The notes beneath the pieces are model-generated. The model saw nothing but the letters and a program-made list of their open reading frames with translations. It was not told the DNA's origin and ran no database searches. From contig NZ_KI911559.1 of the NCBI RefSeq assembly GCF_000515255.1, forward strand, positions 2,002,824 through 2,066,823: DNA of 64,000 bases, in the 5' to 3' direction. The position numbers and the translations under genes are program-made. This DNA is from Rhodovibrio salinarum DSM 9154 (GTDB lineage: Bacteria; Pseudomonadota; Alphaproteobacteria; Kiloniellales; Rhodovibrionaceae). Below, piece by piece: positions 1 to 64,000 of this stretch; position 1 is the first letter of the stretch; the number at the start of each line of letters is the position of its first letter.

Positions 1-948
1 AAGCGGTGTCGGTAGGGAGTTCCTCATCCGCTCCCAGATCCAACGAAATGTTGGAAATGTTGGTAGCCGGCAGCGGAGCGCCGACAGCTGCGGCGTAGTC
101 GGCATCGGAGATAGAGACGAGAAAAGGCGCGGCGTCAGCGGGGCTGATGTCGAACTTCGGCTCGGGATTCGGCACTGCGAAGGCTGGCGTGCCGATCTGG
201 CCATCGCGAGCGACGACGGCGCCGAAGCCGGTGATGTAGACTGCGTTGACGTGGGTGGCCCCGTAATGCCCGAACAAGGCATATGACAGGATACCGGTTT
301 TACGCCGTATGTGTGGAAGCATCAGGTCGGCGGGCTCGATGCCATGCTCCTGGATGGCGATGAAGGCCGGGCGTTCGCCGGTGAACTGGACGGCTGCCTT
401 TCGCATTGCCTCGAGCTTCGGCTTGGATGGATCGTCCTCTCGGTTGCTCCGCATCACGACGAGACAGCCTCCATCCTCGGTCAAGTTCCCGGCGACATGG
501 GTGTTCTGTCCAAAGGCTTTGCCGCAAGCTCTATAGTAGGCCTTCTGGTCCATGAGCTGCGCCGTACCGAAGCACTCGGCATAGGGGTGAAGCTCCAGGC
601 GGAAGCCATCACCCAGACCAATTCGCCGCGTGCCGTCGTGCATGAGCGAGTCAACCGCCTTCACCAAGGGCTTCTGCTCATTCGTGTTCGAGGGTAGCCG
701 GGCAGCTAGCGTGATGAGGAGCACCTCCTGCCGCCGCTGCTCGGCCTGTGCGGCCAACGCCGTCGCAATCGACTCCATAAAGCGGTAGAAGTCCTTGCGA
801 TGGATCTGGCGGCCCGCATCAGCCGAGAGGCTCTTGCACTCCACCTCACCGACGAACGCGCCGCGGCTGAACAGAAGATCGTACTGGGAGGTGCCCGCCA
901 TGTCACCGAACTCGACCTCGTAGCCGGCGTCCATGAGGCGCTGAGCTA
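1..948 (-). pseudogene. C-terminal part of PD-(D/E)XK-like gene split by IS630 (runs off left edge)
   Basis: A minus-strand frame is open from the insertion sequence to the left edge, so the 3' end lies outside the window. Residues after the junction read AQRLMDAGYEVEF, then YDLLFSRG and GEVECKS. An acidic residue followed about a dozen residues later by E-x-E-C-K is the layout of a PD-(D/E)XK nuclease core. An internal ATG at 970 lies inside the IS end, so a short fusion product could be made, but the natural start is far upstream at 2497 or 2625. The product has no name I recognise; a nuclease-like role is inferred from the motif only. Its neighbours are an IS element and a SMEK-domain gene. 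Confidence 0.7.
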
Positions 949-968
949 GTCTTCTGGAACTGTAATTC
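949..968 (+). repeat. Left terminal inverted repeat of the IS630 element
   Basis: Reads GTCTTCTGGAACTGTAATTC and matches the inverted right end at 13 of 20 positions. It directly follows the TA target copy at 947-948. Confidence 0.75.
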
Positions 969-1004
969 ATATCATTTACTGGATCAGTTTCGGGAGATGA
1001 TGGG

Positions 1005-2099
1005 ATGTCAGGTCGGGTGGCGGATGCAGTTGTTCTGAGTGACGAGGAGCAGGTTTTTCTCGAAGCGCAGGTTCGTCGGCATAAGGCGGCACGGTCGCTT
1101 TCGGATCGCTGCCGAATGATCCTTCTCTGTGCTCAGGGTTTGCAGAGTAAGGAAGTCGCGAACCGGCTCGGTGTGCATGAGCACACGGTTGGAAAGTGGC
1201 GCAGACGGTTCGTGAAGGACCGGATCGAGGGCCTCACGGACGAACATCGCCCCGGCCGGCCGCGCACAGTTTCGGACGACCAGGTTGCCGATGTGATCGA
1301 GCGCACGCTGCACACCACGCCCAGGGACGCCACCCACTGGTCGATCCGAACCATGGCCGCCGAGAGCGGGCTGTCGCACACCACGATCCGGCGGATCTGG
1401 ACAGCCTTCGGCCTGCAGCCACACCGGAGCGAGACGTTCAAGCTCTCGACCGATCCCCTATTCGTCGACAAGGTGCAGGACATCGTCGGCCTTTACATGT
1501 CGCCGCCGAACCGGGCCATTGTGTTGTGCGTGGACGAAAAATCCCAGATCCAGGCGCTGGATCGCGAGCAACCGGTGCTGCCGATGGCGCCGGGTGTCGC
1601 CGAGCGGCGAACCCACACATACATTCGCTATGGCACCACGTCACTCTTTGCTGCGCTCGACATCGCCACAGGGGCGGTGATCGGGAAATGTTACAAGCGC
1701 CACCGGACGACAGAGTTCCTGGACTTTCTCAAGAAGGTCGATGCTGCCGTGCCGAAGGGGCCGGACGTGCATCTGGTGATGGATAACTACGCCACCCACA
1801 AGGCACCGAGCATCAAGGCCTGGTTGGCACGCCGCCCGCACTGGCACGTCCACTTCACCCCCACATCGGCAAGCTGGATCAACCAGGTCGAACGTTGGTT
1901 CGCGGAACTGACCCGCAAGCAGTTGCAACGCGGCGTTCACCGCTCGACCACCGAACTGGAAGCCGATATCGCTGCCTTCATCAAGGCGCATAACGAAAAT
2001 CCAAAACCCTACAAATGGGTCAAATCCGCCGACGAAATACTCGCCGCCGTCAAGCGGTTCTGCCAGCGAACGGAGCAAACCCTATGCGCCGAACTTTAG
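1005..2099 (+). CDS. IS630-family transposase, 364 aa
   Basis: This protein catalyses cut-and-paste movement of the surrounding element. The N-terminal third holds helix-turn-helix segments (SKEVANRLGVHEHTVGKW, then SGLSHTTIRRIW) that bind the ends. The C-terminal half is a DDE catalytic domain with Asp in CVDEKSQ, Asp in LVMDNYATHK and Glu in NQVERWF, the usual IS630 spacing. Length is normal for the family and no frameshift is seen, so it may still be active. The ATG at 1005 lies just inside the left end and leaves room for a short leader. Confidence 0.95.
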   Translation: MSGRVADAVVLSDEEQVFLEAQVRRHKAARSLSDRCRMILLCAQGLQSKEVANRLGVHEHTVGKWRRRFVKDRIEGLTDEHRPGRPRTVSDDQVADVIERTLHTTPRDATHWSIRTMAAESGLSHTTIRRIWTAFGLQPHRSETFKLSTDPLFVDKVQDIVGLYMSPPNRAIVLCVDEKSQIQALDREQPVLPMAPGVAERRTHTYIRYGTTSLFAALDIATGAVIGKCYKRHRTTEFLDFLKKVDAAVPKGPDVHLVMDNYATHKAPSIKAWLARRPHWHVHFTPTSASWINQVERWFAELTRKQLQRGVHRSTTELEADIAAFIKAHNENPKPYKWVKSADEILAAVKRFCQRTEQTLCAEL

Positions 2100-2110
2100 A
2101 TTCAGGTGAC
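2091..2110 (-). repeat. Right terminal inverted repeat of the IS630 element
   Basis: On the minus strand it reads GTCACCTGAATCTAAAGTTC, pairing with the left end. It is followed by the second TA copy at 2111-2112 and overlaps the last codons of the transposase gene. Confidence 0.75.
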
Positions 2111-2625
2111 TAGGGCCAGTTCCAGATACAGCGGAGCAAAACCGGTTTCGGCCTTAAGCGAGTCTCGCAGGCGTCCCTCAAGCACCTGCCGCCCCTTTGG
2201 CGGCAGGTGGGCGTAGATCTCTGTTGCTGTTGCGGCGAAGTTCAGTGACGCGAGGATACGCCCATCCACGAGTTCTGGCAGGAGGCGGCCATGCTTGGCG
2301 AAAACGTCAGCCTGGAAGCCAAGCGCCATCTCTAGCCAATGGTAGTCCGAGACGATCTTCCACCGGTAAGGCGAACGGTGCTGGTCTGCGTCGAGCTGAT
2401 CGCATCGCTTGAACCAGCGCTCCGGGCCCGCGAGATCGAGAAAGCGGGTGAGGTATGGCGCCAGATCATCCAGCTTAGACGGGATCGAGAGGAGCATGGG
2501 GTCAGGCCTAGCTTTGGCGGGATGCTCCCGTCAGGGTAGAAGTGGACAGTGTTGTGCAGCGCCCGGACATCTCGCTGCCAGTCGTGAGAGGACGTAGGAC
2601 TAGAGCTGGGCGGGACTAAAGGCAT
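2111..2625 (-). pseudogene. N-terminal part of the IS630-split gene, with a probable frame break at 2498-2501
   Basis: From ATG 2497 a frame of about 129 codons runs into the IS and stops two codons inside it (ends LYLELAL, then Val-Thr-stop from the element). It includes KIVSDYHWLEMALGF and NFAATATEIYAHLPP. Upstream, another frame starting at ATG 2625 reads DWQRDVRALHNTVHFYP and then PPKLGLTP, and reaches the same point one base out of step at a run of four C. The two frames together look like one protein. Either a base was lost in the C run, or translation really begins at 2497, where only a weak ribosome site is visible. No family was recognised in this part. Confidence 0.6.
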
Positions 2626-2659
2626 CAGCTGATCCGATAGGCCGCAAAGGAGCAAGCCT

Positions 2660-3679
2660 ATGCTAACGCGAGGACACCTGATCGGCCAGATCGTCGACGA
2701 CCTGGCGGGGATCGACGCCCAAGCCAAGCAGCGCGCGCGCCTTCACCTCTTCGATATACACACCCATATCGAGGATTTCGCAAAAGAGGTATTGAATCGG
2801 GCTCTCGGCCTCGGTCTGTCCAATCTCAATGCTGAGCATTCGAACAATCCTGGCCTCGATCTCGGTGATTCGACAAGCGGTTGGGCCTTTCAAGTCACTG
2901 CCGACAAGTCAGGCGCGAAGGTTAAGGAGACATTGGAGAAGATCGACGCTGACCAACGGGTGAAGTACACGAACATCCGCGTGCTCGTGATCGGAGAGAA
3001 GCAGGGCTCATACACCTTTACCGGCGAGCCTTATGCAAGCTTCGGCTTTACCCCCCACATGGTCTGGGATTTCAATGACGTTTGCGGCCGGATAATGTCG
3101 CTCTCGATCGACAAGCTGGTCGATCTTCAGGGCTACATTTCGCGCGAGACGCGCCGTGTTCGGATAGAGCTTGAGATCCCGGATGAGGAGGGCCGGTTTC
3201 CGACGAGCATTGACAACCTGATCGAGGCTCTGCCGCGCCCGCAGCTTTCTGGTGCCGCAAAGATCGAAGCGCACTTCGAGGCCAAGGGCACGCCGATCGA
3301 CCGTACCGAAGCGGAGAAGGCGATTGCCGAGCTGAGCCACCGATTGTCTGCTCTGCCGCGCCTGACTCGAGAAGTGTTCAAGTTCCTTCTCGAGCGGAGG
3401 GACGAGCGCTCGACGGGTTTCGATGACAGCTTCCGCGTCAGCGATCCTAAACTCCGTCGGATATACCATGGGGACGACCTTGACGGTGATCTAGCACTTC
3501 TGTCGGAGGCTAGTCTTCTGAGCATCAACGAGCCGGATAATCATGGTGAGGCCTATTACTGGCGTATCCACTTTCCTGGTGCCGGCGACTGCTTCCACCT
3601 TACGTTCATTGAATATGTAGAAGACCTGAAGCTCGATTTGCGCAAGCCTCTTGTCACACTAGACTTCTCCGACTTCTAA
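2660..3679 (+). CDS. SMEK-type domain protein, possible defence gene, 339 aa
   Basis: Residues 1-95 match the pattern of SMEK domains: a helical start, then LNAEHSNNPGLDLGD and WAFQVTADKSGAKV. This domain has a nuclease-like fold and is found in proteins linked to anti-phage islands, usually as an N-terminal part in front of an effector. The rest (residues 100-339) is soluble and has no motif I can name; residues 205-260 look helical and charged. An AAGGAG site seven bases before ATG 2660 supports the start. It is transcribed away from the IS630-split gene, with only 34 bases between the two likely starts. Base use is less GC-rich than the genes further right. Function is inferred from one domain. 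Confidence 0.6.
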   Translation: MLTRGHLIGQIVDDLAGIDAQAKQRARLHLFDIHTHIEDFAKEVLNRALGLGLSNLNAEHSNNPGLDLGDSTSGWAFQVTADKSGAKVKETLEKIDADQRVKYTNIRVLVIGEKQGSYTFTGEPYASFGFTPHMVWDFNDVCGRIMSLSIDKLVDLQGYISRETRRVRIELEIPDEEGRFPTSIDNLIEALPRPQLSGAAKIEAHFEAKGTPIDRTEAEKAIAELSHRLSALPRLTREVFKFLLERRDERSTGFDDSFRVSDPKLRRIYHGDDLDGDLALLSEASLLSINEPDNHGEAYYWRIHFPGAGDCFHLTFIEYVEDLKLDLRKPLVTLDFSDF

Positions 3680-4093
3680 ATGGCCGAGGAGTGGGGGCGA
3701 GAGCGAAGCGTGAGCCGTCTAAAGCTGATGGGATTCTCTAGTCGTGTGTGCCCAGCTAATAGCGGCGTAGCGTGCACACGGGTGGGTCTCGGCATGGCTG
3801 CGCAAGCGTTGGAGTAGTATGGCAGCGGTAGATCGCTGAAGCCGGTTGGGGGCGTTAATGGCCAGCCTGGGAGAAGAAAGGCCCGATTGGTTGCGACTGT
3901 ACGCGAAAAGCGAATCTATGGTTTGAGATCAAAAAGATCCGCGAAATCAGCAGCGCCAATTTCTGACGGGCTGGGTGCCGGTTTGCGGAGTAGTAGAGTC
4001 GGAAATTACGATTCCAAAACAACAGGTTAAATCTATTCTGAGCAATCGAGTGGGAGTGACCCGACGCACGTGGCGGGGGCTTAGCCTGTTCGC
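3680..4093. other. Gap of 414 bases at the edge of the accessory patch
   Basis: No convincing gene is seen. The centre (about 3900-4040) is clearly AT-richer than the surroundings. A short frame at 3858-3926 reads MASLGEERPDWLRLYAKSES and, after a frame change, continues as WFEIKKIREISSANF to a stop at 3966; it looks like a decayed gene piece. No tRNA or integrase was found that would mark an attachment site. Confidence 0.4.
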
Positions 4094-4465
4094 CTAGTGT
4101 CTGCCGCCGCGCGCGGGTGCTGCGGGCATGGGCATGGCGGGCGTCTGCACGGGCTGTGCTGACGCCGCCGTTTCTACGCCCCTCGCTTCCGGGAGCGGTT
4201 TGTTGCGGCTCTGGTCGGGCCGGGCAGGGTGGGTGGCGATGTCTTTGCCATTGCAGCCGGTGCAGCGCAGCCGGCCGCCGACTTCCGGTACCGGGAAGGC
4301 CGGACCCAGGTCTTCGAGCAGCCGGCCGATCTCCAGCACCGCAGTGTGGCCGCAGCGGTTGCACTGACAGAAGACGCCCACCCTACTGACCGCCAGTTCA
4401 CCCAGCGTGGCGGCGCCGAGCCGAGCGTCCGCCTTTCGTTGCGCCGCTTCCTTGATCCGACCCAT
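4094..4465 (-). CDS. Small zinc-ribbon hypothetical protein, 123 aa
   Basis: Two cysteine pairs, in VFCQCNRCGHTAVLEIG and GRLRCTGCNGKD, are spaced like a zinc ribbon. The charged N-terminus (MGRIKEAAQRKADARLG) and a Pro/Ala-rich tail flank it. I placed the start at ATG 4465, where the conserved-looking part begins; a longer frame begins at 4534 with a rarer codon. I know similar uncharacterised proteins in alphaproteobacteria, but no function. A role in nucleic acid or protein binding is only inference. Confidence 0.6.
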   Translation of the reverse strand: MGRIKEAAQRKADARLGAATLGELAVSRVGVFCQCNRCGHTAVLEIGRLLEDLGPAFPVPEVGGRLRCTGCNGKDIATHPARPDQSRNKPLPEARGVETAASAQPVQTPAMPMPAAPARGGRH

Positions 4466-4721
4466 CGCATTCGCCCTGGTTCCAAACCGATGCCCGCTAA
4501 GTGAGAACATAGAGTGAACATATGAGGCCGGCAAGCCGGTTCAGGCGTGTTGGGGTCGGACGGTGATGACAGGCGTGCTGGCGCGTCGCCGGTGACGCGC
4601 GTTGCTAGGGGTAGGTCGTAAGTTGTTCAGAAATAAATAAAAATAGCAGTCGTTGGCTGCTGCGTCAGCTTATCCGAACAGCCTGGTAGCAGGCTTCCCT
4701 CCCGCAAGGGCGCGGACAGGC

Positions 4722-4758
4722 GAGGGGAGTCCGCCGCACGCGCCGCGGAGTTCCCCTC
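4722..4758 (-). terminator. Hairpin downstream of the RidA gene
   Basis: The arms GAGGGGA..TCCGC and GCGGA..TCCCCTC pair with one or two mismatches around an eight- to ten-base loop. It lies about 40 bases past the RidA stop on the minus strand. No T-run follows, so termination strength is uncertain. Confidence 0.4.
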
Positions 4759-4797
4759 ACCCGTCTCATAAACCGGAGGTTTGCGGTTCCTGCGCGG

Positions 4798-5265
4798 CTA
4801 CTTGATCTCGAAGATGCCCTCGACCTCGACGGCGACGCCGAGCGGCAGCGACCCGGCGCCGACCGCCGCGCGGGCGTGGGCGCCGGAGTCCCCGAACACC
4901 TCGGCCATCAGGTCGGAGACGCCGTTGATCACCTTCGGCTGGCCCTCGTAGTCCGGCACGGCGTTGACGAAGCCGGTCAGCTTCACGACCCGAACCACGC
5001 GGTCCAGGTCGCCGCCGAGTGCCTGGCGCAATTGGGCGATCAGGTTGAGCCCGCAGATGCGTGCCGCCTTCTGACCGTCTTCTAGGCTGACGTCGTCGCC
5101 CAGCTTGCCCTTGACCTGGATCTCGCCGTTCAGCATCGGCAGCTGGCCGGCCATGAACACCAGGTTGCCGCTGATCACGTAAGGCAGATAGGCGCCCTGC
5201 GGCGTCGTCACCTGCGGCAGCTCGATCCCCTTATCCTGCATGCGCGTCTCGACCGTCCCGGCCAT
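4798..5265 (-). CDS. RidA family protein (YjgF/UK114 type), 155 aa
   Basis: RidA-like proteins form trimers and hydrolyse reactive enamine or imine intermediates, releasing ammonia. Here the fold is marked by SGNLVFMAGQLPM, the helix RICGLNLIAQLRQAL, and the closing strand LPLGVAVEVEGIFEI. At 155 residues it belongs to the slightly longer YjgF subgroup rather than classic RidA, so the exact substrate is open. A GGGAGAG site sits just upstream of ATG 5265. It stands alone between a zinc-ribbon gene and a glutathione transferase. Confidence 0.9.
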   Translation of the reverse strand: MAGTVETRMQDKGIELPQVTTPQGAYLPYVISGNLVFMAGQLPMLNGEIQVKGKLGDDVSLEDGQKAARICGLNLIAQLRQALGGDLDRVVRVVKLTGFVNAVPDYEGQPKVINGVSDLMAEVFGDSGAHARAAVGAGSLPLGVAVEVEGIFEIK

Positions 5266-5398
5266 CGTTGTCTCTCCCCTGTCTGTTTCCGGTGGATGCA
5301 GTGATCACGGTGCCAGAGCCTAGGCCCCTGGCACATGGACGCAATCGTCAAGGCGCGACGAGGCTCGGCGTGGACGCGCCGCTGCCTGACTGCGGGAA

Positions 5399-6022
5399 TC
5401 AGGTTAGTGGGATCATCACGTGCTGGCGGAACGCCGGCCGCTCCGTCAGACGGGCATACCAGGCGGCGACGTTCGGCAGGTCACATCGGCGCATCGGCAA
5501 CTGGTACCAGCGGTAGGCGCAGACGCCGAGCGGGATGTCGCCCATGGTGAGGCGGTCGCCCGAGATGAAGGCGCGCGCCTCAAGCGCCTGATCCAGGAGC
5601 GAAAAGGCCTGGTCGGATGCGGCCTCGCAGCGGGCGACCAAATCCAGGTCGCGGTCGGCTTCTGGCGTCCGGATCAGTTGCCAGAAAGCTGGATTGAACG
5701 ACGACAACAGGGCGGTCTGCTGCCAGTCCATCCACTGGTCCGCCTCGCCGCGCTCGCCGGCGGTTTCAGGCCACAGGCCGCCCGGATCGTACTGCGCGGC
5801 CAGGTAGCGCACGATCGCGTTGGACTCCCAGATCACCCGGTCCCCGTCGACCAGCACCGGCACCTTGCCGTTGGGGTTGAGCGCGCGGAACCATGGTGTG
5901 CCGCCTTCCTCCCGGTGGCCGCGGCCGATGTCGATTCGCTCGTGGGCGAGACCGAGTTCGCCAATCGCCCACATCGCCTTCTGCACGTTGAGCGAGTTCG
6001 GTCGGCCGTAGAGCGTCAGCAT
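5399..6022 (-). CDS. Glutathione S-transferase family protein, 207 aa
   Basis: The thioredoxin-like N-terminal domain (residues 1-80) contains YGRPNSLNVQKAMW, the cis-Pro segment GKVPVLVDGD and the glutathione-binding ESNAIVRYLA. The all-helical C-terminal domain has the typical N-capping motif LTMGDIPLGV. Length is standard. Such enzymes conjugate glutathione or reduce peroxides and disulfides in the cytosol; the substrate cannot be read from the sequence. A GAGGA site precedes ATG 6022. Confidence 0.93.
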   Translation of the reverse strand: MLTLYGRPNSLNVQKAMWAIGELGLAHERIDIGRGHREEGGTPWFRALNPNGKVPVLVDGDRVIWESNAIVRYLAAQYDPGGLWPETAGERGEADQWMDWQQTALLSSFNPAFWQLIRTPEADRDLDLVARCEAASDQAFSLLDQALEARAFISGDRLTMGDIPLGVCAYRWYQLPMRRCDLPNVAAWYARLTERPAFRQHVMIPLT

Positions 6023-6220
6023 GGGCGAAGGTCCTCGTTGGGATCGAAAACGGATGGCGGGCCGTCAGCCTAGCGGCCGATCCGCCAGAGGACGAGGAAG
6101 ATCACGACCGACCGTCCGGATCGAACCTCCCCCGCGCCGGCGCCCCCGTTCTGTGCTGTCCCAGGGCGGCACACATTGGCCCTTTGACCGGCATAGTGTG
6201 CGAGTCGATACTCGCCGACC

Positions 6221-7339
6221 ATGCCGTATCCGCGTTCCGTGATCCTGCCACTTATCCTTGGGGCTTTGCTCGCCGGCGCGCAGCCGTCCGCGGTTGGGGG
6301 CGCGCCAGCCCGCGACGCAGAGGCCCAGGGGCGCCGCTCGATCGAGACCTTGGGTGAGCGCGTGCAGTTCGACTACCGCGTGCGCAGGGCGGACGGGGAC
6401 ATGCGCACGGTGTCCTTCGCGTTGCCGGCCGAGGCATACGCCGAAGCGCGCCAAGGCCTGACGCCGCTACAGTCCGACGCGGTGAAGGGGCGGCTGGACC
6501 GTCAGGTCCGTCGCTACGCGGAAGATAGCCGCCAGACGTGGCGCGCGGGCATACGCGCGCGCCTGGAGGCGCTCCAGGGCACGCTGCCGGACGGCATCGA
6601 GATGACCTATACCCTCGATGAACAGAGGCTGAGCTGGTCGCTCAAGGGCCAAGGCGTCACGCAGGCCCAGGTAGAGCGCACGGGCCGGCGCCTGAAACAG
6701 CAAATCCGCCGGGCGAGTGCCCGCCTCAAACAGCAGCAGCGCCGCGACCTGCGCGCCTATGCCGAGGGGGTGCGCGACGAGTTGTTGGCCAAGCTGAACT
6801 ACGTTCGCGACCCCAACCTCGGGAACCTGATCCGCCCCGACTACGCGGCGCTGGCGCGCGGGCAGGCGGGGCTGCTGCAGCCAATGGCTCGCGCGATCGC
6901 ACGCGCCGCCGGCAGCCGCGACCCACGTCGGCGGATCGACCTCGCGCTCGCGCTGATGCAGCAGATCCCCTACGACGAACTGCGTGTTCGCGGGGCGACC
7001 GACGGGACCGGCTTCGCGGTTCCGGCCGAGCTGCTGCACGTCAATCGCGGCGACTGCGACAGCAAGGCGACCGCGCTTGCCGCCCTGATGCGGACGCTGT
7101 CCCCCGAAATTGCGACCGCGATCGTGCTGCTGCCGGGCCATGCCGTCCTCGCGGCCGATCTGCCGGTCCGGCCGGGCGATCGCACGCTGGAGTTGGACGG
7201 GCGCACGTTCGTTCTGATGGAGCCCGCGGGGCCACTGCGCTTGCCGGTCGGCCGGATCGCGCAAGGCAGCCACGACCTGCTCCGCAAACAGGGCGTGGCT
7301 TCCCTGGTCTGGATCACCGGCGGTCCGCAGGACGCCTGA
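6221..7339 (+). CDS. Secreted transglutaminase-like cysteine protein, 372 aa
   Basis: A signal peptide covers about residues 1-26 (VILPLILGALLAGAQPS). A charged, probably coiled middle section (110-190) leads to a C-terminal papain-like core. The core has Cys in NRGDCDSKATALAALM and His in LLPGHAVLA, followed by an Asp-containing stretch, which is the Cys-His-Asp order of bacterial transglutaminase-like proteases. It is probably a periplasmic protease or cross-linking enzyme with unknown target. Its stop overlaps the start of the next small membrane gene (TGATG), which suggests coupled translation. Confidence 0.75.
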   Translation: MPYPRSVILPLILGALLAGAQPSAVGGAPARDAEAQGRRSIETLGERVQFDYRVRRADGDMRTVSFALPAEAYAEARQGLTPLQSDAVKGRLDRQVRRYAEDSRQTWRAGIRARLEALQGTLPDGIEMTYTLDEQRLSWSLKGQGVTQAQVERTGRRLKQQIRRASARLKQQQRRDLRAYAEGVRDELLAKLNYVRDPNLGNLIRPDYAALARGQAGLLQPMARAIARAAGSRDPRRRIDLALALMQQIPYDELRVRGATDGTGFAVPAELLHVNRGDCDSKATALAALMRTLSPEIATAIVLLPGHAVLAADLPVRPGDRTLELDGRTFVLMEPAGPLRLPVGRIAQGSHDLLRKQGVASLVWITGGPQDA

Positions 7340-7638
7340 TGGCTCTGGACGCCCAGGGCCACGGCCATAGCTTATTGGGGCGTAGATCGATCAAGCGTAG
7401 GGAGGGTGCGGTGAGGGGGAAGCATGACCGGCTGCCGCAGGCCCTCACACTCGGTATCATCGCGCTCGGGATCGCCGGGGCGGGGGCATTGCTGGTCGGC
7501 GTGCTGCTGGAAATCGGCTTCTTGTTCCTGGCCGGTGTTGGCGGCGTGGTCGGCGCCCTGGTCGGACACAACACGCTCGATGCCTACAGCCGGCGCAAGT
7601 CGTTCGACCCCGGCCAGCAGCGCGGTCCCTGGGACTGA
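7339..7638 (+). CDS. Small membrane protein, 99 aa
   Basis: The start overlaps the previous stop as TGATG. After a basic N-terminus of about 30 residues come two adjacent hydrophobic helices (LTLGIIALGIAGAGALLVG and FLFLAGVGGVVGALVG), then a basic tail, so it is probably a two-pass inner-membrane protein. No family was recognised. The overlap links it to the transglutaminase-like protein, and it may anchor or assist that protein. Confidence 0.6.
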   Translation: MALDAQGHGHSLLGRRSIKRREGAVRGKHDRLPQALTLGIIALGIAGAGALLVGVLLEIGFLFLAGVGGVVGALVGHNTLDAYSRRKSFDPGQQRGPWD

Positions 7639-7649
7639 CCCCGATGGTG

Positions 7650-8186
7650 TCAGGACGAGGCGGCGGTGTGGGGATGGTGCGTGCCTGAGCCGTGCTCGGC
7701 GTCCAGCGCGCGCCGGCAGATCTCCTGCGTCAGGCGGTCGAACAGGACCAGGTGTGCGGGCTGCATCGCCCGCCAGTACAGCACGCCGGCGAGGCCGTCC
7801 GGCTCCCAATAGGCGGTTGCGGTCAGGCGGTTCGTCCGACGCGTTGCGTCGATATCGAAGGCCAGCACGCCGCGCCCCGGCGCCCGCATGCCGAAGATCA
7901 GCGCCAGATGCGTCGGCGCGACGACGTCCAGCACTTCCCAGCTGTCGATCCGGTCGCCCGGGCGAAGCTCCCGGTCATGCGGGCGCGCGTGGCGCAGCCC
8001 ATTCCCGCCCAGCGCCGCGTCCATCAACTCGCGTACCGTCCAGAGCGCGTTCAGGGTGTAGTAGCGGTTCTCCCCGCCGATATCCGAGACGACGTCGAAA
8101 AGCGCCTGCTGCGATGCGCGCGTCTGCGCGGCACCGCCGGCGCTGTAGCGGAAGCGGCGATAGCTCCTGTATCGGCGATGATCCAT
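7650..8186 (-). CDS. DUF2867 domain protein, 178 aa
   Basis: The body shows the DUF2867 pattern: FDVVSDIGGENRYYTLNALW, VGDRIDSW-like LRPGDRIDSWEVLDV, then GMRAPGRGVLAFDI and a WEPDGLAGVLYWR stretch. The fold resembles START-like lipid or polyketide cyclase proteins and the biochemical role is unknown. An open frame extends upstream to 8336, but that part is Arg/Pro-rich and unlike the family, so I start at ATG 8186; ATG 8207 is an alternative. It converges with the small membrane gene, 11 bases apart. Confidence 0.75.
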   Translation of the reverse strand: MDHRRYRSYRRFRYSAGGAAQTRASQQALFDVVSDIGGENRYYTLNALWTVRELMDAALGGNGLRHARPHDRELRPGDRIDSWEVLDVVAPTHLALIFGMRAPGRGVLAFDIDATRRTNRLTATAYWEPDGLAGVLYWRAMQPAHLVLFDRLTQEICRRALDAEHGSGTHHPHTAASS

Positions 8187-8387
8187 GGGCCGCCGGGTCC
8201 TCGACATTGCGGTGCGCGGGTGACCTGTCGGCGGGAGCCTAACGCACGCAGCCGCCGCGTCCACCCGCCATGGATGACGGGCTGCACGGGCACCCCTATG
8301 TTGGAAGCTGACCGAAGTCGTGCGATCTCCCGGCAATCGCGATGCAGCGCGGCTTCAGCCCACGACGATCCAGGAGAACACCGATCC

Positions 8388-9011
8388 ATGCCGCAGTTCG
8401 ACGATGCCGCGCATTTCTGGGACGGCCGCTATGCCGAGGACAACTACCTGTTCGGGACCGAGCCGAACGCCTTCCTGGCGCGCGAGGGATGGCGGTTGCC
8501 GGGCCGCGGACACGCCCTCGCGGTGGCCGATGGTGAAGGCCGCAATGGCGTGTGGCTGGCCCAGCAGGGCCTGGACGTGATCAGTATCGACATCTCAGCA
8601 CGCGGGGTGGAGAAAGCGAAAGCGCTGGCCGCGGCCCGCGGGGTCACGCTCGACCTGCGGCTGGCCGACATCACCACCTTCGACATGGGCGAGGGGGCGT
8701 TCGACGCTGTGGTGGCGATCTTCATCCAGTTTGCCCCGCCAGGTACGCGGGAGGAGCTGTTCGCCCGCATGGTCCGGGCGCTCAAGCCGGGCGGGCTCTT
8801 GTTCCTGCAGGGCTACCGGCCGGAGCAGGTCGACTACGGCACGGGCGGTCCGCCGCAGCGGGAGCATATGTACACGATGGATCTGCTGCACGCGCAGTTC
8901 GGTCAGTTGGAGTGGCTGCACAGCGACAGCTACGATGCCCGGATGCGTGAAGGCAGCGGCCACGATGGCTTGTCCGCGCTGATCGAGCTGGTGGCGCGCA
9001 AGCCGGCGTAA
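8388..9011 (+). CDS. Class I SAM-dependent methyltransferase, 207 aa
   Basis: The N-terminus (FWDGRYAEDNYLFGTEPNAF) is typical of TehB-like methyltransferases. The SAM site follows as ALAVADGEGRNGVWLA (motif I), then DVISIDISARG and the acidic DAVVAIFIQF. A C-terminal strand-helix pair closes the Rossmann fold. Substrate is unknown; related enzymes detoxify tellurite, thiols or small metabolites. An AGGAGA site 11 bases before ATG 8388 supports this start over the longer open frame from 7692, whose first part is antisense to the DUF2867 gene. Confidence 0.88.
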   Translation: MPQFDDAAHFWDGRYAEDNYLFGTEPNAFLAREGWRLPGRGHALAVADGEGRNGVWLAQQGLDVISIDISARGVEKAKALAAARGVTLDLRLADITTFDMGEGAFDAVVAIFIQFAPPGTREELFARMVRALKPGGLLFLQGYRPEQVDYGTGGPPQREHMYTMDLLHAQFGQLEWLHSDSYDARMREGSGHDGLSALIELVARKPA

Positions 9012-9046
9012 CACGGCCGGAAATCGCCGCTGGGCAGCAACGAAAC

Positions 9047-9076
9047 GGGGCCGGCTTCCGTTCGGAAACCGGCTCC
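9047..9076 (-). terminator. Terminator hairpin between the methyltransferase gene and rpmG
   Basis: Arms GGGGCCGGCTTCC (9047-9059) and GGAAACCGGCTCC (9064-9076) pair with few mismatches around a four-base loop. On the minus strand it is followed by a weakly T-rich GTTTCGTT. It lies 30 bases past the rpmG stop and also follows the plus-strand methyltransferase, so it may serve both. Confidence 0.7.
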
Positions 9077-9106
9077 GCCGCGTAAGATCAGCGCGGAAAA
9101 GCGCGC

Positions 9107-9274
9107 TTACTTCATCTTGGATTCCTTGAAGATCACGTGCTTGCGCGCCTTCGGATCGTACTTCTTCAGCTGAAGCTTTTCCGTGGTCGCGCGCGTGTTC
9201 TTCTTGGTCACATAGAAGTAGCCGGTATCGGCGGTGCTCACGAGCTTGATCTGCTGCGTGGTTGGCTTGGCCAT
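9107..9274 (-). CDS. rpmG: 50S ribosomal protein L33, 55 aa
   Basis: L33 is a small basic protein of the large ribosomal subunit near the E site. The translation [20 protein letters not shown], with later [17 protein letters not shown], matches proteobacterial L33 over its full length. It lacks the CxxC zinc pairs, so it is the zinc-independent form. A GAGGA site precedes ATG 9274. In many alphaproteobacteria rpmG closes the topA-rnr run; here an ISAs1 element now separates it, but its own promoter remains. Confidence 0.96.
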
Positions 9275-9325
9275 GGTTTCGGTTCCTCGCGCTCGCGGGC
9301 GATGAAGGGGGTTGACTGGCGCCGC

Positions 9326-9353
9326 AAGATACTTGCGGCCAGCGACCTGTCAA
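9326..9353 (-). promoter_or_regulatory. Sigma-70-type promoter of rpmG
   Basis: On the minus strand a perfect -35 TTGACA (9353-9348) is followed after 16 bases by TATCTT (9331-9326). Transcription would begin near 9319, about 45 bases before the rpmG start. The IS end at 9370 lies 16 bases upstream of the -35 box, so the promoter is intact. Confidence 0.7.
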
Positions 9354-9361
9354 GTCCAGGG

Positions 9362-9369
9362 GCGTCGGA
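9362..9369. repeat. Target-site duplication, left copy (GCGTCGGA)
   Basis: Identical to bases 10639-10646 on the other side of the ISAs1 element. Confidence 0.9.
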
Positions 9370-10638
9370 CCACGGCAACCTGCTCAGGTTAACGCGGTGA
9401 GGTACGGATTTCGCTGGTGCCGACGCGGAGCGGTTTGATTCAAACAGGTTTCCCCGGTTCGAAAGGAGACCTGCGGATGGATCAGGCGCCGCCCCGCGAT
9501 AGTCTGCGCCTCTTGTTGCAGCACTTCAGCCGGGTCGAGGATCCCCGCGATCCGTGGCGGGTTCGCTTCCAGCTGTCGGAGCTGTTGTTCCTGGTGACCA
9601 GCGCCACCATCGCTGGATGCGATGACTACGACGAGATCGTGGCTTGGGGCGACAGCCACGTGGCGTTCCTGCGCCAACACGGAGAGTTCTACTTCGGCGT
9701 GCCCAAGGAGGACTGGCTGCGAACTGTGATGAACCGGATCGATCCCGCGCTGTTCGAGGCGGCGTTCATGGCCTGGGTGGCCGACTTGCGGCCAGATGGC
9801 CCCGAGGTCGTCGCGCTCGACGGCAAGACGTTGCGGCGCAGCCACGATACCAATGCCGCCCAGGCGGCGCTTCATCTGGTCTCCGCCTGGGCGTCCAACG
9901 AGCGCCTCGTCCTGGCGCAGGAAGCCGTGCCGGACAAAGCCAACGAGACCGCAGCGATCCGCGCCATTTTGGGGCGCCTGCCGGTCAACGGCGCTTTGGT
10001 CACTGTGGACGCGATCGGCGCCACGCCCGCGGTCGCCGCCGCGATCCAGGAGGCCGGAGCGGATTACGTCGTCGCGCTCAAGGCCAACCAGCCCAGCCTA
10101 CACGCGGAGGCCGACCTCTTCTTCACCGACCCCGCCAGCGCCGGGCTGCCCAGTCTGGAGGTCGTCGACAAGGACCATGGCCGGCTGGAAACCCGGACCT
10201 ACCGGGTCTGCCATGATATCGCGTGGCTCGGCGGCAACCGGCGCTATCCCGGCGAACCGCGGTTTCCCGGCCTGGCCTGCCTGATCCAGACGACCACTCG
10301 CAGCGAGAAGGCCGGCCACGTCAGCGAGCAGATCCGGTACTACCTCTCCTCTGCCAAACTCACCCCCGAGCGCGCCGCCCAGGCGATCCGCGGCCACTGG
10401 GGGATCGAGAGTCTGCACTGGGTGCTCGACGTGACCTTCAAGGAGGACCTCTCACGCCTGCGCCGCGGGCACGGCGCCAAGAACATGGCGCTGGTCAGGC
10501 GCTTCGCCTTCAACATCCTGCGACGCGGCAAAGACAAAAACTCCCTGAAAACCGCCCGGAAAATCGCCGGCTGGAACACCGACTACCTCCAGAAGATCCT
10601 CACCTCTGCCGCCCGTTAACCCGGACTCGTTGCCGTGG
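9370..10638 (+). mobile_element. ISAs1-family insertion sequence, 1269 bp, with 8-bp target duplication
   Basis: The ends are inverted repeats: CCACGGCAAC, seven unmatched bases, then GGTTAACG, present at the left (9370-9394) and inverted at the right (10614-10638). The element is flanked by the direct repeat GCGTCGGA at 9362-9369 and 10639-10646, the 8-bp duplication expected for this family. It carries one intact transposase. It sits between rpmG and the S41 protease gene and disrupts no reading frame. Confidence 0.95.
9477..10619 (+). CDS. ISAs1-family transposase, 380 aa
   Basis: This DDE transposase moves the 1269 bp element. The N-terminal domain (PRDSLRLLLQHFSRVEDPRD) is the DUF4338/ISAs1 signature. 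Catalytic residues are Asp in VVALDGKTLRRS, Asp in LVTVDAIGATPA and Glu in GHWGIESLHWVLDV. A strong AAAGGAG lies eight bases before ATG 9477; the frame is open further left but that part belongs to the IS end. Length is full and there is no internal stop, so the copy may be active. Confidence 0.95.
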   Translation: MDQAPPRDSLRLLLQHFSRVEDPRDPWRVRFQLSELLFLVTSATIAGCDDYDEIVAWGDSHVAFLRQHGEFYFGVPKEDWLRTVMNRIDPALFEAAFMAWVADLRPDGPEVVALDGKTLRRSHDTNAAQAALHLVSAWASNERLVLAQEAVPDKANETAAIRAILGRLPVNGALVTVDAIGATPAVAAAIQEAGADYVVALKANQPSLHAEADLFFTDPASAGLPSLEVVDKDHGRLETRTYRVCHDIAWLGGNRRYPGEPRFPGLACLIQTTTRSEKAGHVSEQIRYYLSSAKLTPERAAQAIRGHWGIESLHWVLDVTFKEDLSRLRRGHGAKNMALVRRFAFNILRRGKDKNSLKTARKIAGWNTDYLQKILTSAAR

Positions 10639-10646
10639 GCGTCGGA
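10639..10646. repeat. Target-site duplication, right copy (GCGTCGGA)
   Basis: Identical to bases 9362-9369; an exact pair shows that no rearrangement between the ends followed the insertion. Confidence 0.9.
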
Positions 10647-10666
10647 CAGAGGGTATCTGTCTACGG

Positions 10667-12334
10667 TTACCGTGCAGCCTGGGCGATCGCCGGGGCGTCT
10701 GCGCTGGCGCTACGATAGAGCGTGCGATCGGTCAGCAGACGCCGGGCGACGGCCATGTCGGTGGGGGAGCCGGCCGGCCGGCTGGGGCAGTCGACCGTGG
10801 CGGCGGTATCATTGGGCAGGTCGCCGCGCCCGGAGAGTTGGGCGTCAGCACGGCTGCGCCGTTGCGTCAGGTCGCTCAACTCGGCCAACACGGCGTCTAG
10901 CGTGGGGTCCGGCGAACGGCTGGTGCACACGTCCGGGGTGACCCCGCGTCCGGAAAGCGCGTAGCCGGAGGGCGCGTGGAAGCGGGCCCAGGTCAGGGTC
11001 AGCTCGCCCCGGTTCGGTAGGCGCAGGACGGTCTGGACTGTCCCCTTGCCATAGGTCAGTGATCCGACGATGACCCCGCGGCGGTTGTCCTGAATCGCTG
11101 CCGCGACGATCTCCGCGGCGGAGGCGGAGCCGCTGTCGACCAGCACCACCAGCGGACGGTCGTCGCCAACGTCGTCCGGGCGGGCGGTGAAGTACTGATG
11201 GCTGTCCGGATGCCGCCCGTGGGTCGAGACCAGCCGGCCATGGCGCACGAACAGGTCCGCGACGTCGACGGCCTGATCGAGTAGCCCGCCTGGGTTGCCG
11301 CGCAGATCGAGCACGTAGCCGGCCAAGTGTTCGCCCATTTCCGCGTTCAACGCATTGATCGCCTGTTCCAGCGAATGCGTGGTGTCCTGGTTGAAGCCAC
11401 TGATTTCGATCACCGCCAGGCGACCTTCGGCGTGTGCCTTCACCGTCTGGGGGACGATGTGGGCCCGGCGTAGACGCAGGGTACGCGTGCTGGAGCCCGT
11501 TTTGGGGTTCACAGTGAGCGTTAGCCGGCTGTCGACCTGACCGCGCAGGCGGTCGATCGCTTGGCGTTGGCTGAGCGCGGTGGTCGGGCTGCCGTCGATC
11601 GCCACGATGATGTCGCCGGCCGTGAGTCCCATGCTGGCCGCCGGGCTGCCGCTGCGCACCGACAGAACCTCGATGCCCTGCTTGCTGGCTTGGACGCGCG
11701 CGCCGATTCCGCCGAAGCCATCGCGGCTGGCGCGATTCTGCTGCGCGGCGTCGGCGCCGGCGTAGCGGGAATAGCCGTCCAGGCGATCCAGCACACCGTC
11801 GAATACCCGCGCGTACAGATCTTCTGCGCTGTGCCCGGACAGATCGCTCGACGACCGCAGGGCAAGGTCGATCACGCCGGCGGTCACGGCGCCCCAAGCA
11901 TCGGTGTCGCGCGGGGCGGGCACGTGGTAGCTGCCGACCCGGTGGCCGTCGACCTGTACGACCAGTTCACCATCGCGCCGGGCGACGGCGAAGCCGTCGT
12001 CCAGGCTGCGCAAGGCACGCAGGCCATCGAGCACGAGCGGCGGCAGCGCTACATCCTCGATATAGATCTTGGAGATGTCGTTATAGCCGGCAGCGAACAG
12101 GCGACTGGCCTGATAGGCATTGTAGTCGCTGCCGATCGCGCGCTGGTCCATGCCAGCAGCGGCGACCAGGAACAGGGCGAGCGAGATTGCGCCCGCGCGC
12201 GCGGTGCGCCCCAAACCCTGTTGCAGGCGTTGGCTCAGCCGCGTTCGTAGGGGCGCGCAGGGCCCATCGGTTTGCATGGTCTCCGCGACATCCTGCGGTG
12301 GCAGATTTCGCCGATTGCCCAGTCTGAACGCCAT
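10667..12334 (-). CDS. S41 family C-terminal processing peptidase, 555 aa
   Basis: Exported protease of the CtpA/Prc family that trims or degrades periplasmic proteins from their C-terminal end. A basic N-terminus leads to a membrane-spanning or signal segment (AISLALFLVAAAGM, about residues 49-62). A PDZ domain covers about 205-280 (SVRSGSPAASMGLTAGD). The S41 core has LDLRGNPGGLLDQA, the nucleophile in GSASAAE (Ser near 405) and the base in YGKGTVQT (Lys 430). The tail after 490 is Ser/Asp-rich with no clear domain. The ISAs1 element lies 28 bases past its stop. Confidence 0.92.
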   Translation of the reverse strand: MAFRLGNRRNLPPQDVAETMQTDGPCAPLRTRLSQRLQQGLGRTARAGAISLALFLVAAAGMDQRAIGSDYNAYQASRLFAAGYNDISKIYIEDVALPPLVLDGLRALRSLDDGFAVARRDGELVVQVDGHRVGSYHVPAPRDTDAWGAVTAGVIDLALRSSSDLSGHSAEDLYARVFDGVLDRLDGYSRYAGADAAQQNRASRDGFGGIGARVQASKQGIEVLSVRSGSPAASMGLTAGDIIVAIDGSPTTALSQRQAIDRLRGQVDSRLTLTVNPKTGSSTRTLRLRRAHIVPQTVKAHAEGRLAVIEISGFNQDTTHSLEQAINALNAEMGEHLAGYVLDLRGNPGGLLDQAVDVADLFVRHGRLVSTHGRHPDSHQYFTARPDDVGDDRPLVVLVDSGSASAAEIVAAAIQDNRRGVIVGSLTYGKGTVQTVLRLPNRGELTLTWARFHAPSGYALSGRGVTPDVCTSRSPDPTLDAVLAELSDLTQRRSRADAQLSGRGDLPNDTAATVDCPSRPAGSPTDMAVARRLLTDRTLYRSASADAPAIAQAAR

Positions 12335-12399
12335 GTCCAGCTCCGCCTCGTCAGAGGTGCCCCGTATGGTATCGGGGTCGACTCCGCAGTTCTACCTGC

Positions 12400-12428
12400 A
12401 TTTTACCCGCTTTCGGGCAAATCCTGAA
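12400..12428 (-). promoter_or_regulatory. Possible promoter of the S41 peptidase gene
   Basis: On the minus strand TAAAAT (12405-12400, five of six consensus bases) lies 17 bases after a weak TTCAGG (12428-12423). It is 66 bases upstream of the start, in the 256-base gap after rnr, where nothing else was seen. Confidence 0.35.
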
Positions 12429-12590
12429 CGAGTGTCCGGCAGCGGACGTCAAGAAGACGTTAAACTCGCTTGTTGTGTCGCTGTCTCGGGGGCGAAGGCG
12501 GCCACGCGCGGATGTTGGGGCCGGTCACGGTCCTTCGATACGCGCGCCTGACGGCGGTCTGCGGAGCAGGACGACCACCGGGGCCGCGCG

Positions 12591-15047
12591 CTACATCTTC
12601 GGCTTGGCATTGGCCTTGCGGGCCGGCTTGCCGGTCTTTTTCGGCTTGCCCGACTTGGCTGCAGGCCTGTCACCGGCAGTTTTCGGAGACGTCTTCTTCT
12701 GCGATGCCTTGTTTGAGGACGGGGGTCCACCGGCCTTCTTCGCCTTTTTCGTGGCCGCTTTCTTTTTCTTGTCGGCCTCGCGCGCGGTTTTGCCGGTGCG
12801 CGCGGCATGGCGGCGCTGGCCCTTGCCGGGACCACCAGGGGTGACCGGCTCGTCCTCCGGCTTGTCACCGGAGGCGGTGGCGATCACCTCGACCATCTCC
12901 AACACGATGCCGCCCGTGATCGGATCGGCCTCGGTCAGGCGCACACGCACCTTGTCGCCGAGCCGGTAAACCCGCCCCCAGCGCTCGCCGACCAGGCGGT
13001 GGCGGGATTCCTCGTGCTTGTAGAAGTCGTTGGGCAGGGTGTTGATCGGCACCAGTCCGTCGGCGCCGGTTTCGGTCAGGGTGACGAACAGGCCGAACCG
13101 GGTGACGCCGCCCACGCGGCCCTGGAACTGCGCGCCGACCTGCTCCTTCAGGAAGGCGGCGGTGAACCGGTCGATCGCGTCGTATTCCGCCCTCTGCGCC
13201 CGGCGCTCGGTTGCGGAGATGTGCTCGCCGATCTCCTCGAACTGGTCGGATTCGCCCGGGCGCAGGCCATCTTCGCCCAGCTGTAGCGCGTCGATCAGCG
13301 CGCGATGGACCAGCAGGTCGGCATAGCGGCGGATCGGCGAGGTGAAGTGAGCGTAGCGGTCGAGCGCGAGGCCGAAATGCCCTTCGTTGTCCGGCGAGTA
13401 GTAGGCCTGCGACTGGCAGCGTAGAACCATCTGGTTCAGCATCGGCGCCTCGGCCCGCCCCTTCACCTGTTCCAGCACGCGGCCGAACGCCTCCGGCCGG
13501 GCCGACTGGTCCTTGGCAAGGTTGATGCCGTAGCTCTTCAGCGTCTCGCGCAGGGCGTCCACCTTGTCCTCGTCCGGCGGGGTGTGGACGCGATACATGC
13601 AAGGCGCCTGCTTGCGCTCCAGCGTCTGGGCGGCGGCCACGTTGGCCGCGATCATGAATTCCTCGATCAGGCGGTGCGCGTCCAGCCGCTCGCGCGCCTC
13701 GATCCCGGTGACCTCGCCCTGGTCGTTCACCACCACCTGCTTCTCGGGCAGGTCGAGGTCGAGGGTGCCGCGCTGCTGGCGGTTGCGCAGCAAGGCATGG
13801 AAGGCGCCGTACAGCGGCTCGATCACCGGCTCCAGGAGCGGGGCGGTCAGCTCCGAGGTCTGGCCATCCTTGGCCGCCTGCACCTGTTCGTAGGTCAGGC
13901 GCGCGGACGAGCGCATGATGGCGCGCATGAAGCGGTGCTTGCCCTTGAAGTGGCCGTCCCGGTCGATCCGCATCTCGACCGCCAGGCAACCGCGGTCCTC
14001 GTGCGGGCGCAGGGAGCACCAGCCGTTCGACAGCGCCTCGGGCAGCATCGGCACGACGCGGTCGGGGAAGTAGACGGAGTTGCCGCGCTGGTAAGCGGTC
14101 TTGTCGAGCGCACTGCCGGAACGGACGTAGTGCGCCACGTCGGCGATCGCGACGATGATCCGGTAGCCGCCTGGATTATCCTCGGCCGTGTCTGCCTGGG
14201 CATAGACCGCGTCGTCGAAGTCCTTGGCGTCCGCGCCGTCGATCGTGATCAGCGGGACATCGCGCAGGTCGGTGCGGCCGGCCGGTGTGATGGCCTTGGC
14301 CTGATTGGCTTGGTCGATCGCCGCGTCAGGGAAGTCGGTCGGAATGTCGTGTTCGTGGATCGCGATCAGGCTGACCGCCCGGGGGCTGTCGACGTGACCC
14401 AGACGTTCCTCGACCAGCACTTCGGTGGCGCCGCCGCCGGCGCGTTTGTGGCTGGGCTTGATCCGGCAGAGCACGAATTCACCGACCTGGGCGTCGGCCA
14501 GATCGCCTTTGCGCAAGACGAAATCGCCCTTCGCCCGCTTGTCGGTGGGGCGCAGGAAACCACCCGCTTCGATGATGCCGAGCACCCGTTTCGGCGGCCC
14601 CCCGAGCACGCGGATCGTGCGTGCGTCATAGGTGCCGTCGGCTTCCCGCTTGAGGCGCGCAAGCACCCGCATGCCGGCCTCAAGTGTCGGATGGCCGCCG
14701 CGTTCGGGTTGGATATAGATGTGCGGCGGTTCCGCTTCGCGCTGCCAATTTGCTGGACGTCCCAGCAATTCGCCGTCGGGATCGCGCCCGGTCACCTCGA
14801 TCACCGTGACTTCGGGCAGGGCGCCGACGGATTGCCAGGTGCGCTTTTCGCCGCGCTCGACCAGGCCTTCTTCTTCCAGGTCGCGCAGCATGTCCTTCAG
14901 CCAGGCGCGCTGTGCGCCTTTCAGGCCGAAGGCGCGGACCAGTTCGCGCTTCTCAACGGGGGTTTCGCTGGTCTCGATGTAGTGGACCAGTTGTTCGCGC
15001 GTGGGCAGCTCGCCGGACGGCTGTCCTTTGGCTTTATGGTGCGCCAA
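12591..15047 (-). CDS. rnr: Ribonuclease R, 818 aa
   Basis: Processive 3'-to-5' exoribonuclease that degrades structured RNA. Domains in order: N-terminal winged helix (to about residue 75), cold-shock domains, the RNB catalytic domain with IDGADAKDFDDAVYA, SPIRRYADLLVHRAL and the basic FTSPIRRYA segment, an S1 domain (FQGRVGGVTRFGLFVTL), and a Lys-rich tail from about 735 that probably binds RNA. The start appears to be TTG 15047; no ATG or GTG lies in frame back to the topA stop. The topA stop and this start are in the same frame, 17 codons apart. Length is typical for RNase R. Confidence 0.95.
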   Translation of the reverse strand: MAHHKAKGQPSGELPTREQLVHYIETSETPVEKRELVRAFGLKGAQRAWLKDMLRDLEEEGLVERGEKRTWQSVGALPEVTVIEVTGRDPDGELLGRPANWQREAEPPHIYIQPERGGHPTLEAGMRVLARLKREADGTYDARTIRVLGGPPKRVLGIIEAGGFLRPTDKRAKGDFVLRKGDLADAQVGEFVLCRIKPSHKRAGGGATEVLVEERLGHVDSPRAVSLIAIHEHDIPTDFPDAAIDQANQAKAITPAGRTDLRDVPLITIDGADAKDFDDAVYAQADTAEDNPGGYRIIVAIADVAHYVRSGSALDKTAYQRGNSVYFPDRVVPMLPEALSNGWCSLRPHEDRGCLAVEMRIDRDGHFKGKHRFMRAIMRSSARLTYEQVQAAKDGQTSELTAPLLEPVIEPLYGAFHALLRNRQQRGTLDLDLPEKQVVVNDQGEVTGIEARERLDAHRLIEEFMIAANVAAAQTLERKQAPCMYRVHTPPDEDKVDALRETLKSYGINLAKDQSARPEAFGRVLEQVKGRAEAPMLNQMVLRCQSQAYYSPDNEGHFGLALDRYAHFTSPIRRYADLLVHRALIDALQLGEDGLRPGESDQFEEIGEHISATERRAQRAEYDAIDRFTAAFLKEQVGAQFQGRVGGVTRFGLFVTLTETGADGLVPINTLPNDFYKHEESRHRLVGERWGRVYRLGDKVRVRLTEADPITGGIVLEMVEVIATASGDKPEDEPVTPGGPGKGQRRHAARTGKTAREADKKKKAATKKAKKAGGPPSSNKASQKKTSPKTAGDRPAAKSGKPKKTGKPARKANAKPKM

Positions 15048-15098
15048 TTCCGGGGGCGTATCCTTATCGTCTTTGCTGCGCTTCGGGGCAGGCGCGGC

Positions 15099-17894
15099 TC
15101 AGCTTTGGTTGCTGGAGCTGTCGGCGGCGTCGCTGCCGCTTGCTGCCGTCGTCCCCGTGGACGCAGAACTCTTGCTGCTACTTGTCTTCTTCGACGTCGT
15201 CTTGCGCGTCGTGTTCTTGCTGGCGCTGCTCTTGGTCGCCGACTTGGTGCTACCGGTCTTGCCTGCGGCCGTCTTGCCGGTCCCGGACTTGCCCGTCCCG
15301 GATTTGCTGGTGCCAGACTTGGCGGTGCCGGACTTGGCAGTGCTCGTCGACTTGCCGCCCTTGCCCTTTTTCGCGGCCTGCTCGTCCAACAGCGGGATCG
15401 CCTGCTCCAGCGTCGCGCTTTCCGGCTCTGTCCCTTTGGGAAGGGATGCATACAGCCGGCCGTGCTTGACGTAGGGGCCGAAGCGGCCCTGGCCTGCGGT
15501 GACCGCGCCGCCTTCGCGCGGGTGCTCGCCCAGCTGGATCTGGTTCGACTGCCGCTTCTTCTTCGGCGATTCGTCGATCAGCGTGACCGCCCGATTCTGC
15601 CCGATCTCCAGCACATCGTCGTCTGGGCCGAGCGAAACGTAGGTGCTGCCGTGCTTGACGTAGGGCCCGTAGCGGCCAATGCCGGCCAGGATGGGCTCGC
15701 CGTCCGAGGGGTGCTTGCACACTTCCCGCGGCAGCTCCAGGAGCTTGAGCGCGCGGTGCAGCGTCAGCTCGGCCGGGTCGTAATCCTTGGGCAGGGAGAC
15801 GCGCTTGGGCTTCTTGCCCTTCTGCGCCTCGCCGAGTTGGATGTAAGGCCCGTAGGGACCTTTTTTAAGGGTGATGGATTCGCCCGTGTCAGGCTCGGCG
15901 CCGAGTTCCTTCGGGCCCGTGTCGCCCTCCGGCGGCGCTTCACCCGGGGCCGGGGCGATCAGCGGGCGGGTGTACTTGCACTCCGGATAGTTGCCGCAGC
16001 CGATGAAACCGCCTGTGCGGCCGATCTTGAGTCCCAGCCGGCCGCCGCAGTTCGGGCACGTACGCGGCTCGTGGGTCTCGTCGTTCGGATCGGCGGGGAA
16101 GAAGTGCGGGCCCAGTTCCTCGTCCAGGGCGTCGATCACGTCGGCCATCTTCAGGCCCTTGGTGCGGTCGACCTCGGTCTTGAACTGCTCCCAGAAGTCG
16201 CGCAGCACCTGTTTCCAATCGGCCTTGCCGCCGGAGATGTCGTCGAGCTGCTGCTCCAATTTGGCCGTGAAGTCGTATTCGACATAGCGGTCGAAGAAGG
16301 ACGACAGGAACGCGGTCACCAGCCGGCCGCGGTCCTCCGGCACGAAGCGGCGCTTGTCCAGCTTGACGTACTGCCGATCCTGCAGGACCTGCAGGATCGA
16401 GGCGTAGGTCGACGGCCGGCCGATGCCGAGCTCTTCCAGCCGGCGCACCAGGCTCGCTTCGGAGTAGCGCGGCGGCGGCTGCGTGAAGTGCTGCTCCTCG
16501 ACGATCTTGTCGCGTTGCGTCGGCTCGCCTTCCTTGAGCGGCGGTAGGCGCTTGTCGTCCTCGGTGCCCGACCTGTCCGAACTCTCGCTCTCTTCGTCCC
16601 GGCTTTCCCGGTACAGGCGGTAGAAGCCGTCGAAAGTCACGGTCGAGCCGTTGGCGCGGAGCTGCGCCAAGTCGTAGTCGACCCGGATGGTCGCCTGCAC
16701 CTGATCCAGGCGCGCGCTTTCCATCTGGCTGGCGACCGTACGCTTCCAGACCAGCTCGTAGAGCTTGTAAGCCTCGTCGTTGAGAACGCTGCGCACGTCT
16801 TCCGGGGTGCGGAACAGGTCGGTCGGGCGGATCGCCTCGTGCGCCTCCTGGGCGTTCTTCGCCTTGGTGGCATACTGCCGCGGCTTGTCGGGCAGGTAGT
16901 CGCTGCCGAAACGCCGGTTCACCAGATCGCGGGTCTGGGTCAGCGCCTCCTGCGAGATCTGGACGCCGTCGGTCCGCATGTAGGTGATCAGGCCGACGGC
17001 CTCGCCGTTCATCTCCACACCCTCGTACAGGCGTTGGGCGACCTGCATGGTGCGGCTGGCGCCGAAGCCGAGCTTGCGGGAAGCTTCCTGCTGCAGGGTG
17101 GAGGTGGTGAAGGGCGGTTGCGGATTGCGCTTGCTCTGCTTGCGCTCGACGCCGGCGACCTTGAAGTCGTTGGCGTTCTCCAGCTTCGCCTTGGCGGCCT
17201 CGGCGCTTTGCGCGTTGGGCAGGCCGAACTTGTCGAGCCGCTGGCCGTCCAAATGGGTCAGGCGGGCGGTGAACTGACCGCCCTGCTGGGCCGTCAGGTG
17301 GGCGTCGATCGTCCAGTATTCCTGCGGCCGGAAGGCCTCGATCTCGGCCTCGCGCTCGCAGATCAGGCGCAGCGCGACCGACTGTACGCGGCCGGCCGAC
17401 TTGGAGCCCGGCAACTTCCGCCAGAGCACGGGAGACAGCGTGAAGCCAACCAGGTAGTCGAGCGCGCGGCGGGCGAGGTAGGCCTCGATCAGCTCGCGGT
17501 TCAGGTCGCGCGGCTGCTCGAAGGCTTCCTGAATGGCCGACTTGGTGATCGCGTTGAACGCTACCCGGCGGATCGCGAGGTTCTCGCCAAGCACACGCCG
17601 GCGGCGCAACTCCTCCAGGATGTGCCAGGAGATGGCTTCGCCTTCGCGGTCGGGGTCAGTCGCGAGATAGAGCGCGTCGGCGCCCTTGACCGCGCTGGCG
17701 ATCTCCTTGATCCGCTTCTCGGCCTGGGAATCCACCTCCCAGTCCATCTCGAAGTCGGAGTCCGGACGCACCGAGCCGTCCTTGGACGGCAGGTCACGCA
17801 CGTGCCCGTACGACGCCAGCACGTGGAAGTCGCGGCCTAGGTATTTGTTGATCGTCCGGGCCTTGGCCGGAGATTCGACGATGACGACGTTCAT
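15099..17894 (-). CDS. topA: DNA topoisomerase I, 931 aa
   Basis: Type IA topoisomerase that relaxes negative supercoils. The TOPRIM domain starts with MNVVIVESPAKARTINKYLG and has DPDREGEAISWHI; the active-site Tyr is in ITYMRTDGVQ (about residue 305). One four-Cys zinc ribbon follows (CPNCGGRLGL, then GCGNYPECKY), then repeated topo-C domains with RFGPYVKHG and RYGPYVKHG. The last 80 residues are a Lys/Ser/Gly/Thr tail built from repeats such as KSGT, encoded by degenerate 15-base units around 15240-15350, likely a DNA-binding extension. It is 49 bases after dprA, consistent with one transcript. Confidence 0.97.
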   Translation of the reverse strand: MNVVIVESPAKARTINKYLGRDFHVLASYGHVRDLPSKDGSVRPDSDFEMDWEVDSQAEKRIKEIASAVKGADALYLATDPDREGEAISWHILEELRRRRVLGENLAIRRVAFNAITKSAIQEAFEQPRDLNRELIEAYLARRALDYLVGFTLSPVLWRKLPGSKSAGRVQSVALRLICEREAEIEAFRPQEYWTIDAHLTAQQGGQFTARLTHLDGQRLDKFGLPNAQSAEAAKAKLENANDFKVAGVERKQSKRNPQPPFTTSTLQQEASRKLGFGASRTMQVAQRLYEGVEMNGEAVGLITYMRTDGVQISQEALTQTRDLVNRRFGSDYLPDKPRQYATKAKNAQEAHEAIRPTDLFRTPEDVRSVLNDEAYKLYELVWKRTVASQMESARLDQVQATIRVDYDLAQLRANGSTVTFDGFYRLYRESRDEESESSDRSGTEDDKRLPPLKEGEPTQRDKIVEEQHFTQPPPRYSEASLVRRLEELGIGRPSTYASILQVLQDRQYVKLDKRRFVPEDRGRLVTAFLSSFFDRYVEYDFTAKLEQQLDDISGGKADWKQVLRDFWEQFKTEVDRTKGLKMADVIDALDEELGPHFFPADPNDETHEPRTCPNCGGRLGLKIGRTGGFIGCGNYPECKYTRPLIAPAPGEAPPEGDTGPKELGAEPDTGESITLKKGPYGPYIQLGEAQKGKKPKRVSLPKDYDPAELTLHRALKLLELPREVCKHPSDGEPILAGIGRYGPYVKHGSTYVSLGPDDDVLEIGQNRAVTLIDESPKKKRQSNQIQLGEHPREGGAVTAGQGRFGPYVKHGRLYASLPKGTEPESATLEQAIPLLDEQAAKKGKGGKSTSTAKSGTAKSGTSKSGTGKSGTGKTAAGKTGSTKSATKSSASKNTTRKTTSKKTSSSKSSASTGTTAASGSDAADSSSNQS

Positions 17895-17943
17895 GCTTTA
17901 ACCAGGCTGATCGGCCAGCCCGGTGACGCGGCCGGGGCCGGCC

Positions 17944-19149
17944 TTAGGACGCGTCCGCGATGTCGTCCTGGCGCCGGGCGACACGGTTGCCCGGATGCCG
18001 CTCGCAGCGTCCGGCGAGCTCCATTTCCAGGAGGACCAGCGTCACGATCGCTGGCGATAACTGGCATTGCCGGATCACTTCGTCAACCGCGACTGGGGTT
18101 GGATCGAGCAACTCCGCGATTTCCGACCGTGCGCGCGCCAGCTCAGACTCGGTGACCTCGCTTCCGGCCATCTCCCCCTCCGTGCGCATATCGGTCTCCC
18201 ATCCCAGGGCGCCGAACAGATAGCCGCGGGCAGGCGACTCGTGCGGGTCGCTGCGTAGCAGCGGGCGCAGACCGTCCAGTACGTCGCGCGTGGATTCGAC
18301 CAGCACCGCACCGTCGCGCAGCAGCCGGTTGCAGCCCTTGGCGCGCGGATCGAGCGGGCTCCCGGGGACCGCGAAGACTTCCCGCCCCTGCTCGCCGGCC
18401 AGACGCGCGGTGATCAGGGAGCCGCTCTTGAGCGCCGCCTCGACCACCACGACGCCGAGCGACAGGCCGGAGATCAGGCGGTTGCGGCGGGGGAAGTGGC
18501 GGGCTTGCGGTTCGGTGCCGACCGGCATCTCGGAGATCAGCACCCCCCGAGTGGCCAGTTCGTCGTAAAGCTGCGCGTGGTCCGGCGGATAGACGACGTC
18601 GACCCCGCCGGCCATGGCCGCACAGGTGCCGCCCGCCAGCGTACCGTCACCGAGCGCGCCCGTGTGTGCCGCGCCGTCGATTCCCCGGGCGAGGCCGGAG
18701 ACCACCAGCAGCCCCTCGCTGGCCAGTTCGTGCGCCAGCGTTCGCGCCATCCGGCGACCGTTGGCGCTGGCGTTGCGCGCGCCGACGAGGGCGATCGCCG
18801 GCTGGTCCAGCAGAGCGGGGTGGCCACGGACGAACAACAACGGCGGGGCATCGTCCAGCGCGGCGAGCAGCGCGGGGTAGCCCGCGTGCCCGCACGCAAG
18901 CGCATGGCCGCCCAACTTCTCCAGCCGGTTCAGCTCCTTCTCCGCGACGGTGCGGGGACAGATTTTGATCGGTTTCTTGCGTCCGCCCCGCGTGGCCAGC
19001 TCGGGCAGGGCGTCGAGGGCGGTTGCGGGCGTTCCGAAGCGTCGAAGCAGGGCATGGAAGGTCACCGGCCCGACGTTCTCGCTGCGGATCAAGCGCAGCC
19101 AGTCGATCGTTTCCTGCCGTGACAAGGCCCGCCCGTCGCCACCGTCCAT
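17944..19149 (-). CDS. dprA: DNA-processing protein DprA, 401 aa
   Basis: DprA binds incoming single-stranded DNA and loads RecA during natural transformation. An N-terminal SAM-like helical region (DWLRLIRSENVGPVTFHALL) precedes the Rossmann-fold core, which shows VVSGLARGIDGAAHTGAL, the start of a nucleotide-like site, and later FPRRNRLISGLS. The C-terminal winged helix (from about 330) has TPVAVDEVIRQCQLSPAIV. Length is standard. A promoter lies so close upstream that transcripts may start at or next to ATG 19149. Confidence 0.95.
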   Translation of the reverse strand: MDGGDGRALSRQETIDWLRLIRSENVGPVTFHALLRRFGTPATALDALPELATRGGRKKPIKICPRTVAEKELNRLEKLGGHALACGHAGYPALLAALDDAPPLLFVRGHPALLDQPAIALVGARNASANGRRMARTLAHELASEGLLVVSGLARGIDGAAHTGALGDGTLAGGTCAAMAGGVDVVYPPDHAQLYDELATRGVLISEMPVGTEPQARHFPRRNRLISGLSLGVVVVEAALKSGSLITARLAGEQGREVFAVPGSPLDPRAKGCNRLLRDGAVLVESTRDVLDGLRPLLRSDPHESPARGYLFGALGWETDMRTEGEMAGSEVTESELARARSEIAELLDPTPVAVDEVIRQCQLSPAIVTLVLLEMELAGRCERHPGNRVARRQDDIADAS

Positions 19150-19156
19150 ACACGCA

Positions 19157-19184
19157 ATTGTAGGTTGGGTGGTTATTGCGTCAA
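19157..19184 (-). promoter_or_regulatory. Sigma-70-type promoter of dprA
   Basis: On the minus strand TTGACG (19184-19179) and TACAAT (19162-19157) are 16 bases apart. The expected start point, about seven bases past the -10 box, falls at 19149-19151, on or beside the dprA start codon. Confidence 0.6.
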
Positions 19185-19225
19185 CTGATAAGTGCTGGCT
19201 TCGTCAGCGCTGCCGAAAAGGCCTG

Positions 19226-19696
19226 TTATGCGGCGGTCGGCTCACGGTCCGCACGCCACTTGTCGTGCAAGCGAACCAAAGCTTCATACCCTTCGGCTTT
19301 TACAAACCGCCCTGATGGTTCCGTGAGAATAAAGGTCGATACGGCATGCGCGATGATGATCGACATATGCGCTTTGACCACGGCCTCGTCGTAGAATCCC
19401 TGCTCAACGCCAATTGCGAGAGCATCGAAGTAATTCAGCAACGCGATGAGATCGTGCGTGTCGATGTGATCAGGATCGTAATGCTTGCCGCCTGCACTGG
19501 CGGTCCAGATACGCTTTGTGATCTGGTGAATAACCGGATCGGTGTCGAACCGTTCGCACGCGGCGACGGTCGCTCGCTGACGGTTTTCGTCCGCGTTCAG
19601 TCGAATTTGGCTACGGATAAGCTGGAGTTGGACGGCCGCTGCGACGAAAATTCCACAAGTCGCTGCGGCGGAAATCCAGAAGGGAAGCTGGTTCAC
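19226..19696 (-). CDS. DUF4760-like membrane-anchored protein, 156 aa
   Basis: One N-terminal hydrophobic helix (FWISAAATCGIFVAAAVQL) is followed by a soluble helical domain with LLNYFDALAIGVEQGFYDEAVV and IIIAHAVSTFIL, the pattern of DUF4760. Its function is unknown. The gene is visibly poorer in GC than its neighbours and lies between plsY and dprA, which are adjacent in many relatives, so it may be an acquired insertion. ATG 19696 is preceded by GAGAACGAGATG-like sequence with a weak ribosome site. Confidence 0.65.
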   Translation of the reverse strand: MNQLPFWISAAATCGIFVAAAVQLQLIRSQIRLNADENRQRATVAACERFDTDPVIHQITKRIWTASAGGKHYDPDHIDTHDLIALLNYFDALAIGVEQGFYDEAVVKAHMSIIIAHAVSTFILTEPSGRFVKAEGYEALVRLHDKWRADREPTAA

Positions 19697-19809
19697 CCGG
19701 CTGTCTACGCCGTTAGTTTAAAAGTTGGGGCGCCCGAAAGTCATCTCGTTCTCCTAGTGTTCTCGTTAAATTAGCAATTGCCGGGGCAATGTCAAGTTTG
19801 CGTCGAAGG

Positions 19810-20442
19810 TCATACGCGCGGCTTTCCCTTCTGCCCGATCTTGCTTTCCTCGCCCTTGATCAGGCGGCGGATGTTTTCGTGGTGCTTGAACCAGACGACG
19901 ACCGCGATGATCGCGGCGAACTGGACGAGTTGCACGTCGTGGACGAGGTACCAGGCCCAGATCGGTGCGCTCGCCATCGAGATCAGGGCGGCGAGGCTGG
20001 AAAAGCGTGTCGTCACAGCGGTTGCGAGCCAGACGGCGCAACAGGCAAGCCCCATCGGCCAGGCGATCGCGATGTGGACACCCAAGGTGGTCGCCACCCC
20101 CTTGCCGCCCCGGAACTTGAGCCAGACCGGAAACAGATGGCCCAGCACCGCGCCATAGGCGGCCATCAGGGCGATGTCCGGGCCATACAGCCAGCCCGCG
20201 AGCAGCACCGCCGCCGCGCCCTTACCGGCGTCCAGAATCAGGGTTGCGGCGGCCAGGTCCTTACGCCCGGTGCGCAGCACATTGGTCGCCCCGATGTTGC
20301 CGGAGCCCATCTTGCGCAGGTCGCCATAGCCGGCCAGACGCGTGAGCACGATGCCGAACGGGATCGCGCCCAGCAGGTAGCCCGCCAGCAAGCTCGCGAA
20401 CAGGTAGGGACCGGACAGGCTCCAGGAAATTGGATCGGGCAT
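19810..20442 (-). CDS. plsY: Glycerol-3-phosphate acyltransferase PlsY, 210 aa
   Basis: Inner-membrane enzyme that acylates glycerol-3-phosphate using acyl-phosphate, the first step of phospholipid synthesis. The three family motifs are present: [27 protein letters not shown] and [18 protein letters not shown]. Five or so hydrophobic helices are visible and the length is standard. It begins 21 bases after pyrC, probably in the same transcript, with no strong ribosome site. Confidence 0.96.
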
Positions 20443-20463
20443 CGTACGTTTTTGCTACGGGGG

Positions 20464-21795
20464 TTAGGCAGCGGCGGTCGCTGGCGTTTCGGCGTAGATC
20501 GTTCGGCCGTCGACGATCGTGCGCAGGACCCTCCCGCGCGCCGGCCAGGCGTCGAACGGCGAGTTCTTGCACTTGCCCAAGAAGCCGTCCGGATCGATCG
20601 TCCAGGTCTGCGCGGGATCGAACAGGATCATGTCGGCTGAATCCCCGGCACGCAGCCGTCCGGCGTCCAGGCCCAGGATGTCGGCGGGCTTGCAGGTCAC
20701 GCGGGCGAGCAGATCCAGCAGATCGACTTGGTCGGTGTGCGCCAGTTTCAGCGACAGGGCGAACAGCGTTTCTAGCCCGGCGATGCCGTCCGCCGCCGCG
20801 GCGAAGGGCAGGCGCTTGCTGTCCTGGTCCTGCGGGTTGTGGTCGCTGACGATGGCGTCGATCGTGCCGTCGGCCAGACCAGCGATGAGCGCCTGCCGGT
20901 CGGCCTCGCGGCGCAGGGGCGGATCAACCTTCGCAAAGGTCCGGTAGTCGCCGACCGCGTCTTCGGTCAGGGTGAAGTAGTGCGGGGCGGTATCGCAGGT
21001 GACCTGCAATCCTTTCGCCTTGGCCTGGCGGATTGCCTCGACCGCGGCGGCGGTGGTGATCAGGCTCGCGTGGTAGCGTCCGCCGGTCATCTCGACCAGT
21101 CGCAGATCGCGCTCGACCTGGATTAACTCCGCCATTGCCGGGCTGCCGGAGAGGCCCAGCCGGGTAGCGAGCGCGCCGCCGTTCATCGCGCCGGTCGCCA
21201 GTGTCGGCTCCAGCGGATGCTGTAGAATCACCGTGTCGAACACGCTGGCGTAGGACAGGCAGCGGCGCAGCGTCTGCGCGTTGGCGATCGTACGGTTGCC
21301 GTCGGTGAAGCCGACCGCGCCCGCTTCCGAAAGCAGGCCTATTTCGGTCATCTGCTCGCCCGCGCAGCCGCGGGTCAGCGCGCCATAGGCGTAGACCTTG
21401 ACCATCTTGGTCTCGCGCGCCCGCCGGGCGACGAACTCCAGCCCGGCGACGTCGTCGATCACCGGGTCGGTGTTGGGCAGGCAGGCGAGCGAGGTGATGC
21501 CGGCGGAGGCCGCCGCGCGCCCGGCCGAGGAGATCGTCTCCTTGTGCTCGCGACCCGGTTCGCCCAGTTGGGCCCGCATGTCGACCAGCCCAGGCGCCAG
21601 GCACAAACCGCCGCAGTCAACCTCCTGGACGGCCTCTGGCAGGCCGTCGCGAAACAGCCCGGGGCCGATTTCCGCGATCCGGTTGCCGTCGACCAGCACG
21701 CCACCTTGGGTGTCCAGGCCGCTCGCCGGGTCCAAGAGGCGGGCATTGGTGTAGGCGACCTTGGTCGTGCCCGCGGGCTTGGCGTGTAGGCTCAT
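20464..21795 (-). CDS. pyrC: Dihydroorotase-like protein, likely non-catalytic PyrC' (PyrX) type, 443 aa
   Basis: The amidohydrolase fold is clear ([60 protein letters not shown]). However, the first metal motif, normally D-x-H-x-H after GLVD, here reads DMRAQ, so both histidines are missing. This matches the inactive dihydroorotase-like proteins that form a structural complex with aspartate carbamoyltransferase in Pseudomonas and relatives. Its start overlaps the pyrB stop by four bases (ATGA), which fits a fixed-ratio complex. An active dihydroorotase should be encoded elsewhere. Confidence 0.85.
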
Positions 21796-22832
21796 GCCCC
21801 GATGCTCCCGTCGACGTCGCCGGTGGTCGCGCGGGTGGGCGCCTGACGGGTCAGCGCATCGAGCACGCCCATTCGCACGGCAACCCCCATTTCGACCTGC
21901 TCGCGGATCGCCGAACGGTCGATGTCGTCCGCGACCACACTATCGATCTCCACGCCCCGGTTCATCGGGCCCGGGTGCATGATCAGCGCGTCCGCCTTGG
22001 CGTGGGCCAGCTTGTCGTAGTCCAGACCGTAGAAACGGAAGTACTCCCGGATCGAAGGCACATAGGAGCCCTGCATCCGCTCGGTTTGCAGGCGCAGCAT
22101 CATCACCACGTCGCAGTCCGCGAGCCCGGCGCGCATGTCGGTGAAAGCGGTGACACCCAGCGTCTCGATCCCGCTTGGCAGCAGGGTCGGGGGCGCGATC
22201 ACCCGAACCTCCGCGCCCAGCGTCGTCAGCAGGTGGATGTTCGAGCGCGCCACACGGGAATGGGCGACGTCGCCGGAGATTGCGACCTTCAGCCCGGCGA
22301 TCTCGCCCCGGCGTCGGCGGATCGTCAGCGCGTCCAACAACGCCTGGGTGGGGTGCTCGTGGCTGCCGTCGCCGGCGTTGATCACTGCGCAGTTGACCTT
22401 CTCGGACAGCAACTGGACCGCGCCGCTGTCCGGCGCGCGGACTATAAGGGCGTCGGGGTGCATGGCGTTCAGGGTCATCGCGGTGTCGATCAGGGTCTCG
22501 CCCTTTTTGATCGACGACCAGGCGACCTCCATGTTGATCACGTCCGCGCCCAGGCGCTTGCCGGCCAGCTCGAAGGAGGTTCGGGTCCGCGTGGAGGTCT
22601 CGAAGAACAGATTGATGACCGTGCGCCCGGCCAATAGGTCGGAGGTCTTGTTGGCGGCCTGATTGACCGCGACGTAACTTTCTGCCCGGTCTAGCAGCGC
22701 CACGATTTCCTGTGCATCCATCCCCTCGATTCCGAGCAGATGGCGCAAATGCGTGCCGGATCCGGGTCCTGGCTGGGACTCGCTCGTGGCACGGTTCGGA
22801 AGATTGTGGGAGGTGCGATCGACGGGGCTCAT
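21792..22832 (-). CDS. pyrB: Aspartate carbamoyltransferase catalytic subunit, 346 aa
   Basis: Catalyses carbamoyl phosphate plus aspartate to carbamoyl-aspartate, the committed step of pyrimidine synthesis. The carbamoyl-phosphate site is [15 protein letters not shown] and the loop is [28 protein letters not shown] and [10 protein letters not shown] follow. The N-terminal 30 residues before [10 protein letters not shown] are longer than usual and lack a clear ribosome site, so the start may need adjustment. It is the first gene of pyrB-pyrC-plsY. Confidence 0.96.
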
Positions 22833-23150
22833 CGAGCGCGGATCATGTCACCGGCTCCTGGGGGAGGCAAGACCGCTGCGTACCTTCATGCGCATCGTCA
22901 CACACCGAAATACTGCGTGTCGCTCGTGACGGAATTGGTGCCGGCAGGAAGCAACGACGCCTTCAAGCCCCTTGGGCGTGTGCGCGCCGGGTTCCGTGTA
23001 GGGAGAATGTTGTTGCACAACGTCTCCGCCCTCGCGCCATCTCCGGCGGCAAGGCGTCATCGTTCGCATTTCGGGTCCGGCTTGCCGAGGACGTGACTGA
23101 GGCCTGGGGTACAGCGCGATTGCGCAGGCAGGAGTCACGCCGGGTGCAGG
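22833..23150. other. 318-base gap upstream of pyrB
   Basis: No protein-like frame with a plausible start was found; the minus-strand frame at 22848-23138 is Arg-rich and looks like noise. The pyrB promoter should lie here, but I see no clear -35/-10 pair and no obvious attenuator hairpin with a T-run. Confidence 0.4.
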
Positions 23151-23426
23151 TTACGCACTCTTCGCCAGCAGGTCGAGTTGGCGCGGGTCGGCCTCGGTCT
23201 CGACCGGCTCCCTGTCCATCTCGCTCTCCGTGGGGCGGACATCCGCGCCCAGACCGCCGAGCAGAACGTCGTCCTGGCTCATCATCTGCGGGGCGCGCAT
23301 GGCGCCGTTCAGGGCGTCCAGCAGATCGGGGGCATCGGTCCGCTTGGCGGCGCGGTGCGGGGCGATCGGCTCGACCTTGTCGGCGGCGGCTTGGGCCGCT
23401 CGATCGGGGGCTTGGCTTGTGCTCAC
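23151..23426 (-). CDS. Hypothetical acidic protein, 91 aa
   Basis: Translation begins at GTG 23426 behind a strong GGAGGAAA-type site. The protein is rich in Ala, Asp, Glu and Pro, hydrophilic throughout, with a possible helix in DLLDALNGAMRAP. No signal, membrane segment or known motif is visible, and it is probably disordered. It lies between pyrB and a CoA-transferase gene, 80 bases downstream of the latter. I cannot propose a function. Confidence 0.5.
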   Translation of the reverse strand: MSTSQAPDRAAQAAADKVEPIAPHRAAKRTDAPDLLDALNGAMRAPQMMSQDDVLLGGLGADVRPTESEMDREPVETEADPRQLDLLAKSA

Positions 23427-23506
23427 GGGATTTCCTCCGGGCTCGCGCGCGGTTGTCTGCGCGTCGTTGGCGCTTTACGCGCGCGCGTTTTACTCCCTTT
23501 CCCGGA

Positions 23507-24724
23507 TTAAATCACCCCCTGATCGCGCAGCCGCGTGATCGCCTCGGCATCCAGGCCGAGCGCTTCCTGCAGGACGGCGTCGGTATGCTCGCCCATCTTG
23601 GGGGGATGCTGGCGGTAGCTGACCGGCGTCTGCGAGAAGCCGATCGGGTTGCCGATCAGGTCGATCCGGCCGTTGCCTGCGTCCGGATAGTCCATCTGGA
23701 TCTGCATCTTACGGTGCTGCACCTGCGGGTCGGCGAAGACGCGGTCGACGGTGTTGACCGGACCGCACGGGACGCCGCGGGCATTCAGCGCATCCACCCA
23801 GTCCTGCATCTCGCGTTTTGCGGTGATCGCGTCCAAAAGCGGGTAAAGCGCGTCCCGGTTGCGGACCCGCGCGGCGTTGGTGGCGAAGCGCGGCTCCTCG
23901 GCAAGTTCGGGACTGCCGGCTTCGGCGCAGAATTTGGCGAACTGGCTGTCGTTGCCGACCGCCAGGATGAAGTAGCCGTCGGATGCTGGCATCGTCTTAT
24001 AGGGGACGATGTTGGGATGCTCGTTGCCGCGGCGTTTCGGCAGATCGCCGCTGGTTAGGTAGTTCAGCCCCTCGTAGGTCAGCCAGGAGACCTGCGTGTC
24101 CAGCAAGGCCAGGTCGATGTGCTGACCTTCACCGGTCTTCTCGCGGTGGTGCAGGGCGGCCAGGATGGCGGAACTGGCGTACATCCCGCACATCAGATCG
24201 GCGATGCCCACGCCGACCTTCATCGGCTCGCCCTCCGGCTCACCGGTCAGCGACATGATCCCGCCCATCCCCTGGGCCAGGTAGTCGTAGCCCGCGCGGC
24301 TGGCGTAGGGGCCGGTCTGACCGAAGCCGGTGATCGAGCAGAAGATGATGTGCGGCGCGATCTCCTTCACGTCGTCGTAGGACAGACCGTACTTCTTCAG
24401 CCCGCCGGTCTTGAAATTCTCGACGACGATGTCGCTCTGCTGGATCAGTTGACGTGCAAGGCGCTGACCTTCTTGCGTCGCGATGTCCAGTGTCACCGAG
24501 CGCTTGTTGCGGTTGGCCGAGAGGTAATAGGCGCTGGTCTCGGTGTCGTTGCCGGCCGCGTCCTGCACGTAGGGCGGGCCCCACTTGCGGGTGTCGTCGC
24601 CCTGGCCGGGACGTTCGATCTTGATCACCTCCGCGCCCAGGTCGCCCAGCAGTTGGGTGCAGGTCGGCCCGGCCAGGATGCGGGTCAGGTCGAACACGCG
24701 CAGGCCGGCGAGCGGTGCGGTCAT
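23507..24724 (-). CDS. Family III (CaiB/BaiF) CoA-transferase, 405 aa
   Basis: These enzymes move CoA between carboxylic acids through an aspartyl-CoA intermediate. The N-terminus LRVFDLTRILAGPTCTQLL and LGAEVIKIERP, then SVTLDIATQEG, FCSITGFGQTGPYASRAGYD and the catalytic Asp in VGIADLMCGMYA are all present. The C-terminal GVPCGPVNTVDRVFADPQV closes the fold. Length is typical. No partner acyl-CoA genes are adjacent, so the substrate (for example formate, carnitine or succinate derivatives) is not known. Confidence 0.93.
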   Translation of the reverse strand: MTAPLAGLRVFDLTRILAGPTCTQLLGDLGAEVIKIERPGQGDDTRKWGPPYVQDAAGNDTETSAYYLSANRNKRSVTLDIATQEGQRLARQLIQQSDIVVENFKTGGLKKYGLSYDDVKEIAPHIIFCSITGFGQTGPYASRAGYDYLAQGMGGIMSLTGEPEGEPMKVGVGIADLMCGMYASSAILAALHHREKTGEGQHIDLALLDTQVSWLTYEGLNYLTSGDLPKRRGNEHPNIVPYKTMPASDGYFILAVGNDSQFAKFCAEAGSPELAEEPRFATNAARVRNRDALYPLLDAITAKREMQDWVDALNARGVPCGPVNTVDRVFADPQVQHRKMQIQMDYPDAGNGRIDLIGNPIGFSQTPVSYRQHPPKMGEHTDAVLQEALGLDAEAITRLRDQGVI

Positions 24725-24771
24725 GGCGGAAGCTGTCCTCTAAGTGTCTCTGTTATAGGCGTTCTCGCGGG

Positions 24772-25680
24772 CTAGCCAGCGAGGGTCAAGATCACCGGCA
24801 GGCTGACCATCGAGGCGGCGGTCTGTAGGGTGATCACCCCCGCCATCAGCGTGGCGTCGCCGCCCAGCTGTTTGGCCAGGATATAGCTGGAGGTCGCGGT
24901 CGGGGAGGCCATGAACAGTAGCGCGATCGCCGCCGTCAGCCCTTCCACCGCGAACGTCCAGAGGGTGAGGGCGGTCAGCGCCGGCATGGCGACCAGCTTG
25001 AGCGCGGTGGTTTGCACGACCGTCCGCGCGTTACGCCGGACGGCTTGCCAGTCGAGCGCGGCACCGACGCACAGAAGGCCGATCGGCAACGCCGCCCGCC
25101 CCAGGATATCCAGCACGTCGGCGACCACGCCCGGCATGCCGGTGAAGTTGCTCAGCGCGCCCAGCACGGCGGCGATAATCAATGGGTTGGTCACCACCTG
25201 CTTGACCGTGCCGAGCGCCGTCGGTTCGGCTGCGGTCCCCCAGTGGGCGAGCGCGATCACGCAGATCAGGTTGACCGTCGGCACGATCACCGCGATCGCG
25301 ATCGCTGCCACGGTCAAGCCGGCGCTGCCCCAGATCGCGCCTGCGATCGACAGGCAGATGTAGACGTTCATCCGCACGGCCCCCTGCACCATGCTGGTGA
25401 AGGCGGGGCCGTCGACGTTCAATCGCCGCTGAGCGATCACCAGAACGCCCGCCATGAGCAGGATTGCCACGACCAGCGCAGCAGCCATCGGGAGCACCGA
25501 GAGCCCAGCCATATCGGCGCCTGAAAGGGCGGTGACGATCAGGGCCGGGAAGAAGATGCGATAGGTCAGGCGTTCCGCTGGCTGCCAGAAGCCATTGCCC
25601 GGAAAGCCGCGCCCCTGCAGCCAGCTGCCGAGGAAGATGAGCAGGAACACAGGCAAGACCGCGGCGGCGATGGACAACAT
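24772..25680 (-). CDS. AEC family (auxin efflux carrier-like) transporter, 302 aa
   Basis: About ten hydrophobic helices arranged as two five-helix halves give the AEC fold. Typical elements are VFLLIFLGSWLQGRG at the start, ALSNFTGMPGVVADVLDILG in the centre and FMASPTATSSYILAKQLGGD near the end. Members export or import small organic acids such as malate. It lies 48 bases upstream (on the minus strand) of the CoA-transferase start and in the same direction, so the two may be co-transcribed and share an organic-acid pathway; that is inference. Confidence 0.88.
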   Translation of the reverse strand: MLSIAAAVLPVFLLIFLGSWLQGRGFPGNGFWQPAERLTYRIFFPALIVTALSGADMAGLSVLPMAAALVVAILLMAGVLVIAQRRLNVDGPAFTSMVQGAVRMNVYICLSIAGAIWGSAGLTVAAIAIAVIVPTVNLICVIALAHWGTAAEPTALGTVKQVVTNPLIIAAVLGALSNFTGMPGVVADVLDILGRAALPIGLLCVGAALDWQAVRRNARTVVQTTALKLVAMPALTALTLWTFAVEGLTAAIALLFMASPTATSSYILAKQLGGDATLMAGVITLQTAASMVSLPVILTLAG

Positions 25681-25829
25681 GCGGGCTATATCCGGGAACG
25701 GGGTGATCAGGCTACAAGGCTAGGGCGGTCATCGGACGATGGCTAGGGTCGCGCGGGTGAAGGCTTTGTACCGCGCGTCTCGGGGTGTGTATTTTTGGCT
25801 GCGAACAAACTCCAGGCTGGAGGCCAGCG

Positions 25830-26387
25830 ATGGCCGGCAACGACCTCTACCACCGCGACTATTACCGCTGGACGCGCGAACAGGCCGCTCGGCTGCGTGC
25901 GCTTGCGTATCGGCAGGAGCAGGAGGCCGGTGCGCCTGGAGAGGGAAGCGGATTGGACGTCGCCCATTTGGCCGAAGAGGTGGCGCAAGCCGGTCGGCTG
26001 GAGTTGAACCGCGTTACCCAATATCTGACCAGCACGTTGATCTATGTGCTTGAAGCGGCGTGGTTGCAGCATGCGCCGGCCAACCGTCGGTGGCGCGGCG
26101 AGGCCAAAAGCGCGGCGCGCGAAGCCTACCAGGCGTTCACCGACGGCATGCGCCCCGATCTCAACATTCGGGAAATCTGGGCGGATGCCGTGGAGGAGAC
26201 CAATGTGCGTCTGCGCGAGACCGGCGAGGAAATGTTGCCTGCCGACGTTAGCTGTCCGCTCGCGCTGGACGACCTGCTGGCCCGCCGCCTGGATGCCAAC
26301 GCCGCCGTCAGCCGCGTGCGCGCGGCATTGCTGGGAGACGACGGACAGGGGCCATGTGCCGCCGGTCCGGCTAGCCCCGCCTCATAG
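25830..26387 (+). CDS. DUF29 family protein, 185 aa
   Basis: The segment DLYHRDYYRWTREQAARLR, then VAHLAEEVAQAGRLELNRV and the C-terminal CPLALDDLLAR are the DUF29 pattern. These are small helical proteins common in alphaproteobacteria and cyanobacteria, without known function. GGAGG upstream of ATG 25830 decides the start. Its 3' end overlaps the convergent ruvX gene by 17 bases. Confidence 0.85.
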   Translation: MAGNDLYHRDYYRWTREQAARLRALAYRQEQEAGAPGEGSGLDVAHLAEEVAQAGRLELNRVTQYLTSTLIYVLEAAWLQHAPANRRWRGEAKSAAREAYQAFTDGMRPDLNIREIWADAVEETNVRLRETGEEMLPADVSCPLALDDLLARRLDANAAVSRVRAALLGDDGQGPCAAGPASPAS

Positions 26388-26844
26388 CGTCGAGCGCGCC
26401 CTGGAGGATGTAGGCGGCGGCCATCTGGTCGAGGTGCTGTTTCTGCTTGTGGCTCGCCATCTCGGCCTCGTCGCTCAGCAGGCGCTCGACCGCCGCCGTG
26501 GACAGACGCTCGTCCCAGAATGCGATGGGGAGGCTGTAGCCCGCTTCCTGTACCAGGTTGCGCGCGAACTGCCGGGTTGCCTGGCAACGCTTGCCCTCCA
26601 CGCCGTTCAGGCCAACCGGCAGACCGATCACCAGGGCCTTGACCGCGCGGTCCTCGATCGCCTGAGCGAGTGCCTGCGCGTCAGCGGTGAACTTGCTGCG
26701 CCGGATCGTGTCGACCGGGGAGGCGACCGAGCGGTCGCGGTCGGAAACCGCCATGCCGATTGTCTTGTCGCCGAAGTCGAGGCCCATCAGGCGGGCACGG
26801 GCCGATAGATGCTGCGGCAAATCCGCGAAGTCGATGATCGCCAT
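26371..26844 (-). CDS. ruvX: Putative pre-16S rRNA nuclease / Holliday junction resolvase RuvX (YqgF), 157 aa
   Basis: RuvX has an RNase H-like fold and is linked to 16S rRNA 5' maturation. The conserved acidic residues are in MGLDFGDKTIGMAVSD, PIAFWDERLSTAAVERLL and HLDQMAAAYILQGAL. Length is standard. It starts three bases after the RND permease stop, so it probably rides on the same transcript. The 17-base convergent overlap with the DUF29 gene is unusual but small. Confidence 0.93.
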   Translation of the reverse strand: MAIIDFADLPQHLSARARLMGLDFGDKTIGMAVSDRDRSVASPVDTIRRSKFTADAQALAQAIEDRAVKALVIGLPVGLNGVEGKRCQATRQFARNLVQEAGYSLPIAFWDERLSTAAVERLLSDEAEMASHKQKQHLDQMAAAYILQGALDAMRRG

Positions 26845-26847
26845 GGT

Positions 26848-29800
26848 TTACTCGGCGGCGTGAGGCAGTTGGGCTTGGCGTGTTTCCGCGTCGCGCGTTC
26901 CCCCCGCGTGCGGAGTCCCGTCCCCGCGCTTGCGCCGGTACCAGTTCTGTAGGTTGGCCCGCCACATCAATGCGCAGGGCGTGATGAACAGCGTCAGCAG
27001 CGTGGCGAAGGTCAGGCCGAACACGATCGCGGTCGACAAGGGCTGCCACAACTCGGTCGAGGGCGCGCCGATCTGGACCAGCCGGTTGAGGAAGTCGATG
27101 TTCACGCCGAGCACCATCGGCATCAGCCCCAGGATCGTGGTGACCGTGGTCAGCATCACCGGGCGCAGGCGCTGCGCGCCGGTGCGCAGGATCGCGGTGG
27201 TGACGTCGGGGTCGTCGGCCTTCAACCGATCGAAGGTATCGATCAGCACGATGTTGTTGTTCACCACGATGCCGGCCAGCGCGATCACGCCGATGCCGGT
27301 CATCACGACGCCAAACGGCTGATTGGTGATCAGCAAGCCGATCATGACCCCGATGGTCGACAGGATCACGGCGGAGAGGATCAGGAAGGCGCTGTAGAAG
27401 CTGTTGAACTGCGTGACCAGGATGATCGCCATCAGGAACAGCGCCACGACGAATGCCTTGGTCAGGAAGCTCTGTGCCTCCTTTTGGTCCTCGTTCTCGC
27501 CCCCGAAGGTGATGTTGACGCCCGCGGGCACGTCCGCCTGCTCCAGGAAAGCTTGTATCTCCTGGAGCTTGTCGTTCGCCAGCACGCCGGGCGGGACGTC
27601 GGCCTTGACCGTGATCGAACGGTCGCCGTCGGTGCGTCGGATCAGACTGGTGCGCTGTTTGGGCGTGCGCTGGACGAAGTTGGCGAGCGGCACCTGACCG
27701 TCCTCGGTGCGCACGCGGATCTGGTCGAGTTGATCCAGGTTGCGCTGGTCGCCGGGGAAGCGCACGACCATGTCGATCTCATCATCGGAGTCGCTGGAGC
27801 GGAATTCGCCGACCTTGAGACCGTTGGTGACCATCCGGATGTAGCTGCCGACCAGCGAGACGTCGGCGCCGAACTTGGCGGCTTGGGCGCGGTCGACCGA
27901 CAGCTCCCACTCGATCCCGGGAACCGGGCGGCCGTCCTCGATCCCGACGAATTCTGGGTCCTGCTGCATCCGCTCGACGATCTGCGCCACGGTCGGCGTG
28001 ATCAGTTCAGGGCGGTCGCTCGTGACCTCGATCTGGATCGGCTTGCCGCCGGGCGGACCCATGTCCTGTTCCTGCGCTTCGACCTTGATCCCGGGCAAGG
28101 CGCTGGCGCGCTGCTTGATATCGTCGATGATTTCCTGCGCCGGTCGGCGGGTCCACCAGTCGGTGAACTCGAGCGTGACCTGGCCGATGATGTCCTCGGG
28201 TTCGTCGCGCCGTTGACCGGAGGCGATCTGCGAGCGGGCGTAGATCGCGTGGAACTCGCCCCGCTCCTGATGCAGTTGCAGGATCTGGCTCTCCACCTCC
28301 TGGACCAGCCGGTCGCGTTGCTGGATCGACAGGTTGCCGCGGCCGTGGATCTGGATCACCGCGCTTTCCGGCTCGGTGTTCGGGAAGAACTCGATCCCGC
28401 GCCCGTACATCGCATAGGCAGTCTGCACCGCGACCAGCGCGGCGACCGACGCCAGCAGCAGCTTGCCAGGATGCTTGATCGCGAAGCTCAGCAGACGGAC
28501 GTAACCGCCGGTGAACCCTCCCAAACTCTTCAGGTCCGACTTCCCGCCGCCGGCAATTGCCTGCGCCTTGTCATCGTTGTCCGGCTGTTCGGTGGTCTCG
28601 CCGCCTTTGCCGCCGAACACCGCGCCCATGGCCGGTACGAAGATCAGCGCCATCGCAAGCGAGGCGGTTAACACGGCCAGGAGCGTGATCGGCAGGTATT
28701 TCATGAATTCGCCGATCACGCCCGGCCAGAAGAGTAACGGCAGGAAGGCGGCCAGCGTGGTCGCGGTCGCAGCGATGATCGGCCAGGCCATGCGCTTGGC
28801 CGCCAGGCCGTAGGCCTGCTTCTTGGACAAGCCCTCGCGTAGCTTTCGGTCGGCGTACTCGACCGTGACAATGGCGCCGTCGACCAGCATGCCAACGGCC
28901 AGAATCAGCGAAAACAGCACCACGACGTTGACCGTCAGCCCGGCCAGAAAGACGACGAGCACGCCGGTCAGGAACGACCCCGGGATCGCTACACCGACGA
29001 ATGCGGCCGAGCGCAGCCCGAGGGCGGCGACGATCACCACCATGACCAGCAGCACGGCCGCCAGGACGTTGTTTTGCAGATCGCTCAACATCGTGCTGAT
29101 GTTGGTCGACTTGTCCTGGGTGTAGGTGACCTCGACCGCGTCCGGCCAGGCTTCGCGTTCCGCTTCTACTACCTGGCGGACCTGTTCGATCGTCTCGATG
29201 ATGTTCTCGCCGGTGCGCTTGGACACCTCCAGCGCGATCGCGGGCTCGCCGTTGATTCGGGCGTAGCCTTCAGGGTCCTTGAAGGTCCGGCGCAGATGGG
29301 CGACGTCGCCGATCGTCACCACCGTATCGCCGTCGACCTTGATCGGCATGTTCAGGATGTCCTGGGAGTTCTGGAACAGCCCTGGAACCTTGATCGCGAA
29401 ACGGCCGGCACCGGTGTCCATCGCGCCCGCGGCGACCAGGCGGTTGGACCGGTCGACCGCGTTCAGCACCTGCTGGGCATCGATGTCGTAGCTTTCCAGC
29501 AATGTCGGATCGATGACGAGCTCAACCAGCTCTTCCCGGTTACCCGCCATTTCCACCTCGAGCACGGGCTGCAGGGCTTCGACCTCATCCCGCAGGTCGC
29601 GGGCGAGATCGAGCAGCGTCCGTTCCGGCACGTCGCCCGACAGTGTGACCACGAGCACGGGGAACAGGCTCAGGTTCACCTCGTGCACCGTCGGCTCGTC
29701 GGCATCGACCGGCAGTTCCGGTTTTGCCGCGTCGACCTGCTCGCGGACATCGATCATCGCCTGATCGGCGTCGAAGCCGGCCTCGAACTCCAGTACGACG

Positions 29801-30072
29801 TTGGCGCCGTCCTGGTAGGCGGTGGCGCGCATCTCTTTCACGCCCTCGACGCTTTCGAGCTCCTGCTCCAGCGGCTTGACGATCAGCCGCTCGGCGTCCT
29901 CAGGCGAAATGCCCTCGTGGTGGACGTTGGTGTAGATCAGCGGGATATTGACGTCCGGATCGCTCTCCTTGGGGATCGCGACATAGGCGTAGGCGCCAGC
30001 GATCAGCAGCAGCAGCAGCAGGCTGAGGACCGTGCGAATATGACTGAGGGCGGCATCGATCAGGGTGTTCAC
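26848..30072 (-). CDS. RND efflux permease, 1074 aa
   Basis: Inner-membrane proton-driven pump of the HAE1 type, which works with a periplasmic adaptor and an outer-membrane channel. The N-terminal helix (IRTVLSLLLLLLIAGAYAYV), two large periplasmic loops and twelve helices are visible, including AVGMLVDGAIVTVEYADR in helix 4 and ALAGIVVNNNIVLIDTFDR in helix 10. Helix 4 has VDGA where most drug pumps have two Asp; the substrate may differ. A hydrophilic insert with QPDNDDKAQ lies near 500. Its start overlaps the adaptor gene by four bases. No outer-membrane channel gene is in the window. Confidence 0.95.
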   Translation of the reverse strand: MNTLIDAALSHIRTVLSLLLLLLIAGAYAYVAIPKESDPDVNIPLIYTNVHHEGISPEDAERLIVKPLEQELESVEGVKEMRATAYQDGANVVLEFEAGFDADQAMIDVREQVDAAKPELPVDADEPTVHEVNLSLFPVLVVTLSGDVPERTLLDLARDLRDEVEALQPVLEVEMAGNREELVELVIDPTLLESYDIDAQQVLNAVDRSNRLVAAGAMDTGAGRFAIKVPGLFQNSQDILNMPIKVDGDTVVTIGDVAHLRRTFKDPEGYARINGEPAIALEVSKRTGENIIETIEQVRQVVEAEREAWPDAVEVTYTQDKSTNISTMLSDLQNNVLAAVLLVMVVIVAALGLRSAAFVGVAIPGSFLTGVLVVFLAGLTVNVVVLFSLILAVGMLVDGAIVTVEYADRKLREGLSKKQAYGLAAKRMAWPIIAATATTLAAFLPLLFWPGVIGEFMKYLPITLLAVLTASLAMALIFVPAMGAVFGGKGGETTEQPDNDDKAQAIAGGGKSDLKSLGGFTGGYVRLLSFAIKHPGKLLLASVAALVAVQTAYAMYGRGIEFFPNTEPESAVIQIHGRGNLSIQQRDRLVQEVESQILQLHQERGEFHAIYARSQIASGQRRDEPEDIIGQVTLEFTDWWTRRPAQEIIDDIKQRASALPGIKVEAQEQDMGPPGGKPIQIEVTSDRPELITPTVAQIVERMQQDPEFVGIEDGRPVPGIEWELSVDRAQAAKFGADVSLVGSYIRMVTNGLKVGEFRSSDSDDEIDMVVRFPGDQRNLDQLDQIRVRTEDGQVPLANFVQRTPKQRTSLIRRTDGDRSITVKADVPPGVLANDKLQEIQAFLEQADVPAGVNITFGGENEDQKEAQSFLTKAFVVALFLMAIILVTQFNSFYSAFLILSAVILSTIGVMIGLLITNQPFGVVMTGIGVIALAGIVVNNNIVLIDTFDRLKADDPDVTTAILRTGAQRLRPVMLTTVTTILGLMPMVLGVNIDFLNRLVQIGAPSTELWQPLSTAIVFGLTFATLLTLFITPCALMWRANLQNWYRRKRGDGTPHAGGTRDAETRQAQLPHAAE

Positions 30073-31238
30073 GGCCGCCCCTCCGGTCCCGGCTTACCGG
30101 GGCCGCCCGTTGGCAGGTTGAGTGGCGTGTCTTGCAGGCGCTGCTGCACCTCGCCTTCGGCGACCGGTTTCACCTGCTGGCCGACGGTAACGAAGTTCTG
30201 GCCCAGCGTGACGAAGGTGACGGTTTTGGGCAGGCCGGTGATCCACACGCCGTCCGGCTTGTCGGCCAGAATGTCGACCTCCTGGAAGTGCACGCGGTTG
30301 TCGTCGTCCAGCACCTTTACGCCCACTTGGCCCGCGTCGTTGAGTGTCAGGATCGACGGCGAGACGAAGTGCGAAACCCGTTCCTTCAGCGGCACCGTCA
30401 TTTGTGCCGTCACGCCATCGCGCAACGCCCCCTCGGGGTTGGCGACGCGCATCTCCACCTCGAAGGTGCGGGTGCGGTCGTTCGCTTCGCGCGCGACGAA
30501 GTCCACGGTTCCGGTGACCTGTTCGCCGGTGATCAGCTCGGCTGTTGCCTGCGTGCCGGTCTCGATCTGCGCCACCCGCCGTTCGTTGACGCTGCCGACG
30601 ATCTTGAGCGGGTCGAGATCGACCAGACGCAGCAAGTCCCGCCCGCTGGTCATGAAGTCGCCGACCTCCGCCATCGTCTCGCCGACCCGTCCGGCGAAAG
30701 GGGCGTAGATCGTCGTGTTGTCCAGGGCGGTGCGGGCCTGCTCGACACGCGCCTGCGCTTCTTCGAAAGCGGCGCGGGCCCCGGCCAGCTGGGTATCCGA
30801 GCGGTGGCCGCGTTCATGCAGCCGCCGGGCGACCTCCAATTCCAGTTGGCGTTGCTCCAGCAGGGCCTTCGCTTCGCGCAGTTGGGCCGAGCGGTCTTCC
30901 TCGGCGAGCTGAGCGAGTACCTGGCCTTTGTCGACAAGATCGCCCTTGTCGACCAACAGCTCTTCGATCCGGCCGTGCGTTTGCGCCTGCACCACCACCT
31001 TGCGGTCGGCCTGGGTGCGTCCCTGGACGCGTAGCCTGTCGGTTCGCGGTTCGGCGGTCTGGGTGGCGACGCGCACCTCCGGCACGTCGCTCAGCTTGGA
31101 TAGCTGCGCGGGCCCTTTGCGGGTTTCCGGTTCGGCGCTGCCCAGGTACTGACCCGAGGCGATCCAGACAATGGCCGCCCCCGCGATGGCCAGCGCGATC
31201 GACACGGACCCGAAGCGGCGGAGAAGCTTGATAAACAT
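30069..31238 (-). CDS. RND periplasmic adaptor (HlyD/MFP family), 389 aa
   Basis: Links the RND pump to an outer-membrane channel. A membrane anchor (VSIALAIAGAAIVWIASG) precedes the lipoyl half LRVQGRTQADRKVVVQAQ, a coiled-coil hairpin (LAEEDRSAQLREAKALLEQR), the second lipoyl part TIYAPFAGRVGETMAEVGD and the beta-barrel. A short Pro/Gly tail ends it. It overlaps the pump gene by four bases and follows padR by 27 bases, so all three form one operon. Confidence 0.93.
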   Translation of the reverse strand: MFIKLLRRFGSVSIALAIAGAAIVWIASGQYLGSAEPETRKGPAQLSKLSDVPEVRVATQTAEPRTDRLRVQGRTQADRKVVVQAQTHGRIEELLVDKGDLVDKGQVLAQLAEEDRSAQLREAKALLEQRQLELEVARRLHERGHRSDTQLAGARAAFEEAQARVEQARTALDNTTIYAPFAGRVGETMAEVGDFMTSGRDLLRLVDLDPLKIVGSVNERRVAQIETGTQATAELITGEQVTGTVDFVAREANDRTRTFEVEMRVANPEGALRDGVTAQMTVPLKERVSHFVSPSILTLNDAGQVGVKVLDDDNRVHFQEVDILADKPDGVWITGLPKTVTFVTLGQNFVTVGQQVKPVAEGEVQQRLQDTPLNLPTGGPGKPGPEGRP

Positions 31239-31265
31239 AGCAGGGGTCTCGGGCTGTTTCGGGCG

Positions 31266-31835
31266 CTATTCTGCGGCGTTGGCGGCTGCATGGGTGCGGG
31301 CGTTCGCGGGCGCGTCCGCGGCACCGGCCAGCAACGCATCGCGGTGTTCGCGCAGATAGTCCCGCGCGCACTGGTATACGGCGAGGCCGAGGCCGTGAAC
31401 GAAACGCTCGCCTGCCGGCCGGTTGTCGAGGTTGGCGTTTTCGCTCATGCGCTGCAGCACATCCTCGTACCAAGTGATCCGATCATCAATCAGGCGGTCC
31501 AGTGTCGCGGCCGGCAGGAGGTGCGCGAAAAACAGCACGAACAGGAAGTCCGAGCGCACTTCGTCGTCGACCGGCCGGCGGTGCAACGCCCGTTCCAGCG
31601 CAGCGCGACCGGAGGCTGTGATCGAATAGAGTTTCTTGTCCGGACGTTTGTCCTGCGGTTGCGCGTGGCAGACGACCAACCCGTCGGCCGAGAGTCGGGT
31701 CAGCGCCGGATAGATCGAGCCAAAGCTGGCCTCCTGAAAGTGGGCGAGCAGGCCTTCTTCGAAACTCTTTTTGATCTCGTAGCCGCTGGCGTCCCCCCGG
31801 TTGAGAACGCCCAGGCAAAGGGTGCGTGTATCCAT
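31266..31835 (-). CDS. PadR family transcriptional regulator, 189 aa
   Basis: The winged helix is clear: LCLGVLNRGDASGYEIKKSF, ASFGSIYPALTRLSADGLV and YSITASGRAALERAL. The C-terminal half is a helical dimer domain as in PadR group 1 (Vir_act_alpha_C type). Such proteins repress efflux or detoxification genes until a small molecule binds. It is first in the operon with the adaptor, pump and possibly ruvX, so it is probably autoregulated. Palindromes lie directly upstream. Confidence 0.93.
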   Translation of the reverse strand: MDTRTLCLGVLNRGDASGYEIKKSFEEGLLAHFQEASFGSIYPALTRLSADGLVVCHAQPQDKRPDKKLYSITASGRAALERALHRRPVDDEVRSDFLFVLFFAHLLPAATLDRLIDDRITWYEDVLQRMSENANLDNRPAGERFVHGLGLAVYQCARDYLREHRDALLAGAADAPANARTHAAANAAE

Positions 31836-31873
31836 CGACGGTCCCGAAACGCCACGAACGGCGTCAAAGTGGA

Positions 31874-31906
31874 TGCATTTATGCAGCTAACAGTATCGGG
31901 CCGATA
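31874..31906 (-). promoter_or_regulatory. Two palindromes upstream of padR, candidate operators
   Basis: TGCATTTATGCA (31874-31885) and TATCGGGCCGATA (31894-31906) are perfect inverted repeats with short centres, 39-71 bases upstream of the padR start. PadR-type repressors bind such dyads at their own promoters. No confident -35/-10 pair was assigned. Confidence 0.5.
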
Positions 31907-32012
31907 TATCAGAGTCCAGCTCATTATGGTCGATATCGGTCTGACGGTGGGCACGGGGTGGGCAGGCCTTGCCGGCGCGAGGGCGGCAGGCAAGATCGTT
32001 CGCGCCCGCATG

Positions 32013-32042
32013 AAAAAGGGGCCCGGCGCATGGCCGGGCCCC
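32013..32042 (-). terminator. Rho-independent terminator after proX
   Basis: The stem GGGGCCCGGC (32018-32027) pairs perfectly with GCCGGGCCCC (32033-32042) around a five-base loop. On the minus strand it is followed by TTTTT (32017-32013). It lies 46 bases past the proX stop. Confidence 0.93.
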
Positions 32043-32088
32043 TCGTCGTCATCGAGCCGGGTGTCGCGTGGACACCTGGATCAGCGGG

Positions 32089-32958
32089 TTACCCCTCGCT
32101 CGGCAGTTCGCCGGTGATCCAGTACTGCACGCGGTCCTCGTTGTTCTCGATGTACTTGTCGACGGCTTCCTCGTAGGAGGTCTCCTGGGCGTCGTACATC
32201 GCCGCCTGGAGGTCATCGAGTGGGATCCACATGCGCCCGATCATGGTCGCCGCATCGATGTTGTCCTGGTAGAAGCCCTGACGGGCGATCGCGTGGATCG
32301 ACTCGTAGCTGCCCAGCGTGCCCTTCGGGTCTTCCAGGTATTTCAGATCGTACGCGCCGAACTTCCAGTGCGGGCTCCAGCCGGTCACGACGATCGGCTC
32401 ATCGCGCTTGATCGCACGATCCAGAGCGGCCGTCATGCCAGCTCCGCTGGAGGTCTGCAGCGTGTACATGTCGCTTAGACCGTAATCCTCAATGGCCTGC
32501 TTGGACAGGCGCGTGAGGCCGGCACCTGGATCAATGCCGACGATCTTGCCGTCAAGCTTGTCGGCCCACTCTTCGCTCTTCAGATCAGCGATCGAGTCGA
32601 CATCCATGTATTCCGGAACGATCCAGCCGAGGCGGGCATGGTCGTACAGCATGCCGAGATCGACCGTCTGATTGGCGAACTTCTCAAGGTAGTCCGCGTG
32701 GGTTCCCGGCTGCCAGGACATCATCATGACATCGATGTCGCCCTGAGCTAGGCCCTGGTACTGCGGGGCAATACCGGTCTGGGTCAGGGTCACATCCTGG
32801 TCCATCCGCTCTTCCAGGATCTGCTGGGCCAGCTTGGTCACAAATTCGGCGTCCGACCAAGCGGTCCAGCCGATTTGGACGTCGGCTGCCGCAGGGCTCG
32901 CCGCCAGGGTGACCGCTGTGGTCGCGGCGATCAGGGTCTTCTTGCCGTAGTCCAGCAT
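32089..32958 (-). CDS. proX: Glycine betaine/proline-betaine binding protein ProX, 289 aa
   Basis: Periplasmic receptor of the osmoprotectant importer. A signal peptide (about residues 1-25, ending SPAAADV) precedes the OpuAC domain. Aromatic residues that would line a betaine cage are seen in IGWTAWSDAEF, MMMSWQPGTHADY and VVTGWSPHWKFGAY. The mature protein is strongly acidic, in line with a saline habitat. It is last in proV-proW-proX, behind a 143-base spacer with two hairpins and before a strong terminator. Confidence 0.93.
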   Translation of the reverse strand: MLDYGKKTLIAATTAVTLAASPAAADVQIGWTAWSDAEFVTKLAQQILEERMDQDVTLTQTGIAPQYQGLAQGDIDVMMMSWQPGTHADYLEKFANQTVDLGMLYDHARLGWIVPEYMDVDSIADLKSEEWADKLDGKIVGIDPGAGLTRLSKQAIEDYGLSDMYTLQTSSGAGMTAALDRAIKRDEPIVVTGWSPHWKFGAYDLKYLEDPKGTLGSYESIHAIARQGFYQDNIDAATMIGRMWIPLDDLQAAMYDAQETSYEEAVDKYIENNEDRVQYWITGELPSEG

Positions 32959-33025
32959 TAAAATCCTCCTCTGTTGCCTCTATCTAAGGCGTGTTCACCG
33001 CCCTTCTCATGGGGCGATGGAGCGT

Positions 33026-33091
33026 CGTCCGGATTATCCGGACGCGCCCGGTTGCGGCCTTACCCGCTCAACATCCGTTGTAGAGCGGGTA
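33026..33091 (-). other. Two strong hairpins between proW and proX
   Basis: CGTCCGGAT/ATCCGGACG (33026-33044) and TACCCGCTC/GAGCGGGTA (33061-33091) are perfect nine-base inverted repeats in the 143-base spacer. Neither has a T-run. They may be processing or mRNA-stability structures that let the binding protein be made in excess over the membrane parts. Confidence 0.65.
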
Positions 33092-33101
33092 GTCCATGCA
33101 C

Positions 33102-34037
33102 TCAAGCCGCGCGACTGGTTTTGGTTTCCTGGTCGTCGTCGCTGGCGGGTTGGGCGCCGCCGAGCAGGCGACGGACCTTCGCGATCAGGCCTTCGCCGCG
33201 GCCAGCCTGGCCGATGCTTTGGGTGATGCGGTCGAGCAGGATCGCCACGATCACCACGCCCAGGCCGCCTTCGAAGCCGAGACCGACATTGAGGCGCTGA
33301 ATACCGGTCAGCACCACGTTGCCAAGGCCGCCAGCACCGATCATGGAGGCGATAACCACCATGGAAAGGGCCAGCATGATGGTCTGGTTGACCCCAGCCA
33401 TGATCGAGGGGAGCGCCAGTGGCAACTGCACCTTGGTCAGCAGTTGTCGGTCGGTGCAGCCAAACGCAAGGCCTGCTTCGACGTTTTCCTTGCTCACCTG
33501 ACGGATGCCTAGGTTGGTCAGGCGCACCGCCGGGGGCATGGCGAAGATCACCGTTGCGATCGTGCCCGGCACCTTACCCAGACCGAAGAACATCGCCGCC
33601 GGGATTAGATACACGAAGGGCGGCATGGTTTGCATGAAGTCCAGCACCGGCCGGATGACCGCCTCGACCGTGTCGTTCTTGGCCATCGCCACGCCGACCG
33701 GAAAGCCGACCACGAGCGCCACGAATGCGGCGGAGACCACCAACGCCATCGTGGAGACGGACTCTTCCCACAGATTCATGCCCATCAGCAGGAACATCGA
33801 AACCGCCACGAATATGGCGAACTTCCAGTTCACCCGCCACAAGCCGATCACGATCAAGATCGCGGCCAGTGCGAAGGGGTGAAGCCACAGCAGGAAGTCC
33901 TCCAGCGTGGTCGACACCGCGCCGATCGCCGCCGAGATCGCGTCGAGCAGCGGCTGCATGTTGTCCAGAATCCAGTTGACCAGTGCCTCAACCCAGGCGC
34001 CGATCGGGATTTTTACTTCTTCAACGAATTCCATCAT
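33102..34037 (-). CDS. proW: Glycine betaine ABC transporter permease ProW, 311 aa
   Basis: Inner-membrane part of the betaine importer. An amphipathic N-terminus (residues 1-50) is followed by about six or seven helices, with the coupling segment EAGLAFGCTDRQLLTKVQLP LALPSI being the EAA loop that contacts ProV. Helices around VVGFPVGVAMAKND and ALSMVVIASMIGAGGLG are typical of the family. It begins four bases after proV. Length is slightly shorter than E. coli ProW. Confidence 0.94.
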   Translation of the reverse strand: MMEFVEEVKIPIGAWVEALVNWILDNMQPLLDAISAAIGAVSTTLEDFLLWLHPFALAAILIVIGLWRVNWKFAIFVAVSMFLLMGMNLWEESVSTMALVVSAAFVALVVGFPVGVAMAKNDTVEAVIRPVLDFMQTMPPFVYLIPAAMFFGLGKVPGTIATVIFAMPPAVRLTNLGIRQVSKENVEAGLAFGCTDRQLLTKVQLPLALPSIMAGVNQTIMLALSMVVIASMIGAGGLGNVVLTGIQRLNVGLGFEGGLGVVIVAILLDRITQSIGQAGRGEGLIAKVRRLLGGAQPASDDDQETKTSRAA

Positions 34038-34041
34038 GGTT

Positions 34042-35232
34042 TTAGCCTGCCCTGTCGAGTGTTTGCAGAAGGGCGGTCTTGGTTACCGATCCCAGGTAGC
34101 GGTTGTTCTCGTCGACGACCGGCACCGGATGGGGGCTGTTAGCCACCTTGTGCAGCACGTCGGACAACCCTTCGCTGGCCTGGACGGGCTTGATATCCGC
34201 GAGGAAGGCGCTGGCGAGCTGGCCGTCACCCTTCCGGGCCCGCGCCAGGCTCTCGGCGCTGACCATGCCCTCGAACTTCTGGTTCTTGTCGACCACCACG
34301 GCGACGTCGCGGTCGGCGTGCTTGACCTGCTCGATGACCGAGTTGAGGTCGTTGCCGCTGTGGTCGATCACCGACAGCTGTTTCTTGCGCGCGATGTCGC
34401 CGGCCGAGAACACCTGAGTAACGTCGACGCCCTTGAAGAAGGAGCTGACGTAGTCGTCGGCCGGTTTGGTGACGATCTCCTCCGGCGTGCCGATCTGCAC
34501 GATCCGACCGTCCTCCATCACCGCGATCCGATCGCCGATGCGCATCGCCTCGTCCAGATCGTGGGTGATGAAAATCACGGTGCGCCGACTTTCCTGCTGC
34601 AGGCGCATCAGTTCGTCCTGCATCTCCGTGCGGATCAGCGGGTCGAGCGCGGAGAACGCCTCGTCCATCAGCATGATTTTGGGATCGTTGGTCAGCGCAC
34701 GGGCCAAACCAACGCGCTGCTTCATGCCACCGGACAGTTCGTCCGGGAAGGAATTGGCGTTCGCCTTCAGCCCGACGGCTGCGAGCGCCTCCAGGGCGCG
34801 CTTGTGCCGCGTTGCGCGGTCGACGCCGGCCACCTCGAGGCCGAATGCGGCGTTGTCGACGACCGTGCGGTGCGGCATCAGCGCGAAGGACTGGAAGACC
34901 ATCGCCATTTTCTGCCGGCGCACCTCGATCAGGTGCTGGCGCGACATCTTGGTGATGTCCTCGCCTTCGATCTCGACACTGCCGTAGGTCGGATCGATCA
35001 GGCGGTTGAGCATTCGGACCATGGTGGACTTGCCGGAACCCGACAGGCCCATGACGACGAACACTTCGCCCTCATAGACTTCGAACGAGGCGTCGCGGAC
35101 GCCCACGGTGTTGCCGGTTTCGGCGAAGATTTCGTCTTTGCCCTTGCCCTGTTCGATCAGGCGATAAGCTTCGGCAGGGTTCGGTCCGAATATCTTATAG
35201 ACGTTTCTGCAAACGAGTTGTGCGTTCGCCAT
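34042..35232 (-). CDS. proV: Glycine betaine ABC transporter ATPase ProV, 396 aa
   Basis: ATP-hydrolysing subunit. Walker A is MGLSGSGKSTMVRML, the signature is LSGGMKQRVGLARAL and Walker B is KIMLMDEAFSALDP, with a switch His in FITHDLDEAMRIGD. Two CBS domains occupy the C-terminus (about 270-396), which in OpuA-type systems sense ionic strength. First gene of the operon, facing a 530-base divergent gap shared with otsB. An AGGGGGCC stretch precedes ATG 35232. Confidence 0.95.
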   Translation of the reverse strand: MANAQLVCRNVYKIFGPNPAEAYRLIEQGKGKDEIFAETGNTVGVRDASFEVYEGEVFVVMGLSGSGKSTMVRMLNRLIDPTYGSVEIEGEDITKMSRQHLIEVRRQKMAMVFQSFALMPHRTVVDNAAFGLEVAGVDRATRHKRALEALAAVGLKANANSFPDELSGGMKQRVGLARALTNDPKIMLMDEAFSALDPLIRTEMQDELMRLQQESRRTVIFITHDLDEAMRIGDRIAVMEDGRIVQIGTPEEIVTKPADDYVSSFFKGVDVTQVFSAGDIARKKQLSVIDHSGNDLNSVIEQVKHADRDVAVVVDKNQKFEGMVSAESLARARKGDGQLASAFLADIKPVQASEGLSDVLHKVANSPHPVPVVDENNRYLGSVTKTALLQTLDRAG

Positions 35233-35762
35233 TGCGGTTTCGGCCCCCTGTGGAACAAGCTGTCTTGTTATTGGGTCCAGCGCGCCCGCGCTATTACCGT
35301 CTTCGGCGCGATGGAGTAGCGGTCGACCGTCTCCCGTGCGGGTACGGGATTATTCTGCCTCGGGCCAACGTTACCAGCCAGCTATGGTTCCCCCGTCCAG
35401 GCGTCAAGTGGCGTGTCAAGAGACGGGAGCGTAAGAAGGCTGTGTCTGTGCCGGCCGTGTGACAGGCCTTTGGGTAACGGTCGTGGCCGTTGATTGCAAG
35501 GCACCCGCGGATGAAAGAACATTGTCCGGCGGGTGAAATGCCTGTGTCAGTGCCTCCCAGGAACTGTGGTAAACTGTCATTGAGACGGTGGCGTTCGCGT
35601 GACGACAGGGGATATTGCTCCATATCTGTGCTCGTAACGTATAGACGCAGAATCCAGTAGGCAGATGTCTGGTCTGGTAGCGACGCCTGAAGAGGCTGAC
35701 GCGAACTTGCGTCGTGCGTGCACCGATTGGTTGGTGGAAAAGCTTCTGGGATTCAGCTGTTC
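35233..35762. other. 530-base divergent gap between proV and otsB
   Basis: No credible gene is seen; the minus-strand frame 35294-35623 has no family-like features. The region must carry promoters for both proVWX and otsB-GH15-otsA-glk. A-T-rich patches lie near 35565-35580 and 35605-35650 (for example TATAGA at 35639-35644), but no -35/-10 pair is convincing. A short dyad GACGC..GCGTC lies at about 35699-35714. Confidence 0.5.
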
Positions 35763-36608
35763 ATGTCTCACGATCGTGGTGACGAACTGACCGGTATGTC
35801 CGGCAGGCCGATATCCTGTGCGGCAGGATTCAAGGCCGCGCCCGATCCGCTGGATCCCGCCACGGACGATCCGGCTAGCTGGGCCCTATTCCTGGATGTC
35901 GACGGGACTTTGCTGCGGTTCCGGGGCCGCCCGGAGGACGTGCATTTGCATGCGAGTCTCCGCGCCATTTTGGCGGACCTGTACGCTGCTCTGGGGCAGG
36001 CGGTCGCGCTGGTCAGTGGACGCACACTGGCGGACCTCGACCGTATCCAGGCGCCCCTGAAGCTGCCGGCAGCCGGCCTGCACGGTCTGGAGCGTCGAGA
36101 CGCCGACGGCACGATCGACCGGGGCGTTGAAGGGGATGCGCTCGACCACCTGCGCAGCGGGCTGCAGACGTTTGTCGCAAGCCACGAAGACCTGTGGCTG
36201 GAGGATAAGGGCCGGGCGCTGGCAGTGCATTACCGTGCCGCCCCGAAGTTGCGCGACGTCGTCTTGGAACATGTAAGAAATCTATGCGTCCAAGAAGATC
36301 CGGACGCGCTGGCCGTGCTCGACGGCAAAATGGTGTGCGAGGTGAAGCCGCGCCACGCAGATAAGGGGACAGCGATCCGTACGTTCATGGCCCATGCGCC
36401 GTTCGCTGGCCGCATGCCCGTCTTCCTCGGCGACGATGTCACCGATGAAGACGGCTTCCGTGCCGTCAACGCGCTGGGTGGCCTGTCGATCCGCGTTGGC
36501 AGGACGCCAGCCGGTCAGGTGACGCACGCGGACCACAGTTTGGCCGATGAGTCGGCCGTGGAAGCATGGCTGGAGCGCTTGCGCCGCGCGGTGTCCGGCA
36601 TGACCTGA
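35763..36608 (+). CDS. otsB: Trehalose-6-phosphate phosphatase, 281 aa
   Basis: HAD-family enzyme that removes phosphate from trehalose-6-phosphate, the last step of trehalose synthesis. Motif I is ALFLDVDGTLLRF, motif II region ALVSGRTLADLD, and motif IV is PVFLGDDVTDEDGF. PAAGLHGLERRDADG and VCEVKPRHADKGTAI are family markers. I start at ATG 35763; the frame is open to ATG 35718 and an in-frame ATG lies at 35793, and no ribosome site is decisive. First of four genes of the trehalose operon. Confidence 0.93.
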   Translation: MSHDRGDELTGMSGRPISCAAGFKAAPDPLDPATDDPASWALFLDVDGTLLRFRGRPEDVHLHASLRAILADLYAALGQAVALVSGRTLADLDRIQAPLKLPAAGLHGLERRDADGTIDRGVEGDALDHLRSGLQTFVASHEDLWLEDKGRALAVHYRAAPKLRDVVLEHVRNLCVQEDPDALAVLDGKMVCEVKPRHADKGTAIRTFMAHAPFAGRMPVFLGDDVTDEDGFRAVNALGGLSIRVGRTPAGQVTHADHSLADESAVEAWLERLRRAVSGMT

Positions 36609-36741
36609 TCCGTTCAGTGGGTTGAGCCGCGACGGACCACGGCGCATAACGGGGCTGAACGCCATGCGTGCGTCTTGGAATGGCGGCGCAACCAAACGAC
36701 GTCGAAACCACGCGACCCAGCTCGCTTGAGAGCGGAGATAT

Positions 36742-38622
36742 ATGACCACACCCGCCCCCGACCCCTCCGCCAAGACCGCAGCCGTCCCAGACCTGACGCC
36801 GGCAGGTACGCCTGTGCGCACCGACCTGTCCCAGACGGCGAGCGACCTGAACCTGGCCGTGATCGGCAATTGCGCCCACGCCGCCTTGATCGACCGCCGC
36901 GCGCGGATCGTCTGGAGCTGCTTGCCGCGTTTCGACGGTGATCCGGTGTTCTGCTCCCTGATCGACGACGACGACCGGGCCGAGCAGGGTTTTTGGGACA
37001 TCGTCCTCGACGGCCAGACGTCGAGCGAACAGGTCTACTGGCGTAATTCCGCGGTGCTTGAAACACGGCTGTACGATGCGGAGGGCGGGGGCATCGCGAT
37101 CGTCGATTTTGCCCCGCGGTTCAAGCAGTTCGACCGGACCTTCCGGCCGACCACCCTGGTGCGCCGGGTGCGTCCGCTCAGCGGCGCGCCGCGCATCCGC
37201 ATCCGCTTGCGTCCGGCCTGCGACTACGGGCGGGCACAGCCGGAGATCACACGGGGCAGCAACCATGTGCGTTTCGTCATGCCGGATATGACGCTGCGCC
37301 TGACCACCGACGTGCCACCGACCTACGTGTTGAACGAGACGCCTCATATCCTGGAGCGCGAGATCACCCTGCTGCTGGGACCGGATGAGAGCTTGACCCA
37401 GGCGGTTGGCGAGACCGGGCGCGACTTCCTCGAGAAGACCGACCACTACTGGCGGGAGTGGGTGCGTTTTCTGTCGCTGCCGTTCGAATGGCAGGACGCG
37501 GTCATCCGCGCGGCGATCACGCTCAAGCTGTGCTCCTTCGAGGAGACTGGCGCGGTGGTTGCCGCGCTCACCACGTCGATTCCCGAAGCGCCGGACAGCG
37601 GGCGCACCTGGGACTACCGTTACTGCTGGTTGCGCGATTCCTACTTCGTCGTGCACGCCCTCAACCGTCTCGGCGTCACCCGGACGATGGAAGGCTATCT
37701 CTCCTACATCACCAACATCGTTTCCGGTCACGAAAAGGGGCCGTTGCAGCCGTTGTTCGGGATCGTCCTGCAGCGCCGCCTGGACGAACGGCAGGAGCAA
37801 GACCTCGCTGGCTATCGCGGCATGGGCCCGGTGCGTGTGGGCAATCATGCCTACATCCAGACGCAGAACGACGGTTACGGCGCGGTCATCCTGGCAGCCA
37901 CGCAAGCGTTCTTCGATAAGCGCCTGGCCAGGCCCGGCGATGTGGACTTCTACCGACGGCTGGAAGCGCTCGGCGAGCAGGCGGTCGAGTTGTGGGACAC
38001 GCCGGACGCGGGGTTGTGGGAACTGCGCACGCGCGAGGCCGTGCACACCTTCTCCGCGTTGATGTGCTGGGCGGCTTGCGATCGGCTGGCGCGGATCGGC
38101 GCGCATCTGGGCCTGGACGATCGGGCACAGACGTGGCGGGCGCATGCGGCCACGATTCGCGAAGCGATCCTGGAGCGGGGGTGGAGCGACGCGCAAAACA
38201 GCTTCACCAGCACCTTCGATGGCGAGGAAATCGACGCCAGCCTGCTGTTGATGCCGGAACTGGGCTTTCTGGAAGCACGCGATCCGCGTTTCCTGGGTAC
38301 GCTCAACTACGTCGAGCGGCGGCTGAAGCAGGGCTCGACCGTCTACCGCTATGCGGCGCCCGACGACTTCGGCACGCCCGAGACGTCATTCAACGTCTGT
38401 ACCTTTTGGTATATCGACGCGCTTGCGCAGGTCGGACGGAATAATGAGGCGCGTCAGCTCTTCTGCGAAATGCTGGCCAAGCGCAACCACCTCGGTCTGC
38501 TGTCGGAGGACATCGACAGCGAGACCGGCGAACTCTGGGGCAATTTCCCGCAGACCTATTCCATGGTGGGGTTGATTAACTCGGCCCTGCGCCTCAGCAT
38601 TTCCTGGGAGGAGGCTTTTTGA
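36742..38622 (+). CDS. Glycoside hydrolase family 15 protein, possible trehalase, 626 aa
   Basis: GH15 enzymes invert alpha-glucosidic bonds; members include glucoamylases and bacterial trehalases. The beta-sandwich N-terminal domain (residues 25-260) contains NLAVIGNCAHAALIDRRARI and FAPRFKQFDR. The (alpha/alpha)6 barrel has ALTTSIPEAPDSGRTWDYRY and CWLRDSYFVVHALNRLG, followed by acidic catalytic segments and LGLLSEDIDSETGELWGNFP near the end. Length is normal. Its position inside otsB-otsA favours trehalose as substrate; glucoamylase activity on other glucans cannot be ruled out. Its stop overlaps otsA. Confidence 0.88.
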   Translation: MTTPAPDPSAKTAAVPDLTPAGTPVRTDLSQTASDLNLAVIGNCAHAALIDRRARIVWSCLPRFDGDPVFCSLIDDDDRAEQGFWDIVLDGQTSSEQVYWRNSAVLETRLYDAEGGGIAIVDFAPRFKQFDRTFRPTTLVRRVRPLSGAPRIRIRLRPACDYGRAQPEITRGSNHVRFVMPDMTLRLTTDVPPTYVLNETPHILEREITLLLGPDESLTQAVGETGRDFLEKTDHYWREWVRFLSLPFEWQDAVIRAAITLKLCSFEETGAVVAALTTSIPEAPDSGRTWDYRYCWLRDSYFVVHALNRLGVTRTMEGYLSYITNIVSGHEKGPLQPLFGIVLQRRLDERQEQDLAGYRGMGPVRVGNHAYIQTQNDGYGAVILAATQAFFDKRLARPGDVDFYRRLEALGEQAVELWDTPDAGLWELRTREAVHTFSALMCWAACDRLARIGAHLGLDDRAQTWRAHAATIREAILERGWSDAQNSFTSTFDGEEIDASLLLMPELGFLEARDPRFLGTLNYVERRLKQGSTVYRYAAPDDFGTPETSFNVCTFWYIDALAQVGRNNEARQLFCEMLAKRNHLGLLSEDIDSETGELWGNFPQTYSMVGLINSALRLSISWEEAF

Positions 38623-40001
38623 GTCGTCTCATCGTCGTCTCCAACCGCGTCGCCACCCCCCGCCACGCCCGCTCGGGGTCGCAGGGCGGGTTGGCGGTCG
38701 CCGTGCAAGCGGCGCTCGAAGAGCGTGGCGGTCTCTGGTTCGGCTGGAGCGGCGAGGTCGACGAGCAACCCGCCCGTAAGCCGGATGAGTTCACCAGCGG
38801 CGCGGTCAGCTACGTCACCAGCGACCTCAGCCCGCGCGATTACGAAGAATACTACAACGGCTTCGCCAACCGGACGCTCTGGCCGCTGATGCACTATCGG
38901 CTGGATTTGACGGAATTCAGCCGGCGCAACTATTCCGGTTACGAGCGGGTGAACGCGCTGTTCGCCGACCGGCTGCTGCCCTACCTGCAGGACGATGACG
39001 TCGTCTGGGTGCACGACTATCACCTGATCCCGATGGCCGATCAGCTGCGTCATGCTGGCTGCAGCCAGCGCATGGGCTTCTTCCTGCACATCCCCTGGCC
39101 GGCGCTGGAGGTCTTCCTGGCGCTGCCCAACCACCGCGACATCGTCAAGCAGATGTGTGCCTACGACCTGCTTGGCTTCCAGACCGAGCGGGATCTGGCG
39201 AATTTCCAGCACTACATCCGCGTCGAGGCCGGCGGACGGGTCGATCCCGATGGCACGATCATGGCGTTCGGCCGGCGGCTGGTCGCGGGGGCCTATCCGA
39301 TCTCGACCGACACCGCGCGCGTGGTCGAGTTTGCGCAGGAGGCGGCGGACGCCCGCCAGACCCAGCGGCTGCGCGAGTCCCTGCGCGGCCGCGACCTTTT
39401 GATCGGTGTCGACCGGCTCGACTACTCCAAGGGGTTGCTGCAGCGCTTCCGCGCGTTCGGGACGCTGTTGGAGAATTACCCGGCAAACCGCGGGCGGGTG
39501 GTGATGATGCAGATCGCCCCGCCGTCCCGCCAGGATGTGCCGGAGTATCTGCAACTGCGCCAGCATCTCGAGAGTGAGGCCGGGCACGTCAATGGCGCCT
39601 ACGCTGAGTTCGACTGGAACCCGATCCGCTATCTGAACAAGGGGTTCAGCCGGCGCATCTTGGCGGGCTTCCTGCGCCAGGCCCGGGTCGGGGTGGTGAC
39701 GCCGCTGCGTGACGGCATGAACCTGGTTGCCAAGGAATACGTCGCCGCCCAGAACGCTGAAGATCCGGGCGTGCTGATGCTCTCCCGTTTCGCCGGTGCA
39801 GCCCTGGAACTGGATGGCGCGCTGCTGGTGAACCCGTATGATGCCGAGGGGATGGCGGAAGCGATGCAGACCGCGCTCGCCATGCCGCTGGAGGAGCGTC
39901 GGGAGCGTTGGCAGACCATGTTCCGCCGGCTGGAGACCCACGACGTCGATGCCTGGTGCAAGCAGGTGGTGGGCCAGCTCGACCGGATCGGGCAGGGCTG
40001 A
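38619..40001 (+). CDS. otsA: Trehalose-6-phosphate synthase, 460 aa
   Basis: Glucosyltransferase family 20 enzyme joining UDP-glucose (or similar) to glucose-6-phosphate. Substrate-binding parts are RLIVVSNRVATPRHARSGSQ, VWVHDYHLIPMADQLRHAG, GVDRLDYSKGLLQRF and TPLRDGMNLVAKEYVAAQ. Translation begins at TTG 38619 behind GGAGGAGG; TTGA overlaps the GH15 stop, so the two are coupled. Length is typical. This start codon is rare but the coupling and ribosome site support it. Confidence 0.96.
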   Translation: MSRLIVVSNRVATPRHARSGSQGGLAVAVQAALEERGGLWFGWSGEVDEQPARKPDEFTSGAVSYVTSDLSPRDYEEYYNGFANRTLWPLMHYRLDLTEFSRRNYSGYERVNALFADRLLPYLQDDDVVWVHDYHLIPMADQLRHAGCSQRMGFFLHIPWPALEVFLALPNHRDIVKQMCAYDLLGFQTERDLANFQHYIRVEAGGRVDPDGTIMAFGRRLVAGAYPISTDTARVVEFAQEAADARQTQRLRESLRGRDLLIGVDRLDYSKGLLQRFRAFGTLLENYPANRGRVVMMQIAPPSRQDVPEYLQLRQHLESEAGHVNGAYAEFDWNPIRYLNKGFSRRILAGFLRQARVGVVTPLRDGMNLVAKEYVAAQNAEDPGVLMLSRFAGAALELDGALLVNPYDAEGMAEAMQTALAMPLEERRERWQTMFRRLETHDVDAWCKQVVGQLDRIGQG

Positions 40002-40037
40002 GCCGGCGATGCGCGCGCGTTATTTGCAGGACGTGAG

Positions 40038-40988
40038 ATGACGGACGCGTTGCTGGCCGACATCGGCGGCACCAACGCCCGCTTCGCTCTTTACAAGCCT
40101 GGTGAGGGCGTGCAGCCGCTCGCCACCCTGAGTGTCGGGGCGCATGATGGTCCGGCTGCGGCGATTCAGGCCGCCCTGGATGGGCACCCGGTTCCGGAGT
40201 TGGCCGTGTTGGCGGTCGCGGCGCCAGTGCATCGCGCGCCCGTGCGCCTGACCAACGCGGGGTGGACCTTCGACCCGGCGGCCATTGCGGCAGCGACCGG
40301 GATTACCCGGGTCGAGCTGGTGAACGACTTCGCGGCGCAGGCCTGGGCGATCGGGCAGTTCGCGCCAGAGGACGTGCAGCCGATCGGGCATGGTGACGGT
40401 CTACCCGGGGCCGCCCGTGCCGTTCTCGGGGCCGGTACGGGCCTCGGCGTCGCTGCTTGGTTGCCGCCGCAGGCCGGCACGCCGGCGCAGGTGGTGACGG
40501 GGGAGGGCGGCCATGCCGCGCTGGCCGCCGAGGACGCGCGCGACGCCGCCCTGCTTGCCCGCCTGCGCCATGCTGTTGGCGGCCGGGTGTCTGCGGAGCG
40601 GGTGCTCTCCGGGAACGGGTTGGTTTTGCTGGCCCGCGCCATCGCGATGGAAGACGGTTTCGGGCCGTCGCCGGTGAGCGCGTCGGCAATCACGGCGGGG
40701 GCGGATCGGGGCGATCCGCTCTGCGTGAGCGCCGTCCGGCAATTCGCCGCCTTCCTTGGCAGCTTCGCCGGCGACCTGGCGCTGATCTCGGGGGCTTGGG
40801 ACGGTGTCTATGTCGCCGGCGGCATCCCGCCGCGCATCCCAGGCTTTCTGTGCGATGGCGTCTTTCGCGCCCGGTTCGAAGCCAAGGGCCGGTTTGCGGA
40901 TGATCTGGCCCGCATCCCGGTGCGCCTCGTTGTGCGCGACGATCCGGCCCTGTTGGGGTTAAGGGTGTTGGCGGACAGGCTGTCCTGA
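40038..40988 (+). CDS. glk: Glucokinase, 316 aa
   Basis: ATP-dependent phosphorylation of glucose to glucose-6-phosphate. The phosphate loop is LLADIGGTNARFALY, followed by VELVNDFAAQAWAIGQF, LGAGTGLGVA and the sugar-binding GEGGHAALAAED. Near the end YVAGGIPPRIPGFL is typical of the proteobacterial Glk family. It starts 36 bases after otsA, so glucose released by the GH15 enzyme could be returned directly to glucose-6-phosphate, the acceptor substrate of OtsA. Confidence 0.95.
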   Translation: MTDALLADIGGTNARFALYKPGEGVQPLATLSVGAHDGPAAAIQAALDGHPVPELAVLAVAAPVHRAPVRLTNAGWTFDPAAIAAATGITRVELVNDFAAQAWAIGQFAPEDVQPIGHGDGLPGAARAVLGAGTGLGVAAWLPPQAGTPAQVVTGEGGHAALAAEDARDAALLARLRHAVGGRVSAERVLSGNGLVLLARAIAMEDGFGPSPVSASAITAGADRGDPLCVSAVRQFAAFLGSFAGDLALISGAWDGVYVAGGIPPRIPGFLCDGVFRARFEAKGRFADDLARIPVRLVVRDDPALLGLRVLADRLS

Positions 40989-41051
40989 GCATCCTTGTCG
41001 GCCTGCACCCAAGCCATATTTCTGCGTTCGCGCTTTCTTTGGAGAGGTTCG

Positions 41052-41960
41052 ATGCACCGCCGCGGTGGCTTACGTTGCCTGCTTTCGCTGCTGATCGCGG
41101 GCGTGATTGCTCTGCAGGGCAGCGCGTACGCCCAAGAACCCCCGTCCGGACAAGACGATGGCGAGACCGCGCAGTCCGGCACGACCGAGGAGACAGCGGA
41201 AAGCGCCGATCCGGCGGAGGAAAAGGAACGCGACTGGCCGGGCGATCCGCTGGTGGCGCAGATTCAGCAAGGGCTGATGGACCTTGGCTACGATGTCAGC
41301 GTGGTCGACGGTCTGATGGGTCCGAACACCCGCAAGGTGATCGAGGCGTTCCAGCAAGATCAGGGGATGACGCCGACGGGCGATGCGACCGACGCGGTCA
41401 AGCGCGCGATCGCCCGCACGAAGTTCCAGCGGACGCAGGAGGCCAAGCGGCTGTGGGAGGAAGCGCGGCTGCACCTGCGCGCGCTCGGCTACCAGCCCGG
41501 AGACGGCGCATTCGATAGCCTGCAGGCGCAGGCCGCCCTGAAGCGCTTTGCCAATGATCACTGGCTGGAACTCGGCACCACCTTCAACGCCCGCATGGCC
41601 GACGTGATCAAGCGCGCGGCCGGCGCCGACGAGCTGGCCCAAAAACGCCTGTGTGGTCACCATATGGACGCCAGCCGTTACGAGGCGGCGTTCGACTGGT
41701 GCGAGCGGGCCGCGCGCAACGACGACCGGCGCGCGCAGTACATCGTCGGTTGGATGCACTACTACGGCAAGGGCACGCAGCAGGACTACGAGGCGGCCTT
41801 CAAGTGGTACCGCAAGGCCGCTCTGCAGGGCGACCCGCGTGCGATGACGTTCCTCGGCCTGATGTACCGCAAGGGGCTCGGTGTGGCCCGCAATCCCGAA
41901 CGCGCGATCGCCTGGTACGAACGCGCCGTGGAGACGCAGGAGCAGCGCGACGGTCGCTAG
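41052..41960 (+). CDS. Secreted peptidoglycan-binding and Sel1-repeat protein, 302 aa
   Basis: A signal peptide covers about residues 1-27 (CLLSLLIAGVIALQGSAYA). An acidic linker leads to a PG_binding_1 domain (IQQGLMDLGYDVSVVDGLMG and RKVIEAFQQDQGMTPTGDAT), then a second weaker copy, then Sel1-like repeats from about 220 (VGWMHYYGKGTQQDYEAAF, LGLMYRKGLGVARNPERA). It is probably an envelope protein that contacts cell wall and other proteins. GGAGAG before ATG 41052 sets the start. It is convergent with the M1-like peptidase, 11 bases apart. Confidence 0.88.
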   Translation: MHRRGGLRCLLSLLIAGVIALQGSAYAQEPPSGQDDGETAQSGTTEETAESADPAEEKERDWPGDPLVAQIQQGLMDLGYDVSVVDGLMGPNTRKVIEAFQQDQGMTPTGDATDAVKRAIARTKFQRTQEAKRLWEEARLHLRALGYQPGDGAFDSLQAQAALKRFANDHWLELGTTFNARMADVIKRAAGADELAQKRLCGHHMDASRYEAAFDWCERAARNDDRRAQYIVGWMHYYGKGTQQDYEAAFKWYRKAALQGDPRAMTFLGLMYRKGLGVARNPERAIAWYERAVETQEQRDGR

Positions 41961-41971
41961 GGCGGGTTTTC

Positions 41972-43948
41972 CTACTCCGCGAAATCTCGGCTGAGCGGGT
42001 TGGCGCCGGTTGGCCAGCTGCCGCGTGCTTGCAGTTGGCCATCCTGAATGACCAGCCAACTGGCACGCAGGTAATATGGCAGAAGACGGGCGTTGCGTGG
42101 CAGGTTCCCGGGATCGTCGGCCGCGACGGCAAGCGCCGGTCGCCCATCGGCCCGGGCCGTCCAGGCGCGCAGATCGCCTTTGCCGGCAACCTGCTCTGGC
42201 GGCGATCCGAACCCCGTCTCTTGCATGACCTGCTCAACCGCCTGGGTCTCGCCGACGACGAGCAGCGGCGCATCGCCTTGCGTTGCCGCCTCGGCTGAGA
42301 TGGTCGTCACCTTGGTGTCCAGCAGGCGGTCGGCAAAACGTTGGGCGGCCTTGCCGTCGATGCCGACACTGATCAGGCGGGTGTCCGGATTCAGGGTAAG
42401 CGCGCGCATCACGAGCGGTACCTGGCTGTCGGGCAGCGCGCGGAACAGGTCGTAGTCGGGATCGACTCGTACAGTCGTCGGCTGCGCGCGCAGGTCGATC
42501 GTGTGTGTAGCCGACGTTTCCCGCAGCGCGACCGTGATCCGTTTCGGCCCGAGCGCGGTGTCGATCGTGATGGGAACCTGCAAGTCGTAAGTCGGCGTGC
42601 TCTGGCTCAGCGCGAGCTTGACCTGCCAGCGGTTCTGTCCGGTCTTGGCCCGCACCGCCTGGTCGAGCGTGAGCGCCGGCGCACCGGGTCGGGTCAGCCA
42701 CTGCTGGAACACGTCCTTCAGCGTTTGGCCGCTCGACGCTTCGAATGCGGCCCGCAGGTCTTGCCAGCTGGCCGTCTTGAACCGCTGTGCCTGGTAGAAG
42801 CGGCGCAATCCGTCCTGGAACGTCGCTTCGCCCAGGCGCTGGCGCAGCATGTGGAACAGCATCGCGGTCTTGTTGTAGCCGGTTACCTGGGCGGCGTCGT
42901 GTAGCTTGCTGGTAAAGGCGGTGAGCGGCTGGCGCCGGCTGTCCGGCAGCGCCGCGAAGTCACGCAGCCACTCCCGGCGCAATTCCCGCCCGGCGGCGTC
43001 GCTGCGTGCGGCGGCCAGGCGGTGATCGGCTTGATAGGTGGTCAAGCCCTCCGCCCAGTTGCCCTGGTCGTAGGCGATCTCGACCGCGTTGCCCCACCAG
43101 GAGTGCAGGATTTCGTGGGCCAGCGACCGGCCCTTCATGTAGGGCAGGTTCAGGATCCGCGCACTGACGTAGGTCGCCCCCTCGAAGCCCAAACCAACGG
43201 GGTAGGGGGCTGCGACCACCGTAAATGCAGGGTAGGGGTAGGCGCCGATTGTGCGCGCATAGTGGCCCAGATAGTCGGCCGTGCGGTCGAGGTAGGTTTC
43301 GGCCAGGTCGTCCTGCTTCTGCGGAAACAGGGTGCGCAGCGTGACACCATTCACGGTGCGCGTATGTGTGCTGTAGCGTCCGGCGAACACGGTCGGCCCG
43401 TGGCTCGGGTAGTCGGCGCGGTAGGTCGCCTGGTAACGGCCGTCACTGCGCTGCTCTGATTGGCGGGCGCCGGTGGCGAGCGCCATCTGCGGTCGCGGCA
43501 CATCGAGATTGATCTCATAGGTGATCCGCTCCGCCGCGCCGCGCGGCAGCCAGCCACTGCGCGCCGGTAGCACGCTGCCTTCCGGACGGATCGTGGGTCC
43601 GAGCCCCGGACCTTGCCGGCCGATGTCGAGAGCGCCGGCATAGGCGATTTCGACTGTGTGCTCCCCGTCCTCGCCAAGCGTGGCCGTCAGCTGGTCGCCG
43701 TCGCGTCGGACCGTTTGCGCCGAACCGTCGACCCGGACCCGCAAGACATCGAGGGAGTCGCGCAGGAAGAAGCGCACCTTGCCCCCGCCGGTGAGGGTGA
43801 TCGTGTCGCGCGCCTGCAGTTGGTGTTCGCTTGGGGAGAGCTTGAGCTCGATGGCGTGGTGCACCTGCTCTGCCGCATGTCCGGGGATTGCGGCAAGGCA
43901 GAGCGCGGCAGCGAGCGCAATCGGTTGGGCGCGGTGCCTCAGCGGCAA
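41972..43948 (-). CDS. M1-like metallopeptidase (aminopeptidase N superfamily), exported, 658 aa
   Basis: The zinc site is in LAHEILHSWWGN with the third ligand Glu in NWAEGLTTY, the HExxH-18-E spacing of family M1. The usual GxMEN exopeptidase motif is replaced by GFEGATY, so it belongs to a divergent subgroup. A signal peptide (ALAAALCLAAIPGHA) precedes a beta-rich N-terminal domain. A C-terminal PQQ-like or beta-sandwich region (residues 440-650) is not recognised. I start at TTG 43948 because AGGAGG lies six bases upstream; the frame extends to a TTG at 44020. Confidence 0.82.
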   Translation of the reverse strand: MPLRHRAQPIALAAALCLAAIPGHAAEQVHHAIELKLSPSEHQLQARDTITLTGGGKVRFFLRDSLDVLRVRVDGSAQTVRRDGDQLTATLGEDGEHTVEIAYAGALDIGRQGPGLGPTIRPEGSVLPARSGWLPRGAAERITYEINLDVPRPQMALATGARQSEQRSDGRYQATYRADYPSHGPTVFAGRYSTHTRTVNGVTLRTLFPQKQDDLAETYLDRTADYLGHYARTIGAYPYPAFTVVAAPYPVGLGFEGATYVSARILNLPYMKGRSLAHEILHSWWGNAVEIAYDQGNWAEGLTTYQADHRLAAARSDAAGRELRREWLRDFAALPDSRRQPLTAFTSKLHDAAQVTGYNKTAMLFHMLRQRLGEATFQDGLRRFYQAQRFKTASWQDLRAAFEASSGQTLKDVFQQWLTRPGAPALTLDQAVRAKTGQNRWQVKLALSQSTPTYDLQVPITIDTALGPKRITVALRETSATHTIDLRAQPTTVRVDPDYDLFRALPDSQVPLVMRALTLNPDTRLISVGIDGKAAQRFADRLLDTKVTTISAEAATQGDAPLLVVGETQAVEQVMQETGFGSPPEQVAGKGDLRAWTARADGRPALAVAADDPGNLPRNARLLPYYLRASWLVIQDGQLQARGSWPTGANPLSRDFAE

Positions 43949-44059
43949 GGTCAACCTCCTCGACGATGCAGGGGACGCGGGGACACGGTGAAAGGGTGTG
44001 GATCGGGTCGGTGACCGCAAGCAAGCTGCCGCGTTGAATCGCCCGCGGCCGTGGACGCC

Positions 44060-45013
44060 TTAACCGCCGCCGGCAGCGCTTTGGCGGGCGCGGGCTACCA
44101 GTTGCTCCGCGGCTTGCAGTTCCGCAGGGGTCATCTCCGCGCGTAGTCGGTCGAGCAGCGGGCCGGCGTTCTGCGAGCCGTTGTCCTGGGCGATTGTTAG
44201 CCAGGCATGCGCGAGTGGGTCGTCCTGTTGTGTCCCCCGACCTTCCAGGAACAGGGCGCCCAGGTGTAACTGCGCGCGGGCATAGCCGGCCTGCGCCAGC
44301 GGTAGCCAAGCGTCGAAGGCCGCTTCGTAGTCGCCGTCCTGATAGGCCTGTACCCCGACAACCAGCCGGTTGGCCTGCTGCGTCGACGGGCTGATTGCGG
44401 AGATCGCCTGCGGCCCAGGTTGCGGGGCGCTGTCGAAGCTTGGGGGCGCATTGTCCGTTGTGGCGGCGTCGTCGGCCGACTCGTTGGGCGCCGCCGTTTC
44501 GGGGCCCGCGTTGGCGGCGTCGTCTTCGATGGCCGTGTCGGCTGTGTCATCTGTGGGGAGGGGGGCTGCGTCAGCCGGCTGCTCGGGAACCGCCGTATCG
44601 GCGCTGCTGGTGCCGCCGCTCGTCTCAGGTACCGTGCGGTCGGAGGTTGCCCGGGAGTCCAACGCGTCGGCGCGCTCGGCCAGCGCACGGCTCTCACTCT
44701 GGGCGTTCGCCTGGGCTTCCTCGGCAGTGTCCGCCCGGCGCTGCAACGCGGCGGCGCGGTCGCGGGCGGTCTGCACTTCGCCACGCAGCCGCTCGATCGT
44801 TTCCTGCGCGCGTTCGAGTTGCTCGGTCAGGTCGGTGGTCTCTTGGCGGGCCTGTCGCAATTCCTGCTGCAGGCGGGGCGCTTCCGGCGACAGGTCGCCC
44901 AGTGCACGGGTTTGTGTCGGCGTGAACGGGTCTGTCACCGCGCCCGCCAGATAGCCGGCAACGCCGAGGACGAGGGCCAAAAGCAAGAATGGCAGGGCAC
45001 GCGCAATCGACAT
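44060..45013 (-). CDS. Membrane-anchored coiled-coil and Sel1-repeat protein, 317 aa
   Basis: A signal anchor (ARALPFLLLALVLGVAGYLAG) is followed by a coiled coil (about 45-120; LQQELRQARQETTDLTEQL), an acidic Thr/Asp/Ala-rich linker (125-200) and Sel1-like repeats (DYEAAFDAWLPLAQAGYA, LGALFLEGRGTQQDDP). The architecture suggests an envelope scaffold reaching through the periplasm. A TGGAGG site precedes ATG 45013. It follows the M1-like gene's region on the same strand and mirrors the Sel1 protein at 41052. Confidence 0.8.
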   Translation of the reverse strand: MSIARALPFLLLALVLGVAGYLAGAVTDPFTPTQTRALGDLSPEAPRLQQELRQARQETTDLTEQLERAQETIERLRGEVQTARDRAAALQRRADTAEEAQANAQSESRALAERADALDSRATSDRTVPETSGGTSSADTAVPEQPADAAPLPTDDTADTAIEDDAANAGPETAAPNESADDAATTDNAPPSFDSAPQPGPQAISAISPSTQQANRLVVGVQAYQDGDYEAAFDAWLPLAQAGYARAQLHLGALFLEGRGTQQDDPLAHAWLTIAQDNGSQNAGPLLDRLRAEMTPAELQAAEQLVARARQSAAGGG

Positions 45014-45296
45014 GATACCTCCAGGATGCCCGCCGGCTGCATGCGGTCAACTCAAGACTTCGATTTTTACGCGATGGTTCTAAGCGATATCGCGATCCCG
45101 GCGCTGGTGCGCATTTGGCTTAGAACGGATGGCTTGTCCGGGGAAGGTCACACGTTGCGTGCGCGACGAAGGCTTGCGTCCGGGGCCGCCAACGGCTAAC
45201 CCCGGCGCTGGCCGGACCGGAATCGTCCGCGCGCTACCCCGCGCACGGCGACCCGCCATCACATCAGCCACCATCGACATCTGGGTTGGAGGGGGC

Positions 45297-46322
45297 ATGC
45301 TTTCCTTCGGGTCTCGCGGCGGCGATCTCGCGATCGACCTGGGCACCGCCAACACGCTGGTCTTTGCCAAGGGCCGGGGGATTATCGTCAACGAACCCTC
45401 GGTCGTCGCCATCACCCAGCGTGGCGGTAAGACCCAGGTGCTCGCGGTCGGCGAGGACGCGCGCCAGATGCTCGGCAAGACGCCGGAGCAGATTCGCGCG
45501 ATCCGTCCAATCCGCAAGGGCGCGATCGGCGATTTCGAGGTCGCGCAGGCGATGATCGCTCACTTCATCGGCAAGGTTGCCAAGCGCCGCGGCTTCCGTC
45601 GACCACGCGTGGTGATCTCGACTCCCCAGGGCGCGACCCCGGTGGAACGCCGCGCGATCCGCGAGGCCGCGGAGGGGGCGGGCGCCGGCCATGTCTACCT
45701 GATTGAGGAGCCGATGGCCGCCGCGATCGGCGCCGACCTGCCGGTGACCAGCCCGCAGGGCTCGATGGTGGTCGACCTTGGTGGCGGCACGACCGAGGTT
45801 GCGGTGATCTCGCTGGGCGGGGTGGTGAATTCCGTCTCCGTCCCGGTCGGCGGCGACGACTTCGACGAAGCGGTCGGTGCCTACGTTCGCCGGCTGCACA
45901 ATGTGGCGATCGGCGAGGCGACGGCCGAGCGGATCAAGCGCGAGGTCGGCAGCGCGCTCGAGCCTGAGGGCGAAGGGCGTTCGATTCAGGTTTCCGGCCG
46001 GGATCTCGTGACCGGTGTGCCCAAGGCGGTGACCGTCACCGAGGGCGAGATTGCCCAGGCTTTGGCCGAGCCGGTGACGGCCGTGATCGAGGGGGTGAAA
46101 GACGCACTCGAGCGGACCGCGCCGGAACTCGCCGCGGATATCGTCGACGGCGGCCTGGTGATGACCGGCGGCGGCGCCTTGTTGAGCCGCTTGGACGAGG
46201 CGATCCGGAACGCGACCGGCCTCGCTGTCGTGGTCGCCGAGGACCCGCTTACCTGTGGCGTCCGCGGCGCCGGTCGCGCGCTCGACGAAATCAAGGCGAT
46301 GCAGAACGTCCTGCAGGATTAG
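45297..46322 (+). CDS. mreB: Actin-like rod-shape protein MreB, 341 aa
   Basis: MreB filaments guide side-wall peptidoglycan synthesis. Phosphate loop 1 is [18 protein letters not shown], the second is [18 protein letters not shown], and the connect segment and adenosine motif are [16 protein letters not shown] and [15 protein letters not shown]. Length is full. The start ATG 45297 follows GGAGGGGG. Unlike the usual mreBCD cluster, no mreC or mreD is next to it; it may be a second copy or a dispersed arrangement. Confidence 0.95.
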
Positions 46323-46357
46323 GGCTGCAGGTGCAGCGACGGACGTCGCGACGCGGT

Positions 46358-47713
46358 CTACAGGTCGGCTGCCTGAGCGGCCGGATGGTTGTGGCGGGCA
46401 AGCAGGTCCTGTTGGCGCGCGGCGACCGTATCGACGTCGAAACCGGCGACCATCTCGTTGAACAGGCGATGCCAGTTGACCCGGGCGTCCAGGCGCATGA
46501 ACAGTGCGCCCAGGCCGACGCTGGCGCGGTCCATGAACACGAACTCGCGCGGCATCTCGACCCCGCCGGCCTCCTTTAGCAGCTTGCGCACCTCCTCCAC
46601 CTTGCGCCGGCCGATCTCGACGTTGTTGGTCGCGTTCACCGACTGCGGGTTGTCGGTTAGCACGGGCCCGTAGATAAAGCGCGCCCAGTCGTTCAGCGCA
46701 TCGACCAAGTCGTTCGATAGGTTCTGGAAATTCCAGCAGCGGTAGGCGTAAGCGGCCTTGTCGCGGTCGTCGTCGCGGAGCGCCTCGTACAGCCGGATCA
46801 CCCCTTCCACGAAGTGCGCGGGGAAGACACGGATGCAGCCGTAGTCCAGCAGGTTGATGCTGCGATCCTCGCGGATCGTGTAGTTGCCGAAGTGCGGATC
46901 GCCGTGAATCACCGCGTAGTCGTAGAGCGGCTTGTACCAGAGGCGGAACATCTGGGTGGCGATCTCGTCGCGCACCTCCTGGGGATAGTCGGCTGCTTCC
47001 ATGATCGGCCGACCCGGCAACCACTCTGCCGTCAGCAGGCGGTTCGTCGACAGTTCCGAGATCGGCTCGGGGACATGCACGCCGGGCTCTTCGCTGAGCA
47101 TTTCGCGGTACATCGCGATCCGGCGGAATTCCAGCGAGTAGTCCAGCTCCTCGAAAATCCGCTCCTTCAGTTCCTCGACGATCCGCCCCGTGCGCACCGA
47201 GCCTTCGTAGCGCTCGAACATGGTGAGCAGCCAACCGGCTTGCTTCAGATCGGACTCCACCGTGTCCTGCATGCCGGGATACTGCAGCTTGCAAGCAACC
47301 TCCCGACCGTCGTGCATCTGCGCCCGGTGCACCTGGCCGAGCGATGCGGCGGCCTTGGGCTCCAATTCGAAGTCGGCGAACTGCTTGCGCCAGCCTTGGC
47401 CCAACTCGTGGGCCATCCGGCGCTTGACGAACGGCCGGCCCATCGGCGGCGCGTTGGATTGCAGCTCGGCCAGCTCACGGGCGTATTCGGGCGGCAGCAG
47501 GTCGGGCAGCGAGGAGATCAGCTGGGCGAACTTGACCAATGGGCCGCGCAAGGTGCCAAGCGCTTCCTTGAGCGCTTCGGCCTCGCGTGCCCGATCGCCG
47601 CCGAAGCCGGTGCGTTGACGCAACTGGTTGAACAGAACGCTGCCGGCGGTGGAGCCGATCTTCAGGTTGCGACGGGCGCCCCGCAGGGTCTCGTCAGAGG
47701 AAATGTCGCTCAT
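46358..47713 (-). CDS. ABC1/UbiB-like atypical kinase, 451 aa
   Basis: ABC1 proteins are ATPases or kinases that support ubiquinone synthesis. The Ala-rich loop is AAASLGQVHRAQM, the catalytic part HGDPHFGNYTI and the metal site LLDYGCIR. The N-terminal motif that is KxGQ in UbiB reads KFAQ here (GPLVKFAQLISSLPD), and DFG is replaced by DYG, so it is a divergent subgroup. No C-terminal membrane helices as in UbiB are seen. Its start overlaps the COQ10-like gene by four bases (ATGA), which points to joint use with that protein and with ubiTUV. Confidence 0.88.
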   Translation of the reverse strand: MSDISSDETLRGARRNLKIGSTAGSVLFNQLRQRTGFGGDRAREAEALKEALGTLRGPLVKFAQLISSLPDLLPPEYARELAELQSNAPPMGRPFVKRRMAHELGQGWRKQFADFELEPKAAASLGQVHRAQMHDGREVACKLQYPGMQDTVESDLKQAGWLLTMFERYEGSVRTGRIVEELKERIFEELDYSLEFRRIAMYREMLSEEPGVHVPEPISELSTNRLLTAEWLPGRPIMEAADYPQEVRDEIATQMFRLWYKPLYDYAVIHGDPHFGNYTIREDRSINLLDYGCIRVFPAHFVEGVIRLYEALRDDDRDKAAYAYRCWNFQNLSNDLVDALNDWARFIYGPVLTDNPQSVNATNNVEIGRRKVEEVRKLLKEAGGVEMPREFVFMDRASVGLGALFMRLDARVNWHRLFNEMVAGFDVDTVAARQQDLLARHNHPAAQAADL

Positions 47714-48192
47714 ATGGCGCCTTTGGCGGTGGTGGTGCGGCCCGTCGGACTGCGATACGTGCGCCCGCCCAGCTTGGATCGCGCGCGTACGACGAAGGCG
47801 TCCATCATCCGCTTCGAAACCGCATCGAACAGCTTACTGGCCAGCATGTTGAGCCGCCGGCCGCGGAAGGCAAAGGTAACGTGGAAATGCACATAGGTGC
47901 CGCCGTCGACCGGCGTGAAGGTCCATGTGCCCGCCAGGTTGGACAACGGCCCGTCGAGGTAGCGGAAGGCGATCTTGCGGTTTGCGCGATCCAGTTGGAC
48001 ACGGCTGATGAAGTGTTCCCGCAGGCCGCGCACACCGACCGCCAGCCGTGCGTCGAAGCCGTCCGCCCAGCGCTCGGTGATCTGACTCTCGACGCAGAAG
48101 GGCGCAAACTCCTCGTACTTGTCGACGTCGGCGACGAGGTCGAACAACGGGTCGGCGTCGTAGGGGAGCGTGCGCGCGGTATCGAATTCCAT
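47710..48192 (-). CDS. COQ10-like START domain protein, 160 aa
   Basis: Coenzyme Q-binding proteins of the COQ10 family carry ubiquinone in a hydrophobic cavity. The sequence LPYDADPLFDLVADVDKYEEF, then PFCVESQITERWADG and HFHVTFAFRGRRLNML match the family. RatA-like and polyketide-cyclase relatives share the fold, so the ligand is inferred mainly from its neighbours. GAGGAG nine bases before ATG 48192 decides the start over a longer frame. Overlap with the ABC1 gene is ATGA. Confidence 0.85.
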   Translation of the reverse strand: MEFDTARTLPYDADPLFDLVADVDKYEEFAPFCVESQITERWADGFDARLAVGVRGLREHFISRVQLDRANRKIAFRYLDGPLSNLAGTWTFTPVDGGTYVHFHVTFAFRGRRLNMLASKLFDAVSKRMMDAFVVRARSKLGGRTYRSPTGRTTTAKGAI

Positions 48193-48329
48193 GCCTGGCT
48201 CCTCGCGGGTGTGCCCGTTTGCCATATTCTTTGACTTTAAAAGAAATCGGCACGGTCCTCCCCATGCGCCATGCGCTGCATGGTCGCGGGGGACCGTGGT
48301 CGATTCTTCTGCGAGTCAAGATGGCTGTT

Positions 48330-48355
48330 CGGGGCCCGATCCGAAAGGGGCCCCG
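48330..48355 (-). terminator. Hairpin after ubiV
   Basis: CGGGGCCC (48330-48337) pairs with GGGGCCCCG (48347-48355). It lies 26 bases beyond the ubiV stop, in the gap before the COQ10-like gene, with no T-run. It could reduce read-through between the two gene groups. Confidence 0.5.
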
Positions 48356-48381
48356 GCAGACACACGCCGTGAGAGACGCGC

Positions 48382-49308
48382 TCAGGCTTCGTGCCAGGTA
48401 ACCCCTGGGGCGTCGTACAGATAGCCGTTGGCGAGTGGCACCTCGCCACAGAGTTCCTCGAGGGCATCGAGCGCCGCCGGGGTTTCCTCCCGTCCCTCCA
48501 GCAGGCCGCTGAACACCTGGGCGACCGCAACCATGTCGACATCCTGCGGCAGCAGGCGAAAAGCCTGCACACCGGCCTGGCGCAACGCGTCCAGCTCGCC
48601 CGCCAGGCATGCGTAGGCGCGGGAGAGCGTCTGCACGCCGTTAACCGTCAAGAACGGTTGATCGTCCAGCGTGTCGACCGGCAGGCCGTCTGGATCGGCG
48701 CCGCACGCGAATTGGCAGGTCGCCTTGTCCCGGCCATAGGCGCGGGCATGATAGCAACGCGCTGAGATCGCCAGTGGCCAGCGGCCAAACGCCTGCACCT
48801 CGATTGCCGGCGCCTTTGCGTCTGCGCCCTGCAGACCCGCCAGATGCAAGAGCGAGGCGCGCGGCAACTCCGGCGGCGGCAGCACACGGCTCACGCCTTG
48901 GGCGCCCAGGTGGCGCAGCGTCGCCTCGTTGTAGCTGTTCACGCCCGGCCCCGCGGACTCGACCGCGATGCCGTCGCGTTGCAGCAGGCCGAGGGCGGCC
49001 ATGTCGTTGACCTCGACTGGCAGGCCGTGGCCGGCTAGTTCGCGCACCAGCGTGGCGTCGCGATCATCCGCCACCAGCGCCGGCGTCGACATCATCACCC
49101 GCTTGCCCGCGCGTTGCAGGCGGTCGATGACTGCGTCCAGGTAGGGGCGATTGAACGGCCAGCGCTTGGGGCAGACCACTTCGCCCAGGGCGACGGTGTC
49201 GACCGGCGCCTCGTCGGCGATCCGGAAGTGGAAGTCGCGCCATGCTTCTCCCGGCCAGTGCAGCAGCAGCGGTCCGAGTGTCAGGTCCGAAGCCGGGCGT
49301 TGCGTCAT
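48382..49308 (-). CDS. ubiV: UbiV, oxygen-independent ubiquinone hydroxylation protein, 308 aa
   Basis: With UbiU it forms a [4Fe-4S] heterodimer that hydroxylates ubiquinone precursors without oxygen. The U32-peptidase-like barrel is present, and the cysteines fit UbiV: one in VALGEVVCPKRWPF and a C-x12-C-x3-C set in ARCYHARAYGRDKATCQFAC. ATG 49308 overlaps the ubiU stop (TGATG) and follows GGAAGGA, so I use it rather than the TTG three codons earlier. Last of ubiT-ubiU-ubiV. Confidence 0.95.
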   Translation of the reverse strand: MTQRPASDLTLGPLLLHWPGEAWRDFHFRIADEAPVDTVALGEVVCPKRWPFNRPYLDAVIDRLQRAGKRVMMSTPALVADDRDATLVRELAGHGLPVEVNDMAALGLLQRDGIAVESAGPGVNSYNEATLRHLGAQGVSRVLPPPELPRASLLHLAGLQGADAKAPAIEVQAFGRWPLAISARCYHARAYGRDKATCQFACGADPDGLPVDTLDDQPFLTVNGVQTLSRAYACLAGELDALRQAGVQAFRLLPQDVDMVAVAQVFSGLLEGREETPAALDALEELCGEVPLANGYLYDAPGVTWHEA

Positions 49309-50315
49309 CACTGCCAATCCTTCCGATAGGCGCCGGTGGAGCCGCGCGCGCCTTCCTCCAGGCCGGCCAGGCCGGCGGTTTCGGAGATTTCTCCGCGAAC
49401 CGCGGCGTCACGCAGCGCGCGCATGTTCCGGACCACCTGCGCGACGTAGGCGCGCCCGCGCTGGCGGCCTTCGATCTTCAAGGCCGAGACGCCAGCAGCG
49501 ACCAAGTCCTGCATCACGCTTGCCGCGTTCAGGCTGGTCGGTTCCTCGAAGATATGCGTCTCCGCCCCGCGTACCTTGAAGCGCCCCTTGCACAAGGTTG
49601 GGTATCCCGCCGCTTGGCCCTCGGCGAAGCGGTTGATCGTGAACGCACCCAACTGCGTGACCAGGCCGTCGGCGCGTTCCTCGTAGCGCACGTCGGAGGC
49701 GGGTGAGCAGACGCCCACGGTATTGGGCGACTTGCCGGTCGCATAGGACGACAGAAAGCAGCGCCCCTCCGCCATCGGGCATAGGCCGCCGAACACGAAC
49801 ACCTCGTATTCGACATGGGTCGCATCACCCATCGCCCGGATGTCGTCGACCGTCAGCACGCGCGGCAGGACCGCCCGGCGGATGCCGAAGTTGCGGCTGT
49901 AGTACTCCAACGCTTCCGCATGCGCGGCACTGGCCTGAACGCTCAGATGCAGACGCAGTTCCGGGTGGCGCTCGGCCGCAAGGGAGAGCACGCCGAGGTC
50001 GGACAGGATGACCGCATCGACCCCGATCCGCGCCGCATCATCCAGCGCCCGGGTCCAGGGCCCCAGGTCGCCCGCCCGCGCGAAGGTATTGATGGCGAGA
50101 TACAGCTTGGTTCCACGTGCTTGGGCATAGGCCCGTGCCTCGGCAAGCTCCTCGCGAGAGAAGTTCAAGCCGGGGAAGTTGCGGGCATTGGTTTCGTCGC
50201 GGAAGCCGACGTACACGGCATCCGCGCCGGCATCGACGGCAGCGCGCAGGGCCGCAGGCGTTCCGGCCGGGCAGACCAGTTCAGGCCCCGGCCGCTCAGC
50301 GGCGACGGCGGTCAT
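49308..50315 (-). CDS. ubiU: UbiU, oxygen-independent ubiquinone hydroxylation protein, 335 aa
   Basis: Partner of UbiV in anaerobic ubiquinone synthesis. The U32 start ELVCPAGTPAALRAAVDAGA is typical, and the iron-sulfur ligands appear as C-x6-C-x16-C (GGLCPMAEGRC, then NTVGVCSP) plus a later Cys in YPTLCKGRF. Length matches the family. The start overlaps the ubiT stop by four bases. U32 proteins include true proteases, but the cysteine pattern and the neighbours make UbiU very likely. Confidence 0.95.
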   Translation of the reverse strand: MTAVAAERPGPELVCPAGTPAALRAAVDAGADAVYVGFRDETNARNFPGLNFSREELAEARAYAQARGTKLYLAINTFARAGDLGPWTRALDDAARIGVDAVILSDLGVLSLAAERHPELRLHLSVQASAAHAEALEYYSRNFGIRRAVLPRVLTVDDIRAMGDATHVEYEVFVFGGLCPMAEGRCFLSSYATGKSPNTVGVCSPASDVRYEERADGLVTQLGAFTINRFAEGQAAGYPTLCKGRFKVRGAETHIFEEPTSLNAASVMQDLVAAGVSALKIEGRQRGRAYVAQVVRNMRALRDAAVRGEISETAGLAGLEEGARGSTGAYRKDWQ

Positions 50316-51013
50316 GTTGGAACCTCCACATCCCCTTGGGCGGATACGGTCGACGACGCTCGGCTGCTGCGCGGTTGTCGACGGCGTAGACGCTGCACTT
50401 CAGCGCGTAGCTGGGCGATCTCTTGCGCTTGAGTGTCCAGGCGGTTTTGCAGCGGCGCCCGGATCTCGGCTTTGAGTGAGTCCAGGCCATCGGCCATGCG
50501 ACGGTAGAGCCAAGCCGCGCCCCCGATGGCATCGGTGGCCGGACGCTGTAGCGGACCCGCGAGCGCGGCGAACTCCTGCCCGACATCCAGCTCCGCGCCG
50601 TCGAGCGCGTTCCGCAGGGCCACCAACACATCGCTGTTGCCGGTGACCTGAATCTCCCGGGCGAAGAACATCGCATCGCCATCGCCGCCGCCTTGTGCAC
50701 AGGCGACCAGCCGCTCCACCGGACCGGTGACGGTCGCTTCCGCCTCGGGTGCGGACTCGGCGTCAGTCCGGCTGAGGGTCACCTCGGCCCCGTCAGCGGT
50801 GAAGGTGATCAGCGCAGACCACGGCAGATCGGTGGCAACGAGCAGGAGCCGCGCCGTGCCAACGTCGGACAGGCGGTCGAGCACATCGGGGTGACTTCGA
50901 CTCAGCCGGTCGGCCAGACGCTGTAGCAAAGCCTGCAGCGGGGCCGGGGGCAAAGGACGCAACAGCGCCCCAATCGGCGTCAAAGGCGTCAGGCGGGTTG
51001 CGCCGGCGGTCAC
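50312..51013 (-). CDS. ubiT: UbiT, SCP2-domain lipid-binding protein of anaerobic ubiquinone synthesis, 233 aa
   Basis: UbiT binds isoprenoid intermediates through an SCP2 sterol-carrier fold (residues 55-130; SALITFTADGAEVTLSRTD, FFAREIQVTGNSDVLVALRN). The N-terminal IGALLRPLPPAPLQALLQRL and the AEIRAPLQNRLDTQAQEIAQ coiled tail are as in the family. Translation starts at GTG 51013 behind GGAGGGG. First gene of the trio, with an FNR-like site 66-79 bases upstream. Confidence 0.9.
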   Translation of the reverse strand: MTAGATRLTPLTPIGALLRPLPPAPLQALLQRLADRLSRSHPDVLDRLSDVGTARLLLVATDLPWSALITFTADGAEVTLSRTDAESAPEAEATVTGPVERLVACAQGGGDGDAMFFAREIQVTGNSDVLVALRNALDGAELDVGQEFAALAGPLQRPATDAIGGAAWLYRRMADGLDSLKAEIRAPLQNRLDTQAQEIAQLRAEVQRLRRRQPRSSRASSTVSAQGDVEVPT

Positions 51014-51078
51014 GGTAAACCCCTCCGCGGTGACGTTGGCTCAGACAGCCTTATTCAAGCGCACGTGCACGGTTCGAT

Positions 51079-51092
51079 ATGACCTGGATCAA
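51079..51092 (-). promoter_or_regulatory. FNR/Anr-like box upstream of ubiT
   Basis: On the minus strand the site reads TTGAT CCAG GTCAT: one perfect half and a second half keeping TCA of ATCAA. A weak AATAAG at 51055-51050 lies at roughly the distance expected for a -10 box in a class II FNR promoter. In E. coli the ubiTUV genes respond to FNR, which supports but does not prove the assignment. Confidence 0.45.
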
Positions 51093-51392
51093 TAGCGCTC
51101 CCCGCAGGTCCACCCAGATCAGCGATCTCTTCCAATTCAACCCGCGAAATCCTGGATACAACGGCCCAAGAGACCGGTTTGCGTGGCAGACCGGAGCTGG
51201 CAAAAAACGTTTCCGCAAACGCCCCATGTGCCGGGAGGTGTTTCACGGCTGTGTCGCTATGCACACACACCAATACGGGGGTGTGCGGAGAGGGTAATTC
51301 TTCCTTTTGACGCCGGGGGTTGGCTCTACCAATTTTCAGGGTGCGGTGATGGCGCAAGCCGCGGCAAACCTCGGGTCAGAAGGAACGGCGAA

Positions 51393-51554
51393 ATGCAGGG
51401 CGTGCAGGTGACAGACAACCGGTACAACGTGATCGACAAAGCGGTCGGCGACATGGCCGGCGGTACCGTGAAACTACGGCACATTGGTTATGCGCTGGTG
51501 GCGTTCTTGACGCCGCTCGCCATCGGTATGCTCGCGATGGGGTCCCTTGCCTAA
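51393..51554 (+). CDS. Small single-pass membrane protein, 53 aa
   Basis: A short gene with AAGGAA eight bases before ATG 51393. The N-terminal half is polar (VTDNRYNVIDKAVGDMAGG), and the C-terminal half is one hydrophobic helix (YALVAFLTPLAIGMLAMG). The strong terminator about 100 bases downstream supports a real transcript. It is divergent from ubiT and shares the 379-base control region. I do not recognise the family; a role connected with anaerobic quinone synthesis is only a guess from position. Confidence 0.55.
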   Translation: MQGVQVTDNRYNVIDKAVGDMAGGTVKLRHIGYALVAFLTPLAIGMLAMGSLA

Positions 51555-51652
51555 ACCAAGGCGCGTATATCGGGAGGCGTCCGTGGCCAGTGCGGACGCG
51601 CGATCTTCCCTCTACGCGATACCAGTATACGCAGAACCCTCCAGTAGCTCCG

Positions 51653-51688
51653 CCCCGCCGGTTCTTAGATCGGCGGGGTTCTTTTTTT
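51653..51688 (+). terminator. Rho-independent terminator after the 53-aa gene
   Basis: CCCCGCCG (51653-51660) pairs perfectly with CGGCGGGG (51671-51678) around a ten-base loop, followed by TTCTTTTTTT. It ends plus-strand transcription before the convergent lipoprotein operon. Confidence 0.93.
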
Positions 51689-51731
51689 ACCGCTTTTACC
51701 GCGCGCAAGGAACTGAAGGCCGCTGCCCCGT

Positions 51732-52259
51732 CTATTGCACCACGTAGGTGACGCCCTGCGTGGTGCAGCGGTAGGCGGGTTTGAGCTGTTGTCGGTCGAG
51801 CGGGACGCAATCCGGGTCCGAGGCCGGCACAGCTGCCTGCTGCACGTTGCGCATCGGTGCTGGCGGAGCGAAGTCCGGCAGCCAGAACCAGAAGCTGCCT
51901 GGTACGTCTGCGCCCGGGATCGGCACCTGTCGGGTCGGCTCGGCGACCGGCTGGGCCAACTGTCGAACGACCGGTCGCCGGCGCACCTCGCGGGGGGCGA
52001 CGCGTCGTGTGTCGGCGGCGCGGTCCAGGCTGCGCCCGGCCGCCGCGCCGGCCAGCGTGCCCAGCCCGGCGCCACCCGCGGTGGCAGCCAGCTGGCCGGT
52101 TCCCTGTCCGATCTGCGCGCCGGCGACGCCGCCAGCGGCACCGCCGAGAACGGCGCCGACCTGCTCACGCGGGCCGGCGCTGCAGGCCGCCAGCGTGGTC
52201 AGCGCAAGCGCGACGACGGCAAGGCGCGTAGATACGCCACGCCAGTGCAATGCGTTCAT
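51732..52259 (-). CDS. Lipoprotein with glycine-zipper segment, 175 aa
   Basis: A lipoprotein signal ends in the lipobox TLAAC (about Cys 25). Then follows a glycine-zipper region (VLGGAAGGVAGAQIGQGTGQ) that can insert in or lie on a membrane, as in Rick_17kDa/OmpA-like surface antigens. The C-terminal part has PDCVPLDRQQLKPAYRCTTQ with two Cys that could pair. GGGAGAG precedes ATG 52259. It is the last gene of the minus-strand lipoprotein operon, 46 bases after the previous gene. Confidence 0.75.
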   Translation of the reverse strand: MNALHWRGVSTRLAVVALALTTLAACSAGPREQVGAVLGGAAGGVAGAQIGQGTGQLAATAGGAGLGTLAGAAAGRSLDRAADTRRVAPREVRRRPVVRQLAQPVAEPTRQVPIPGADVPGSFWFWLPDFAPPAPMRNVQQAAVPASDPDCVPLDRQQLKPAYRCTTQGVTYVVQ

Positions 52260-52305
52260 GGTCGCTCTCCCGAAACCTTGCACGTGGGATCGATCAGCTT
52301 ACCGC

Positions 52306-53175
52306 CTAGCGCCAGCGTTGCGCCAGTGCCTGCATCGTCTCCAGCGCGACGTGCTGGGCGAGCGCCGAGACGCGTACGCTTTCGGTTTGAGCTTTCTTCT
52401 CGTAGCTCCCGGCGGTCGCTTGCCAACGGTGCTTTTGGGTATCCGTTGTATCGCGGCCGCGGGTCACCAGATTTGCGATGATCCCGCCATCGGCGATCCG
52501 TGTCACCTTGACCTGGAAGGCGGTGTCGAGGGGCGCATCTGTGTCGTCCAGCATGGTGATCTGAACCAGCAAATCGGCGAACGACTTGAGGGCTTCCGTC
52601 TCGACCAGTTGGGCGTCGTCCAACCGTCCCGGTCCGGTGCCCCGGCCGATATTGCTGTCCGTCACGCGCAGGATGACCGCGCGATCGACCAGGTCGGCGC
52701 CGCTGGCGAGCAGCGGGCGCGTGAAGCCGGCTTCGAATTCCGCCGCCGCGAGCGGGTCCAGGCGCCGAGCGCGCGCATCCTGTCCAGCGTTGCGTTCCAG
52801 CACGACCTTGCCGCTTTCCGCGCTGTCCAGTTGCAGCCGCTGGTCACCTCCATCCTGGTCATCCAGTTGGCCGGTGACACTGGCGGTGCGGTCGATACGC
52901 AGCCGCCCGAACGCGACCCATTGGCTGAGCCGGGCGGAGAACGGACGGTTCCAGTAGACCGCCAGCCGCGGCGACCCGGCATTGGCGTATCCACGGGCGA
53001 AATCGGCACGGATCGTCGCCGCTTGTGGGGCTGGGTCGGCCGTCGGGGCGCTGGCTTCCGGTCGATCGAGAACCGTCGGCAGGTTCGTCCGGTACTCCGC
53101 CGCGGTCAGCGGACCGCTCAGCAGAACGAATGGAAGCGTCGCGGCCAGCCAGACCGCCGCGCGGCGCGCGCTCAC
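52306..53175 (-). CDS. Secreted protein of the LpoB operon, 289 aa
   Basis: A signal peptide (AVWLAATLPFVLLSGPLTAA) leads to a soluble domain of mixed strands and helices. ADFARGYANAGSPRLAVYW and DRAVILRVTDSNIGRG suggest a conserved envelope domain like those encoded beside LpoB genes, but I cannot name it. GTG 53175 overlaps the previous stop (GTGA) behind GGAGGGG, so translation is coupled. No catalytic motif is visible. Confidence 0.7.
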   Translation of the reverse strand: MSARRAAVWLAATLPFVLLSGPLTAAEYRTNLPTVLDRPEASAPTADPAPQAATIRADFARGYANAGSPRLAVYWNRPFSARLSQWVAFGRLRIDRTASVTGQLDDQDGGDQRLQLDSAESGKVVLERNAGQDARARRLDPLAAAEFEAGFTRPLLASGADLVDRAVILRVTDSNIGRGTGPGRLDDAQLVETEALKSFADLLVQITMLDDTDAPLDTAFQVKVTRIADGGIIANLVTRGRDTTDTQKHRWQATAGSYEKKAQTESVRVSALAQHVALETMQALAQRWR

Positions 53176-53681
53176 GACCCCTCCCGCAGTTCGATGTAGT
53201 AGGTGTCGACCGCCTCCGTGCGCGCCGAGGTCGCGCTGTAGGTGCCGATCGTGTGCGGGGGCATCGGCAAACGCTGCCAAGCGGTCGGCGGCTCGACCTC
53301 GCCCTGGCCTTCGTCCAGGAAGTGCGTCCGACCCTCCACCTGCAGGGCATAATCGGTGCAGTTGACGATCCGGGCGCGCGCCTCGACTTGGCCGCCGTCC
53401 AGCCGTCGGGCATTGGTCGACTGCACCAGGACCTTGTTGCTGATCGCCTTGTCCGTGACGTTGACCGCGTTCAGCGGGATGTCCGCGATTGACCCCGGTG
53501 TTTGCGGCACCATCACGGGGCCGGTCTGCTCCGCTTCGGCGAGTTGTTGCTTGTAGGTTCGGAAGTTGCAGGCCGGTCCGGGGGTCACGGTGCTACTACA
53601 GGCGGCCAATACCCCGCCGGCGAGCAGAAGCCCGCCCAGGGCGGTCCAGCGGGAGGCGGAACGGCGGTTCGACGCGGTCAT
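53172..53681 (-). CDS. YcfL-like lipoprotein, 169 aa
   Basis: A lipobox LAAC follows a hydrophobic signal (LGGLLLAGGVLAAC). The second half, VLVQSTNARRLDGGQVEARA to VDTYYIELREG, resembles the DUF1425/YcfL beta-sandwich, which sits beside lpoB in E. coli. Function is unknown. I start at ATG 53681; the open frame upstream lies within the spacer and end of the TPR lipoprotein gene. Confidence 0.7.
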   Translation of the reverse strand: MTASNRRSASRWTALGGLLLAGGVLAACSSTVTPGPACNFRTYKQQLAEAEQTGPVMVPQTPGSIADIPLNAVNVTDKAISNKVLVQSTNARRLDGGQVEARARIVNCTDYALQVEGRTHFLDEGQGEVEPPTAWQRLPMPPHTIGTYSATSARTEAVDTYYIELREGS

Positions 53682-53725
53682 GGCGGACTGGCTCCATCGT
53701 TTAGGGGCGGCTTTGAAGGCACCGC

Positions 53726-55048
53726 CTAGTCGGCTGCGCTGCCAGGGGCAGCATCGGGGATGTCGGTCGCGCTGTGGGCGCGGGCCCAGGCAATCGCGCA
53801 CGGGCCGGCCTGTGTCACCGGGACGGTTGTGCGCGCTACTGTCTGGCCACCGTAGTCGGTAAAGCGGGCGGTTATCTGCCCTGGAATGTTCTCCGCCGTG
53901 ACGGCCGCGAGATGGACGCGGTCCGGCAGGTTGTCCCAGGTGCGCAGGTCCGCTTCCGGCCGCGTGGCCGCGGAAATGCCCTTGGCGATCAAGCCGGCCA
54001 TCATGACCGCGAGACCGGCCGCCATCGCATTGTTGTTATCGTCGTACGCACCGTAGGTCACCGCCGCCGCGCCGCCTTGAATCGCGACGTCGCCGACGGC
54101 ATCGCTGGTTCCCTTGAACTGTGCCTGCCCCTCCAGGATCCGGTCGACTTCCCGCCCGCCGCGGGTGGACGCCTGGAAGTAGACGTCCTCGGCCTGGGTG
54201 AGCTGGACCGTGCGCGGCGCTTCATCTGCATCTGCGTCGGATCCGACCAGTCCCATCTCCACGCGCCGGTCACGGAAACCGCCCGCGCGTTTGAAGGCGA
54301 GCGCCTCGTCATACCTGCCGACCGCGACCTTGCGCGGCGCCAAACCGGTTTCGCCAATCAGCAGCAGGTTCGCGTCCTCGCCTGGCGGATCGAGGTCATC
54401 ATTGTACTCCTGAGCTTCCTCGAACGCCTGGAACGCCAGACCCGGATCGTCCGCGCAGTGCGAGGCCCAGCCGGACAGGTAAGCGAGCAAGGCCACGTCC
54501 TGACTGTAGGTTTTGTTCTGGGCGAGGGTATCCTGCAACAGACCGCCCTTGAAGGACGCGCGCGCGTTCTCGTAGTCGCCCGCGCGCAGGTACAGCAGAC
54601 CCCGGTAATAATAGGCCATCGCGCGCTCGTAAGACTCGCCCTTGAACGCCTTATAGTTCTCCTTGATCCAGGTGCTGCGGGCTTCCTCGGCCTGCGCGCT
54701 GTCGGCATAGACCGTCTCGATCCCGAGCAGGGCCTTGTCAAACGACCGCTCGGCGAGGTCCCAGGCCCCGATCTGCATCGCCGCCAGGCCAGCGCGCATC
54801 TGGTTCAGCACGGCGTTGCGGGGGCCCTGCGTCAGCACCTTGGCGTAGAGGCGGTGCAGTTCCACCGGCTTGTCGGAGAGATAGAGCGCCATCTCGGCTT
54901 TCGGGACGTCGATCTCGCGCTCATGTTCCTGAACCGACGTACAACCGGTGAGTGCCGTGCCCATCAGCAGCGCCCCCGCCAAACGCGCCCGGAACGTCCG
55001 TCGCCGCCCTGTGTTGCCCATGCCGGCCCCCGCGTTGCCGCACGTCAT
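53726..55048 (-). CDS. TPR-containing lipoprotein, 440 aa
   Basis: A signal peptide with lipobox LTGC (about Cys 36) precedes several TPR-like helices (LAAMQIGAWDLAERSFDKAL, YYYRGLLYLRAGDYENARAS, ALLAYLSGWASHCADDPG). The C-terminal half contains a Gly/Ala hydrophobic helix pair (NNAMAAGLAVMMAGLIAKGI) and a beta part. It resembles the uncharacterised COG3014-type proteins found next to LpoB-like genes. ATG 55048 is used; ATG 55021 is an alternative. Confidence 0.75.
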   Translation of the reverse strand: MTCGNAGAGMGNTGRRRTFRARLAGALLMGTALTGCTSVQEHEREIDVPKAEMALYLSDKPVELHRLYAKVLTQGPRNAVLNQMRAGLAAMQIGAWDLAERSFDKALLGIETVYADSAQAEEARSTWIKENYKAFKGESYERAMAYYYRGLLYLRAGDYENARASFKGGLLQDTLAQNKTYSQDVALLAYLSGWASHCADDPGLAFQAFEEAQEYNDDLDPPGEDANLLLIGETGLAPRKVAVGRYDEALAFKRAGGFRDRRVEMGLVGSDADADEAPRTVQLTQAEDVYFQASTRGGREVDRILEGQAQFKGTSDAVGDVAIQGGAAAVTYGAYDDNNNAMAAGLAVMMAGLIAKGISAATRPEADLRTWDNLPDRVHLAAVTAENIPGQITARFTDYGGQTVARTTVPVTQAGPCAIAWARAHSATDIPDAAPGSAAD

Positions 55049-55092
55049 TTCCCCAAAGCCGTACCCGCCACACGGCCAGGGGGCATCTAGTC

Positions 55093-55725
55093 CTACCGAT
55101 AGATCACGTCGTCCTGAGCGGCCTTTGAGAACTCGTAAATGCCGCTCCAGACGATCGTCCCGTATTCCAGGTCTAGCATCTCGAAGGTGATCTGACTGTA
55201 GCGCTGGGCGGTGCCGGTGCTGCGGTCGCGGGCGTCGAGCGAGTTGATCGTGCCGACTAGCCGGTAGTCCGCCCCGGCCGTCGCCTGGGTCAGGCCGGTG
55301 GTGGCGCTGTCGACCACGCCGTCGCGCTTGAGCTCGCGTTCCTTTTCCACCGCATCCGCATACTGCCGGCCGACGAAAACCATTCGCCCGTTGGCCGCAC
55401 GCGACAGCCCGACGCGCAGGCGGTTGACGACCAACTGCTTGTCGATCCGCTGGCTGGAGCGGTTCTCGAAATAGGCATCGTCGATGATCACCCGCGGCGG
55501 TGTCCCGTCATCGTCGGTCAACTGCGGGTTGGTCAGCATGTCGCGCATCATCTGGTCGGTCATCGAGATGATGTCCTGCGATTCGATGCCGACCCCGCTG
55601 ACGGCTCCGCGCGTGTCCGGATCCTGGTACGTCGTGGGTGTTCCCGGCTTGTTTTCGATGCCGGTGGAACAGGCGGTAAGCGCCAGCCCAGCCAGCAGCG
55701 CGACTGCGGTCGTCGAAATACGCAT
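55093..55725 (-). CDS. LpoB-like penicillin-binding protein activator, 210 aa
   Basis: Outer-membrane lipoprotein. The lipobox is LALTACSTG. The conserved part PPRVIIDDAYFENRSSQRID, GLSRAANGRMVFVGRQYADA and FEMLDLEYGTIVWSGIYEFS is that of LpoB (PF13036), which in E. coli activates the bifunctional PBP1b. Whether it does so here is inference, because alphaproteobacterial PBPs differ. ATG 55725 follows GAGGG; the longer frame would begin with TTG 55740. First gene of the operon. Confidence 0.85.
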   Translation of the reverse strand: MRISTTAVALLAGLALTACSTGIENKPGTPTTYQDPDTRGAVSGVGIESQDIISMTDQMMRDMLTNPQLTDDDGTPPRVIIDDAYFENRSSQRIDKQLVVNRLRVGLSRAANGRMVFVGRQYADAVEKERELKRDGVVDSATTGLTQATAGADYRLVGTINSLDARDRSTGTAQRYSQITFEMLDLEYGTIVWSGIYEFSKAAQDDVIYR

Positions 55726-55882
55726 GAAGCCCTCGCTCAATCACTACAACCGGGCCGCAGGGCGCAGCTGTACCTGCGCCAAGGCCACGCCCGTGCATAA
55801 GGTCGCCCCGTCGGTTCGTGCATTAGAGCCGGCACAGGATATGTGACGCAATGTGCAATTAAGGGGCACGAGATTTGGCAAA

Positions 55883-55912
55883 GGACCCGCGACGGTCCCC
55901 CGTCGCGGGTCC
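55883..55912 (-). terminator. Terminator after the DUF4399 gene
   Basis: A perfect 13-base stem, GGACCCGCGACGG (55883-55895) with CCGTCGCGGGTCC (55900-55912), surrounds a four-base loop. On the minus strand a short TTT follows. Confidence 0.75.
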
Positions 55913-55944
55913 AGAACGCATCTGAATTAGAGCTGTGTGACCGC

Positions 55945-56376
55945 TTACTCGACCACGGTAATCGTCACGGTTTCGGAGGTGATCGGCGGATCGTGCGGGA
56001 GATGCTTGGCGTCGCCCATCAGGAGCTGCAGCGTGTGCTCGCCCGGTTCCAGCTCGATGGTGGTCTGGGTCTGCCCGCCGCCGAAATGGATGTGGTGGTC
56101 GTCGGCCGGGATCGGCGCGTTCAGGTCCGGCAGGTCGGTGTCGACCAGCAGGTGATGGTGGCCGGTCTTCTCATGCTCAACGCCGGAGGGCGCGACGCCG
56201 ATGTTATTGGCGCCAAAGCGCACGGTCACCGGGCTGGTGACCCGCTCGCCCTCGTTCGGCGTGATAATGTAGACGTTTGCGTCCTCGGGAGCGGGCGTAC
56301 GTTCCATCTGCGCGCTTGCGACGAGCGGCAGGCTGACGACCGCGGCAGCGGCCAAGGCTGTGATCGTCTTCGTCAT
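55945..56376 (-). CDS. Secreted DUF4399 protein, 143 aa
   Basis: A signal peptide (residues 1-22) is followed by a small beta-sandwich with TGHHHLLVDTDLPDLNAPIP and DDHHIHFGGGQTQ, the His-rich DUF4399 pattern, and GEHTLQLLMGDAKHLPHDPP. The many histidines suggest metal binding in the periplasm, which has not been shown. It is a single gene with its own terminator. Confidence 0.88.
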   Translation of the reverse strand: MTKTITALAAAAVVSLPLVASAQMERTPAPEDANVYIITPNEGERVTSPVTVRFGANNIGVAPSGVEHEKTGHHHLLVDTDLPDLNAPIPADDHHIHFGGGQTQTTIELEPGEHTLQLLMGDAKHLPHDPPITSETVTITVVE

Positions 56377-56546
56377 GGCACATTTCTCCCCGTGTCTGTG
56401 GTCGCTGTTGGCACTTGTTGCTCAGCGACACCGGACAGGTATCACGCCCGCGCCGACGGTCCAGAGCGACGCCGTCACATTTGCGTGGCCGTCGCAGACG
56501 CATTATTCCCGGTCGAACGCGAACGGCCGGAGAGGAACCGGAACAG

Positions 56547-56939
56547 ATGAGTTGGGGTACCGCGCTTGTGGTGGCGTTGGGCAGCGCGCTGGGCGGCGTT
56601 GGCCGGGTCTGGAGCACCGTTTTGGTCGAGCGCCTGGCCGGGGACGGATTGCCCTGGGGGACCTTCGCCGTGAACGTACTCGGCTCGTTACTGATCGGCC
56701 TGGTCGCCAGCCTGAGCGTGCCCGAGGGGCGTTGGATGGCGCACCCGCTCACCAAGCAGTTCTTCCTGCTCGGCCTGTTCGGCGGCTTCACCACCTTCAG
56801 CTCGTTCTCGCTGCAAACGGTGAACCTGCTGCGCGACGGCGCGGTCGTGAAAGCGGCGGCCTACGTCGGTGCCTCGGCCGTGCTCTGCTTGCTCGCCGCC
56901 TGGCTCGGCCACTTGCTGGCGGTCGCTGCGCAGCGCTAG
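56547..56939 (+). CDS. crcB: Fluoride exporter CrcB (Fluc), 130 aa
   Basis: Small four-helix protein that as a dual-topology dimer lets fluoride leave the cell. GSALGGVGRVWSTVL, FAVNVLGSLLIGLVA and FGGFTTFSSFSLQTVNL are the conserved helices, including the Phe-box and Asn of the pore. AGAGGAA precedes ATG 56547. No fluoride riboswitch could be recognised upstream. Confidence 0.95.
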   Translation: MSWGTALVVALGSALGGVGRVWSTVLVERLAGDGLPWGTFAVNVLGSLLIGLVASLSVPEGRWMAHPLTKQFFLLGLFGGFTTFSSFSLQTVNLLRDGAVVKAAAYVGASAVLCLLAAWLGHLLAVAAQR

Positions 56940-57045
56940 GAAAGTTGATGCGCCTTGTCACGGCGCTGGACGATGCCAACCTGTCGGACAGTTCCGCCGA
57001 CCCAACACGGCAATCCGCAGACCAATGGGAGCGCCTGAAGACACC

Positions 57046-57486
57046 ATGCAATATCTGCACACGATGGTTCGGATCAGCGACATCGAGCAGTCGCTGGACT
57101 TCTACTGCAACAAGCTCGGCCTGGTGGAGATGAGCCGGACGGACCTGGAAAAGGCCGAGGCGACCCTGATCTTCCTGGCCGCGCCGGAGGATGTCGAGCG
57201 CGCCAAGCAGGACAAGGCGCCGATGCTGGAGCTAACCTACAACTGGCAGCCGGAGGAGTATTCCGGCGGCCGGAACTTCGGCCATCTCGCCTACCGCGTC
57301 GACGATATCTACGAAACCTGCCAGCGCCTGATGGACGCCGGCGTGACCATCAACCGGCCGCCGCGCGATGGCCGCATGGCTTTCGTGAAGTCGCCGGACG
57401 GCATCTCGATCGAGCTGCTGCAGAAGGGGGATTCCCAAGAGCCGAAGGAACCCTGGGCATCGATGGAAAACACCGGCAGCTGGTAA
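57046..57486 (+). CDS. gloA: Glyoxalase I-type lactoylglutathione lyase, 146 aa
   Basis: Converts the methylglyoxal-glutathione adduct to lactoylglutathione. The metal ligands are His 5 (YLHTMVRI), Glu in MLELTYNW, His in NFGHLAYRVDD and Glu in ISIELLQKG. Length and order match bacterial GloA. ATG 57046 has little ribosome-site support but is the family start. It lies just before a GFA-family gene; both could serve aldehyde removal with glutathione. Confidence 0.94.
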   Translation: MQYLHTMVRISDIEQSLDFYCNKLGLVEMSRTDLEKAEATLIFLAAPEDVERAKQDKAPMLELTYNWQPEEYSGGRNFGHLAYRVDDIYETCQRLMDAGVTINRPPRDGRMAFVKSPDGISIELLQKGDSQEPKEPWASMENTGSW

Positions 57487-57612
57487 CACGGGCTGCCTAA
57501 TCGCGGCTGTCGCAGTTGATTGTAGATTGTAAGGGTGCGGCGCACGGCGATGCGTCGTACCCTGACCTCCGGCTTACGAACGGTGAGCGTAACGGTGCCG
57601 GGAGGTCGCGCT

Positions 57613-58020
57613 ATGATGGAAGGCGGCTGTCAGTGTGGCGCGGTCCGCTATGCGGTCGACGCCGAGCCGTATGGGGTTTTCGTCTGTCACTGCACGCAGT
57701 GCCGCCGGCAGTCGGCATCCGCGTTCGGAATCTCCGTCGATATTCCGGCGTCAGCCCTGCATGTTCTTCAGGGCACCACGCAGAGCTGGTGCCGGCCGAC
57801 GCCGACGGGCAGGTTGATCTGCCATTTCTGTCCGACCTGCGGCGGCCGGCTTTGGCATGTCGCGGACCCGCCGGATGGCCGCATGACCCTCAAGGGCGGC
57901 ACGCTGGACGTGCCGCTGGACCTCACCGCGGCGGTCCACATCTGGACAACCCACAAGCTGCCCGGTGTGATAATCCCCGAAGGCGCGGTCTGTTACCCAG
58001 GCGAACCCGAGGATCGTTGA
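57613..58020 (+). CDS. GFA family (Gfa/CENP-V type) zinc protein, 135 aa
   Basis: The zinc ligands are in GGCQCGAVRY, VCHCTQCRRQS and HFCPTCGGRLW, which is the GFA fold of glutathione-dependent formaldehyde-activating proteins. For most family members the reaction is not proved. GGAGG lies just before ATG 57613 (a second ATG follows at 57616). It ends eight bases before the convergent DUF2892 gene. Confidence 0.92.
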   Translation: MMEGGCQCGAVRYAVDAEPYGVFVCHCTQCRRQSASAFGISVDIPASALHVLQGTTQSWCRPTPTGRLICHFCPTCGGRLWHVADPPDGRMTLKGGTLDVPLDLTAAVHIWTTHKLPGVIIPEGAVCYPGEPEDR

Positions 58021-58028
58021 CGGTCTTT

Positions 58029-58232
58029 TCAGTTCAGCGCCGCGCCCGGTTTCATACCGACCGACTTCAGGAGTTTCGCCAGCGGGCAGAAGCCGGTGAA
58101 GGCCATCTGGAACAGATGGGCGCCGAAGATGACGGTCACCCACAGCCAGCCGCCAGCGTGCACCTGGCTCAGAATCACCGTTACCACCACGATTGCGCCG
58201 ATCAGCGCCATCACGATCCGGTCCAGCGTCAT
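58029..58232 (-). CDS. DUF2892 membrane protein, 67 aa
   Basis: Two helices (RIVMALIGAIVVVTVILSQ and WVTVIFGAHLFQMAFTGFC) with CPLAKLLKSVG at the end match DUF2892, the part that in YgaP follows a rhodanese domain. It is free-standing here. GAGGAGG eight bases before ATG 58232 sets the start; the frame extends to 58277. Possibly linked to sulfur or thiol handling, but unproven. Confidence 0.85.
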   Translation of the reverse strand: MTLDRIVMALIGAIVVVTVILSQVHAGGWLWVTVIFGAHLFQMAFTGFCPLAKLLKSVGMKPGAALN

Positions 58233-58362
58233 CGGGACATCCTCCTCGATCCTTGCCGCGCTTGCGTCCATAGACACATAGGCGGTTCAGAATATTAGTC
58301 GGCTACCCGAGAGACCTCGTCAAGCGTGTCCAAGGCGGCCCTTTCGGGGAGCCTAGCTGCTT

Positions 58363-59436
<1,074 letters not shown>

Positions 59437-59613
59437 CTTGGTACGGCCCTCCTCGCCAATAAACGACTACGTTCTTATAGGAATGATTTTGGACAACACC
59501 GCAGGAGATCAATGAAAAACCGGTGCTGGTGCGTATGAAAGACCAGAGATAACGCCGGAACGATGGGGAACTGACCGATTTTTTGTCTGTGGGGCCGAAG
59601 TGATGAAACGTTG

Positions 59614-60660
59614 TTACCCGGCGGTCGCCGGCAACGACACGCCCAGCGTGGCGGAGAGGCGATGCCAGCCGTCGCGGTCTGCCGGCAGGCCAAAACGTAG
59701 CAGCTCAGAGCGTTCCGGGAACGCCCGCACCCAGATTCCGGCACGTGCCAGCCGGTCGTGCCAAGCAGGTGCCTCGACGCTCTGGACCAGGACATAGAGC
59801 GGGGTGCCGCCGACCACCTTGAACCCAGCCTGGCTCAGCAGTGTCTGAAGGCGCTCGGCCTCTTGGCTCAGGCGCACGCGCATTGCGGTTTGCCAGGCGT
59901 CGTCGGCCAAGGCCGTGCGACCGACGGCGAGCGCAGGCCCCGACACCGCCCAGGGGCCCAGGTCACAGCTCATCTCGTGAGCCAGCGCCGGCGGGCAGAC
60001 GGCGAAGCCGAGCCGTACCCCGGCCAGTCCGAAGAACTTGCCGAACGAGCGCAGCACGACGAGCCCCGGCCGGCTGCCCCAAGGCCCAACGGAGATGTCC
60101 GGGGCGACGTCGGCGAAGGCTTCGTCCACCACCAGCGTGCCGCCTGCCGTGGCCAGGCGGTCGGCGAGTGCGATCAGTCGGGCGGGATCCGTGGTGCGGC
60201 CGTCGGGGTTGTTCGGATTGCACAGGATCAGCGCCGGGCGGGCGGCGCCCGACAAGGCGTCAAGGGCGGCGTCGATCTCGGAGGCCTCCGTCACGACCGC
60301 CCCGGCGGCCTTCCAGGCGGGGGTGTACTCGCCGTAGGTCGGCCCGATCACGGCCGCGTGGTCGCTGCCCAGAATACGCGGCAGCCGTTGGATCAGCGCC
60401 TGCGTCCCCGGCGCCGGCACGAGAGTCGCGGGATTGGGGACACCGTACGCCCGGGCGGCGGCTTCGGTCAGCGCTGTCGTATTGTCCGCCTGCGGCAGGG
60501 CGGTCCAAAGCGCCTGCGGCAGGTCGGGCAGGGGATAGGCGTGCGGGTTGATCCCGGTCGACAGGTCGATCCAGCCGTCCGCCGGTATGCCGTAGCGCGC
60601 CCGGGCGGTGGCCAGATTGCCGCCGTGGGCGATCGGTGTGCTGTCTTTGTGGTCCGACAC
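59614..60660 (-). CDS. Threonine-phosphate decarboxylase-like (CobD/CobC), PLP enzyme, 348 aa
   Basis: Fold-type I aminotransferase for the aminopropanol arm of cobalamin. The N-terminal HGGNLATARARYGIP and DLSTGINPHAYPLP are typical CobD/CobC features. The PLP Lys is in RSFGKFFGLAGVRLGF, and Asn/Asp in LILCNPNNPDG and LVVDEAFADVAPD contact the cofactor. No other cobalamin genes are adjacent, so histidinol-phosphate aminotransferase-like roles should be kept in mind. It is 15 bases after the isomerase gene, in the same direction. Confidence 0.88.
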   Translation of the reverse strand: MSDHKDSTPIAHGGNLATARARYGIPADGWIDLSTGINPHAYPLPDLPQALWTALPQADNTTALTEAAARAYGVPNPATLVPAPGTQALIQRLPRILGSDHAAVIGPTYGEYTPAWKAAGAVVTEASEIDAALDALSGAARPALILCNPNNPDGRTTDPARLIALADRLATAGGTLVVDEAFADVAPDISVGPWGSRPGLVVLRSFGKFFGLAGVRLGFAVCPPALAHEMSCDLGPWAVSGPALAVGRTALADDAWQTAMRVRLSQEAERLQTLLSQAGFKVVGGTPLYVLVQSVEAPAWHDRLARAGIWVRAFPERSELLRFGLPADRDGWHRLSATLGVSLPATAG

Positions 60661-60675
60661 GTTGCCGCCCGTCGC

Positions 60676-61269
60676 CTAGTCCAGCTTGCGCGCGACCATG
60701 TCCAGGCGGTCCTGGCCCCAGAACGGCTCACCGTCGACGATGTACCAGGGGGAGCCAAACACGCCGCGGTCGATCGCCTCGCCGGTCATTTGTTCGACTT
60801 TCTGGGCCATTGGCCGGCCCTCCGCTGTCTGGATCAGGGCATCGGCGTCGTGACCGGTTTCGCCGGCGATTGCATGCAGGGTTTCGCGGTCGAAGACGTC
60901 GCGCTCCTCCGCCCAGCAGGCCTTCAGGATCGCGTGCGCCAGCCTCAGGGGATCGCCGCCCTGCTCCTCGGCGGCGTAGATCGCGGCGCAGGACAGCAGG
61001 TCCGGCACCGGGAAGTGCGCCGGCTGCTTGGTGAGCGGCAGACCGCGCGCCTGCGACCAGCGGTCCAGTTCGACGAAGCGGTAGTCCTGGCGCGGCTGCG
61101 GGCGTTGAGCTGGCGGCACACCGCCGGTCTCTTGGAACACTGTCTTAACCTGGATCGGGCGCACGTTGATCCGCGCCCCGGTGTCCTGTGCGACCCGCTC
61201 CAGTTCCGCGCTGCCCAGATAGGCGAACGGCGAGATGGTGAAGAAGTAATAGTCGATCGTCTTCGCCAT
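60676..61269 (-). CDS. 2-hydroxychromene-2-carboxylate isomerase-like (DsbA family), 197 aa
   Basis: Thioredoxin-fold enzyme of the kappa-class GST type. The active Ser is in YYFFTISPFAYLGSAEL, and the glutathione-binding GVFGSPWYIVDGEPFWGQDR lies near the end. These act in aromatic-ring degradation or as glutathione-dependent isomerases; the substrate is unknown here. I begin at ATG 61269; the upstream 13 codons to 61308 are unlike the family. Confidence 0.9.
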   Translation of the reverse strand: MAKTIDYYFFTISPFAYLGSAELERVAQDTGARINVRPIQVKTVFQETGGVPPAQRPQPRQDYRFVELDRWSQARGLPLTKQPAHFPVPDLLSCAAIYAAEEQGGDPLRLAHAILKACWAEERDVFDRETLHAIAGETGHDADALIQTAEGRPMAQKVEQMTGEAIDRGVFGSPWYIVDGEPFWGQDRLDMVARKLD

Positions 61270-61361
61270 GGTGCGGGCCTGCCCTTTGACTCGTTCGGTT
61301 CGCGGCATGGCTTACGCGTCGGCTGCCGTGCTGGCAAGGCACGGCCCCCGTGATCGGCGCG

Positions 61362-62252
61362 TCAGCGGGCGCGCGCCACCCGGGTTTCGCGGTCGCGGGT
61401 GGTGATCCGGTTCACCGCATAGGTCGCGGCGAGCACGATCGCGCCGCCGATCCAGGTCTGCAGCGTGGGCGTTTCGGCGAACACGAGCTGGCTCATCGCG
61501 ACCCCGAACACCGGCATCAGGACGTAGAAGGGGATCACGGTCGCCACGGCATAGCGGCGGTAGAGCGAGAACATCCAGACGTGCCCGACCAGCGAGACCA
61601 CGAGGGCGGAGTGCAGCAGCACGCCCCACTGCAGCCAGCCGGCCGTACGGATCGCCTGCCACTGTCCGTCTTCGAACATGAGCGAGAGCAGGCCGAGGGG
61701 CAGGATCGCGCTGATCGCCATCCAGCCGTTCATCGCGAACGCGCTGACCCCACGCAGGGCGCGGGCGAACATCGTGGCGAGGGCATAGCTGAACGCGCTG
61801 ACCGCGATCGCGCCCAGGGCGGGCAGGTCGTTCACCAGCGCGGGGTCGAAGGCGATCACCACCACGCCCGAGAAGGCCGCCAGGATCGCGATCCAGGTAG
61901 CCCAGCCAACGGGCTCCTTCAGAACCAGCAGCCCCAGCAGCACGGCGAATGGGACCGACAGCTGCGTTCCGATGATGATCGGGGCGACCGTATGGGTCAG
62001 CATCAGCGCGAGGTACATCGCCGCGTAGACCGCCGTGCCCATCGTCAGGCAGAAGCCGGCCAGGGCCGGCCAGCGTGTGCGGTCCGGAAGCTCGAACCGA
62101 AATAGCGGGATCAGCGCCAGGGCCAGAATCGCCGAGCGCAGTGCGGCGAAGGCGAACGGCGGGAAGTGGCCGACGCCCAGCTTGCCGACAACGTAGGCGC
62201 TGCCAAAGACGGCCATGATCAGGATCACGGAGAGGAGGTCGCGCGGGGCCAT
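61362..62252 (-). CDS. EamA family (DMT superfamily) transporter, 296 aa
   Basis: Ten hydrophobic helices form two EamA repeats; FGSAYVVGKLGVGHFPPFAF and SALVVSLVGHVWMFSLYRRY are typical. Such permeases export amino acids or metabolites. ATG 62252 gives MAPRDLLSVILIM; the open frame to 62411 adds a basic stretch without family features. Substrate is not known. Confidence 0.88.
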   Translation of the reverse strand: MAPRDLLSVILIMAVFGSAYVVGKLGVGHFPPFAFAALRSAILALALIPLFRFELPDRTRWPALAGFCLTMGTAVYAAMYLALMLTHTVAPIIIGTQLSVPFAVLLGLLVLKEPVGWATWIAILAAFSGVVVIAFDPALVNDLPALGAIAVSAFSYALATMFARALRGVSAFAMNGWMAISAILPLGLLSLMFEDGQWQAIRTAGWLQWGVLLHSALVVSLVGHVWMFSLYRRYAVATVIPFYVLMPVFGVAMSQLVFAETPTLQTWIGGAIVLAATYAVNRITTRDRETRVARAR

Positions 62253-62323
62253 GGGCGCGCAGACTAGAGGGTATGGGCGGCGGCGTCCCGAGTTGTCTCG
62301 CGCCGCGGCGGTGCGAACCATGG

Positions 62324-62363
62324 CTGAAACAGAAGCTTCACATGTCTGAAACCAAGCTGTCCT
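62324..62363 (+). promoter_or_regulatory. Four 11-bp-spaced repeats, possible Pho box array
   Basis: Units start every 11 bases: CTGAAAC, GCTTCAC, CTGAAAC, CTGTCCT, separated by four-base spacers. PhoB binds 7-base CTGTCAT-type repeats at this period, and ugp genes are commonly PhoB-controlled. Only the last unit is close to consensus (six of seven). The array lies 154-193 bases before the ugpB start. Confidence 0.4.
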
Positions 62364-62516
62364 GCGGGCCGGCCTAGCTTCCGCCTCGTTCGCTATCCGG
62401 GTGCTGCGCAAAGGGGGCGGGTATTTTGGGTGCCCGAAACCCGCGCTTAGTGTTACACGAGCATGGGCTCAAAACACATAAGATGCGCCCGCATCACATA
62501 AGGGAGGACTCGAGGG

Positions 62517-63842
62517 ATGCGCACTTCAAAGCGTTGGCTTGCCGCGTTGACGACCACCGCCATCGTCGGCGTTGCGAGCGCCGCGCAGGCGGAGCCGATT
62601 ACCATCGAATTCTGGCATGGCCTGGGCGGTGATACCGGCAAGGCGCTGGAGAAGATTACCGACGGCTTCAACGAGAGCCAGGACGCCTATCAGATCAAGC
62701 CGGTCTACAAGGGCAACTACACCGAAACGATGACCGCGGCGATCTCCGCGTTCCGCGCGCAGGAGCAGCCGGCGATCGTGCAGGTGTTCGAGGTCGGCAC
62801 GGCGACCATGATGAACGCTGAGGGCGCGATCTACCCGGTCCACCAGCTGATGGATGACCAGGACGTGGCGTTCGACGAGGACGATTACATCCCCGCCGTC
62901 GCCTCGTACTACACGACGACCGACGGCGAGATGCTCTCGATGCCGTTCAACAGCTCCTCGCCGGTGATGTGGTACAACAAGGACGCCTTCGAGGCTGCCG
63001 GGCTGGACCCGAACCAGCCGCCCGAGACCTGGAGCGAGGTCGCCGAGTATTCCCGCAAGATCATGGACAACGGCTACGAGTGCGGCTTCTCGATCGGCTG
63101 GCAGTCCTGGGTCGCCATCGAGAACTTCTCGGCCTGGCACAACAGCCCGATCGGCACCAAGCAGAACGGCTTCGGCGGTCTGGATACCGAGCTGGTGTTC
63201 AACAACGATCTGGTGACCCGGCACATCGCCGACCTGCGCGAGTGGCAGCAGGAGGGGATCTTCCAGTACGGCGGTCGCCGCGGCGAGAGCCTGCCGATGT
63301 TCATCAATGGCAAGTGCGCCATGTGGCTGAACTCCTCGGCGTATTATGGCGGGATCAAATCGCAGGCCGACTTCGAGTTCGGCCAGGCGTTCCTGCCGCA
63401 TTACGCCGACGTCGAGGACGCGCCGCAGAACTCGATCATCGGGGGCGCGACGCTGTGGGTGCTGCGCGGCAAGGATAACGAGCAGTACCAGGGCGTGGCC
63501 CGTTTCTTCGATTACCTCTCCCAGCCGGAGGTGCAGTTCACCTGGCACCAGGACACCGGGTACGTCCCGATCACTACCGCGGCGTACGAGCTGGCCCAGG
63601 AGGAGGGGTACTACGAGGAGAACCCGGGCACCGATACCGCGATCAAGCAGTTAAGCCTGAACGAGCCGACCCCGAACTCGAAGGGGCTGCGGTTCGGCAA
63701 CTTCGTGCAGATCCGCGACGTCATCAACGAGGAGCTCGAGGCGGTCTGGTCCGGCGACAAGTCGGCCGAGGACGCCCTCGATTCCGCGGTTGAGCGCGGC
63801 AACCAGCTGCTCCGCAAGTTCGAGCGTCAGAACGCGAGCTAA
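62517..63842 (+). CDS. ugpB: sn-glycerol-3-phosphate binding protein UgpB, 441 aa
   Basis: Periplasmic receptor of the Ugp importer for glycerol-3-phosphate and glycerophosphodiesters. A signal peptide (about 1-25, ending SAAQAEP) is followed by ITIEFWHGLGGDTGKALEKI, VQVFEVGTATMM, SSPVMWYNKDAFEAAG and SIIGGATLWVLRGK, all typical of UgpB. GGGAGGA precedes ATG 62517. The permease genes ugpA and ugpE would be expected to the right, outside the window. Confidence 0.95.
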   Translation: MRTSKRWLAALTTTAIVGVASAAQAEPITIEFWHGLGGDTGKALEKITDGFNESQDAYQIKPVYKGNYTETMTAAISAFRAQEQPAIVQVFEVGTATMMNAEGAIYPVHQLMDDQDVAFDEDDYIPAVASYYTTTDGEMLSMPFNSSSPVMWYNKDAFEAAGLDPNQPPETWSEVAEYSRKIMDNGYECGFSIGWQSWVAIENFSAWHNSPIGTKQNGFGGLDTELVFNNDLVTRHIADLREWQQEGIFQYGGRRGESLPMFINGKCAMWLNSSAYYGGIKSQADFEFGQAFLPHYADVEDAPQNSIIGGATLWVLRGKDNEQYQGVARFFDYLSQPEVQFTWHQDTGYVPITTAAYELAQEEGYYEENPGTDTAIKQLSLNEPTPNSKGLRFGNFVQIRDVINEELEAVWSGDKSAEDALDSAVERGNQLLRKFERQNAS

Positions 63843-63866
63843 CGCCGTTCCACGTACGCGGATGAG

Positions 63867-63900
63867 CGCCCGCATGGCCAGCTACGGTCGTGCGGGCGCG
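63867..63900 (+). other. Hairpin downstream of ugpB
   Basis: GCGCCCGCA (63867-63875) pairs perfectly with TGCGGGCGC (63892-63900). No T-run follows. After abundant binding-protein genes such structures often limit read-through or protect the message. The last 100 bases of the window show no further gene. Confidence 0.6.
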
Positions 63901-64000
63901 TCCCGCTTCGAGGGTTCGGGGTAGGTCCGTGTCGGTAGCTTCCTCTCTGCCGTAAGGGAGAGAGGGCACATCCTTTCGCGCGATCATTCATTTCCACGGG

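Follow-up and report, generated by a model that had tools for sequence, protein, structure and literature searches.

Our analysis indicated that the halophilic, photosynthetic bacterium Rhodovibrio salinarum DSM 9154 carries an ordinary anaerobic ubiquinone operon, ubiT-ubiU-ubiV, followed by a COQ10-type and an ABC1-type gene that we are inclined, with modest confidence, to regard as a genus-level pair of paralogues forming an accessory for ubiquinone mobilisation or delivery, perhaps in low-oxygen or phototrophic growth. All five genes lie on the minus strand at positions 46358-51013 of the window, the whole 64-kb stretch of DNA analyzed, in the order ubiT, ubiU, ubiV, a 189-base gap, the COQ10-type gene, and the ABC1-type gene. 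Their presence in this range, recognized in an earlier note from the sequence, was confirmed by NCBIfam and Pfam scores. The features are as follows:

51079..51092, minus strand: FNR-like site TTGATCCAGGTCAT, upstream of ubiT, found by alignment with R. sodomensis
50312..51013, minus strand: ubiT, SCP2 protein, anaerobic ubiquinone factor; GTG start; NCBIfam NF047962, 51.2 bits (cut-off, 46.9)
49308..50315, minus strand: ubiU, U32 family; NCBIfam NF047963, 489 bits (cut-off, 440); overlaps ubiT by 4 bases
48382..49317, minus strand: ubiV, U32 family; NCBIfam NF047965, 311 bits (cut-off, 275); overlaps ubiU by 10 bases
48193..48381, no strand: ubiV-COQ10 gap of 189 bases, 57% identical to the R. 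sodomensis gap in an alignment
47710..48192, minus strand: COQ10/RatA-type START-domain protein of 160 aa, an extra paralogue; Pfam Polyketide_cyc PF03364, 90.6 bits
46358..47713, minus strand: ABC1/COQ8-type kinase-like protein of 451 aa with KFAQ, an extra paralogue by its tree; PF03109, 196 bits; COQ8-like fold

UbiT, UbiU, and UbiV passed their curated NCBIfam cut-offs at this single locus. The conserved cysteines of UbiU (179, 186, 203, and 242) and UbiV (49, 188, 201, and 205) were present, and from their spacing in E. coli we take these four residues in each protein to be Fe-S ligands. The FNR-like site TTGATCCAGGTCAT, which has two mismatches to TTGAT-N4-ATCAA, falls in a stretch of 17 bases that R. 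sodomensis shares exactly; the pattern TTGATNNNNRTCAW, written after the site had been seen, matched once in the window, with 0.14 matches expected. This suggests that the ubiTUV genes of R. salinarum are probably under an FNR-type regulator. Known ubiTUV loci under FNR control, as described in PMC6747719 and PMC11707229, likewise have a compact ubiT-ubiU-ubiV arrangement, and R. salinarum, with its FNR-like site upstream of ubiT, differs from them in the COQ10 and ABC1 paralogues downstream, an arrangement seen at none of the 64 other loci in our collection. The R. salinarum genome also contains reaction-centre L/M genes and two O2-dependent Ubi hydroxylases that scored over the cut-off. Rhodovibrio has both ubiquinone and menaquinone.

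The five-gene order is the same in R. sodomensis, the other of the two Rhodovibrio species seen, in which the block is inverted, and the end of this inversion falls right after the ABC1-type gene. The assignment of the pair to quinone-handling families was upheld, and its adjacency to ubiTUV was kept in both species through the inversion. The COQ10-type and ABC1-type genes overlap by 4 bases. The claim that the pair follows ubiV directly has to be corrected: 189 bases separate the ubiV stop (48382) from the likely COQ10 start (48192), an earlier ATG at 48225 not being conserved in R. sodomensis. Inside this gap lies a palindrome, CCATGCNNNGCATGG (48269-48283), also present in R. sodomensis; the gap and its conserved palindrome allow for transcription of the pair apart from ubiTUV, and scans for promoters and terminators gave chance-level results only. 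The palindrome was found at one place in the 4.18-Mb genome, with a control pattern found once per strand, and a role as a regulon mark was ruled out because the genome has no second exact copy. It also occurred in two stretches from other genomes (L141 and L143), presumably by chance.

The best PDB match of the COQ10-type protein was 1t17 (E 2e-18), the COQ10/RatA protein of Caulobacter, and the START-type family extends over most of its length. Unlike that protein, it is an additional, divergent paralogue and shares 39% identity with the inherited copy in its own genome (L194, genome position 2724870). The locus copy (75.9 bits) and the inherited copy (93.2 bits) both scored below the cut-off (258) of the curated RatA model NF007999, which therefore has no discriminating power here. 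In a COQ10 tree covering 29 of the 57 other genomes of the order, those with loci, the inherited copy grouped with two genomes of the same family (support, 100/92), and the locus copy stood apart. The dN/dS values between the two Rhodovibrio species, 0.13 for COQ10 and 0.08 for ABC1, indicated purifying selection on both genes.

The ABC1-type protein exceeded the gathering score of the ABC1 domain (PF03109), and its predicted structure showed a COQ8-like fold (TM-score of up to 0.82 with COQ8A, by target length) in a model with a mean pLDDT of 66.9 and an N-terminal 90 residues mostly under 50. L099, with its broken reading frame, was omitted from the structure alignment. In both sequence and fold, the best matches were COQ8A/COQ8B (ADCK3/ADCK4) and mycobacterial MABP-1 (Rv3197, MSMEG_1954), with 150 bits for COQ8B and 149 bits for MSMEG_1954, compared with 72 and 104 for the UbiB of the same genome; the locus ABC1 differs from these proteins in its low identity (about 25%), in having KxAQ rather than KxGQ, and in that no mitochondrial targeting is expected. 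With E. coli-type UbiB, represented in this genome by L001, it shares the ABC1 domain and kinase-like residues, but it carries KFAQ at residues 61-64 in place of KxGQ, scored 172.9 bits against the UbiB model TIGR01982 (cut-off, 487.55), and has no transmembrane stretch at its C-terminal end (peak hydropathy in that region over 19 residues, 0.95, versus 2.14 in the own-genome UbiB). The locus protein, a putative ATPase, has the kinase-like residues K61, Q64, A121-S124, K142, D272, N277, and D290, all of them invariant in five aligned ABC1 sequences. The earlier note had correctly described a divergent ABC1 with KFAQ and without C-terminal helices, but the motif does not distinguish this protein: KxAQ was found in 60 of the 62 rows of its subfamily (the L095 row being read from a separate alignment) and KVGQ in three of its remoter relatives. 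KFAQ as the mark of a special anaerobic ABC1 was ruled out, KxAQ being usual in the family.

Four ABC1 genes are present in the R. salinarum genome: UbiB, the locus copy, L002, and L004. The true UbiB, which scored 513.3 bits, over the TIGR01982 cut-off, adjoins ubiE elsewhere in the genome, and its presence rules out the locus ABC1 as a substitute for an absent UbiB. L002 and L004 are 72% and 52% identical to the locus ABC1, respectively. The ABC1 tree, built on a subset of the genomes searched (loci from 29 order genomes, 28 class genomes, and 20 others, excluding L142, the same gene as L249, and hits under 90 bits), grouped L004, the inherited copy, with two genomes of the same family (support, 100/100), and placed the locus copy, R. 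sodomensis, and L002 in a separate deep clade. L002 is far from ubiTUV, and its stretch contains no COQ10. Membership of L002 in a photosynthesis cluster found no support, the gene lying ~37 kb from pufLM; to our knowledge, no recognisable photosynthesis gene is among those called beside it. Since the genome holds UbiB, an inherited ABC1, the close paralogue L002, and an inherited COQ10, the pair represents additional, conserved, genus-level paralogues. In the UbiUV tree (quick method with SH-aLRT only; one of the 64 other loci excluded for having no UbiV frame of 200 residues), Rhodovibrio grouped with three genomes of the same order (L149, L182, and L187; SH-aLRT, 99). The UbiUV and ABC1 trees differ, and arrival of the pair together with ubiUV was ruled out, as these sister UbiUV loci are without it.

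The ABC1 family with KxAQ and no C-terminal helix was found in 240 of the 387 genomes of the alphaproteobacterial class, including 29 of 42 with UbiU and 211 of 345 without (Fisher, p = 0.40); counting two genomes with broken UbiU pieces as positive gave 31/44 and 209/343 (p = 0.25). All 58 genomes of the order, R. salinarum included, carry the family, and 27 of them have UbiU. Two full-length family matches in the order genome G017 (10% contamination), and two matches in genome G183 of the class sample, complicate a simple scheme. In a search for nearer relatives of the pair, the best match in the class sample was 57% identical; a phylum sample yielded relatives in 45 of 397 genomes, all of the same class (best outside the own genome, 55%), and plasmids contained no closer ones (ABC1 in 3 records, best 51%; COQ10 in 27, all under 60%). 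Within the stretches around the 64 other ubiUV loci, some of which stop early at the end of a contig (minimum length, 4.4 kb), COQ10 was found at none and ABC1 at one (L142), about 5 kb off, which we treated as chance; UbiT was not found in two (L158 and L167). The ABC1 of L142 is the sole strong match in its genome. The 84 ABC1 stretches, most extending ~1.5 kb to each side, represent 76 different places, one being the UbiB locus; COQ10 occurred in none of the 83 others (75 different places), so the COQ10 and ABC1 families are not generally paired. A limited literature search likewise found no description of such a pair beside ubiTUV.

The earlier note had proposed that the pair is dedicated to the anaerobic branch, an idea that would fail if it were equally common without ubiTUV. 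The ABC1 family is indeed about as common in genomes without UbiU, whereas the pair itself was seen nowhere else. With no significant co-occurrence of the family with UbiU, no pair at any of the 64 other ubiUV loci, and UbiB present, a general dedication of these families does not hold, although a dedication within Rhodovibrio is conceivable. We consider it quite unlikely that the two proteins serve O2-independent ubiquinone synthesis exclusively, as a UbiB-like ATPase and a lipid carrier acting alongside UbiTUV. Their position next downstream of ubiTUV on the same strand, the conservation of this arrangement in two species despite an inversion, and the FNR-like site upstream of ubiT would fit such a role, but the distribution just described and the 189-base gap before COQ10 argue against it, as does the true UbiB of this genome, since E. 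coli requires UbiB for anaerobic as well as aerobic ubiquinone synthesis, according to PMC6747719. Handling of menaquinone rather than ubiquinone appears very improbable: START and ABC1 proteins need not be selective, but the sequence offers this reading no support, the adjoining genes make ubiquinone, and PMC11541779 describes the binding of CoQ and of late quinone intermediates by relatives of COQ10.

Because the adjacency is known only from a single genus, in two species, the genes may have come to lie here by chance and then been inherited. That the paralogues arrived or duplicated here by chance, handle ubiquinone or other lipids in general whatever the oxygen level, and occupy a position without functional meaning seems somewhat unlikely to us. 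The restriction of the pair to one genus among the genomes, plasmids, and loci sampled, the separate intergenic region in front of it, with the conserved palindrome, the disagreement between the trees, and the location of the sister paralogue L002 elsewhere favor this explanation, but the gene order survived an inversion ending right after ABC1, and both families have a known link to ubiquinone. We regard as unlikely a more specific scenario, in which Rhodovibrio recruited to ubiTUV an additional COQ10 and an ABC1 of distinct lineage as a COQ8-like/COQ10-like module moving ubiquinone from its anaerobic synthesis site into photosynthetic membranes.

In the accessory function that we favor, which we infer to be ubiquinone mobilisation or delivery, the pair is neither a core step of O2-independent hydroxylation nor a replacement for UbiB. 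The soluble ABC1 would consume ATP to ease ubiquinone or its late precursors out of the membrane, and COQ10 would then carry this ubiquinone to its users; the accessory may be most important where ubiquinone synthesis and use take place at low oxygen, such as during photosynthetic membrane formation. Comparable by function only are additional UbiB-family members tied to quinone distribution rather than synthesis, namely yeast Cqd1/Cqd2, reported to alter CoQ distribution (PMC8346625), and chloroplast PGR6/ABC1K1, tied to plastoquinone homeostasis in PMC6586890, which differ from the locus ABC1 in belonging to eukaryotic organelles. Coq10 is presented as a CoQ chaperone (PMC11541779), and the substrate of UbiB-family proteins is described as not settled (PMC10470549). 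The pair does not generalise to a rule on anaerobic ubiquinone synthesis. The function of UbiB/COQ8 proteins is debated, and the movement of ubiquinone after its synthesis is a current question; a phototroph with overlapping COQ10- and COQ8-type genes beside the oxygen-independent pathway would make a simple genetic test possible.

Five minus-strand genes occupy positions 46358-51013, and the gene identifications of the earlier note were correct, with UbiT, UbiU and UbiV exceeding their NCBIfam cut-offs and a COQ10-type gene and an ABC1 gene (hereafter, the pair) lying downstream of ubiV.

Genes at 46358-51013
51013-50312, minus strand: ubiT, over NCBIfam cut-off
50315-49308, minus strand: ubiU, over NCBIfam cut-off
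49317-48382, minus strand: ubiV, over NCBIfam cut-off
48192-47710, minus strand: COQ10-type START protein
47713-46358, minus strand: ABC1 protein

The members of the pair overlap by four bases, and 189 bases separate ubiV from COQ10. The COQ10 frame opens at 48225, but Rhodovibrio sodomensis lacks this ATG and retains the one at 48192, which follows GAGGAGCC. An MreB gene (45129-46322) faces the ABC1 gene, its called frame carrying about 60 residues ahead of the MreB domain (the start may be misplaced). A lipoprotein-like gene run upstream of ubiT (51732-55740), including an LpoB-family protein (PF13036) and a weak TPR match, is retained in R. sodomensis.

The ubiTUV genes and the pair form a genus-level arrangement kept by selection. 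The order ubiT, ubiU, ubiV, COQ10, ABC1 is the same in R. sodomensis, whose ABC1 protein (strain DSM 9895) is 92-93% identical to that of the window, which places the host in Rhodovibrio. Between the two species, dN/dS is 0.08 (ABC1), 0.13 (COQ10) and 0.11-0.21 (ubi genes). Compared with the flank beginning at 58365, the block 46358-57458 (positions 1-11374 of the R. sodomensis stretch, L095) is inverted in that species, and one breakpoint falls directly behind the ABC1 gene. In the UbiUV tree, Rhodovibrio grouped with three genomes of its order (SH-aLRT, 99), and the pair was missing from the loci of these three. The ubiUV neighbourhoods were inspected in all 64 other genomes whose UbiU passed the cut-off in the order and class searches; COQ10 was found in none and ABC1 in one (L142, approximately 5 kb away). 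Each of these stretches covered at most 19 kb, and contig ends truncated some of them. The 84 ABC1 stretches, representing 76 different places, contained COQ10 only in R. sodomensis.

The window's genome (4.18 Mb, one contig) encodes four ABC1 proteins: UbiB, the window gene and two further loci, L002 and L004, with 72% and 52% identity to the window protein, respectively. UbiB adjoins ubiE, carries a KLGQ motif and a hydrophobic C-terminus, and scored 513 bits against TIGR01982 (cut-off, 488), which L002 and L004, like the window protein, failed to reach (176 and 160 bits for L002 and L004, respectively). In the ABC1 tree (77 rows), L004 grouped with the two other genomes of its family (100/100) and is the inherited copy. 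The window gene, its R. sodomensis counterpart and L002 formed a separate clade outside that of the order, joined by a long stem of 1.16 changes per column, and the window gene therefore belongs to an additional ABC1 lineage, duplicated within or before Rhodovibrio; no source of this lineage was found. L002 (G000:C1:3223303-3224658), the closest paralogue, lies beside a c-type cytochrome-like gene recognised by eye and approximately 37 kb from the reaction-centre genes, and COQ10 was not found in its stretch. In the COQ10 tree, the inherited copy (genome position 2724870; 39% identical to the window copy) grouped with the two same-family genomes (100/92), and the window and R. sodomensis copies stood apart (100/100); a third, remote member (30% identity) is located at 1863990.

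The proposal that the pair is dedicated to the anaerobic ubiquinone branch does not hold in general, because the presence of the ABC1 family is not tied to that of UbiU, all order genomes searched (58/58) contained a COQ10-type match and UbiB is present. In the order set, which includes the window's own genome, the ABC1 subfamily occurred in 58/58 genomes and UbiU over the cut-off in 27/58. In the class set, UbiU exceeded the cut-off in 42/387 genomes and ABC1 (E ≤ 1e-60) was found in 240/387 of the same draw, with no significant association (29/42 with UbiU vs. 211/345 without; Fisher p = 0.40), nor when two genomes with UbiU pieces below the cut-off (G256, G301) were counted as UbiU genomes (31/44 vs. 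209/343; p = 0.25). At this threshold, the window's genome had three ABC1 copies, G183 two and the other 238 one each; in the order set, G017 (10% contamination) also had two full-length matches. In the phylum sample, 45/397 genomes had a match at E ≤ 1e-100, all from the same class, the number of the 397 outside it not being given. E. coli UbiB is described as serving anaerobic ubiquinone synthesis (PMC6747719). Two O2-dependent Ubi hydroxylases pass the family cut-off in the window's genome, which also encodes reaction-centre L and M proteins.

For 1362/1566 ubiTUV triplets, candidate FNR sites ahead of ubiU or ubiT have been reported (PMC11707229), and the E. coli genes are described as under FNR control (PMC10470549). 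The two Rhodovibrio species share an unchanged 17-base block, CTATTGATCCAGGTCAT, upstream of ubiT, where the surrounding DNA is poorly conserved (43% identity); TTGATCCAGGTCAT within this block has two mismatches to TTGAT-N4-ATCAA. The ubiV-COQ10 gap (57% identity) contains a perfect palindrome, CCATGCNNNGCATGG, at 48269-48283, with a counterpart at 9435-9449 of L095. The genome contains it at a single site; the reversed pattern, used as a control, occurs once per strand, so that one copy is compatible with chance. Retention in R. sodomensis is the sole point in favor of this palindrome, which is a possible operator. Promoter-like and terminator-like scans gave no signal above chance level.

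The best PDB match of the window COQ10 was 1t17, which we take to be the Caulobacter COQ10 orthologue CC1736. The START domain of CC1736 is described as binding CoQ, and Coq10 as a CoQ chaperone (PMC11541779); Cqd1 and Cqd2 reportedly act in CoQ distribution (PMC8346625), and PGR6/ABC1K1 of the chloroplast is linked to plastoquinone homeostasis (PMC6586890). By analogy with Coq10, Cqd1/Cqd2 and PGR6/ABC1K1, the best inference is that the pair may be an accessory for moving ubiquinone, in which COQ10 would serve as the carrier and ABC1 as an ATP-using extractor.

The KxAQ motif was found in 60/62 subfamily rows of the tree set (exceptions, L006 and L028) and KxGQ in 11/11 UbiB rows; three more distant relatives carry KVGQ. 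For the window ABC1, an AlphaFold model (mean pLDDT 66.9, moderate confidence) most closely matched COQ8A structures, with TM-scores, normalised by target length, of up to 0.82. By sequence, the window ABC1, L004 and UbiB matched COQ8B with 150, 115 and 72 bits, and their mycobacterial ABC1 matches reached 149, 139 (best for L004) and 107 bits; the subfamily therefore lies closer to COQ8 than UbiB does, but it is no closer to COQ8 than it is to the mycobacterial type. The alphaproteobacterial KxAQ family (e.g., L004 and the surveyed loci L206-L233) is class-wide and nearly always single-copy. Its two tested members outscored UbiB against mitochondrial COQ8, and the family may bear on the origin of COQ8.
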